A stretch of 39,756 nucleotides of DNA. Origin: Candidatus Krumholzibacteriota bacterium (GTDB taxonomy: Bacteria > Krumholzibacteriota > Krumholzibacteriia > JAJRXK01). The position numbers were made by a program, and so were the translations under genes. The stretch spans positions 1 to 39,756 of the forward strand of contig JAJRXK010000031.1 in NCBI GenBank assembly GCA_024276305.1, written 5' to 3'. A model generated the notes under the pieces. That model searched no databases. It was not told the origin of the DNA and was given only the letters and a program-made list of their open reading frames with translations. Below are positions 1-39,756 of this stretch, in pieces. Each line of letters starts with the position of its first letter. The stretch's first letter is position 1.

Positions 1-20
1 CCCCAATTCGTCAAAAACTC
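1..20 (+). repeat. Left terminal inverted repeat of the IS
   Basis: The sequence ccccaattcgtcaaaaactc is the exact reverse complement of 1512-1531. Identity ends after base 20. Confidence 0.95.
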
Positions 21-29
21 GTGCATGAA

Positions 30-62
30 AAAGGCGGCATCATCATAGCGAGAGCCGCCTTT
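30..62 (+). other. Hairpin inside the IS left end
   Basis: A perfect 9-bp inverted repeat (aaaggcggc at 30-38, gccgccttt at 54-62) with a 15-nt loop lies between the left repeat and the transposase start. Hairpins here can block read-through transcription or translation entering from the flank; that role is inferred. There is no long T-run after the stem, so it is not a textbook terminator. Confidence 0.45.
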
Positions 63-142
63 CCCATTGAGGTGACTGCCTGATCGCGGCATAAAGGAGT
101 TACTACAGCTTCAAAACCCCGCGATCCGAAAGGCCACTCTCA

Positions 143-1513
143 GTGAGACGAAGAAAACGTGATTTGCGGCGCCGTGTCAACGCCCCTCTCGCTCTTGAAT
201 TCTCCGCCGATCAGCTGACGTCCTTCGCCGGCCTCGAGATCGTCGGCAGGTACCTTCAGGGCCTGGATTTCTCCCGCCGTCTTCGCCGTCATCTGGCCGC
301 TCTGGGTCTGCGCGGGGACTTCCCGGCCGTTTCCATCGTCCGCCTGCTCCTGGCCATGTTCCTGATCGGTGCGCGCCGTTTGCGCCATGTCAGCTATCTC
401 CACGGCGATCCCGTCGTCGAGCGCTTCTGCGGGCTGAAGACCCTGCCCGTCGATCGGACGCTATCGCGGTGGCTCAGCCAGTGCACCGCGCCGGTGCGTG
501 CTGCGCTGCATTCGCTTCAGGTCGAGTTGCTGGGGCTGACCCTCGGTGAATTGCGGCTTCCCCGTCTGACGGTCGACGTCGACGGTACCGTCCTGTCGAC
601 CGGCCTGACGGTCGAGGGGGCGCGTCGTGGCTACAATCCGCATCACCGCAAGGTCCCCAGCTACTTCCCGATCACCGCGCATCTCGCACAGACCGGTCAC
701 GTGCTCGGGCTCAAGAATCGGGCGGGCAATGTCCACGACGGCAAGATTGCGCTGGCATTTCTGCGAAACGTCTTCGCCGATCTGCAGGAGATCAGCCCCG
801 GGTCGAAACTCGAGATCCGCATGGATGGGGCGTTTTTCCGGCGAGATCTGCTGATCTGGCTCGAGTCGCGAGCGGAGTATGCGATCAAGGTCCCCTTCTA
901 CCGGTGGCTCGATCTGAAAGGCCTGATCCAGAAGCGCCGACGGTGGAAGCGCGTGGCCGAAGACCTCGATGGCTTCGAGGTCGTCCTTCCGATCGAGACC
1001 TGGGGGATCGATCGACGGGTCGCGATCTACCGCAAGAAGGTCTGGCACAAAAGCCCGAAGAACTACCAGCTCGATCTCTTCGATCCCGACGACGGCCACT
1101 ACGAGTACTCAGCCGTCGTGACGAACAAGACGGTCGGGCTCCGCGCGCTGTGGGACTTCATGGCCGGGCGCGGCGCCCACGAGAAGGTCTTGTCGGAACT
1201 GAAGGGCGCCTATGCTTTCGACGCGATCCCGACGCACGACTACGCGGCCAATAGCACGTGGCAGATCCTGTCGGTGATGGCGCATAACCTCATGGTGAGC
1301 TTTCAAATCGACGCCGGGGCAAAGCGGCGCAGGCCAACCGCGAAGAGATCGCCTCTGTTCGAGCTGCGGCGGATGACGACGATGCGCTTCGAGTGGATTT
1401 GCCGCGCGGGGCAACTCCAACGACCACAGGGACGACCAACCCTCAGGATGGCTCGCAACCTCCCGGCCCGGAAAACCGTCGAACGACTCGTCCAGGCCCT
1501 CCGGGCGGCGTGA
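143..1513 (+). CDS. IS1380-family DDE transposase
   Basis: The 456-residue protein catalyses cut-and-paste movement of the element. The start is GTG at 143, preceded by an aagg stretch about 10 bases upstream; the N-terminus is very basic (MRRRKRDLRRR), suiting DNA binding. Candidate catalytic acids are D145 or D147 in VDVDGT, D228 in RMDGAFF, and E347 or E352 in the AHEKVLSELKG stretch. The YNPHHRK segment near 164 and the overall spacing match IS1380-type transposases. No frameshift or internal stop is seen, so the gene appears intact. The family is fairly sure; the exact glutamate is not decided from sequence alone. Confidence 0.88.
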   Translation: MRRRKRDLRRRVNAPLALEFSADQLTSFAGLEIVGRYLQGLDFSRRLRRHLAALGLRGDFPAVSIVRLLLAMFLIGARRLRHVSYLHGDPVVERFCGLKTLPVDRTLSRWLSQCTAPVRAALHSLQVELLGLTLGELRLPRLTVDVDGTVLSTGLTVEGARRGYNPHHRKVPSYFPITAHLAQTGHVLGLKNRAGNVHDGKIALAFLRNVFADLQEISPGSKLEIRMDGAFFRRDLLIWLESRAEYAIKVPFYRWLDLKGLIQKRRRWKRVAEDLDGFEVVLPIETWGIDRRVAIYRKKVWHKSPKNYQLDLFDPDDGHYEYSAVVTNKTVGLRALWDFMAGRGAHEKVLSELKGAYAFDAIPTHDYAANSTWQILSVMAHNLMVSFQIDAGAKRRRPTAKRSPLFELRRMTTMRFEWICRAGQLQRPQGRPTLRMARNLPARKTVERLVQALRAA

Positions 1514-1531
1514 GTTTTTGACGAATTGGGG
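1512..1531 (-). repeat. Right terminal inverted repeat of the IS
   Basis: This is the exact reverse complement of bases 1-20. It starts inside the transposase stop codon (tga, 1511-1513), a compact end typical of insertion sequences. Confidence 0.95.
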
Positions 1532-1768
1532 CTAGGGCACGATGGCCCAGATTCTCCACGGATCGTTCAGCGATACACCGATTTCACTGCTGACCAGCTT
1601 CGGGAATCGTTTTCCACGGACCCGGACACTCGGAAGGACGGCAGTAAATCTCCATTCGGTGTGTCGGGTTCTATCGAGTTCTCGCGCGAAGTGGTCAGAA
1701 TCGATAGTTCTCGGCTCCGAACGAAGATTGTCGAGCCTTGCCCCAGAACGATGCATTGGAGACCGCTC

Positions 1769-4423
1769 ATGTGCCGCATTCGACACTTGATCCACGCCCT
1801 GGGATTCGTCGCCCTCATAACAACGATCGTCGGCTGCGGGACGGACCAGGCCGTTGCCCCCGAAGAGATCCAGGCTCTGGTAGTCACGCCATCTCGCACC
1901 CACGCCGGCACAACGGTCGAGGTTCGTGGTCTCTCCGTCGAGGACCTGTCCGGACTGACGGTCTCGATCGGCGGAGAACCGGGGACGGTGGTTGCCGCAC
2001 CCTCCGGCGCTCTTCTGGTGGGAATCCCTCTCTTCGTTAGGGAAACCAGCCTGACCCCAGCTCCACCAACTCAGCCCCTCACTTTGGAGTTGCGCCAAGA
2101 TGGCCGGCTCATCGGAGAAGCCAAGGATGCGATCACCGTCACAGTTCCACCTCTCGCGCCAGGATCGACTCAGCAAACCATCGATGGATTGACAGCGATC
2201 ACCGACAACTTGGAGGCCGTAGCACTTTCCCTTGCGACCGTGGCAGGACCAGAGCAAGCCTGGTTGGTGGCGGCCTTTGCGGCGATCGACACTCTCTTGA
2301 CTGGATCGGCCGTGTCTTCTCTCGCTTCCCGCGTCAATAGTTTGGCCGCAAGTGATCCGGAGCAGATGGCTCTCATGGACCGACTGATCGGGGCGGGACC
2401 GCTCTTGGATCAGATCCGCCTGGCCAACCAACAAGTATTGGCACTTGCCGCACCAGCATCGGCCCTCCAACGGGTGCCCACCGAACTCACGGACTCTTCT
2501 TTGGCCGCGCGCATGCAACTACACGTCATGGTCGGAGACTTTGGCCAGCAGGTGATAGGAGCTACTGCAACGACTTGGGGAAACATCACCGCAATTCTGT
2601 CTGCGATCACGGTCGTCACTGGGCTGACGCTGCCCGGGGCCGTCCTCGCGGGAACGGTCGGAACCGTGCTCAGCACCGTGGGCTTTGTGATCAACAAGGT
2701 GTTGCTCAGCTATCTTCCGGCAGACGTCGACGAGTTCGAATTGAAGGTAATCGACACCTTGGTCGAACCCGGAGAAGTGCCCGCCACCGAGATCTGGATC
2801 ACGGCATCCAACAGTCCAGCCAGCATCACCGTGTTGGACCTGGTGGGCCTGGTGCTTAGAGGGCTTGGAATCGCTGCCGGTTCTCCGCAAGCCCAGTCCA
2901 TCGAGCAGGTCATCGATCAAGCCGTGAACTCCTTCTTGAATCAGCTTCGCGCGGGACTGTCCGCCTACGCGTCCAGTCATCCAGATACGGATCTCAACTT
3001 CGACTTTGCCAGCATTCCTACGATGAGTTGGAAAGCGCGGGTCACCAACACCCGTTTCGTCGACCCATTGACATTCACTCCAGCAATCATCGCACCAGCC
3101 GGCAACAATATCATGGCATGGCGAGCGGTACTCGACGCCCAGGGGGAAGGCCGCATCCACGCGCTGATCAAGTCCGGCCCCGAGGTTTCTTCACTACCCA
3201 CGATTCCCGGTTACACCTACAACTCGGGAGCCTTCGGAAAGGACATCCGCGACACGGGAACCGAGGTCGTCAACGTTGCTCCACCGCTGATTGCGGTTGC
3301 GACGATGTCTTCGACGATCACTCCTGGCGGCGGCAACGGCCTCGAGGTGCGTATACACTCTCTCAATGCTCTCGGCGATCCCATCTATCGCCAGGGCGTG
3401 GACATCACCATTTCCGTTAACGGGGGAAGCGCCTCGCCGAATCGCGGTAGTACCGGGACAGATGGCCGATTCAACGCGATCGTAGAGCTGGATTCGGGTA
3501 GTTCGAGCGTCGACGTTTCGGTGGTCGCCATCGACGACGCTGGACGTCAGGCCACAGCATCCGCATCGGCGACCGCCGATCCCATGGTGGTCGAAGTCCT
3601 CGAATGGAACAATGTCCTACCACCCGACCGCCAGAATGGCCTGCGCCTGCAGGTCATGCGGGGTGGAGTCGCGGTTGCAGGTGCGAGCGTCAATCTGATC
3701 GTTGGAGGCGGCGTGTCCTCCCCCTCGACTGGAACCACGGACGCCAACGGCGAGTTCTGGTCGACGGTGACTGCAGATCAGGGAGTGACCGCGGTAACCG
3801 TGGTAGTTCAGGTCGAGAATAGTGGGCAATCGGTGTCGCTGAATCTACAGGCGGGACAGGGGGCTCTGGTCATTGGTGATGCGGGCGGCGATTGTTTTGC
3901 GTCGGTCAAGTTGTCGAGCGGCCTTTGTGGCTCCGTCTTCGAGTACGACAATCCCAGTATTGACGGTTTCGGACTCTATGTCGCATCCGTCTCGGCGTCC
4001 AAACGGGGCTCAGACGGGTCTACGGCCAGCGGCTCAGTGGCAAGCCGGATGGAGGTTGGTACGACAGCCGAGGAACTCTACTTCATGGATGCGAGCACGA
4101 CAGTATCGCTTATGGCCTCCAGTCCGGACACTGGATGTATGCTCCAGGCTCGAGGGAGCGGGAAGTTCTCGGCGCACTTCACCGTGTCCGGCGGTTCTGT
4201 GAACTATGGATTCGTTGGCGACTTCGGCAACCCACTAGGCGACGCTTCTGTCAGCTTGGGACAGAACGAGCCCCCGTATGCTATGGTCTTGATGACGACG
4301 GTCGCCGGACCTTTCGAACTCACGGGTGCCCTTCCGCCAGGCAGCTACGTCGTGAGCGCCTATGGATTGGGGTCATTGAATGGGTCGCTGTCGGCAAATG
4401 TGCGCTTCAGCCTTCGGAACTAG
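1769..4423 (+). CDS. Large lipoprotein with Ig-like (Big_1-type) repeats
   Basis: The 884-residue protein has a lipoprotein signal: hydrophobic stretch, then TIVGC with Cys23 as the lipidated residue. The reading frame stays open upstream as far as the IS end, but ATG 1769 is the best start because ggag lies 7 bases before it and the signal peptide begins there. Residues about 30-90 resemble an IPT/TIG-type fold. A hydrophobic helical stretch lies near 265-315. Two tandem Ig-like repeats at about 511-605 and 608-700 share a short pattern of Gly-rich loops followed by TDANGEF-type or TDGRF-type turns. The last 180 residues are not recognised. It is probably anchored in the outer membrane with a structural or adhesive role (inference). 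It converges on the kinase gene with 9 bases between the stops. Confidence 0.7.
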   Translation: MCRIRHLIHALGFVALITTIVGCGTDQAVAPEEIQALVVTPSRTHAGTTVEVRGLSVEDLSGLTVSIGGEPGTVVAAPSGALLVGIPLFVRETSLTPAPPTQPLTLELRQDGRLIGEAKDAITVTVPPLAPGSTQQTIDGLTAITDNLEAVALSLATVAGPEQAWLVAAFAAIDTLLTGSAVSSLASRVNSLAASDPEQMALMDRLIGAGPLLDQIRLANQQVLALAAPASALQRVPTELTDSSLAARMQLHVMVGDFGQQVIGATATTWGNITAILSAITVVTGLTLPGAVLAGTVGTVLSTVGFVINKVLLSYLPADVDEFELKVIDTLVEPGEVPATEIWITASNSPASITVLDLVGLVLRGLGIAAGSPQAQSIEQVIDQAVNSFLNQLRAGLSAYASSHPDTDLNFDFASIPTMSWKARVTNTRFVDPLTFTPAIIAPAGNNIMAWRAVLDAQGEGRIHALIKSGPEVSSLPTIPGYTYNSGAFGKDIRDTGTEVVNVAPPLIAVATMSSTITPGGGNGLEVRIHSLNALGDPIYRQGVDITISVNGGSASPNRGSTGTDGRFNAIVELDSGSSSVDVSVVAIDDAGRQATASASATADPMVVEVLEWNNVLPPDRQNGLRLQVMRGGVAVAGASVNLIVGGGVSSPSTGTTDANGEFWSTVTADQGVTAVTVVVQVENSGQSVSLNLQAGQGALVIGDAGGDCFASVKLSSGLCGSVFEYDNPSIDGFGLYVASVSASKRGSDGSTASGSVASRMEVGTTAEELYFMDASTTVSLMASSPDTGCMLQARGSGKFSAHFTVSGGSVNYGFVGDFGNPLGDASVSLGQNEPPYAMVLMTTVAGPFELTGALPPGSYVVSAYGLGSLNGSLSANVRFSLRN

Positions 4424-4432
4424 ACCTGACCA

Positions 4433-6997
4433 TCAGGGCTGGCGCAGAATCCATTGCGCCTGGGCCGAAGCGTTGTCAGCGTCCTTCCTCCGGCCCACCT
4501 CCCGGAGGGATTTTGCGTACAGTTGGAGAGTTTCGCCGAAGAGCGGATGATCTTTGGCCAGTCCCGCTCGAAGCTCGAGGGCACGCTCGAAGTATTCGAG
4601 CGCAGCATCGTGGTTGCCCATCGCAGCCTGAGCTTCTCCGAGACCGGTAAGGGGATGGCCGAGCTGGGGGTCGTTCTCTCCGTAGGAAGCGCGCAGGATA
4701 TCGAGAGATCGTTCGAGATGCGGGAGCGCGTTCTCCGGCTGTTGATCGCGAATGTAGCTGATGGCAAGACGGGCTTCGTCGAGTCCGATGAATGGATGCA
4801 TCTTGCCGTAGAGCGATTCCTTGATCGCGATCGCCCGTGAATAGAGCGGACGTGCCTCGGCGAATCGCTCCAAACCCGCGTAGGAAGTGGCCAGGCTGTA
4901 CAGCGACATCGTGACGTAGAGATGTTCGGCGCCGTAGACCTTTTCACGGATGGCGAGGGCCTGCTCCTGCAACGGCACGGCTTCCGCATATCGACCCATT
5001 GCGTTGAGGGTGGATGCTATCGAACTCATGCTCTGTGCAACGAGCGGGTGATCGGCCCCCAATGCCGCCTCTCGAATGTCGAGGGAGCGCGTCAGAACCC
5101 GATACGCCTCCTCGTACTGCCCAGCTCCACGAAGAGCTCCTCCCAGATTGATGAGGTAGTGACCGACCACAGGATCGTTGACGCCAAAGGATCCTTCGAT
5201 GATCGCCAGTGACCGGCGAAACATGGCGATTTTCTCATCGATTCCCATGGTGGGATTGTTCAATGCGATGCGGTTCATGAAGGGAGGCAGGCGCCGGTCC
5301 TCGGTCCCGTAGAGCCGCCGCATCACGTCAAGGGCCTCGAGGTGCTGGCGGAGCGCGCCTTGGTGGTCCCCGATAGCGGATAGAAGATCTCCGTAGGCAC
5401 GCAAGGAACTCGCGAGGTCCTGATGGGTGTCACCGTGAATCTTCCGCTCGATGCGAATGGATTCTTCGAGCATCGCACGTGCCGAATCCGGTTCCGCCAG
5501 CATATTGTAGACGTCGCCGATGGACTTCAGGACTCGAGCCCGGATGGCGGGCTGATCGCCGAGTTCGACGTGGACTCGAGCCGCACCACGATCCACGATG
5601 TCGCGTGCGGTCAGCACCTGGCCCAAAGACTTCTCCGGTCCAGCCTCGTCGAATAGATTGGTCAAGAACTTCGATACCGCGTCCGCAGTCTCTTCGTTCT
5701 GCAGGGCGACATCACGCGCGGCCTCGGCCGCTCGACGCTCTGTTTCGGCTCGTCGGTACAAAGAGAAGCCGACGACACTCGAAGCGATCAGCGTTATGAT
5801 CACAATGGTCGCGGCCACTGCCCCCACTGCATTGCGCCGCAAGAACTTTCGCGTGCGATACTCGAAGGTGTCTGGCTGAGCGATCACCGGACGACCACGG
5901 AGGTAACGGAGAATATCTTCGGAGAACTGCTCTACCGAGGAGTAGCGCCGCTCGGACTCCTTGCGCATCGCCATGAGGACGATGGTGTCGAGGTCGCCCC
6001 TCACTTCGCGCGAGCGCTTACGAGTGTCGCTTGGGCCAATGGTTGGGTTGTCTGGATCTGGTCGCAACAGAAGCTCGCTCGGTTTGGCCGGGAGAGCCGA
6101 CTCGACCAAGTGCGCCATCTCCTGGGCCGAACCTTCACGTGCCATGTAGGGCGAACGTCCGGTCAGGATTTTGTAGAGTACGACTCCCATCGAGTAGATA
6201 TCCGTGGCAGTTGACACCACGCCACCGCGGAGTTGTTCAGGGCTGGCATAGAGCGGGGTCATCATCTGCTGTCCGGTGGCCGTGCGCTCACGATCTACGC
6301 CGTCCGCCGCGTCGAGTACTCGCGCGATTCCGAAATCGACAAGCTTTACGGTCCCAGAGCGATTCACCAAGATATTGCTTGGCTTGATATCGCGGTGAAT
6401 GGTCGAGTGCTTGTGGGCATGCTGGAGTGCCGCACAGACATCGCGAAACAGATCGAGACACTGGACCACGGACAGGTGCTTTTCCTCACAGTATTCGTCG
6501 AGTGAGACCCCGTCCACATACTCCATGATGATGAACGGGGTTCCGGTGGCAGTGAAGCCACCGTCGATCATCCGTGCTATGTTGGGATGTTCGAGCGCCG
6601 CGAGTACTTGGCATTCATTGCGAAAACGACGCAACGCTTCTTCACCATAGCCCCTATGAATGATCTTGATGGCCGCGCGTTGTGTGAAGTCGTCCTCAGT
6701 GCGCTCACCGAGGTAGACCTGGCCCATCCCTCCGGTAGCGATGTGTCCGGTCACGCGGAAGGCGCCGAACTGTTTTCCGATCGTCGGATCGGCAGCGCCA
6801 GCGACCTTCGCAAATGCACGAACCGCAGATCCGTCGAGAAAGCCAACCGCTTGCTCATGGGCCGACAACAGTGTGAGTACGTTGTTCAGCAGCGACAGGT
6901 CACCGCCGCAGGCTTCTTTGACGAACGCCGCCCGCTCCTTATCACTTCGATCAAGAGCGTCGCCAAAAACCTGCTCCGCCCGTCGTTCGAAACTCAT
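4433..6997 (-). CDS. Membrane Ser/Thr protein kinase with C-terminal TPR repeats
   Basis: The 854-residue Hanks-type kinase phosphorylates protein Ser/Thr with ATP. Visible motifs are the Gly-rich loop GHIATGGMG (84-92), catalytic Lys111 in AAIKI, HRDIKPSN (from 201), DFG (221-223) and SPE (252-254). A single membrane span lies at about 392-412, followed by a charged helix and a long tetratricopeptide array from about 450 to the end, with the spacing of Kinesin-light-chain/TPR_12-type repeats. The kinase would be cytoplasmic and the TPR part outside the inner membrane. The start is ATG 6997 without a strong Shine-Dalgarno. It is divergent from an ECF sigma factor gene, a pairing often seen with TIGR02999-type sigma factors, which suggests one signalling module. 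All core catalytic motifs are present, so activity is likely. Confidence 0.9.
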   Translation of the reverse strand: MSFERRAEQVFGDALDRSDKERAAFVKEACGGDLSLLNNVLTLLSAHEQAVGFLDGSAVRAFAKVAGAADPTIGKQFGAFRVTGHIATGGMGQVYLGERTEDDFTQRAAIKIIHRGYGEEALRRFRNECQVLAALEHPNIARMIDGGFTATGTPFIIMEYVDGVSLDEYCEEKHLSVVQCLDLFRDVCAALQHAHKHSTIHRDIKPSNILVNRSGTVKLVDFGIARVLDAADGVDRERTATGQQMMTPLYASPEQLRGGVVSTATDIYSMGVVLYKILTGRSPYMAREGSAQEMAHLVESALPAKPSELLLRPDPDNPTIGPSDTRKRSREVRGDLDTIVLMAMRKESERRYSSVEQFSEDILRYLRGRPVIAQPDTFEYRTRKFLRRNAVGAVAATIVIITLIASSVVGFSLYRRAETERRAAEAARDVALQNEETADAVSKFLTNLFDEAGPEKSLGQVLTARDIVDRGAARVHVELGDQPAIRARVLKSIGDVYNMLAEPDSARAMLEESIRIERKIHGDTHQDLASSLRAYGDLLSAIGDHQGALRQHLEALDVMRRLYGTEDRRLPPFMNRIALNNPTMGIDEKIAMFRRSLAIIEGSFGVNDPVVGHYLINLGGALRGAGQYEEAYRVLTRSLDIREAALGADHPLVAQSMSSIASTLNAMGRYAEAVPLQEQALAIREKVYGAEHLYVTMSLYSLATSYAGLERFAEARPLYSRAIAIKESLYGKMHPFIGLDEARLAISYIRDQQPENALPHLERSLDILRASYGENDPQLGHPLTGLGEAQAAMGNHDAALEYFERALELRAGLAKDHPLFGETLQLYAKSLREVGRRKDADNASAQAQWILRQP

Positions 6998-7336
6998 ATC
7001 GAGGTCGCTTCATCTCAAGGGATCTGGGCCTTCCTTCGCCGCCGAGTGTACCAGTTTGCCGCTCGCAGCTCCACGCAACTCGGAACAGCAATTGAAGAAT
7101 TCTCAGCCACATCCTCTCGAATATTCGCTGCGACACATGAGAGTGTTGCCGAAATGACCTATTCCCACTCCTGTGCGTATCCGCTGTCCCACTGGAGAGA
7201 CATCTGCCTGTCGGCGGTGCGTTCCATCCTGCGATGAGAGATCATCTCGCCCTCACCGTAGAGGTCTCGCACCAGGTACTGGAACCTGATAGTATCTTCC
7301 GAGAGATATTGCCCAGACCGGAGTCCTCCGCAGATC
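6998..7336. promoter_or_regulatory. Divergent intergenic region, kinase / sigma factor
   Basis: This 339-bp gap separates two divergent genes and must hold both promoters. No consensus sigma70 pair is convincing, as might be expected if the adjacent ECF sigma factor reads one side. An imperfect palindrome lies at 7233-7246 (gatga-gaga-tcatc). A ggag at 7320-7323 lies 13 bases before the sigma factor ATG, farther than usual. No further gene is seen. Confidence 0.35.
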
Positions 7337-7900
7337 ATGTCCGATGAGACGATTCGCCAGTTGTTGAGCGAGTTGGATCAGGGAGTCGAAGGGGCGCACG
7401 ACCGTCTCTACCCCTTGGTCTACGAAGAGCTGCGTCGCATGGCGCAAAGCCAGCTTCAGCACGAGCGCAGTGGCCACACCCTACAAGCGACAGCGCTGGC
7501 GAATGAGGCTTACCTGCGTCTCGCCGGTCAAAACCGCATGAGCGCCCGCACCCGAGCCCACTTTCTGGCCATCGCAGCCCAGGCCATGCGGCGCATCCTC
7601 GTCGATTACGCACGGCGCCGCAACAGTGCCAAGCGGGGCGGCGAGTACCAGAGGGTAGAATTCGACGACATCGTTCACCTGCCCGGTGGCAGCCCACATG
7701 CCAACCTGATAGATCTCGAAACTGCTCTCAAGAAGCTCGAACAAGGGCACGCCGAGAAAGTGCGCGTGGTCGAGATGCACTTCTTCGTTGGGCTGACACA
7801 CGAGGAGATCGCCGAAGTACTGGAGGTTTCGACGCGCACCGTGGAGCGCCACTGGGCTTTCGCCCGGGCGTGGCTGTTTCGAGAGTTGGACGATCAGTAG
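7337..7900 (+). CDS. ECF-type RNA polymerase sigma factor (TIGR02999-like)
   Basis: The 187-residue protein directs RNA polymerase to selected promoters. Region 2 spans about 8-95 and includes the NEAYLRL motif near 56 and the FLAIAAQAMRRILVDYAR segment, both typical of the TIGR02999 group. Region 4 spans about 125-183, with the helix-turn-helix LTHEEIAEVLEVSTRTVERHW. The length is normal for the family. No anti-sigma gene follows; the divergent kinase at 4433-6997 is the likely regulator, since members of this group are frequently encoded beside Ser/Thr kinases. Targets cannot be read from this window. Confidence 0.9.
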   Translation: MSDETIRQLLSELDQGVEGAHDRLYPLVYEELRRMAQSQLQHERSGHTLQATALANEAYLRLAGQNRMSARTRAHFLAIAAQAMRRILVDYARRRNSAKRGGEYQRVEFDDIVHLPGGSPHANLIDLETALKKLEQGHAEKVRVVEMHFFVGLTHEEIAEVLEVSTRTVERHWAFARAWLFRELDDQ

Positions 7901-8308
7901 TGATGCGTAGGTCGGGATGGAGCACCCCGTCTTCTGTAAGCTCCTTCGGGCCTAGTCGTCGTCCTGGTTGGCGATGTATACGCGACCGGTTTCCCACTCC
8001 TCTCGGACTTCCACTAGGAAGTCGTCACCAGCCGCAGGACTGACTTCTCGTTCGGAACAATGTGCGGCGCGCTTCTGTCGCTAGATCCCCTTTCTCAGCA
8101 GAGGGGCCAGAACGTTCTCATTCCGGGTTGAGAGCCAACGAGCGTATCGGTAGTCCCATGTTGACCACCGCCTCTTCGGAGTCGAGCCTCGAGGGGGTTC
8201 CGATTGGCATCATGAGTGGCAGTCACTCCGCTACGAAGCCTCGCGTTGGTTCCCATGATTTTCTCTGGGGATTCAAACCGGTCGGCTTCATCCAGACGAC
8301 CTTCGCCG
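7901..8308. other. 408-bp stretch without a supported gene
   Basis: This lies between the sigma factor and the 3' end of the carboxylase gene. An imperfect inverted repeat ggagc...gctcc near 7919-7943 could end sigma factor transcription but lacks a T-run. A minus-strand frame (8080-7952, 42 codons, no start codon) reads as a plausible acidic C-terminus and might be a gene remnant. Nothing here can be called firmly. Confidence 0.4.
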
Positions 8309-9916
8309 TTACATCCGAAAGATCCCGTAGCGCGTCTCGCGTTGCGGCGCATTGCGCGCCATCTCCAGTGAGAGTCCCAGCACGTCCCGGGTCTGCGCCA
8401 TCTGCAACACGCCGTCGTCCCACAGTCGAGCCGAGGAGTAGTAGGGACTCCCTTCTTCCTCGTACTTGTCCAGAATCGGCTGCTTGAAGGCCGCTTCCTC
8501 TTCGGCGCTCCATTCGATGCCGTCCCGAGCGATCTGGTCTCGCTTGACCGTGGCGAGAACATTGGCCGCCTGCTCGCCCCCCATGACGCTGATCTTCGAA
8601 TGGGGCCACATGAACAACAGTCGCGGCTGGTAGGCCCGCCCGCACATACCATAATTTCCCGCGCCATAACTTCCCCCGATGATCACCGTGAACTTGGGAA
8701 CCGCCACATTGCTCACCGCGCTGACCATCTTCGCTCCGTCCTTCGCAATTCCACCCTCCTCGTACTTGCGCCCCACCATGAAGCCCGTGATGTTCTGCAG
8801 GAAGAGCAAGGGGATGTTGCGCTGGCCGCACATCTCGACGAAATGGGTCACCTTGAGGGCGCTTTCGCTGAACAGGACCCCGTTGTTGGCGATGATCCCC
8901 ACCGAGTAGCCGTGGATCCGAGCGAAGGCACAAACCACGGTATCGCCGTAGCGCTCCTTGAACTGGTGCATTCGTGACCCATCGACGAGCCGGGCGATGA
9001 CCTCGCGCACATCGTAGGGTTTGCGGATGTCCGCCGGAATGACCCCCAACAGCTCCTCGGGATCGTAGTAAGGGTCTTCGCTCGCGACTCTATCCGTGGG
9101 CGCCAGGCGGTGATGACCCAGGTTCTCGACGATGTTGCGCACGATCTTCAGCGCGTGGTCATCATCGCTGGCGAGGTGGTCAGCCACTCCGCTCCGTCGG
9201 GTGTGAACATCGCCACCACCGAGGTCCTCGGCCGAGACCTCCTCACCGGTGGCCGCCTTCACCAGGGGAGGACCGGCCAGGAAGATCGTCCCCTGCTCCC
9301 GCACGATCACCACCTCGTCGCTCATCGCGGGCACATAGGCCCCACCGGCAGTGCAGCTGCCCAGCACCGCGCTGATCTGGGGAATGCCCCTCGCGCTCAT
9401 CTGGGCTTGGTTGTAGAAGATTCGACCGAAGTGGTCGCGGTCGGGAAAGACTTCCGCCTGCAAGGGCAGGAATGCCCCTCCACTGTCGACGAGGTAGATG
9501 CACGGCAAGTGATTCTCGAGGGCGATCTCCTGAGCCCGCAGATGTTTCTTCACCGTCAGCGGGAGGTAGGATCCTCCCTTCACCGTGGCGTCGTTGGCCA
9601 CGATCATCACCTGCCGACCATGGACACAGCCGATGCCGGTGACCACCCCTGCCGCCGGCGCGGGCTTGGGGTAGACCCCGTGTGCCGCCAGGGGAGAAAG
9701 CTCCAAAAAGGGGCTTCCGGGATCGACCAGGCGATCGATGCGCTCTCGGACCAACAGCTTGCCGCGGTCGGTGTGCAGGGCCCGAGCCTTCTGGGTTCCT
9801 CCCTGGCGAATCGCATCCAAATGCTGCTGCAATTCCTCCGCCTTCGCGAGATTCGCCTCGCGGTTGCGGCGGAATTCGTCCGACGTGGTTTGGATCGCAG
9901 AAGAATAGCGACGCAT
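8309..9916 (-). CDS. Acyl-CoA carboxylase beta subunit, methylcrotonoyl-CoA type
   Basis: The 535-residue carboxyltransferase moves CO2 from carboxybiotin to an acyl-CoA, most likely 3-methylcrotonoyl-CoA in leucine breakdown. Length and order of motifs match Mcc[19 protein letters not shown] near 53-70, the oxyanion-forming [11 protein letters not shown] near 193, [23 protein letters not shown] near 215, and the C-terminal [18 protein letters not shown] and [16 protein letters not shown] blocks. The start is ATG 9916 with ggag 6 bases before it. No biotin-carrying alpha subunit or isovaleryl-CoA dehydrogenase gene lies in the window, so its partner must be elsewhere. It lies 101 bases after the exoprotein gene on the same strand; co-transcription is possible, but a functional link is not evident. 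Propionyl-CoA carboxylase beta is the main alternative. Confidence 0.9.
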
Positions 9917-10017
9917 GGTGACTCCGGCGCAAAGAGAGAGCAGAACCCAGCGGTGGCCAGATTCTCCTCAGCAGTCTAAGAACGCCGAGGCGCTTCGTCC
10001 ACGCAGGATCGCCAGAG

Positions 10018-12921
10018 CTAGTCGATCAGCACGAATCTCTGGTCGAGAACCTTGTCGATGCTCGGGCCAACGACATGGATGCGTGCGAAGTATTGCCCCC
10101 GGGCCAGGCGATGCCCTCGATCGTCGCGACCGTCGAAACGCAGAATCTGTCGACCCGGGCTCAGAGTCTGGGGTGAGTAGCTCCGGACCCTCCGTCCTCG
10201 CAAATCCAGGACCTGGAAACTGACGGTGGCATCCACGGGAATCTGAGCTGCAAAGAGCATGCTGCTCGAGGAGGGGTTCCGGGAAGCCAGACGAAAACTG
10301 ACCGTCGTAGCGCTGGGCGCGTCGTCACCGATCGCAGTGACGATGTCCTCCGCGCAATTGGAGCATCCCGTCCGCTGCGAGTCGAAGGCGTACATGGGCC
10401 AAGCCAGAGATCCCTGCGGTGTATTCGCGTCCAGAACCGCCACCTGGGAATCACTGACGTAGACGATCTCGAGGTCGCCGTCCTTGTCGATGTCTCCCAG
10501 CGCGGGCGAGGTGTGGATGGTCCCCACCAGACTCTTGGGCCAACCGGCGGGCGAAGTCGCGAACACGTTCTGAAACGCATATCCCCGTTGATCGCGCGAT
10601 CCTACGAATACATAGTTGAACGAATCCAGGAACTGTCCCATCACCGGGGCCCCGTAAAGCCACCACGACGAATCTGTGTTCGCGGGGTACGAGGATTGCT
10701 GGGTTCCGGTAGCAGCAAGAAGGTGTACGCGTGCATCACGAGATGCGAATGAGAGTTCTGGCGTCGACGTCCCCAGGACCTGCCCGAGGGCCGCGCTCGT
10801 GAGCGCAGCTCCTGTACCGTTCGAGAATGGGAAGCCCGGCATGTCACTCAGATCATTCTCCATTGCGTAGAGCGTACCGCCTGAAGTCGGATGACAAATC
10901 TCGAGCATTGGATCGCCATCGAGGTTGGCCAGCGTGACGGCGTCACTGGCGGTATCGGGAAAGAAACGAAAGGCTTCGAGGCCGGTGGAGAAGGTTCCAT
11001 CGATCACGTACACCCCGCTGCCGCCGCCGACGTACTGAAAGTTGACGACGATTTCGGCCTGCCCATCGTTGTCCACATCCCCTATGGCAGGAGTGGACGC
11101 ATATTGCCCGTCCAGCGTTCCCGACAGGAATTGGACCACGCCGCGATAGTTGATGCGAGCAATGCGGTTGCCGCTGGAGACCACGATCCACCGCGAATAG
11201 GGTGGGCCCACCGCTCCGATGGAAAGATAGGTGGCGGCAGCGGTTCCCAGATCCACCGGGAATCCGGGTTGGATGACCCCATTTCCATCGAAACAGAACA
11301 CTTTACCGTCGGCAGTCCCCTGAACGATACTCATCGACCCGTCGCCGTTGAGGTCCCCCACCGCCACCGGGGACTGCGCGGGAATCGATCCCACGTCCTG
11401 CGGCCATCCGGGAAGGATGGCTCCCACCGGACTCACGACAAGTACTTGTCCATCGACATTCGAGAAGATCACCTCATCGTAGAAGTCCGAGTTCACGTTC
11501 GCGATGGCCGGCGAAGTGGACCTGGTGGTTCCTGATGTCGGCAGGGTGACGGGGAATCCTGGATCTTGGTTGGGAATCCCTGGATCAGCCCGCCACTGGG
11601 CATCGAATACGATGGTGTGGCCGGGGGCCTGAGCGTCTCGCGTGTCCCAGGTCATGGCCATCCTTCCGCCGTGACTCGGATCCGGAGCAGCGGTTGCGTA
11701 CCCATCGTTCTCGAATCCCGAATAGAAATCCGCGATGACCGCCCAACTACTCACCGATCCTTCGAGAGCGCGTCGCAATGTGGGGCGGTTGGGGGGGACT
11801 CCCCCATCTCTGTCCACAGTTGCGAGATAGAAGTAGTTGAGTGTCGGGTTGTAGCCCAAGTTGTGATAACTACTCGCTGGGAAACTGTTCGGGAAACTGA
11901 CCCGATTGGCGGGCAACCACGTCGAACCCCCATCGATCGAAGCGGAAACATGTTGGGTGCTGCCACCCACGTAAGCCACCGCAACCGTAGCACCAGTCGT
12001 AGACCCCGCCACCCCGCTGAGCGCCTGTTTGATACCATCACTCGGGGAGGCGATCATCGTGACCGAAGACGCCCAGTCGGATGCGTTCGCTGCATAGTTG
12101 GTCGCGGAAACGTAGCCGACACCCCGATCATTCAGTCCGTTGACCGCTGGCACGTCATCGAAGGCCACATGGACCGCTCCGTTGAACCCAACACTGATCT
12201 GCGGACCGACGAATCCCATGAACGATGCGCTCGGAGTCGCGCCCGAGGAGAAGGAAGCAATCTTGATTCGTGGGCTCCAGGTCGCTCCCTGATCGGTCGA
12301 CCGTGAGAACCAGATGTCGTAGCCGTCGCTCTGCCAATAGCTCGCCACTGCATACAAGAAATAGGAATTGAACAGATCATCATCGCTGGTGATGTTCCCA
12401 ATGCCGACGTTCGTGATCGAACCGGTGAATACGGTTTGGATGGTCCAAGTGACCGGAGTGGGAGCCCCGAGATCGGCGTAGGCTACATTGCCGACATGGA
12501 AGCCTCCCGGGGCGCGATGCGCATAGCTGATGTAGACTCGGTTGGCAACTCCTTCACACAGCTCGAGACTCGATAGGACTTCGGAACTCCCGGCCACACC
12601 AGGAAGAACTCCAAAGAGCTGAAATGTGGATCCCCCGTCCTGCGATCGATAGACTTCGATCCATTGGTCCGCACCAGTTGGGCTGGGGTCGTTTCTCCCG
12701 ACGGCCGTATAGATGTCTCCGTTCTGTGCAATGTCCGTCATGGAACCACCAATGGGAACGATTCCATTGACGGTCACAACTTCGGTGTCGTCACCCCCGG
12801 ACGGGGGCAATGGGCTGGGAGCTTTCGCAATGGCTCCGGGAGCAGAAATGACGAGACAGGCAGCAGCAAGGATGGTGAAAAGTGCGGCCTTGAAAACGAG
12901 AACTCGATCCTTGGTCATCAT
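10018..12921 (-). CDS. Exported Asp-box / FG-GAP repeat protein with FlgD-type C-terminal domain
   Basis: The 967-residue exoprotein starts MMTKDRVLVFKAALF; two adjacent ATGs (12921 and 12918) lie 5 and 8 bases after ggag, so the exact start is uncertain by one codon. A signal peptide ends near APGAIAKA. The N-terminal half has at least three sialidase-like Asp-boxes (SQDGGSTF, STDQGATW, SIDGGSTW), each capping a beta-propeller blade. The second half has FG-GAP/VCBS-type calcium motifs (DLNGDGSMSIV, DVDNDGQAEIV, DIDKDGDLEIV). The last ~80 residues form a FlgD/Por-type domain (VLDLRGRRVRS ... LARGQYFARIHV). It is likely secreted or surface attached and two propellers are inferred. No sialidase catalytic set is recognised, so I do not call an enzyme. 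Confidence 0.82.
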   Translation of the reverse strand: MMTKDRVLVFKAALFTILAAACLVISAPGAIAKAPSPLPPSGGDDTEVVTVNGIVPIGGSMTDIAQNGDIYTAVGRNDPSPTGADQWIEVYRSQDGGSTFQLFGVLPGVAGSSEVLSSLELCEGVANRVYISYAHRAPGGFHVGNVAYADLGAPTPVTWTIQTVFTGSITNVGIGNITSDDDLFNSYFLYAVASYWQSDGYDIWFSRSTDQGATWSPRIKIASFSSGATPSASFMGFVGPQISVGFNGAVHVAFDDVPAVNGLNDRGVGYVSATNYAANASDWASSVTMIASPSDGIKQALSGVAGSTTGATVAVAYVGGSTQHVSASIDGGSTWLPANRVSFPNSFPASSYHNLGYNPTLNYFYLATVDRDGGVPPNRPTLRRALEGSVSSWAVIADFYSGFENDGYATAAPDPSHGGRMAMTWDTRDAQAPGHTIVFDAQWRADPGIPNQDPGFPVTLPTSGTTRSTSPAIANVNSDFYDEVIFSNVDGQVLVVSPVGAILPGWPQDVGSIPAQSPVAVGDLNGDGSMSIVQGTADGKVFCFDGNGVIQPGFPVDLGTAAATYLSIGAVGPPYSRWIVVSSGNRIARINYRGVVQFLSGTLDGQYASTPAIGDVDNDGQAEIVVNFQYVGGGSGVYVIDGTFSTGLEAFRFFPDTASDAVTLANLDGDPMLEICHPTSGGTLYAMENDLSDMPGFPFSNGTGAALTSAALGQVLGTSTPELSFASRDARVHLLAATGTQQSSYPANTDSSWWLYGAPVMGQFLDSFNYVFVGSRDQRGYAFQNVFATSPAGWPKSLVGTIHTSPALGDIDKDGDLEIVYVSDSQVAVLDANTPQGSLAWPMYAFDSQRTGCSNCAEDIVTAIGDDAPSATTVSFRLASRNPSSSSMLFAAQIPVDATVSFQVLDLRGRRVRSYSPQTLSPGRQILRFDGRDDRGHRLARGQYFARIHVVGPSIDKVLDQRFVLID

Positions 12922-13325
12922 GGGATCTCCGATCCAGGAGAAAGTAAGTGCTAGCAATCGCTGCAGCTGCCAAGAGATAGCCTTCGAGTTCTCCAACGTC
13001 GGCACCGGATGGACCGCACAATTGCACCACCAGTTTATCACACGGGTAGGAGTCCGATTGGCCACTGTGCAAATTGCGACACCACCGGGAGTCGCACCGG
13101 GAGCCGTCGTAGCCCATCGTTTCCTGCAATAGCTCGAACGCCTTCGAGCGGGACTCTGTCGTTCCGGGCTTCGCTCTCGCCGGTCGCTCTCCGCGCACCC
13201 TACTACGAGGCGAGTCCATCCAACGAGTCATTGGAGTTGCATCGGGCCTTCGGACACGCCACTGTGTTCCCTACAGCCCCTTCGACGACTTCGAATCGGC
13301 CCCGACGAAGGAACCCATCAACTCC
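12922..13325. promoter_or_regulatory. Divergent intergenic region with a perfect palindrome
   Basis: These 404 bases separate the exoprotein gene (minus) and the GH113-like gene (plus). The perfect hairpin gctcgaa-cgcc-ttcgagc lies at 13132-13149. It has no T-run on either side, so an operator or cruciform is as likely as a terminator. An AT-richer stretch (taaact on the minus strand near 13035) could serve as a -10 for the exoprotein gene, but no matching -35 is seen. No gene is supported here. Confidence 0.35.
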
Positions 13326-14393
13326 ATGTGCCTCCGCCATCACCGGCAGATCGCCCTCCTCTTCGCGGTCGTCCTCTTCAGTGGCTGCGCCGAAGACCTT
13401 CCCACTGCACCAGTGGAGCCAACGCCGGCCTTCCTTCGCGGTGTGAACCTGGTCGACTGGACCGCGACCGGGTACTCACGGCCGAGTGCAACCCAAGAGG
13501 TGGTCACCCTCGCCGCATTGGGCACTAGCGCCATGGCGGTCCTGGTCACCGCCTATCAACCCCATGCTCTGTCGCCGGAGCTCAGAGGCTCCGACCCTCG
13601 CACCCCCACACCCTCGGCGGTGAGGAGAGTGATTTCGGACGCGCACGGCTCGGGCATGACCGCAGCGATCAAGCTCCATGTCGACCTCGACGACGGAGGA
13701 TGGCGTGGTGACATCGCGCCACCGGACCCCGCCCGCTGGTTCGCGTCCTATCGCACATTCCTTCTCACTTGGGCAAACTTCGCCGAAGCGAACGGCGTCG
13801 AGCTCTTCATGGTGGGAACGGAACTGGCGTCGATCACCCACGAAGAGACCCGCTGGCGTGGCCTGATCGAAGATGTACGGTCGATCTACTCCGGGCAACT
13901 CGTCTACGCCGCATTCTGGGACGAGGCCTTCCGATTGCGATTCTGGGATGTGCTGGACTTCGTGGGAGTCGACTTCTACCAACCGGTGGCCGACCGCAAC
14001 TCTCCCTCGCGCCAAGAAATCGAGGGCAACTGGCAGCCTTGGATCGACCGCCTCCAACTCCTTTCTTCACAAACCGTCCGGCCCGTGCTCCTGACCGAGC
14101 TGGGCTATCGCAGCGTGGACGGGGCCGGGATCCATCCCTATCGTTTCGGCACCATCGAGCCGATCGATCTGCAAGAACAGGCCGATCTGTACGAGGCCGC
14201 GCTCCAGGTCCTCCCGCAGCATCCATGGATTCGGGGGGTATTCTGGTGGAATTGGTTGGCCTCGGGAGAAGGCGGACCCGCGAACACGGATTTCACTCCC
14301 AAGGACAAACCCGCCATGATCGAGATCGAGCGCGCGTGGAACCCGAGCGGTGCCCCATCGCCTTATGTGTTATCCTTGGACCGAGCCCCCTAG
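13326..14393 (+). CDS. GH113-like (beta-mannanase fold) TIM-barrel lipoprotein
   Basis: The 355-residue protein starts at ATG 13326 and has a lipoprotein signal ending LFSGC (Cys21), so it should be membrane anchored, probably on the outer membrane. The rest fits a single (beta/alpha)8 barrel. Two glutamates are placed as in clan GH-A: E166 in FMVGTELAS at the end of strand 4 (acid/base) and E258 in VLLTELGY at strand 7 (nucleophile). The GTELxS and TELGYRS motifs and WNW near 310 match GH113, known for beta-1,4-mannanases. It lies 23 bases before a GH13 gene and is probably co-transcribed. A beta-mannanase is unexpected among alpha-glucan enzymes, so the substrate is uncertain. Catalytic residues are intact. 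Confidence 0.72.
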   Translation: MCLRHHRQIALLFAVVLFSGCAEDLPTAPVEPTPAFLRGVNLVDWTATGYSRPSATQEVVTLAALGTSAMAVLVTAYQPHALSPELRGSDPRTPTPSAVRRVISDAHGSGMTAAIKLHVDLDDGGWRGDIAPPDPARWFASYRTFLLTWANFAEANGVELFMVGTELASITHEETRWRGLIEDVRSIYSGQLVYAAFWDEAFRLRFWDVLDFVGVDFYQPVADRNSPSRQEIEGNWQPWIDRLQLLSSQTVRPVLLTELGYRSVDGAGIHPYRFGTIEPIDLQEQADLYEAALQVLPQHPWIRGVFWWNWLASGEGGPANTDFTPKDKPAMIEIERAWNPSGAPSPYVLSLDRAP

Positions 14394-14416
14394 CCCCCTC
14401 ACGAACAGGTCCCAAT

Positions 14417-16921
14417 ATGAGCTTCCGGTTCGGTCTGATCTTGCGTCCGGTGGTCCTAGCCCTGTGCCTGAGCTCAGGCCTGATCTGGGTCGCCGGGTTG
14501 GCCAATGCGGCCTCCAACGACAACAATGTGGAGTGGGCGGGCATCAGCCACCGAATCACCAGTGATCTCAAGCCACGGTGTCCCGTCCTCGGAGAACCCT
14601 TCGTGGTGCAGATCCGAAGCTGGGCCAATGATCTGACCGCGGTGAGCGTCGAGTGGTCCAGCAATGGAGGCGGTGGCAGTGCGAGTGCGGGTCTGGTCTC
14701 CACCCAGGGGCCCTATGACTTCTGGGAGGCCACCCTTCCCAGTACTTCGGCCACCGATTCCGTGCGCTACTACTTCTCCCTCGTCGATGGAAGCGACCAC
14801 GACTTCTACTCGACACTCGGAGCTTCGATCGCGGCTCCCACCCTCTCCCAACAGTTCTTGGTCGACTTCGCGGGCCTCAGCCACGCACCCTACGGAGCAA
14901 CGCCCCACCCCACCGCTGGCACCGTGTTCCGAGTATGGGCGCTGGGCAGCAGCAGTGCCCATGTCCGCGGCCAATTCAATGGATGGGGGCTGACGAACCC
15001 CCTCGCCCCACTCGGCGGAGCTGACTTCGTCGGAATCGTCCCCACGGCCTCCGTCAACGACCGCTACAAGTTCTTCTTCGACAACTCGGTCTGGAATACC
15101 GACGCCCGGGCGCGAAGCGTGGATGCGGGAGACAACTACAACGCATTGATTCAGGACCCCACGCTCTTCCCCTGGACCAGCAACACCTTCCAGACCCCGG
15201 CTCTCGAGGAAATGGTCATCTACCAACTCCACGTGGGGACCTTCGCGGGCAGGAACGATCCCCTTGGAGCCACCGCCTTTCCCTCGACCTACCGCAACGT
15301 TGCCGACCGCGTCGCCCACCTCGTGGACCTGGGCGTGAATGCGGTGATGCTCAACCCGATAACCGAGTTCCCTGGCGATCGATCGGCTGGCTACAATCCT
15401 GTCCTCCCCAGTGCCCCGGAACGGGCCTACGGCGCGCCCAACGATTTCAAGCGGCTCGTGGACGCCCTGCACAAGGCAGGAATCGCGGTCATCCTGGACA
15501 TCGTGTGGAATCACGTGTCCATCACCGACAATGTGCTGTGGAACTACAACGGGAATCAGATCTACTTCGACTCCCCCAGCCAGGACACGCCCTGGGGCGC
15601 CCAGGCGAATTTCGACGCGACGGCGGTCCGAGATTTCTACCTCGACAGCGCGGAACTCTGGTTGAACGAATACCGGGTCGACGGATTCCGGATGGATGCC
15701 ACCGACTTCATGAATATCGGTCAGCACACCGCTTCGGGATGGAGTCTGATGCAGGAGCTCAACGACTTCGTCGACAATCGCTGGGCCAATCGGATCGTGA
15801 TCGCTGAGCAGCTGCCCGACGACTCTGCCGTCACTACCCCCACTTCGAGTGGCGGAGCGGGATTCGATTCACAGTACTTCGATCGCTTCACGGATGATCT
15901 ACGCCTCACCCTGCAGGATGCCGCATTCGGCGATCCGCAGATGTGGAAGATACGAGACATCATCAATGGCTCGGGAACCTATCTCAGCGGCAACCGAGTG
16001 GTGAATTACTTGGAGCTCCACGACGAAGCCTGGCCGACCTCCGGCGGGCAACGCATGGTCAAGACGATCGACACCACCCTGCCTCACGATGACCAGTGGG
16101 CCAAGGGACGCATCAAGCTCGGACAAGGCATTGTCCTCCTGGCCCCGGGAGTTCCCGCGATGCTCATGGGCAGCGAATGGCTCGAAGACACGGATTTCGG
16201 TACTGACCCTGCCAATCGAATCGATTGGTCCAAGAAGGCGACCTACGCCGGCATCTATTCTTACTACCGTGATCTCATCGGCCTGCGCACCGCCGAATCC
16301 GGCTTGAGGTCGGACGCGCCGGTCAATGTCTCTCACGTCGACGAGAGCGGCAATGTCATCGCTTTCCAGCGGGGAGCTGGAGATGCCTCGGTGATGGTGA
16401 TCGCGAACTTCAGCAACAACACCTTGAACAACTATCGCGTGGGGCTTCCCACAGCCGGATCCTGGGATCTGCTCATCCAGAGTCAAGATGCCGCCTACGA
16501 GGGCAGCGGAGCCCTGAATCCTTCCTCGATCAATTCGCAACCGGTCGGTTGGGATTCGATGCCTCAATCGGCCACTGTGAATCTGGCTCCCATGGACCTC
16601 TTGGTCCTGCGTCGGACTCCCACCGCCGTTGCCGCTGAGCCCCTCTCCCCCCCTTCGTCGCGACTCTGGATGGCCCCCGCTTCTCCCAATCCGGCCACCG
16701 GACACACCTTGCTGCGCTACCGCCTTGCCGATGCCAGTCTCGTGGAGATCACTCTCCACGACCTGCGCGGACGCCGAGTCCGGGTGTTGGAGCGGGGAAT
16801 CCGCAATGAAGGCGAGCATGTGCTTCGCGTCGACACGCGCCAGCTCGCCAGAGGAATCTACTTCGTCCGGCTGCAGAGCGGTGGAGAGAACCTCACTCGA
16901 AAAATCATGGTCGTAGACTGA
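14417..16921 (+). CDS. Exported GH13 alpha-glucan enzyme, branching-enzyme-like, with sorting domain
   Basis: The 834-residue protein starts at ATG 14417 (aggt 6 bases upstream) and has a signal peptide ending near GLANAA. An N-terminal beta domain (about 35-150) is followed by a CBM48-like module (about 165-240, GQFNGWG). The GH13 barrel starts at VIYQLHVGTF (267), wording typical of branching enzymes and trehalohydrolases. Region I is DIVWNH; the nucleophile is D427 (GFRMDATD), the acid/base E464 (VIAEQ) and the third acid D536 (ELHDEAW). Residues about 760-834 are a FlgD/Por-type C-terminal domain (LHDLRGRRVRVL ... LARGIYFVRL). It likely hydrolyses or rearranges alpha-1,4/1,6-glucans outside the cell; branching versus hydrolysis cannot be decided. 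It follows the GH113-like gene and converges on malK with one base between the stops. Confidence 0.88.
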   Translation: MSFRFGLILRPVVLALCLSSGLIWVAGLANAASNDNNVEWAGISHRITSDLKPRCPVLGEPFVVQIRSWANDLTAVSVEWSSNGGGGSASAGLVSTQGPYDFWEATLPSTSATDSVRYYFSLVDGSDHDFYSTLGASIAAPTLSQQFLVDFAGLSHAPYGATPHPTAGTVFRVWALGSSSAHVRGQFNGWGLTNPLAPLGGADFVGIVPTASVNDRYKFFFDNSVWNTDARARSVDAGDNYNALIQDPTLFPWTSNTFQTPALEEMVIYQLHVGTFAGRNDPLGATAFPSTYRNVADRVAHLVDLGVNAVMLNPITEFPGDRSAGYNPVLPSAPERAYGAPNDFKRLVDALHKAGIAVILDIVWNHVSITDNVLWNYNGNQIYFDSPSQDTPWGAQANFDATAVRDFYLDSAELWLNEYRVDGFRMDATDFMNIGQHTASGWSLMQELNDFVDNRWANRIVIAEQLPDDSAVTTPTSSGGAGFDSQYFDRFTDDLRLTLQDAAFGDPQMWKIRDIINGSGTYLSGNRVVNYLELHDEAWPTSGGQRMVKTIDTTLPHDDQWAKGRIKLGQGIVLLAPGVPAMLMGSEWLEDTDFGTDPANRIDWSKKATYAGIYSYYRDLIGLRTAESGLRSDAPVNVSHVDESGNVIAFQRGAGDASVMVIANFSNNTLNNYRVGLPTAGSWDLLIQSQDAAYEGSGALNPSSINSQPVGWDSMPQSATVNLAPMDLLVLRRTPTAVAAEPLSPPSSRLWMAPASPNPATGHTLLRYRLADASLVEITLHDLRGRRVRVLERGIRNEGEHVLRVDTRQLARGIYFVRLQSGGENLTRKIMVVD

Positions 16922-16922
16922 T

Positions 16923-18035
16923 TCAGTCGACCTGCGGCCACGAAACCAGGGTCTCACCGCTCCGGCCATCGAAGAGATGGCAGTGCGAGAGGTTCGCGAA
17001 CAGCTCGGCCTGCGCTCCGGCCTCGACCCGGGCAGAAGGATCGACGCGCGCTACGGATTCGCAATCACCGCTGTGCCAGTAGAGAAGGGTCTCGCTTCCC
17101 AGTGGCTCGACCACATCGACCTCCACCGAAAAGGTCGCGCAACGTGCCCCGGGCTCCGAACACCGTTCGAGATGCAAATCCTCGGGCCGAATGCCCAGCA
17201 CCAAGTCTGGCCTGTCCTCGGCCCGCAGGGACTCGGGCAGTCCACCCTCGACTCGAGCCGTGATCGGACCGAGTGAGATCTCCTCGTCCGCAGTCCATCG
17301 AACCGGCCAGAAGTTCATGGCTGGACTGCCGACAAAACCCGCCACGAAACGATTGCGAGGGCGATTGTAGAGTTCCAGCGGACTTGCCACCTGTTGGATC
17401 TGCCCCTCATGCATCACCACGATCCGATCCCCCATGGTCATGGCCTCGGTTTGGTCGTGGGTGACGTAGATCATCGTCGCATCGAGACGCCGGTGAAGAC
17501 GACTGATCTCCGTCCGCATCTCCACTCGCATCTTCGCGTCGAGATTGCTGAGAGGCTCATCGAACAAGAAGACCTTGGGCCGCCGCACGATCGCCCGGCC
17601 CAATGCCACTCGCTGACGCTGCCCGCCACTCAGTTGCGCAGGTCGCCGATTCAGAAGATCTCCCACCCCCAAGAGCTCGGCCGCCTCGCCCACTCGCCGA
17701 CGCACCTCTGCGGAGGGCATCTTCCGGATGCGCAGTCCCATGGCCATGTTCTCGAAGACATTCATGTGGGGATAGAGCGCGTAGTTCTGGAATACCATGG
17801 CGATGTCTCGATCCCTCGGAGCAGCATCGTTCACACACTGGCCATCGATCCGCAACGTACCTTCGGAGATGGTCTCGAGACCGGCAATCATCCGCAGAAG
17901 AGTCGTCTTACCGCAACCCGAAGGTCCAACCAGAACCACGAACTCTCGGTCCGCGACCTCGAAATCGGCTCCCCGCACCGCGTGAAAGCCGTTGGGATAG
18001 GTTTTGTGGAGATTCTCCAGAGCAACTTGGGCCAA
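16923..18035 (-). CDS. MalK/UgpC-type sugar ABC transporter ATPase
   Basis: The 370-residue ATPase energises sugar import from the cytoplasmic face. It shows Walker A GPSGCGKT (37-44), the Q-loop near 83, signature LSGGQ (135-139), Walker B VFLFDE (155-160) and switch His193, followed by a C-terminal regulatory part with a TOBE/OB-type fold (GIRPEDLHLE). The N-terminus MAQVALENLHKTYPNG is typical of MalK/MsmK/UgpC. The start codon is TTG at 18035, supported by gaggag 6 bases upstream; no ATG fits. It lies alone on the minus strand, about 17 kb from the malEFG-like genes at 34669-37613. It is the only such ATPase in the window, so it is the natural partner, though it might serve several permeases. 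Confidence 0.9.
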   Translation of the reverse strand: MAQVALENLHKTYPNGFHAVRGADFEVADREFVVLVGPSGCGKTTLLRMIAGLETISEGTLRIDGQCVNDAAPRDRDIAMVFQNYALYPHMNVFENMAMGLRIRKMPSAEVRRRVGEAAELLGVGDLLNRRPAQLSGGQRQRVALGRAIVRRPKVFLFDEPLSNLDAKMRVEMRTEISRLHRRLDATMIYVTHDQTEAMTMGDRIVVMHEGQIQQVASPLELYNRPRNRFVAGFVGSPAMNFWPVRWTADEEISLGPITARVEGGLPESLRAEDRPDLVLGIRPEDLHLERCSEPGARCATFSVEVDVVEPLGSETLLYWHSGDCESVARVDPSARVEAGAQAELFANLSHCHLFDGRSGETLVSWPQVD

Positions 18036-18041
18036 GATCAG

Positions 18042-18047
18042 CTCCTC
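18042..18047 (-). promoter_or_regulatory. Strong ribosome-binding site fixing the malK TTG start
   Basis: gaggag on the minus strand, 6 bases before TTG 18035. It decides the start because no in-frame ATG produces the conserved MAQVALENL N-terminus. Confidence 0.7.
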
Positions 18048-18083
18048 GCAGGACCAATGAACAGGGCGGACACCAGCCGGTCG

Positions 18084-18112
18084 AGCATAGACGCCGCGTG
18101 GTCTGGAATCAA
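18084..18112 (-). promoter_or_regulatory. Candidate sigma70-type promoter of malK
   Basis: On the minus strand, TTGATT (18112-18107) and TATGCT (18089-18084) are separated by exactly 17 bases, giving 4/6 matches to each consensus hexamer. Transcription would begin near 18077, leaving a leader of about 40 bases. Found by eye, not tested. Confidence 0.4.
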
Positions 18113-18135
18113 TGTCGGCCTGGGACGATCCGCGA

Positions 18136-18163
18136 TTGGGTTGAATGAAGAGTCTGCTAGACT
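18136..18163 (+). promoter_or_regulatory. Weak candidate promoter of the GH133 gene
   Basis: TTGGGT and TAGACT are separated by 16 bases, with a start point about 34 bases before the ATG at 18204. It shares the 168-bp divergent region with malK, so joint control of the two genes is possible. Confidence 0.25.
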
Positions 18164-18203
18164 GTCCGTCGATCCGTCACTCTCAGCCGAGGAGTTCGTC
18201 TCC

Positions 18204-20234
18204 ATGTCCGCCCTCCTTCCCCTTCGACGGACTCTGCTCCTCACTCTCGGAGCCATCGCCTTCATGAGTACTCCAGCCCGCAGTGGCGACTCCGATTGGG
18301 AAATCGTCGTCCGCCGCCCCTCTCGCGAAGTCATCTTCACGAACAAGGTCTCCACGCACTTCGCGACCGAGACCTCCGACCGAGAGCTCCGTAGCTACGC
18401 CGGGCTCTACACTTCGATGCACGAGAGCCTCGATGACTACCGCCTGGAGATCGATGGCAGAGCCCTGGACCCGCGCATGGCGCAAGAAGTGGGAGTAACC
18501 CCTTGGAGAATGGAGCGGCGTTATCCGAAGGGCATCCGCGAGGAGGTCTTTCTTCCCGATCACCAAGATCTTCTGCTGCTTCGATGGACCTCCGGCCCCG
18601 ATGAGGTCCGACAATGGAGCCTGACTCCTCGAGTGGACATGCGATGGATCTGGAAGATCCCTCGACCTCAGTACCGGAGCCGGGTCGAAGGAGACGCCCT
18701 CGTCATCGAACGCCAAGGGTGGCAACCCGGGCCCGGCGCCAAGCCCTTCCTGGCCATCGTGGCCAATCAGGATTGGACCTGGCAGGCCGCTCCCCGGGAC
18801 CTCGACCTGCACCACCCCCGCGACGCGGCCCGGCGGGCCATGGGAGAAACCCACCCCCACGAACCCGGCTCTCTTCGCGGAAGCTGGAGGGGAACGGTCC
18901 TCGACCTCGCCTTCGCCCTGGGAGACACGCCCGAGGAGGCGACCGAGAAGGCCCACCAGGGCCTGGCCCACCGCGACCGATGGCTCGATGCCAAGCGCCA
19001 TCGAATCGAGACGCTGGTCGCAGGCGCGGTCCTGCACACCGGAAACCCGCGTTTGGACCGAGCCTACCGATGGGCGGTGGCGAGCTTGGACGCTCTGGTC
19101 ATGCAGTCGCGAGGCGCCGGCATCTACGCTGGCTTCCACTGGTTCACCAACTACTGGGGTCGCGACACCTTCATCTGCTTGCCGGGAGCCACCCTGGTCA
19201 CCGGTCAATTCGATGTGGCCAAAGAGATCTTGGAGAGCTTTCTGCGCTTCCAGATGGTCGACCGCAGCAGCCCCCGTCTGGGGCGGCTGCCCAACATCGT
19301 TCAACCCGGCGAGCTCCAATACGCCGGGGTCGATGGAACTTGGTGGTATGTGCGCGCTGCCTATCGCTACCTCCGGGCCCGGTCCATGGCAGGGGATCCC
19401 GATCTCCACTTCCGCGATCAGTTCATCGCCGCCCTCGCCCTGATGGTGGACGGAGCGGAGACCATGGCTGCCGATGAGTTCGGACTCCTCCGTCACGGCG
19501 ACGGCGAGACCTGGATGGACGCGGGAGGTGAGGACCATCCCTACAGCCCCCGCGGTGACCGCGCGGTCGAAGTGCAGGCCCTCTACTACAACGGCCTGCG
19601 GGTGGCGCAGCAACTCGCCTCCGAGACGGGCGACGGGACGGCTTCCGAGCGCTACGCGTCTCTCGCCGAACGCAGCCGTCGGGCCTTCCGCCAGTTCTTC
19701 TGGGATCCCGAGTCCTCCCGGCTGGTCGATCACCTCGATCCCGACGGCAGCCAAGACGGTCAGATTCGTCCCAACACCATCCTGGCCCTCACCGCGGTGG
19801 AGCCGGAGTGGCCTCCATTGTTGGAAGCAGACCAAGAGAGATCCGTGGTCGACGAAGCCTACGACCGGCTCGTCCTCCCTTATGGGGTGACCAGCCTCGA
19901 CCCTCAGGACCCCGACTTTCACCCCCGCCATCTGAACCTGAAAAACTACTACTACGACGAGGCCTATCACAATGGAGACGTGTGGTATTGGCTCACCGGA
20001 CCCATGATCACCGCACTCTGCCGGGTCGGCCGGGTGGACGACGCCCTCGCGCTTCTCGATCCATTGGTGGCCGAAACCCTCGACCACGGAGCGGTTGGAG
20101 CCATTCGAGAGATCCGCGACGGCGCTCCGACCGAGCTCCGTGAAGAGTTCGGAGGCGCCACCTACCAGGCCTGGAGCATGGCCGAGATGATTCGCGCCAT
20201 GCACGAGGACCTCGCCCCAGCCCTGGGATGGTGA
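18204..20234 (+). CDS. Exported GH133 glycogen-debranching enzyme (amylo-alpha-1,6-glucosidase type)
   Basis: The 676-residue protein starts at ATG 18204 (ggag 9 bases upstream) and has a clear signal peptide, MSALLPLRRTLLLTLGAIAF, with cleavage near PARSGDS. Residues about 30-260 match the N-terminal beta-sandwich of bacterial glycogen-debranching enzymes, and 270-676 the (alpha/alpha)6 barrel. Characteristic segments are FTNYWGRDTFICLPG (314-328, D321), LQYAGVDGTWWYVRA (D377), GETWMDA (D439) and RAVEVQALYYNG (E456). The enzyme removes alpha-1,6-linked glucose at branch points. Most relatives lack signal peptides and act in the cytoplasm, so the export signal is unusual and fits extracellular or periplasmic trimming of branched dextrins. 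It is divergent from malK. No C-terminal sorting domain is present. Confidence 0.88.
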   Translation: MSALLPLRRTLLLTLGAIAFMSTPARSGDSDWEIVVRRPSREVIFTNKVSTHFATETSDRELRSYAGLYTSMHESLDDYRLEIDGRALDPRMAQEVGVTPWRMERRYPKGIREEVFLPDHQDLLLLRWTSGPDEVRQWSLTPRVDMRWIWKIPRPQYRSRVEGDALVIERQGWQPGPGAKPFLAIVANQDWTWQAAPRDLDLHHPRDAARRAMGETHPHEPGSLRGSWRGTVLDLAFALGDTPEEATEKAHQGLAHRDRWLDAKRHRIETLVAGAVLHTGNPRLDRAYRWAVASLDALVMQSRGAGIYAGFHWFTNYWGRDTFICLPGATLVTGQFDVAKEILESFLRFQMVDRSSPRLGRLPNIVQPGELQYAGVDGTWWYVRAAYRYLRARSMAGDPDLHFRDQFIAALALMVDGAETMAADEFGLLRHGDGETWMDAGGEDHPYSPRGDRAVEVQALYYNGLRVAQQLASETGDGTASERYASLAERSRRAFRQFFWDPESSRLVDHLDPDGSQDGQIRPNTILALTAVEPEWPPLLEADQERSVVDEAYDRLVLPYGVTSLDPQDPDFHPRHLNLKNYYYDEAYHNGDVWYWLTGPMITALCRVGRVDDALALLDPLVAETLDHGAVGAIREIRDGAPTELREEFGGATYQAWSMAEMIRAMHEDLAPALGW

Positions 20235-20248
20235 GGTCGCCTCCAACC

Positions 20249-20278
20249 TGGGCAACTTCGGCTCGGATCGTCTATAGT
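20249..20278 (+). promoter_or_regulatory. Candidate promoter of the triple-CBM amylase gene
   Basis: TGGGCA (4/6) and TATAGT (5/6) with an 18-base spacer lie about 58 bases before the ATG at 20336. The gene may still be read through from the GH133 gene 101 bases upstream. Confidence 0.35.
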
Positions 20279-20335
20279 CTGCTCCCCTCGTGTCTGGGGA
20301 GTTTCACACTCCTCCACCTTCTCCAGGAGAGTCCC

Positions 20336-23300
20336 ATGTCCCGCCCGCCCCGTCCGATGCCATACATGATCCTCACCCTGTTCCTGGCGCTCCTGCTTCC
20401 GGCGGGAGTGAAGGCTGACCCGGTCACCTTCCGAGTCGAAGCACCGGGAGCCGCCAGTGTCATGCTGGCCGGAGAGTTCAACAACTGGAGTGACTCGGCC
20501 CAGGCCATGACCGATGAAGATGGCGACGGCGTGTTCGAAGTGGAACTCGACCTCTCTCCGGGGACCTACCAGTACAAGTTCGTCGTCGATGGAAACTGGA
20601 GGGAGGATCCCAACTCCGCCGACTACAAGGACGACGGCTTCGGGGGAAAGAATTCGGTCATTGTCGTCGAGGGTGACGCAGCCCCGGCAACGACCACTGC
20701 CGGCGAGGCTTCTGACGCCTCACCCGACGGCACTCGCAAGGTACGCTTCGTGGTCGAGGCTGCGGGATCGCAACGAGTCTACCTTGCGGGAGAGTTCAAC
20801 AGCTGGAGCGACTCGGCCCAACCCATGGTCGACGAAGACGGCGACGGCAACTTCGAAGTCGTCCTCGACCTCGCACCGGGCAGGTATGCCTACAAATTCG
20901 TGATCGATGGCAATTGGCACGAGGACACCAACGCCAGCGCATTCGTGGATGATGGTTTCGGAGGAAAGAACTCGGTGGTGACCGTTGTCGCCGGTGAAGG
21001 GATCCAAGATGCCGGCGCCGCCGGCACGGCCACCGAAACCACGACTGACGGCTCCGGACAGACCGCCGTCCCCGCTCCAGCCGCCGAAGGCCTGCGCTCG
21101 GTGGAGTTTCGCTACCAGCCCGTGATCAGCGGAGTGACGGAAGTCTCCCTCGCAGGCTCCTTCAATGATTGGAGCGTCGGAGTCACGCCCATGACCGACC
21201 CCGATGGCGACGGAATCTACAGCGCGACGCTTCTCCTCGCCCCCGGCAACTATCAGTACAAGTTCGTAGTGGATGGCACCTGGATCACTCCCGATGATGC
21301 GGACGACTTCGCCGACGACGGATTCGGCGGGAAGAATGGCGTGGTGCACGTCGATGCTCGCTACAACCGGATCGAAGTCGAGGTCGGCGACGGCAAGTTC
21401 TACCTCGACGGACTCGACCTTCAGGTCGACTACAGCACGGTGAATGAGGTCTCTCCCGGAGAAGTCGTCTTTCGTACTCGCGCCTACCTCGGCGATGTTC
21501 AAGACGTGGACTTGCTCATCGAGCAACCCGGCCAGGATGCGCAGCGCTTGCCCATGCGAATCTCTCAGAAAGATGCGGTGTTCGCGAATTACGAGGCCAC
21601 CGTTCACCTCGACGATCCCGGCGCTGGCTGTCGCTTCACCTTCGCCTGGCGCGATGGCGACGCGGAGCGTTTCGCCCTGGGAACGGGGGGCTTTGCCGAC
21701 AAGAGACCCGCTCCCACCGCGTGGGGGCTCTATTCGCACGACATCCTTCCTCCCTTCGAAGTACCCCTCTGGGCGCAGCAGGCGGTTTACTACCAGATCT
21801 TCCCCGAACGCTTCCGGAACGGAGATCCCTCCAACGATCAGGATTTTCACGAGGCCTACTACGACCAGCGAAAGACGCTCCCGCCCAGTGGAAAGACCAA
21901 CCGCGAATACTTCCACTTCGAATCGGATTGGAACGATGTGTCCGGACTCCAGCGCAGTCCCTATCGCACCGACGGCAAGCCGGATTACTACAGCTTCTAC
22001 GGCGGCGACATCCAGGGGGTCATGGAGAAGCTCGATCATCTCAAGAGCATCGGAGTCAGCGTGATTTACTTCAATCCGCTGACCGCGGCGAGAAGCAACC
22101 ATCGCTACGACCCCTGCGACTACCTCAAGCTCGATCCGCACCTTGCGAGTGAAGATCTCTTCCGAGAATTCACTTCGAAAGCACTGGACATGGGAATCCG
22201 AGTCATCGTGGACATGGCCTACAACCACACCGGTGATTGCCATTTTGCCTTCGAGGACGTTCTCGAGAAGTGGACCGACAGCCCCTACTACAACTGGTAC
22301 GAGTGGAAAAAGCGCCCACCTTCTTATCCCCTTCCCCCCGGAGAGAAGGCCATCGACTACTACGACTGTTGGTGGGGTTTCGGACTGCATCCCAATCTGA
22401 ACTACGACTTGAGTCGTCCGAACAATCAGGAGAATGGCGTCGTCGATATCGCTGACGCCCAGCCCAACTGGGATATGGTGAACTACCTGCTCGACTCGGT
22501 GGACTACTGGCTGGGAGACCTCGGTTGTAGCGGATTCCGGCTGGATGTGCCCAACGAGGTCCCGTTCTGGTTCTGGAAGCTCTTTCGGGAACGATGCCGA
22601 GAGGTTCGACCTTCTCATGTACTGATGGGTGAGATCTGGGGAGATGCAGGATCGTGGATCGGACCGGATGTCTTCGATGCGGTGATGAACTACAAGTACT
22701 TCAAGGATCCGGTGGTCAAGTGGATCGGCCAGCATCAGGGAAATGCAACCTCCTTCGATCGTGAACTCGCTCCCGGCCGCACCCGTTATCCCCTGCAGGC
22801 GGTCCGAGCACAGATGAATCTCATCGACAGCCACGACACGGCACGTTTTCTGAACGTCGCCGGGGGAGATCCGCGCAGGCTTCGCCTCGCCGCCACCTTC
22901 TCCATGACCTATGTGGGTGCACCCCACATCTACTATGGCGATGAGGTCGCTCTCGCCGGGGATCGAGACCCCGATTGCCGGCGCACCTTCCCCTGGGATC
23001 AGATCGCGGTCCCCGCGAGGGCGAAGCATCTCGAGCACTACCAGGCACTTGGCCAACTCCGCAGCGAACACGAAGCGCTCAGTCTGGGCAGCTTCCAGAG
23101 CGTATTGGCCAAGGGAGATGTCTACGCCTACCTCCGAGAATATGGCGAAGATCGCATTCTGGTGGTCTTGAACGATGGCAATAGCCCTCAGACCGTGATT
23201 CTGCCGGTGGGGAACGTGGGAATCGCCGATGGGAGTACTCTCCGAGTCCTTCTGGCCTCGCCTTCTCAGACCACCGAGCCGGTGTCCCGGGGGGTGACTC

Positions 23301-23365
23301 GATTGACCGTCCCTCCGGTGTCTGGCGTGGTTCTGGCGGTGGAGCCCACCGCCCACGGACGCTGA
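20336..23365 (+). CDS. GH13 amylase/neopullulanase-like enzyme with three glycogen-binding modules
   Basis: The 1009-residue protein starts at ATG 20336 (aggaga 5 bases upstream) and has a signal peptide ending near AGVKA. Three tandem CBM48/AMPK-type modules lie at about 30-112, 134-217 and 253-340; each reads AGxFNxWS, DGDG, PGxYxYKFVxDGxW, DDGFGGKN, and they are joined by Ala/Thr-rich linkers. A CBM34-like beta domain (about 343-455) precedes the GH13 barrel. Region I is DMAYNH; the nucleophile is D737 (GFRLDVPNE), the acid/base E766 (LMGEIWGD) and the third acid D834 (DSHDTAR). Domain order resembles neopullulanase/cyclomaltodextrinase (GH13_20). It should cut starch, pullulan or dextrins outside the cytoplasm while held to the polymer. 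It lacks the FlgD-type C-terminal domain, so it may be periplasmic. A terminator follows. Confidence 0.9.
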   Translation: MSRPPRPMPYMILTLFLALLLPAGVKADPVTFRVEAPGAASVMLAGEFNNWSDSAQAMTDEDGDGVFEVELDLSPGTYQYKFVVDGNWREDPNSADYKDDGFGGKNSVIVVEGDAAPATTTAGEASDASPDGTRKVRFVVEAAGSQRVYLAGEFNSWSDSAQPMVDEDGDGNFEVVLDLAPGRYAYKFVIDGNWHEDTNASAFVDDGFGGKNSVVTVVAGEGIQDAGAAGTATETTTDGSGQTAVPAPAAEGLRSVEFRYQPVISGVTEVSLAGSFNDWSVGVTPMTDPDGDGIYSATLLLAPGNYQYKFVVDGTWITPDDADDFADDGFGGKNGVVHVDARYNRIEVEVGDGKFYLDGLDLQVDYSTVNEVSPGEVVFRTRAYLGDVQDVDLLIEQPGQDAQRLPMRISQKDAVFANYEATVHLDDPGAGCRFTFAWRDGDAERFALGTGGFADKRPAPTAWGLYSHDILPPFEVPLWAQQAVYYQIFPERFRNGDPSNDQDFHEAYYDQRKTLPPSGKTNREYFHFESDWNDVSGLQRSPYRTDGKPDYYSFYGGDIQGVMEKLDHLKSIGVSVIYFNPLTAARSNHRYDPCDYLKLDPHLASEDLFREFTSKALDMGIRVIVDMAYNHTGDCHFAFEDVLEKWTDSPYYNWYEWKKRPPSYPLPPGEKAIDYYDCWWGFGLHPNLNYDLSRPNNQENGVVDIADAQPNWDMVNYLLDSVDYWLGDLGCSGFRLDVPNEVPFWFWKLFRERCREVRPSHVLMGEIWGDAGSWIGPDVFDAVMNYKYFKDPVVKWIGQHQGNATSFDRELAPGRTRYPLQAVRAQMNLIDSHDTARFLNVAGGDPRRLRLAATFSMTYVGAPHIYYGDEVALAGDRDPDCRRTFPWDQIAVPARAKHLEHYQALGQLRSEHEALSLGSFQSVLAKGDVYAYLREYGEDRILVVLNDGNSPQTVILPVGNVGIADGSTLRVLLASPSQTTEPVSRGVTRLTVPPVSGVVLAVEPTAHGR
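20423..21355 (+). repeat. Three tandem glycogen-binding module repeats
   Basis: DNA for the three modules is at about 20423-20671, 20735-20986 and 21092-21355. Each ends with codons for DDGFGGKN. Modules 1 and 2 are closer to each other than to module 3, which suggests a recent internal duplication; this is a by-eye judgement. Confidence 0.7.
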
Positions 23366-23416
23366 GCCACCCCTCCCTCCGCTGTCCCTTGTGATCTCGG
23401 TCACCAAGGGCCTTCT

Positions 23417-23453
23417 GGGCCCGATCCAATCGAAAGATTGATCGGGCCTTCTT
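23417..23453 (+). terminator. Rho-independent terminator with GAAA loop
   Basis: The stem pairs 23418-23431 with 23436-23448 (13 bp with one bulged C), closed by a GAAA tetraloop and followed by ttctt. It lies 50 bases after the amylase stop and should separate that gene from the operon beginning at 23542. Confidence 0.7.
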
Positions 23454-23471
23454 GACTCCGCGATCAATCTT
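23434..23471. repeat. 11-bp perfect inverted repeat overlapping terminator and promoter
   Basis: aagattgatcg at 23434-23444 is the exact reverse complement of 23461-23471. The left half is also the 3' arm of the terminator, so the two hairpins are mutually exclusive. The right half sits in the spacer of the candidate operon promoter. It could be an antiterminator arm or an operator. Confidence 0.5.
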
Positions 23472-23480
23472 CTCCACTAT
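23452..23480 (+). promoter_or_regulatory. Candidate promoter of the glucan-uptake operon
   Basis: TTGACT (5/6) at 23452-23457 and CACTAT (3/6) at 23475-23480 are separated by 17 bases, about 60 bases before the operon's first ATG. The -10 is poor, which would suit an activator-dependent promoter; that is inference. Confidence 0.3.
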
Positions 23481-23541
23481 CGTGCGGCTTTGCCACTCTT
23501 CTGGTGCCCCATTAGTCCCGAGCCACGCGAGTCGAAGCTCC

Positions 23542-26500
23542 ATGCTCCATTCAACTCTTCGCCGTACCATCGGTGTGTGTGCGCTGCTGTTCTCAGCCAC
23601 GTCCCTCCACGCTACGACCTACAACTCTCCGATCGTCGACGACGGAGTGCTGCCCGCTCTCGACGGGACCGGTGACAACAGTTGGGCTGCGGATGAACTC
23701 TTGGTCGACGACCAGGGGGATGGAGAGCCCTGGGGACCCTTCAATGTTCTCGACGGATTCTGGGTCACTTGGGACGCCAACGGCATCTACTTCTCGGTCA
23801 TTGGCAAGATTTGGGATACCCCCACCGGCATCGGCGGCAATGCCGTGAACTTGTACATCGACTCCGACTTCGGACAGGGTACCGGGCCGAGTGACATGAG
23901 TGCGATCGATCCGGCCGCGTTGGGAGCAGTGAGCCGGAACATCTCGCGCACCTTCACGGTGGACGGCGGTTTCGGAGTGGATTGGGGCTACACCACCTGG
24001 GCCGGTCGCTTCGACCTCGGATTCCTGGACCTCAGCGACCCTGCCTTGCCGGTGAATCTCTTCGAGGGCATCACCGATGGTCAGTCCGTCGCCACCCATA
24101 CCAGTCCTGAAGGCGTGATCGAATCCCGCGACCTTCTGGGCAACGGTGGATACGAACTCTTCATCCCCTGGACGGTGCTCTATCCTGCCCTTCCTGCGGG
24201 ACAGGTGCCAGCGGGAACCCAGATGGCGATCGTCGTGGCCCAGATGGGCGGTGGAGACAGCCTTTCGCCCGAGAGTATTCCCGACGAACTCGGAGACCGG
24301 AACCTGAGCGAAAGCGTGGTCTTCACCGTCGATGCCGACGGCGACGGGATTCCCGATCTGGACTGGCCCCCCTCGGGCTCGATCGCCGGAACCGTCACTC
24401 TGAGTGATCCCACGGATCTGACTTCGCAGGTCGATGTCTTGGGATTCCTCGACGGAGTCCGAGTGGCCAAGGCCACGACCCCTGCCGGCGGAGGCGCCTA
24501 CCTGCTGCCGCGCCTGGGGCCCGGCACCTATACCGTGAGCCTCGAATCGCCGATCTACGTGGCCGACGATCGCACCGTGGTGCTGGCGGAAGGGGAGGAC
24601 CGGACCGGAGTCGACATTGCGGCGACGAAGGTCAACAGCGGCGTGGATCTTTCGTTCCGCTTCACCGATGGACCCGAAGCGCTCGCGCGCAGTCTCGATG
24701 TCCACTACCGACTCGAACGGGTGACGGACTCTCGGGTCTTCGCCGAGGCGACCTTGGGGGTCGGTGATGCCCTCAGTCTCCGTGTAGCTCCGATTCCTCC
24801 TGGAAACTACCGCCTTCTGGCTTGGACCGAATCCCTCGATCCATTGGTCCTGCGACGGACCGGATATCGCCCTCTCGACTTGGATCTCGACATTGTCGCC
24901 GACCAATACCTCGACCCCGGATCCCTCGACTTCTCTTTGGTCCAACCAACGCGAATCGCCTTCGCGACCCCGGAAAGCATCGCCGACGACCTGGTCACGG
25001 TGACCGCCACCGGAGTCTCGGCCAGCCTTCCCGCCGAGGGTTTCTTCGCGCGACGCAACCTGATGATCGTTCTTCTCGACGATGTGGGGAACGAAGCCTT
25101 GATCACCCCCGCACTGCGCGGCTCCGTGTCACTGGCGGCGACCGACATCGACCCTCGGCAGCCCGCGGCTGGCGCAGTGCAGTACTGGACCTTCAGTGGA
25201 GACACCACTCCCGTCGCCCTGGCGGGGGACAATCCCTCGCTCAGCGTTGTCGACCCGGTGGCCATCGTCCCCACTCGAGCCATGTTGCGCATCTCCTCCG
25301 ACACCACTCAGGTTCTGCGTCTCCGGGCCGCCGAACCCACCCTGGGGTTTGCGGACCTCGAAATCAAAGTGACCCCCCGACTCCCGGCCGCGATTCGCAT
25401 GACCCCCAGTCGTCGCACGGCTATCGCTGGCGAAGAGATCACCCTCGACCTTCAATTGCTCGATGTGAGTGGTGATGCTTCTCAGAGCTCGGACATCCTC
25501 ATCCGATTCGAGGTCGACGACAGCGGTGTCGACCCTCTGTTGCGGGGCCTGGCCACGGTGAATCCCTCCCAGGTTCTGTCGCGAACCGATGGATCGGCTT
25601 CGGTGACCCTGCAAAGCCCCGCCGCGGGAGTTCTGCGGTTGAGGGCCATGGGTTTCGTACAGCAGGACACCATATACTCCCCGGTGGACAGTCTGACTCT
25701 CAGCCCCGACCTCTCCGACCATGTGGCCCTGGTGGCGAGGCAGAGCTCGAGTTCGAGGCTCGAGGTCGAAGCTCGATTGGTGGACCAATTCGGAAATACG
25801 GTCACCGACGATCCTCGCACGCTCGGCTTTTCGGCCGCTCCCGCCGAACTCGTCAGTGCCGCACCTTCGTCGGTGAGCCTCGACGCCACCGGCATCGCAC
25901 AGCTGGACGTGACTCTCCTCGCGAACCGGGGAGGGATCGTGACTCTCAGCGCCAGCGACCCCACCCTCCCGGTGACGACTTCCACCGCAGCCATCGAAGT
26001 GCGCCCCGGCCTCATCGCTTCGGACGAGGCAGCGCCGGAAAGTGACGACGCACACAACTCCAATCCCTCCATCGATCTGACCAATGTCTTCGCGACCGTG
26101 GTACGGGATACTCTCGAGATCTCCATTCCCTTCGTGAGCGATTTCAACGGAGCCCATATCGCGCTCCTTCTCGAAGTCAATGGCGATGCCGGTGGAGCGT
26201 TCAACGACCCCTTCACCTTCCCGATCAGCTACGCCCACTCTCTGCTGCCCGACTACGTCCTGACCTACAAGTATGCGGCAGATGACTACGGTGATCTTCG
26301 ACGCCAAGCCGGACCGCCGGGAAGCTGGGAGTGGTACAACTTCCGCACCCAGAGCTGGGCCAGTGGATTCGAGGAAGGAGTGAATGCCAAGGTCGAGGGA
26401 ATGATGGGCAAGACCCTCGACTCGGTGTTCTTCCGCATCCCCATCCGCGGGCTGAAATCGGATTTCGTGGCCGGCATGGATACGGTTCGGGTGGAGACCT

Positions 26501-29160
26501 ATGTCATGCAGGAAGACGGCGAGAAACGCCCGGCCCTGGACTCCTCTCCCGCAGATGCCACCGTCGACATGATCCCGCCCAGCGGAAACTGGTTCGACTC
26601 CTCCAACTTGATTCCGACCACCCTCAGCCAATGGGCCGCGATGGTGCCCGTGGAGATCGGGACCTCACTGCGCATCCTCGACGCGAGCTTCAGCCCGACG
26701 GTCAGTACTCAAGGTGACCTGGTCCTGATCCAAGCTCAACCCGGCTTCGAAGGTGCCACACCGTCCAATGCCAACCTGCAGGTCTTCGCAGACCTCACCA
26801 CCAACTTCGGCGGTGATGCCCTCACTCCCATGTTCGACGACGGGAGTCACGGCGACGCGCTCGCGGGAGACGGAATCTATTCTACCCAGATCACGGTTCC
26901 GGCTTCGTTGCTCGCCGGTGACTACAGCGTGACCCTCCGGGTGATCGATGTCGCCTCGTCCCAACAGGCATTCGGCCGGGCCACCCTCACTGTGGAAGGC
27001 GAGCCGGAACTGACTCCTCTGGTGGTGATCACCGATCCGGCCGGAGACGACCACGGACCGAACCGCCCCGGCGAACAGTTCCTCTTCTACGAGTATCCCA
27101 CATCGGGAGTGTTCTTCGACGGCGTCTTCGATCTGCGCCGCTTGGAGATCTTCGATGTGGGAGATCGCCTGCTCTTCCGGGTGCAGATCACGGACCTCAC
27201 CAATCCCGCCGAACCTGGCGCCTCCGACTGGAATGCGATCTACCCCTCCGATGACACCTGTCCCGCCGGGTCGCGCATCGATCTGAATCTTCAGAACGTC
27301 GTGATCCTCCTCGACACCAAGGATGGGAACAACGTCGGATCCTCCAACCTCCCCGACAACCGGCGAGCCGGAGTGGCCGGGCAGGACGCATGGGAGTACG
27401 CCTTGGTCTACGACGGTTGGTGGAAGGGCGTGGTCCGAAGCAATGGATCGAGCCAACAGGGACTGTGGGAGACCCTACCCAACGACTCGGACTGGTTCTT
27501 CTGTGCCAACGACCAGACGAATACCATTGATGGTTTCCTCAACAAGGAGGTCTTCGCATCTGGAGATCTCGACAACATCCAGGAATGGGACATCACCGTC
27601 CTCATGAGCGGTCATGACGGCAACAGTGACAAGAACAACTGGGGAGCAGTCCGTTGGGTCAACGAGGGTATCGCCGAGTGGCAATTCGGCGGAGGACGCA
27701 ACGGAGAGGGCACGAGTGACCGCGATCCCAATGTCGTCGACATCATGACCCTGGCCGGGATCTCACCCACCGGAGAACCCAAACCGCCTGGCCGGCCCCA
27801 AGAAGAGCAGATGAACTTTCTGACTGCAGCGGCCCGAGCGCGCTTCGCCCTGGGACAACCCGCAGTCCTATTCGAGGCCACCGAATTCGTCGACGACGTC
27901 CCCCCCAGCGTGCAGTGGATGGGAATCACGCCCGATCGAGGGATCATCCCCTGGGCTGTGCTTCAGGACAGTCCGGTGGTGGTACGCTCTCGCCTGGTCG
28001 ACGCCGCCGGCGTGGAGAAGGCGACTCTGTTCTGGCGGGCTCCCGGCGAGGCTCCTTCCCAGGCCCGCGCCGTTCCCATGGGACAGCTGCGGGGAGACAT
28101 CGACGAGGGCGGCTCCGAATGGGTTGCGGACCTGCGGTGGGAGGAGATTGCGGCGGCCACCGATACCGGCCCGCTCTCCGACCCGGCCGGCCTGAGTGAC
28201 CGGGTTCGCTACATCTACGTCAGCATCGAGGCCACGGACAAAGTTGGCAACACTACGGCCACCGGCAGTGAGCGCGTCGAGGAGGCTCTGGAACTCCCCG
28301 TCGACCCCATCACCGACATTCACTACCCCAGCATCGATCGTCAGACCGGAACCGATTTCCTGGAGGTCGATCTGAACGAGGGCTCGCAGCTGCGCATCCC
28401 CCGCAGCGTGGTCACCTCTCTCGCTCCGGACAGCAGCCAATGGCAACTCGATCTCGATCTGAGGGCCGTCCCCGCCAACGAGCTCGATTTCTCCTTCACC
28501 GGCAATCTGAGTGAATCGATCGTTCGCAGGGACGATCGATTCCTGGGGATGGTGCGGGAACTGAAGTTGAGCACCTTCGACGCGGTCACCGGCGACCGGC
28601 AGGTCGTCGATCGTTTTCCAGAGCCTGTGGAATTGAGTCTCCACTTCCCCCGCTATCTCCTGGGCGACGACAAACCGTCAGAGCTGCAGTTCTTCCGGTG
28701 GAATGAACGGACACGACGGTGGATTCTGGTGGGTGCGCACGGCGAGCGGTCGGGCACCACCGTAACCGCACGTCTGGATCGTCTTGGGACCTATGCAGTG
28801 TTCTCACGCCCCGGAAACGTGGAGTTGGACAAAGCCGTCACCGGCCTGCAACTCAGCCCGAATCCCTTCTCTCCCAACGGAGATGGACTCTACGATGACC
28901 TCAACATCTCCTACGTTCTCCCCGGAGACACCGAATCGGCCATCGTCGAAATCTTCGATCGTCGCGGCACCCGTCTGAAGATTCTCACCTTCTTCGTCGG
29001 CGACGGGGTCACCAACCGAACCCTCGGCCTGACCTGGGACGGACGAGACGAATCGGGCAATTACGTCCCCCGCGGAATCTACGTAGTGAGAGTCGAAGTT
29101 AGAGACAGTCAAGACAACCGTGTGGAGCGAGCAACCAAAGCCGTGGCGGTGATCCGATGA
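23542..29160 (+). CDS. Giant surface protein with glucodextranase-C/DOMON-like domains
   Basis: The 1872-residue protein has a signal peptide (MLHSTLRRTIGVCALLF..., cleavage near SLHA); ATG 23542 is chosen for this, as its Shine-Dalgarno is weak. In order: a DOMON-like module (about 30-270), a carboxypeptidase-regulatory-like beta domain (276-366), Ig-like regions, a second DOMON-like stretch (826-1003), an Ig-like domain (1036-1153), a glucodextranase C-terminal-type domain (1156-1420) beginning ITDPAGDDHGP, a fibronectin-like domain (1476-1590), and a FlgD-type C-terminal domain (1769-1872, LSPNPFSPNGDG ... PRGIYVVRVEV). No hydrolase active site is recognised. Glucodextranase-C/DOMON domains accompany amylopullulanases and bind glucans, so this may be a surface scaffold that catches polymer. 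First gene of the operon; its stop overlaps the next start (ATGA). Confidence 0.82.
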   Translation: MLHSTLRRTIGVCALLFSATSLHATTYNSPIVDDGVLPALDGTGDNSWAADELLVDDQGDGEPWGPFNVLDGFWVTWDANGIYFSVIGKIWDTPTGIGGNAVNLYIDSDFGQGTGPSDMSAIDPAALGAVSRNISRTFTVDGGFGVDWGYTTWAGRFDLGFLDLSDPALPVNLFEGITDGQSVATHTSPEGVIESRDLLGNGGYELFIPWTVLYPALPAGQVPAGTQMAIVVAQMGGGDSLSPESIPDELGDRNLSESVVFTVDADGDGIPDLDWPPSGSIAGTVTLSDPTDLTSQVDVLGFLDGVRVAKATTPAGGGAYLLPRLGPGTYTVSLESPIYVADDRTVVLAEGEDRTGVDIAATKVNSGVDLSFRFTDGPEALARSLDVHYRLERVTDSRVFAEATLGVGDALSLRVAPIPPGNYRLLAWTESLDPLVLRRTGYRPLDLDLDIVADQYLDPGSLDFSLVQPTRIAFATPESIADDLVTVTATGVSASLPAEGFFARRNLMIVLLDDVGNEALITPALRGSVSLAATDIDPRQPAAGAVQYWTFSGDTTPVALAGDNPSLSVVDPVAIVPTRAMLRISSDTTQVLRLRAAEPTLGFADLEIKVTPRLPAAIRMTPSRRTAIAGEEITLDLQLLDVSGDASQSSDILIRFEVDDSGVDPLLRGLATVNPSQVLSRTDGSASVTLQSPAAGVLRLRAMGFVQQDTIYSPVDSLTLSPDLSDHVALVARQSSSSRLEVEARLVDQFGNTVTDDPRTLGFSAAPAELVSAAPSSVSLDATGIAQLDVTLLANRGGIVTLSASDPTLPVTTSTAAIEVRPGLIASDEAAPESDDAHNSNPSIDLTNVFATVVRDTLEISIPFVSDFNGAHIALLLEVNGDAGGAFNDPFTFPISYAHSLLPDYVLTYKYAADDYGDLRRQAGPPGSWEWYNFRTQSWASGFEEGVNAKVEGMMGKTLDSVFFRIPIRGLKSDFVAGMDTVRVETYVMQEDGEKRPALDSSPADATVDMIPPSGNWFDSSNLIPTTLSQWAAMVPVEIGTSLRILDASFSPTVSTQGDLVLIQAQPGFEGATPSNANLQVFADLTTNFGGDALTPMFDDGSHGDALAGDGIYSTQITVPASLLAGDYSVTLRVIDVASSQQAFGRATLTVEGEPELTPLVVITDPAGDDHGPNRPGEQFLFYEYPTSGVFFDGVFDLRRLEIFDVGDRLLFRVQITDLTNPAEPGASDWNAIYPSDDTCPAGSRIDLNLQNVVILLDTKDGNNVGSSNLPDNRRAGVAGQDAWEYALVYDGWWKGVVRSNGSSQQGLWETLPNDSDWFFCANDQTNTIDGFLNKEVFASGDLDNIQEWDITVLMSGHDGNSDKNNWGAVRWVNEGIAEWQFGGGRNGEGTSDRDPNVVDIMTLAGISPTGEPKPPGRPQEEQMNFLTAAARARFALGQPAVLFEATEFVDDVPPSVQWMGITPDRGIIPWAVLQDSPVVVRSRLVDAAGVEKATLFWRAPGEAPSQARAVPMGQLRGDIDEGGSEWVADLRWEEIAAATDTGPLSDPAGLSDRVRYIYVSIEATDKVGNTTATGSERVEEALELPVDPITDIHYPSIDRQTGTDFLEVDLNEGSQLRIPRSVVTSLAPDSSQWQLDLDLRAVPANELDFSFTGNLSESIVRRDDRFLGMVRELKLSTFDAVTGDRQVVDRFPEPVELSLHFPRYLLGDDKPSELQFFRWNERTRRWILVGAHGERSGTTVTARLDRLGTYAVFSRPGNVELDKAVTGLQLSPNPFSPNGDGLYDDLNISYVLPGDTESAIVEIFDRRGTRLKILTFFVGDGVTNRTLGLTWDGRDESGNYVPRGIYVVRVEVRDSQDNRVERATKAVAVIR

Positions 29161-30062
29161 AAGGCCTGATGCACTTGCGATCTTCCGCCTTGGGCGTCGT
29201 CCTCGCCGTTGCTTCGATCGCAGGGGGAGCTGCCAACGCACACGCGGAATTCCTCGACTCCGAAGTCGGGGCTCGAGGGATTGCAATGGGTGGAGCCTTC
29301 GTGGCCGTCGGCGGCGACCCTGCCAGCATTTTCTGGAATCCCGCCGCGGTGCTCAGCGACCGCCGAGTCCAGGTGGCGGGAATGCGTACCCGCTTCTTCG
29401 ACGGAATCGAGGACCTGAACGAAGACTTCATCGGCGCCACCTTCCAGCTCACCGATGACCTCGCGGTGGCCACGGGATGGACGCGCACGGGCCTGGCCGA
29501 TCTCTACCACGAAGATGTCGTCAGCCTGGGAGTGGCCTGGCGGGTTCCGAAGACCAAGCTGCAGATCGGGGCCTCCGCGCTCTTCTATGGCGCGGATTCC
29601 CCGGCCTACGCCGAGCTCAACGACCCCAGCTATCTCGGCAAGCAGTGGAAGCCTTCGGCCAGCTTCGGACTCCTCTACGAATTCTCCCAGAACTTCCACG
29701 CTGGAGTCAGTTTCGAGAATCTGCTGACCCCCGAAATGGCCCTGCTCGCTACCACCACCGACATCGACGTGATCGGCGGACGTCGCCGCTTCGGAGTGGC
29801 CTACCTGCTCGAGAAGATCGTGAGATTCACGGCTGAACTCCGACACCACGACTTTCCGCGCTACTACGACCGGGACTGGACCTACCACGGTGGAGCCGAG
29901 TCCTGGTTCAATGACGTGCTGGCTCTCCGGATCGGTGTGGACAACGGAGATCTCACCGCCGGCGCCGGATTCGTCGTGCACCAGGTTCGTTTCGACGCCG
30001 GAATGCTGACCAATGAACGACTCGGGAACACATTTCGAGTCGCGATCACCGTGGGCTACTAA
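29157..30062 (+). CDS. PorV/UPF0164-like outer-membrane beta-barrel protein
   Basis: The 301-residue protein has a signal peptide ending near ANAHA, then EFLDSEVGARGIAMGGAFVAVGGDPASIFWNPAA, the hallmark N-terminus of PorV/UPF0164 proteins of the FadL-like barrel superfamily. The remainder alternates in beta-strand fashion and ends AITVGY. In Bacteroidota, PorV helps move and anchor proteins that carry C-terminal Por sorting domains. Here the gene overlaps by 4 bases (ATGA) with a giant protein bearing a FlgD-type C-terminal domain, so the pair is probably translationally coupled and may act together at the surface. The PorV role is inferred from family and context; no other type IX secretion gene is in the window. 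Confidence 0.75.
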   Translation: MKGLMHLRSSALGVVLAVASIAGGAANAHAEFLDSEVGARGIAMGGAFVAVGGDPASIFWNPAAVLSDRRVQVAGMRTRFFDGIEDLNEDFIGATFQLTDDLAVATGWTRTGLADLYHEDVVSLGVAWRVPKTKLQIGASALFYGADSPAYAELNDPSYLGKQWKPSASFGLLYEFSQNFHAGVSFENLLTPEMALLATTTDIDVIGGRRRFGVAYLLEKIVRFTAELRHHDFPRYYDRDWTYHGGAESWFNDVLALRIGVDNGDLTAGAGFVVHQVRFDAGMLTNERLGNTFRVAITVGY

Positions 30063-30085
30063 TCGTGGGCTACCAAGTGGGCTAC
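30051..30085 (+). repeat. Triplicated 9-mer gtgggctac at a gene end
   Basis: Exact copies lie at 30051-30059, 30065-30073 and 30077-30085. The first encodes the terminal VGY of the PorV-like protein, and the others lie between its stop and the next gene's ribosome-binding site. It looks like short slippage duplication. Confidence 0.6.
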
Positions 30086-30100
30086 CGAGGGGACTCGCAC

Positions 30101-31606
30101 ATGAAACTCCCAACAACGCGCTGCCTGGCTCTCTGCGCCACGGTGGGCTTGGTCTTGGCCTCTCACGGGGCTCGAGCCGGAACCCAGCTGCAGGGATACT
30201 ACGAAGCGCGACTCGAATCGAGTCGCGGCGACGAGACCCTTCAGCTCAATATGCCCAATCACTACCTCGAACTGCGAACCCTCACCAATCCTTGGGAGCA
30301 TCTCGAAGGGTTCATGGAGTTGAGCGCCTCTTCCAATCGCTTCCGCAATATCAGCCCCGGATTCGATCCGAACTCCCAGACCAATCTGGATGCGGCATTC
30401 GTCCACGATCCCAAGGTATTCTTCAATGAAGGCCATGTGAAACTCCACGGCTCGAAGGCCGAAGTCCTCTTCTTCAGCTCTCAGAATCGATTCTGGTTCA
30501 GCCAACCGCTTCTGAACATCGTCGATGGCAACACCCTCCAGGACAGCCGCGATGGGCCTCGAGCTCAGGCCGTCCGCGTAGATTTCTGGGATCTGGCCGG
30601 GTTCCGCGGACTGATGTACTACGGAGACAAGGCCACCAATGGAGAAGACTTCGCGGCCGCACGAGTCACCCGTCCCTTTCTGTCGGGGGACATCCTGGCC
30701 GGCACCACGGTAGGACGGAGGGACTTCGGTTCTGCGACATCGGACTATGACCTGACCGGGGCGATGGACCTGGAATTCGCGCTGGGGAGTCTGATCCCCC
30801 CTCTCTCCCGCTTCGGAAGAACCACCCTGGTCGTCGAAGGGGGGCGGAACTTCTCATCTCGAAACGTCCCTTCGCGGAAGAGCCAACGCAACGGCTTTCA
30901 GATGGAACTACGGGACGTCAAAGTGCACGACGTGACGATAAAGGCCAATGCGTGGTATCGGGAACCGCGTTTCTACACCGGCATGAGCAGCCAGGAATTC
31001 AACAATGACCGCCGTGGCTTCTTTGCCGAGGCGTGGTACCGGGTTCCCACCAAGCAAATGGATCTGCGCTACGCCTTCTGGGGTGAACGGGCCCTCGAGA
31101 GAATCTCCACCCGGAACGAGCGATTTCAACAGTATGAGCATGCAGTCGAAGCCTATGCCGAGCTCAAGGGGGGATTCAGTGCCTGGGTGAAGTACCGTGA
31201 GTACCACACCAATGACAACACCACTGCGGAAGTCTTCCGCAGCGTGGTCTTCGAACTGCAGGCCCAGAACAAACTCATTTCGGTGAGGCCCCAAATCCGA
31301 GTTCGCGACATCTCCACTCCGTTCCAAGTCCAGGGTTTCGGCATGGAGATCAATCTCAACGCTACGAGCGACTGGAAGTTCTTCGCACGCTTCTTGAATG
31401 CGGCCGAGAACACCGAGTCGAGACGCACGTTCTTTCTGCAGACGCGATACAGCGGATTCCAGAGCGCCGAATTCTTCCTGGAGTACGGCGACGGCGGACG
31501 GTCGGATCGCCTGACCGAGAACGATTCCTTCGTCAGTGAAGGCCCCAGCGCTGTCGACCAGGACAGTGAGCGGCGGGTTCAAGCATTCCTCAAGTTGTGG
31601 TTCTGA
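30101..31606 (+). CDS. Outer-membrane beta-barrel protein, porin-like
   Basis: The 501-residue protein starts at ATG 30101, after gagggga about 7 bases upstream, and has a signal peptide with cleavage near GARAG. The mature part has alternating aromatic and polar strands with Asp/Asn-Gly turns and ends KLWF; a C-terminal phenylalanine is the usual BAM recognition signal. No TonB box, plug or SusC-like region is seen. I do not recognise a specific family. The position in the operon, between PorV-like and CBM-barrel genes, suggests a channel or assembly partner for oligosaccharide passage (inference). Confidence 0.65.
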   Translation: MKLPTTRCLALCATVGLVLASHGARAGTQLQGYYEARLESSRGDETLQLNMPNHYLELRTLTNPWEHLEGFMELSASSNRFRNISPGFDPNSQTNLDAAFVHDPKVFFNEGHVKLHGSKAEVLFFSSQNRFWFSQPLLNIVDGNTLQDSRDGPRAQAVRVDFWDLAGFRGLMYYGDKATNGEDFAAARVTRPFLSGDILAGTTVGRRDFGSATSDYDLTGAMDLEFALGSLIPPLSRFGRTTLVVEGGRNFSSRNVPSRKSQRNGFQMELRDVKVHDVTIKANAWYREPRFYTGMSSQEFNNDRRGFFAEAWYRVPTKQMDLRYAFWGERALERISTRNERFQQYEHAVEAYAELKGGFSAWVKYREYHTNDNTTAEVFRSVVFELQAQNKLISVRPQIRVRDISTPFQVQGFGMEINLNATSDWKFFARFLNAAENTESRRTFFLQTRYSGFQSAEFFLEYGDGGRSDRLTENDSFVSEGPSAVDQDSERRVQAFLKLWF

Positions 31607-31623
31607 TGCCGGAGGCTAACGTC

Positions 31624-33894
31624 ATGCGCAGATTCATCTGCACCCTTCTCCCTGTCCTCGCCTTCGGCGTTCTCGCTTGGAGCGTGGGGATAGCCCCGCC
31701 TGCGGCGGCGGCCTACCGCGCTGTCGATGACGGCATCGAGTTCAGCTACACCGATCCGTCCGCCTCGAGCGTGGCGCTGGCCGGAGACTTCAATGAATGG
31801 AGTACGTCGGCCACTCCCCTGTCGGATGAGGACGGAGACGGAATCTGGACCGTAGTCATCGCCCTTCCTGCAGGATCACACGAATACAAATTCGTGGTGA
31901 ACGGCGGCACCTGGGTGGCAGATCCCGACAACCCTCTCACCGGCGGTGATTTCGGGAATTCTCTCATCAACGTCGGCGCCGACGGCAAGGCCGCCGCGCC
32001 CGGTGCGGCGGCGAAGCCCTCGTTGCCTTCCGGAACGCCCTCGGTCTCGAACACCCCGCTGCACAGCAAGGTCTACATGGGCGGATTCTTTCGCATGCTC
32101 ATGAAAAGCCGAACCAAAGCGGATGGTGACACCCGGCTGCGGGTTCAGCGTCCCGAAGACCAGTTCAACCTCGATGTGACGGCCAACCTGAACCAAAAGG
32201 TATGGGGAACACTTCGGTTGCAGGTTCGAACCGGTGCCGGGGGTGCCAACGAACTCACAACCGATCTCTACAAAGCTCAAAGCAATTTCGAAGAAGACAA
32301 TTTCCAGGTGAAGGCGTTCTACAACGACGAAGTCTTCAACTCCGACGAGCCTCTCGAACTACTCGGCCACATCGACCTACGGGGAACGATCACCGAGGAA
32401 CACCGTCCGTTCGGACAGGGCCTTCAGGGAGCCATCCTCAGGATGCAGCCCTTCGGCGGACAGCTCGAGATCCTATACGCCGACACTTACGACCGAGACA
32501 TCTTCAATCGAAGCGAGCCCACCATTGCGGATCCCCGCAAAGATGGCCTGAATCAGAACACGGGAACCGATGTAGTCTTCGGACGATGGTCCCGCCAGGT
32601 CGGATCCAGTCTCTTCGGATTCAGCTACCGCGGTGAATTCTCGGATTGGTGGGTCAACTTCACCAAACAGGAGAACCCCTATCCCACCGAGGTGAGCGAT
32701 CACCGCGATGCGCAGGTTCGGCCCAACGACGACGACAAATCCGACAACTTCGAGTTGGCGAATGATCGGCAATTCGGAGCCATCGACCTGACCCTTCCTC
32801 TCCCCGAGGATCTCACTCTCCAGGCCAGCGGGGGGTACGGGTGGTACTCCGCCCGGTGGGACCTGGGGAACCGAGAAGATGTCCAAGGGCAGGGATTCGT
32901 GAACGGCAAAGTCGACCTTCCCATCGGCAACCAGCAGTTCTACCGGACGAAAGTAGTTCTGTCCGGGGATCGATCCGGTCTCAGGGCGCGAGCCAGCCAC
33001 GAAATCAACTACGAGCTGGGAATGGACGCCGGTGAGAATCAGATCGTCTATCGCACCCAGCCCGGGAGCACGATCGAGGATCGCGATCGCTTCGTAGTTC
33101 AGGACATTCGTCAGATCTACCAGGATGTGAACGGCGTCGATGCCCTGGACGTCCTGCGACTCGGCCCCGCGCCCCAGGCTCTGACCCACCGCACGGAAAT
33201 CGATCTGAGCTATGACTGGCACGATTGGACCGTGGATCTCGAGTTCGACCGTATCCGGGACAATCTGAACTTCGTGGACTTCTCCGGCAACGGCCCCGCG
33301 ACCCTCAATCGCTGGAGATGGCGGACGAGCCCGCGTCTGCATTGGAAGCCCTTCCAGAAGGAACGCTACCACCTCAGCTTGTTGAGCGAGTTCCTCAGAA
33401 CGAACAATCCCTCGGTTTTCGACGCGGTGGGCGCCGCGAATACTCAGCCCGCCCTGCCGGCCCAGGGATACGGTTCGTTCGTGGGCATGGAGAGCAACGA
33501 AATCATCTTCCAAGGACTCGTGCCCGCCGAACGATTCTTGGGTGCTTCTCTGGATCTCCGTTTCGATCTGCGGTTCATCAGCTACAATGGCCCCGACAAC
33601 CTCTCCGACTCCAATGGCCAGCCGCTCGACCTCGATCGCGACTTCGTAGCATACTATGCTGCCCTGGTGTATCGACCGATCGAACGCGTGCATGTCGAGG
33701 TGGGAGTGGGCGTAGATCCCACCTTCTACGACGTCATCACCCCTGAGGGTTGGGGGAACGGGCGCCAGCAGTTCCGAGATGATTATCTCGTGCAACAGCG
33801 CCTCGACCCCTACAATCCCATCAACGTCCTCGATGCGGAACAGGAACTCGAAGACCGGGTTCAGTTGAGCATCAACGCGCTCATCACTTTCTGA
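31624..33894 (+). CDS. Outer-membrane beta-barrel with N-terminal glycogen-binding module
   Basis: The 756-residue protein starts at ATG 31624, chosen because ggag lies 9 bases upstream and the signal peptide MRRFICTLLPVLAFGVLAWS begins there; an in-frame ATG at 31606 lacks such support. After cleavage near PPAAAA, residues about 34-118 form one CBM48/AMPK-type module (LAGDFNEWS, DEDGDGIWTV, LPAGSHEYKFVVNGGTWVADP). A Pro/Ala linker (about 119-145) leads to about 610 residues of strand-rich sequence ending INALITF, a typical outer-membrane barrel C-terminus. No TonB plug is recognisable. In standard barrel topology the N-terminal module would face the periplasm, where it could draw in maltodextrins. 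A starch-binding module on a porin-like barrel is a fusion I do not know from described systems. Confidence 0.78.
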   Translation: MRRFICTLLPVLAFGVLAWSVGIAPPAAAAYRAVDDGIEFSYTDPSASSVALAGDFNEWSTSATPLSDEDGDGIWTVVIALPAGSHEYKFVVNGGTWVADPDNPLTGGDFGNSLINVGADGKAAAPGAAAKPSLPSGTPSVSNTPLHSKVYMGGFFRMLMKSRTKADGDTRLRVQRPEDQFNLDVTANLNQKVWGTLRLQVRTGAGGANELTTDLYKAQSNFEEDNFQVKAFYNDEVFNSDEPLELLGHIDLRGTITEEHRPFGQGLQGAILRMQPFGGQLEILYADTYDRDIFNRSEPTIADPRKDGLNQNTGTDVVFGRWSRQVGSSLFGFSYRGEFSDWWVNFTKQENPYPTEVSDHRDAQVRPNDDDKSDNFELANDRQFGAIDLTLPLPEDLTLQASGGYGWYSARWDLGNREDVQGQGFVNGKVDLPIGNQQFYRTKVVLSGDRSGLRARASHEINYELGMDAGENQIVYRTQPGSTIEDRDRFVVQDIRQIYQDVNGVDALDVLRLGPAPQALTHRTEIDLSYDWHDWTVDLEFDRIRDNLNFVDFSGNGPATLNRWRWRTSPRLHWKPFQKERYHLSLLSEFLRTNNPSVFDAVGAANTQPALPAQGYGSFVGMESNEIIFQGLVPAERFLGASLDLRFDLRFISYNGPDNLSDSNGQPLDLDRDFVAYYAALVYRPIERVHVEVGVGVDPTFYDVITPEGWGNGRQQFRDDYLVQQRLDPYNPINVLDAEQELEDRVQLSINALITF

Positions 33895-33914
33895 GGACGA
33901 AGAGGAGCCGGGTC

Positions 33915-34655
33915 ATGAACTGCCGCCGAGGAATCATCCACACCGCGATTGCGATCGTCCTGCTGACGATGCTCGCCGGATGCAGTCTTCTGTCCTTCGT
34001 CGAGGACCGCCTCCCACCTCCCGCTCCGTCAGACACGGGGATTCTCTTCAAGTACAAGGCTCCTGCGGCGCGACAGGTCAATCTCGCGGGTGAGTTCAAC
34101 AACTGGCTCGGCACCGCCAACGGTGGGCGACTCGATCCCAACCTCGACGCAATGCGTGACCCCGATGGAGATGGGATCTGGGAAATCACCCTTCCCCTAC
34201 CTCCCGGACGTTACCAATACAAGTACCTCATCGACCAAGTCGACTGGCAGGAAGACCCCGGGAATCCCGAAACCACCGACGACGGGTTTGGCGGCAAGAA
34301 CTCCATCCTGGTCGTGACCACCAACCCTGGCTATCCCTACGACGAGAACTACATCAGTTATTCTCTGGGAACCGGTTCGAGGATCAAGGTCGAACGAGAG
34401 CACGACTTCTTCCTCGAGGGATTCGCAGATGCGGAGCAGGTCTTCGTGACCGGTTCCTTTTCCGACTGGGATCCCAAGGCGTACCTCATGGGACTCGGCG
34501 ACGATGGTCGCTGGCACGTGCGGGTGAAACTTCCGGCTGGAAAACACCTCTACAAGTTCGTGGTAGACGGCACCTGGATGCCGGATCCGGGCAACGACAG
34601 TGCGGAAGACGACGGCTACGGAAGCAAGAACTCCGTTCTCCAGATCGAGGGCTAG
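33915..34655 (+). CDS. Lipoprotein with two glycogen-binding modules
   Basis: The 246-residue protein starts at ATG 33915, 7 bases after gaggag. The lipobox is LAGC with Cys23. Essentially all of the mature protein is two CBM48/AMPK-type modules, about 41-135 (LAGEFNNWLG ... PGRYQYKYLID ... DDGFGGKN) and 163-246 (VTGSFSDWDP ... AGKHLYKFVVDGTW ... DDGYGSKN). It has no catalytic domain. It is presumably a membrane-anchored maltodextrin-binding protein, functionally comparable to SusE/SusF of Bacteroides but built from a different module (analogy only). It lies 20 bases after the CBM-barrel gene and 13 before the malE-like gene, consistent with passing sugar from porin to ABC transporter. Confidence 0.82.
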   Translation: MNCRRGIIHTAIAIVLLTMLAGCSLLSFVEDRLPPPAPSDTGILFKYKAPAARQVNLAGEFNNWLGTANGGRLDPNLDAMRDPDGDGIWEITLPLPPGRYQYKYLIDQVDWQEDPGNPETTDDGFGGKNSILVVTTNPGYPYDENYISYSLGTGSRIKVEREHDFFLEGFADAEQVFVTGSFSDWDPKAYLMGLGDDGRWHVRVKLPAGKHLYKFVVDGTWMPDPGNDSAEDDGYGSKNSVLQIEG

Positions 34656-34668
34656 ACCCAGGGGTACC

Positions 34669-35910
34669 ATGCGAGGCCACTTCCTGCGCTTCCACCGGTG
34701 GATCGGGTGGCCCTTGGTCTTGGGTCTGATATCCTGCGCTCCGACCAGCGACGACCCCCATCGGCTCAGCATCTGGGAGCAGATGGAGCCGGCCGAGCAG
34801 CGACTGCTCCACGAGCATCTCCAACAGTTCGAAACCGAGCACCCCGGGGTCCAGGTCGACGTAGTTCATTTCGAGACCGAGAATCTTCGGAACAATTATC
34901 AGACCGCGGCGCTGGCCCGTACCGGACCCGATCTCGTCTACGGACCCAGCGACCACGTCGGGCCCTTCAGCATCATGGGTCTGATCGAGCCACTGGAGAA
35001 TGTCTTCTCCGCCGACAGCCTCGCCCTGTTCCTCGAGGATGCCAAACCCTCCCTGGAGGGCCACGTGCTTCGGCTCGCAGACCAAGTGGGCAATCATCTG
35101 ACCCTGGTCCTCAACCGCAAGTACGTGGATCACGTTCCCGTCGACACGGAAGATTTTCTGGAGATCGCGCGATCGAATACCGTGGACGAGAACGGTGACG
35201 GGAAGACCGACCGCTACGGCATCGTCTTCAATCTGACCGAACCCTTCTGGCTGGTACCCTGGCTGGGAGGCTACGGCGGATGGGTCATGGACGAGAACTC
35301 CAAACCCACCCTCGACACTCCAGCCATGCGCGAAGCCCTGTCCTTCGTCCGAAGACTGGTGGACGAGGGTGTGATCCCGCCGAGCTGCGACTACCCCCTG
35401 GCCGACACCTTGTTCAAGCAAGGCAGCGCAGCCATGACCATCAACGGACCCTGGTCCTGGGAGAGCTACCGAGAGCAGGGGATCGACATCGAGCTCGCGC
35501 TCCTGCCCCGAATTGCGGGCCGCGATTCCTGGCCCCAACCCATGACCTCTTCCAAGGGATACTCCCTGAACCGGTGGATCCCTCCCGCTCGGCATCCCCT
35601 GGCCGTGGAGCTCCTCGCCTTTCTGACTTCGGCTCGGGTGGTCGGACGCATCAGTGAAGAGCTCGGGACTCTGCCCAGCCGGAGCGACGTGTCGCAGTGG
35701 CCTCGCCTCCAAGCGAACCCCACTCTCCACTCCAGCTGGGCCCAGCTGGTGAAGGGCCGCCTCATGCCGGTGGTTCCCGAAATGAGAGTGCTCTGGGACG
35801 TCATGCGACCCGGATTGCAGCATGTGATCTCGGGCCGGCTCAGTCCTGAGGAGGCTGCCCGCTCCATGCAGCAATCCGCGCTGCGCAAGATCGAGGAGCT
35901 CCGAAAGTGA
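34669..35910 (+). CDS. MalE-like maltodextrin-binding lipoprotein of an ABC importer
   Basis: The 413-residue extracytoplasmic solute-binding protein (family 1) starts at ATG 34669, after cagggg 4 bases upstream. The signal ends LGLISC, making Cys23 a lipidation site; enteric MalE is instead a soluble periplasmic protein. Family landmarks include LSIWEQMEPAEQ near the N-terminus, GDGKTDRYGIVF, AAMTINGPWSW and SARVVGRISEELGTLPSR. It should bind oligosaccharides and deliver them to the MalF/MalG-like permeases encoded next; the stop overlaps the following GTG start. The maltodextrin specificity comes from context (GH13, GH57 and CBM neighbours), not from a binding-site comparison. Confidence 0.87.
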   Translation: MRGHFLRFHRWIGWPLVLGLISCAPTSDDPHRLSIWEQMEPAEQRLLHEHLQQFETEHPGVQVDVVHFETENLRNNYQTAALARTGPDLVYGPSDHVGPFSIMGLIEPLENVFSADSLALFLEDAKPSLEGHVLRLADQVGNHLTLVLNRKYVDHVPVDTEDFLEIARSNTVDENGDGKTDRYGIVFNLTEPFWLVPWLGGYGGWVMDENSKPTLDTPAMREALSFVRRLVDEGVIPPSCDYPLADTLFKQGSAAMTINGPWSWESYREQGIDIELALLPRIAGRDSWPQPMTSSKGYSLNRWIPPARHPLAVELLAFLTSARVVGRISEELGTLPSRSDVSQWPRLQANPTLHSSWAQLVKGRLMPVVPEMRVLWDVMRPGLQHVISGRLSPEEAARSMQQSALRKIEELRK

Positions 35911-36782
35911 GCCGCCGCACCGTCGCCTGGTGGTTCCTGCTGCCCTCGGCCCTCGTCCTGGGCGCGGTGGTGGCCTGGCCTTTCGTCTACAATTTCTGGA
36001 TCAGTCTGACCGATCTGGGCCTCTACACCATCCGGGATGGCGCCCACTTCATCGGAATTCAGCAGTATCTTCGGGTGTTCGCGGAGCCCGACCTCTACCG
36101 CTACCTGCTTCGGACTCTGGTTTGGACCCTCCTCAATGTCTTCTTCCACGTACTCATCGGGGTCTCGATTGCGCTCATTCTCAATCGCCCCCTCCGAGGT
36201 CGCAGCCTCTACCGTGCGCTGCTCATCCTGCCGTGGGCTCTCCCCCAATACATCGCGGCTCTGAGCTGGCGAGGGATGTTCAACTACGAATTCGGTTCGA
36301 TCAATCTGCTCCTGGCAAAGCTGCACTTCTCCCCCATCCCCTGGCTCAGCACCGAAGTCGGAGCTTTTGCTGCGGCATTGATCACCAATATCTGGTTGGG
36401 CTTCCCCTTCATGATGGTCGTCGCCCTCGGCGGGTTGCAGAGCATTCCCCGGGAGATGTACGAGGCTGCAGAGATCGACGGAGCAGGTGCCTGGTGGCAG
36501 CTGCGGAAGATCACTCTCCCCCTCCTGCGACCGGTGATGATGCCGGCCATCGTGCTGGGCACGATCTGGACCTTCAACAATCTCAACGTGATGTGGCTGG
36601 TGACGAATCAAGGCGAGCCAGGAGATTCCAGTCACATTCTGGTCACCTATGTGTACAAAGCCGCCTTCAACTACTATCGCTATGGATACGCCGCTGCGTT
36701 CAGCGTGCTGATCTTCCTGATTCTGCTCGGCCTCACCTGGATCAACTACCGTCAGGCCTCTCGTTCCACCTACGGAGCCTAG
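35907..36782 (+). CDS. MalF-like ABC transporter permease
   Basis: The 291-residue inner-membrane permease starts at GTG 35907, within the GTGA overlap with the preceding stop, after gaggag 8 bases upstream. About six membrane spans are visible, the first at FLLPSALVLGAVVAWPFVYNFW. The EAA loop YEAAEIDGAGAWWQLRKITLP, which docks on the ATPase, is intact. It lacks the large periplasmic domain of E. coli MalF, as most sugar-ABC MalF relatives do. It forms the channel with the following MalG-like protein; the ATPase is probably the one encoded at 16923-18035. Confidence 0.9.
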   Translation: MSRRTVAWWFLLPSALVLGAVVAWPFVYNFWISLTDLGLYTIRDGAHFIGIQQYLRVFAEPDLYRYLLRTLVWTLLNVFFHVLIGVSIALILNRPLRGRSLYRALLILPWALPQYIAALSWRGMFNYEFGSINLLLAKLHFSPIPWLSTEVGAFAAALITNIWLGFPFMMVVALGGLQSIPREMYEAAEIDGAGAWWQLRKITLPLLRPVMMPAIVLGTIWTFNNLNVMWLVTNQGEPGDSSHILVTYVYKAAFNYYRYGYAAAFSVLIFLILLGLTWINYRQASRSTYGA

Positions 36783-36785
36783 ACC

Positions 36786-37613
36786 ATGAGAACCCGACTC
36801 TGCAGCCTCGGATGGCACCTTCTCCTGATCCTGCTGGTGATGGCGACCATCTACCCGGTCCTGCAGATCTTCTCCATCAGCCTACGGCCCTCGAATGCTC
36901 TCTACAGCACCAGCCTCCGCATCATTCCCGAAGATGCGAGCTTCGAGAGCTACCGAGTGATCCTCTTCGAGAAACCCTTCTGGATCTGGATGCGCAACAG
37001 TCTCATCGTCTCCTTCGCGACCGCCATCCTGGGGGTCACCCTCGCGTCGACCTCGGCCTATGCGCTGAGTCGATTCGAGCTCCGAGGAAAGAACCCCATG
37101 CTCTTCGGCATTCTCACCACCCAAATGTTCCCCGCCACCATGCTCCTGCTTCCGCTCTACCTACTGATGCGAAACCTGGGCCTGGTGAATACCCTCCTGG
37201 GAGTGGTCCTGGCCTACACCGCCACCGCTCTGCCGTTCTGCACCTGGACCATGAAGGGCTATTACGACACCATTCCGCGCTCCTTGGAAGAAGCGGGGTT
37301 GATCGACGGCCTCGACGAGTTGGGGGCCTTCTGGAGGATCACCCTGCCCTTGGCGGCGCCAGCCCTGGTGATCACCTTTCTCTTCAGCTTTCTGGCCGGC
37401 TACGCCGAGTTCATCGTGGCCCGGACCCTCCTGGTGTCCAAGGATCTCTACACCCTGCCTCTGGGCCTGGAGAGCCTGGCAAGCACCTTCCAGACCGAGT
37501 GGGCCAACTACGCCGCCGGCTCTCTCCTGGTGGCCATCCCGGTGGTGGCCCTCTTCCTCCTACTGAGTCGCTACCTCGTGGAGGGCCTCACCCTCGGTGG
37601 AGTCAAGGGCTGA
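36786..37613 (+). CDS. MalG-like ABC transporter permease
   Basis: The 275-residue inner-membrane permease begins 3 bases after the previous stop. The N-terminus has the usual first span (LLLILLVMATIYPVLQIFSISL) and the sequence shows about six spans. The EAA loop LEEAGLIDGLDELGAFWRITLP is intact. NSLIVSFATAILGVTLASTSAYALSRF-type wording is typical of MalG/CUT1 permeases. It is the last gene of the operon. No ATPase gene follows, which is unusual but common for transporters sharing one MalK. Confidence 0.91.
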   Translation: MRTRLCSLGWHLLLILLVMATIYPVLQIFSISLRPSNALYSTSLRIIPEDASFESYRVILFEKPFWIWMRNSLIVSFATAILGVTLASTSAYALSRFELRGKNPMLFGILTTQMFPATMLLLPLYLLMRNLGLVNTLLGVVLAYTATALPFCTWTMKGYYDTIPRSLEEAGLIDGLDELGAFWRITLPLAAPALVITFLFSFLAGYAEFIVARTLLVSKDLYTLPLGLESLASTFQTEWANYAAGSLLVAIPVVALFLLLSRYLVEGLTLGGVKG

Positions 37614-37782
37614 AGCCTGGCGAACAATTGTCGAAACCTCGAGCGCGGCGCGACCCGGGTTGGAGGACAATTCCTCCCATGGGGCGAGAGCGAGTGTGGT
37701 AGAATGGCCAAGCTGCCCCGGTGATGTCCCCGCGCGCCGAGGCGGGGTGATTCGGTTCCATTTCAGCGCTTCCGAGGACCTC
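37614..37782. promoter_or_regulatory. Spacer between malG-like and GH57 genes with hairpins and an extended -10
   Basis: A small perfect hairpin ggagga-caat-tcctcc lies at 37662-37677 without a T-run, so it is a doubtful terminator. TGgTAGAAT at 37697-37705 fits an extended -10 element, though no -35 is seen. A GC hairpin ccccgc-N8-gcgggg at 37728-37747 would lie in the leader. gagga at 37774-37778 precedes the ATG by 4 bases. Confidence 0.3.
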
Positions 37783-39756
37783 ATGCGCCGACCCCCGCGC
37801 CCAAGTGCGGTTTCGTACCGCACACTCGTCATCGCCCTTCTGCTCTCCGCATCGACTTCCGTCGGAGCGGCTGCGCGGCCTTGGTATGGACCGAAGAACG
37901 TCCTTGCCGTCGACGGCACCAGTGCCTCGATCGACCCCGCCGCGGATCTCCTGAGTCTCAGTCTTCGATCCGATGGGGGAAGGTGGCAATTGCGGGTCGG
38001 ACTGAGAGGGGCCCCCGGTCTCGACACCACTTCCCGAACCAATCTCCGCTTCGAGGTCACCATCACCGAGGGCGATCGGATTCTGTCGACGGACTCGGCG
38101 ACACCCCTCCGGGAGAAGGCAACTGAGAAGGGGCTTCCCGAAGACGCTCGCTATCTCGTTCTTCCCGCGGATTCACCAGTGGCCCAGCGGCTCGCTTCGG
38201 CTTCGACCCAGAAGACCTCCCTCGCGATCGAAGTCCGAGCGATCCTCGACGGCCAGATCGTGGACCACCTCCGCGGTGCCTGGCCCCCTTCCGGACCGCA
38301 GGTCTTCGTCGCGAACTGCGCCTTCGCCCAACATGGCAACCAAGGACTCGCCTTCACCGATGCTTTCTTCGGCAGCAGCTTCGACCCGGCGGGAACCGGC
38401 TTCGACGAGGCCCTCGAGATCCACGAACTCACCGGGGTTCCTGGCAATTTTCACCTCGCCGGCACCCTCATCACCGCCGCGGAGTGGGATCGCAATCAAG
38501 GAAACCCCGCCGACTTAAATGGATGGTTGCGCAGTGGAGTCCAGAACGGATGGGCGGCGATGCTCAGCAGTGCATACGCGCAGCACATCATGCCCTTCGT
38601 CCGCCAAGAGATGAATGACTGGGCCGTCAGTACCCAGGCCCAACTCGTCGCAACGACCTACGGTTATACTCCGCGCACGGCATGGGTGCCGGAGCGAACT
38701 TGGCTCGATCCCTCCCGGTATCCCAGCAATGGAGTCGTCGACTGGCCTGGCGACAACTTCCTGCCCCATGGAATCTGGGCGGTGATTCTGGACGATGACG
38801 TCCATCTCGCGGGATGGGACAACCATCAGATTCATACCCTGTCCAACGGACTCCGAGTCATTCCCCGAGACCGCAACTTCACCGGAAATATCGTAGGAGG
38901 CAATGGGCAGGCCGCCCTCGACATCCTGACCGGCCTCGCCAACAGCGGCGTGGGAGAATTCCGAATCGCGGTCTACGCCGAAGACTGGGAGGCCGCGGCC
39001 GAGATCGGTTTCTGGCGGGACACCACCCCCAACGCCAAAGAGACCTACGACTGGTTCATCAACAAGGTCGCCACCGAGCCCTGGATCCAGGCCTGGCGCT
39101 TGGACGATGCCCTGCAGAATCCCAACTTCACTGGGTCCACCATCGCCCAGCTCTCCACCGGAACCTATGTCCAGATCGGCGGGACCGACGGTTACGGAGG
39201 AGGGAACAATGGCTGGTACACCGACTGGGCGGGATACGTTCCCTATGTCACCGGAGGCAACGGGTCCGGGCTTTGCGGCGGTACTGGGAACTGCCGCAAC
39301 TACGGTGACATGTGGAATGCCACGGTCTCGAAGCTGCTCACCGTTCCGAACAACAATCTGAGTCAGGCCGGTTGGTATGTGCTCATGACCAACCTCCACG
39401 AAACCGCATGGCACGACGGCATGGGCGCACCGATCAGCGGATGGCAACACAAGTACAGTGCCCACACCAAGAATGCCCTGGTCTACGCCGAAGCTGCGCG
39501 GTGGGCAGGTGGCCTCTACACTCAACCCATCGGTGCCTTCCAGGCGGATCTCGACGAAGACGGCTTCGACGAGGTCGTCCTCTACAACGAGCGAGTATTC
39601 GCCTATTTCGAAGCGACCGGCGGACGAGCGGTCAATGTCTTCGCCAAGAACGGAGCCGGAGAGTTTTCGGCCGTCGGCGTCGACAACGCCTTCTGGTTCG
39701 GCACCGATGGCGATTTCAACGACGGCAATCACATCGGCGCCTTCAGCGACGTGGGC
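37783..39756 (+). CDS. Exported GH57-like alpha-glucan hydrolase (3' end outside window)
   Basis: The first 658 codons are present and the frame is open at the window edge. A signal peptide (TLVIALLLSASTSVGAAA) is followed by a beta-rich N-terminal domain (about 35-170). The catalytic part shows features of GH57: AYAQHIMPF (about 264-272), the WVPERTW motif with candidate nucleophile E304, and VYAEDWEA with candidate acid D401. HETAWHDG and TKNALVYAEAARWAGG follow, then a C-terminal beta domain starting ADLDEDGFDEVVLYNERV. GH57 members are amylases, branching enzymes, amylopullulanases or 4-alpha-glucanotransferases; many are cytoplasmic, so export is noteworthy. It probably acts on the same glucans as the upstream operon. 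Exact specificity and any C-terminal sorting domain are unseen. Confidence 0.75.
   Translation, partial: MRRPPRPSAVSYRTLVIALLLSASTSVGAAARPWYGPKNVLAVDGTSASIDPAADLLSLSLRSDGGRWQLRVGLRGAPGLDTTSRTNLRFEVTITEGDRILSTDSATPLREKATEKGLPEDARYLVLPADSPVAQRLASASTQKTSLAIEVRAILDGQIVDHLRGAWPPSGPQVFVANCAFAQHGNQGLAFTDAFFGSSFDPAGTGFDEALEIHELTGVPGNFHLAGTLITAAEWDRNQGNPADLNGWLRSGVQNGWAAMLSSAYAQHIMPFVRQEMNDWAVSTQAQLVATTYGYTPRTAWVPERTWLDPSRYPSNGVVDWPGDNFLPHGIWAVILDDDVHLAGWDNHQIHTLSNGLRVIPRDRNFTGNIVGGNGQAALDILTGLANSGVGEFRIAVYAEDWEAAAEIGFWRDTTPNAKETYDWFINKVATEPWIQAWRLDDALQNPNFTGSTIAQLSTGTYVQIGGTDGYGGGNNGWYTDWAGYVPYVTGGNGSGLCGGTGNCRNYGDMWNATVSKLLTVPNNNLSQAGWYVLMTNLHETAWHDGMGAPISGWQHKYSAHTKNALVYAEAARWAGGLYTQPIGAFQADLDEDGFDEVVLYNERVFAYFEATGGRAVNVFAKNGAGEFSAVGVDNAFWFGTDGDFNDGNHIGAFSDVG

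Follow-up and report, generated by a model that had tools for sequence, protein, structure and literature searches.

What is understood of glycan uptake across the outer membrane comes mainly from two systems, LamB-type pores and SusCD pumps. Here, we describe a predicted outer-membrane barrel with an N-terminal glycogen-binding module of the CBM48/AMPK type from a member of the Krumholzibacteriota, a phylum that is little studied and known largely from metagenomes. The gene is located in a stretch of 39,756 nt of contig JAJRXK010000031.1 (GenBank assembly GCA_024276305.1), which was analysed as a whole and is referred to as the window.

Similar to LamB (PF02264), the fusion protein is a proposed plugless outer-membrane maltodextrin channel encoded beside malEFG and malK genes. 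However, it carries a CBM48 module and 22 predicted strands instead of the 18 strands of LamB and has no match to PF02264, and we therefore rejected its assignment as a LamB maltoporin. With Bacteroides SusC/SusD, it shares a predicted 22-strand barrel in the outer membrane and a starch cluster that also encodes GH13 enzymes and lipoproteins binding glycans, whereas a plug, a carboxypeptidase-like domain and SusD are absent from the fusion system, which has a Mal-type ABC transporter instead. Due to the absence of a plug or TonB-receptor Pfam match in the protein and of SusD in the genome, it was also rejected as a SusC/TonB-dependent receptor. The module belongs to the same family as the glycogen-binding domain (GBD) of the AMPK beta-subunit and the CBM48 domains of branching enzymes and has the same contact residues; those domains are found on cytosolic kinases or enzymes, whereas the fusion module is attached to a membrane barrel.

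The third barrel type considered was DUF5916 (PF19313), of which the same genome encodes three proteins. In DUF5916 proteins, an N-terminal domain resembling a sugar-binding module, CBM9-like as judged from its sequence, is likewise followed by an outer-membrane barrel, but the module is from another family and the barrels have no detectable homology (hhalign probability of 0.1% with one DUF5916 protein). As neither the window protein nor 20 family members match PF19313 and the profile comparison was negative, we rejected this assignment. A literature search, outside of which most subscription journals lay, returned no paper on a CBM48 or glycogen-binding module fused to an outer-membrane barrel and nothing relevant on barrels with other fused sugar modules. 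The statement of an earlier note on this DNA that no described porin with a starch-binding module was known to its author agrees with this, but it needs to be narrowed: DUF5916 proteins, with their CBM9-like module and barrel, are present in databases and in this very genome, and the combination of a sugar module with a barrel is as such not unprecedented.

Domain architecture of the fusion protein

The fusion gene is a single open reading frame of 756 codons, with an ATG at 31624 and a stop codon ending at 33894 (Table 1). The start codon is preceded by a GGAGG motif, and the stop codon of the upstream barrel gene is only 17 nt away. No promoter was found at the gene in a sigma-70 scan, which is uninformative for the phylum Krumholzibacteriota. 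The signal peptide, recognised by eye, consists of an RR pair, a hydrophobic core and the sequence AAAA-Y. In agreement with the earlier note, one frame joins a signal peptide, a single glycogen-binding module, a linker (around 30 residues) and a strand-rich domain ending in phenylalanine (around 608 residues).

Table 1. Features of the fusion gene and its surroundings (positions in the window).
Feature	Position	Strand	Basis or remark
CBM48-barrel fusion gene, 756 aa	31624..33894	+	open frame, Pfam, homologues
Sec-type signal peptide, about aa 1-30	31624..31713	+	AAAA-Y, read by eye
Single CBM48/AMPK1_CBM module, aa 34-118	31723..31977	+	Pfam, PDB sequence search, contact residues
Ala/Pro-rich linker, aa 119-148, low pLDDT	31978..32067	+	sequence, AlphaFold2
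Predicted outer-membrane barrel with 22 strands, aa 149-756, plugless, ending in Phe	32068..33891	+	Pfam, AlphaFold2, alternation
Second barrel-like protein, ends in Phe, no Pfam family	30104..31606	+	directly upstream of fusion gene
PorV/PorQ-like outer-membrane protein	29157..30062	+	subfamily match below cut-off
Large secreted surface-type protein, 1,902 aa, Glucodextran_C, CHU_C/FlgD-like C-terminus	23452..29160	+	
Lipoprotein (LAGC), two CBM48 modules	33915..34655	+	
MalE-like sugar-binding lipoprotein	34669..35910	+	
MalF-like permease	35907..36782	+	
MalG-like permease	36786..37613	+	
GH13 amylase/neopullulanase type, three N-terminal CBM48 modules	20303..23365	+	
Amylo-alpha-1,6-glucosidase (GDE_C) enzyme, debranching-type	18102..20234	+	
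MalK/UgpC-type ABC ATPase	16923..18035	-	
Secreted GH13 amylase with CBM48 and Por_Secre_tail (E 1.8e-8)	14372..16921 (also given as 13769-16921)	+	Por_Secre_tail suggests type IX secretion in the lineage

The module had been put forward as a member of the CBM48/AMPK1_CBM group. In hmmscan searches against Pfam, both profiles are above their cut-offs, AMPK1_CBM at residues 41-113 (E 9.3e-11, 42.2 bits compared to a gathering cut-off of 26.8) and CBM_48 at residues 35-95 (E 1.1e-9); all other Pfam domains in the protein were below cut-off. A phmmer search against the PDB aligned residues 48-117 with the GBD of AMPK beta-2 (2f15, E 3e-8). We take W100, K126, W133, N150 and T148 to be the glycogen-contact positions of AMPK. 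The equivalents of the first four, W59, K89, W97 and N112 in the fusion module, are invariant in all 44 modules compared (39 from the fusion family and five from neighbouring proteins), and the T148 position is replaced or deleted across these modules and deleted in the window protein. Based on the profile matches and the retained contact residues, the module is putatively glucan-binding.

One might argue that the module has lost its sugar binding and is an early-set domain with a purely structural function, which would be to cap the barrel on its periplasmic side or to stabilise it. The same genome encodes CBM48-like modules on a ParA-type ATPase and on an anti-sigma-like protein, which fits this idea and means that the module alone is no proof of a function in starch uptake. 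Against it stand the W, K, W and N contacts, which are present in 39/39 family modules examined, and the conservation of the module, which is higher than that of the barrel strands (0.66 versus 0.48). We therefore consider a purely structural module improbable.

Predicted fold of the barrel domain

AlphaFold2 models were calculated for the window protein with 19 relatives (mean pLDDT 70.4, pTM 0.66) and for the relative L069 with 22 others (pLDDT 83.5, pTM 0.71). In both models, a small beta-sandwich is connected by a linker of low confidence to 22 long up-and-down strands, and there is no plug. Outer-membrane barrels show a rhythm of long loops and short turns, and by general topology the side with the short turns is the periplasmic one. 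In the model of the window protein, loops of 6-53 residues alternate with turns of 2-8 residues; the gaps have a mean length of 24.6 residues after odd strands and 3.4 after even strands (p 1e-4), and both termini lie on the turn side. The hydropathy alternation within the strands exceeds that of shuffled sequences (p 0.003 for the window protein and 0.0002 for the relative), and a C-terminal Phe is present in 20/20 members. The protein thus combines a signal peptide, as read by eye, with an even number of amphipathic strands and a C-terminal aromatic residue, and an outer-membrane location is well supported.

In Foldseek, the models match TonB receptors best (E 1.3e-8 and 8.7e-10), followed by maltoporin, porins and AlgE. 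These matches to solved barrels are locally significant, yet have a global TM-score of only about 0.3 and an rmsd of 12-26 A, and no convincing sequence relative of the barrel part was found in the PDB, even with a 20-sequence profile. According to the models, the region is a predicted outer-membrane strand meander, which has the size of a TonB receptor and is plugless. The term porin-like, which had been used for this domain, holds for a predicted plugless outer-membrane barrel but not for the strand number, as 22 strands are typical of TonB receptors and classical porins have 16-18. Since the short turns are on the side of both termini, the predicted position of the N-terminal module is on the periplasmic side, as had been expected from ordinary barrel topology.

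A conserved family within the phylum

To avoid matches caused by the module, only the barrel part was used as the query in the search for homologues. They were found in 29/80 Krumholzibacteriota genomes, the homologue from the same genus being 47% identical to the barrel part, so that the predicted barrel is not a chance pattern. In all homologues that are not truncated at a contig end, the barrel is preceded by either one or two CBM48 modules, many relatives having the two-module version, and AMPK1_CBM is detected by Pfam in 20/20 aligned members. A GTDB scan yielded 24 loci, many of them from Krumholzibacteriota/Krumholzibacteriia, plus three more distant ones (L080-L082) with the same architecture. 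No relatives were found in plasmid and viral collections, and there was no match in PHROGs. The genome survey that the earlier note had called for thus shows a recurring architecture in a fixed cassette and not an isolated oddity, and the fusion represents a conserved family, which is apparently undescribed.

Gene neighbourhood

In the window, the genes from the surface protein through malG are on one strand and nearly contiguous. The fusion gene is part of a cassette with the order surface protein, PorV-like barrel, second barrel, fusion and CBM48 gene. The second barrel gene is located directly upstream of the fusion gene in 20/20 loci from other genomes, and the next gene downstream encodes a CBM48 protein in each of the 19 loci that reach that far; a GH13 enzyme or malEFG are close by in most of the 20 loci. 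With regard to a possible paralogy, the two barrels gave no BLASTP match to each other, and their profile comparison reached a probability of 30% over 163 columns. Across the 80 genomes, which share ancestry, so that the p-values overstate the independence of the observations, the fusion barrel and MalE occur together in 26 genomes, singly in three and three, and are both absent from 48 (Fisher 1.5e-14), and the second barrel is present in all 29 genomes with the fusion (Fisher 8e-18). In two genomes that have the second barrel and MalE (G014 and G019), the fusion is seemingly missing, which is accounted for by contig ends; in two others (G001 and G002), a diverged CBM48-barrel ORF is found in its place. 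Taken together, the starch context of the fusion gene is well supported.

The composition of the cassette could also point to a different function, namely that the fusion protein works with the PorV-like protein and the second barrel to export or anchor the surface protein or the amylases in a type IX-like manner, with the module only sorting or capping. Nearly always, the cassette encodes a PorV-like protein as well as the surface protein, which has a CHU_C/FlgD-type tail, an amylase with a Por_Secre_tail is encoded nearby, and diverged cassettes without nearby mal genes exist. Yet neither strictly kept glucan-contact residues nor a strong co-occurrence with MalE would be needed for export, and we regard such a role as quite unlikely.

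Alternatively, the barrel might serve as an anchor for a module that passes through it or alongside it to the cell surface and holds starch for the amylases, similar to SusE/SusF of Bacteroides. The other CBM48 proteins and the large surface protein of the cluster are compatible with this, the two-module versions in many relatives look like tethering arrays, and one member has a weak match to the SusF_SusE profile. However, the predicted pattern of loops and turns places the N-terminus on the periplasmic side, and the downstream CBM48 lipoprotein could already fill the anchoring function. A surface anchor is thus unlikely, in our view.

The diverged loci also inform on the association of the cassette with the transporter. 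In L080-L082, the cassette is kept next to a transporter whose identity is only about 22-30% and whose genes are in the order F-G-E, which indicates that the surface cassette stays constant while the sugar ABC transporter can change. In L081:12483-18892, malF-malG-malE follow the cassette and are themselves followed by a gene for a CBM48-bearing enzyme, which by eye resembles GH57; this arrangement suggests a transporter exchange beside a constant outer-membrane cassette. In G001 and G002, the diverged CBM48-barrel gene adjoins a PorV-like gene and a second barrel gene, and mal genes are absent from the stretch that was read. The role in starch uptake may therefore not be universal, and these two genomes are the main counter-evidence to it. 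The gene beside a diverged cassette, at L085:2686-5388 (+), has an apparent intein insertion when compared with its L086 counterpart.

Proposed function in alpha-glucan uptake

The reading that fits best is that alpha-glucans enter through a plugless channel in the outer membrane and that the module captures the maltodextrin on the periplasmic side; we give it an even chance of being correct. The LamB (PF02264) and SusD profiles have no match in the genome, and LamB is likewise missing from 15 further genomes that carry the fusion. The role of an outer-membrane channel thus appears vacant, even though three TonB receptors encoded elsewhere in the genome may offer another uptake route. The earlier note had proposed that the module could pull maltodextrins inward or gate the pore. 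A role in maltodextrin uptake is backed by the neighbouring malEFG, malK and GH13 genes, which the note did not mention and from which we infer the substrate; pulling or gating by the module would be a further, conjectural step.

We hypothesize that the predicted strands close into a conducting pore, so that alpha-glucan fragments (maltodextrins) would cross the outer membrane through a plug-free 22-strand barrel. The CBM48 module would be held by its flexible linker at the periplasmic mouth of this barrel, where it could bind the incoming glucan chains and bias their movement inward. In the next step, the glucan would be handed over to the MalE-like binding protein and the amylases of the cluster. 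Probably, a single surface system is formed by the fusion protein, the PorV-like protein, the second barrel, the lipoprotein with two CBM48 modules and the large surface protein. As the same fusion is found in a conserved starch-uptake cluster across the phylum, cells with this cluster probably import starch fragments in a way that has not been described. One might go further and speculate that starch has a third route across the outer membrane, which depends neither on LamB or SusCD nor on a TonB plug. In this scenario, the surface cassette would have five fixed parts, and the CBM48 module of a 22-strand barrel would stand in for the plug, gating the barrel from the periplasm or serving as a binding ratchet for glucan chains; this broader proposal is doubtful. 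A conserved barrel that carries its own glycogen-binding module would be a different solution for glycan uptake, as affinity for the glycan on the inner side could power the import independently of TonB. The cassette of five genes could also be used as a simple marker of starch use in these genomes.

Other CBM48 proteins and further observations

Additional proteins with CBM48 modules are encoded elsewhere in the genome. On contig C56, a ParA/MinD-type ATPase has a C-terminal AMPK-type glycogen-binding module (L087:4516-5655, -), and many other genomes of the phylum have matches in frames whose length is similar. On contig C43, a barrel-like protein with a C-terminal CBM48 adjoins an anti-sigma-like protein that also ends in CBM48 (L089:20-1348 and L089:1299-1994, both -), together with a sigma-factor-like gene. 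A secreted-type protein of 943 aa with a CBM48 at its end is encoded on contig C75 (L088:4263-7094, -). In the window itself, a Ser/Thr kinase with TPR repeats (4433-6997, -) is divergent from an adjoining sigma-factor-like gene (7337-7900, +), and a DDE transposase (143-1513, +) is located at the window edge.
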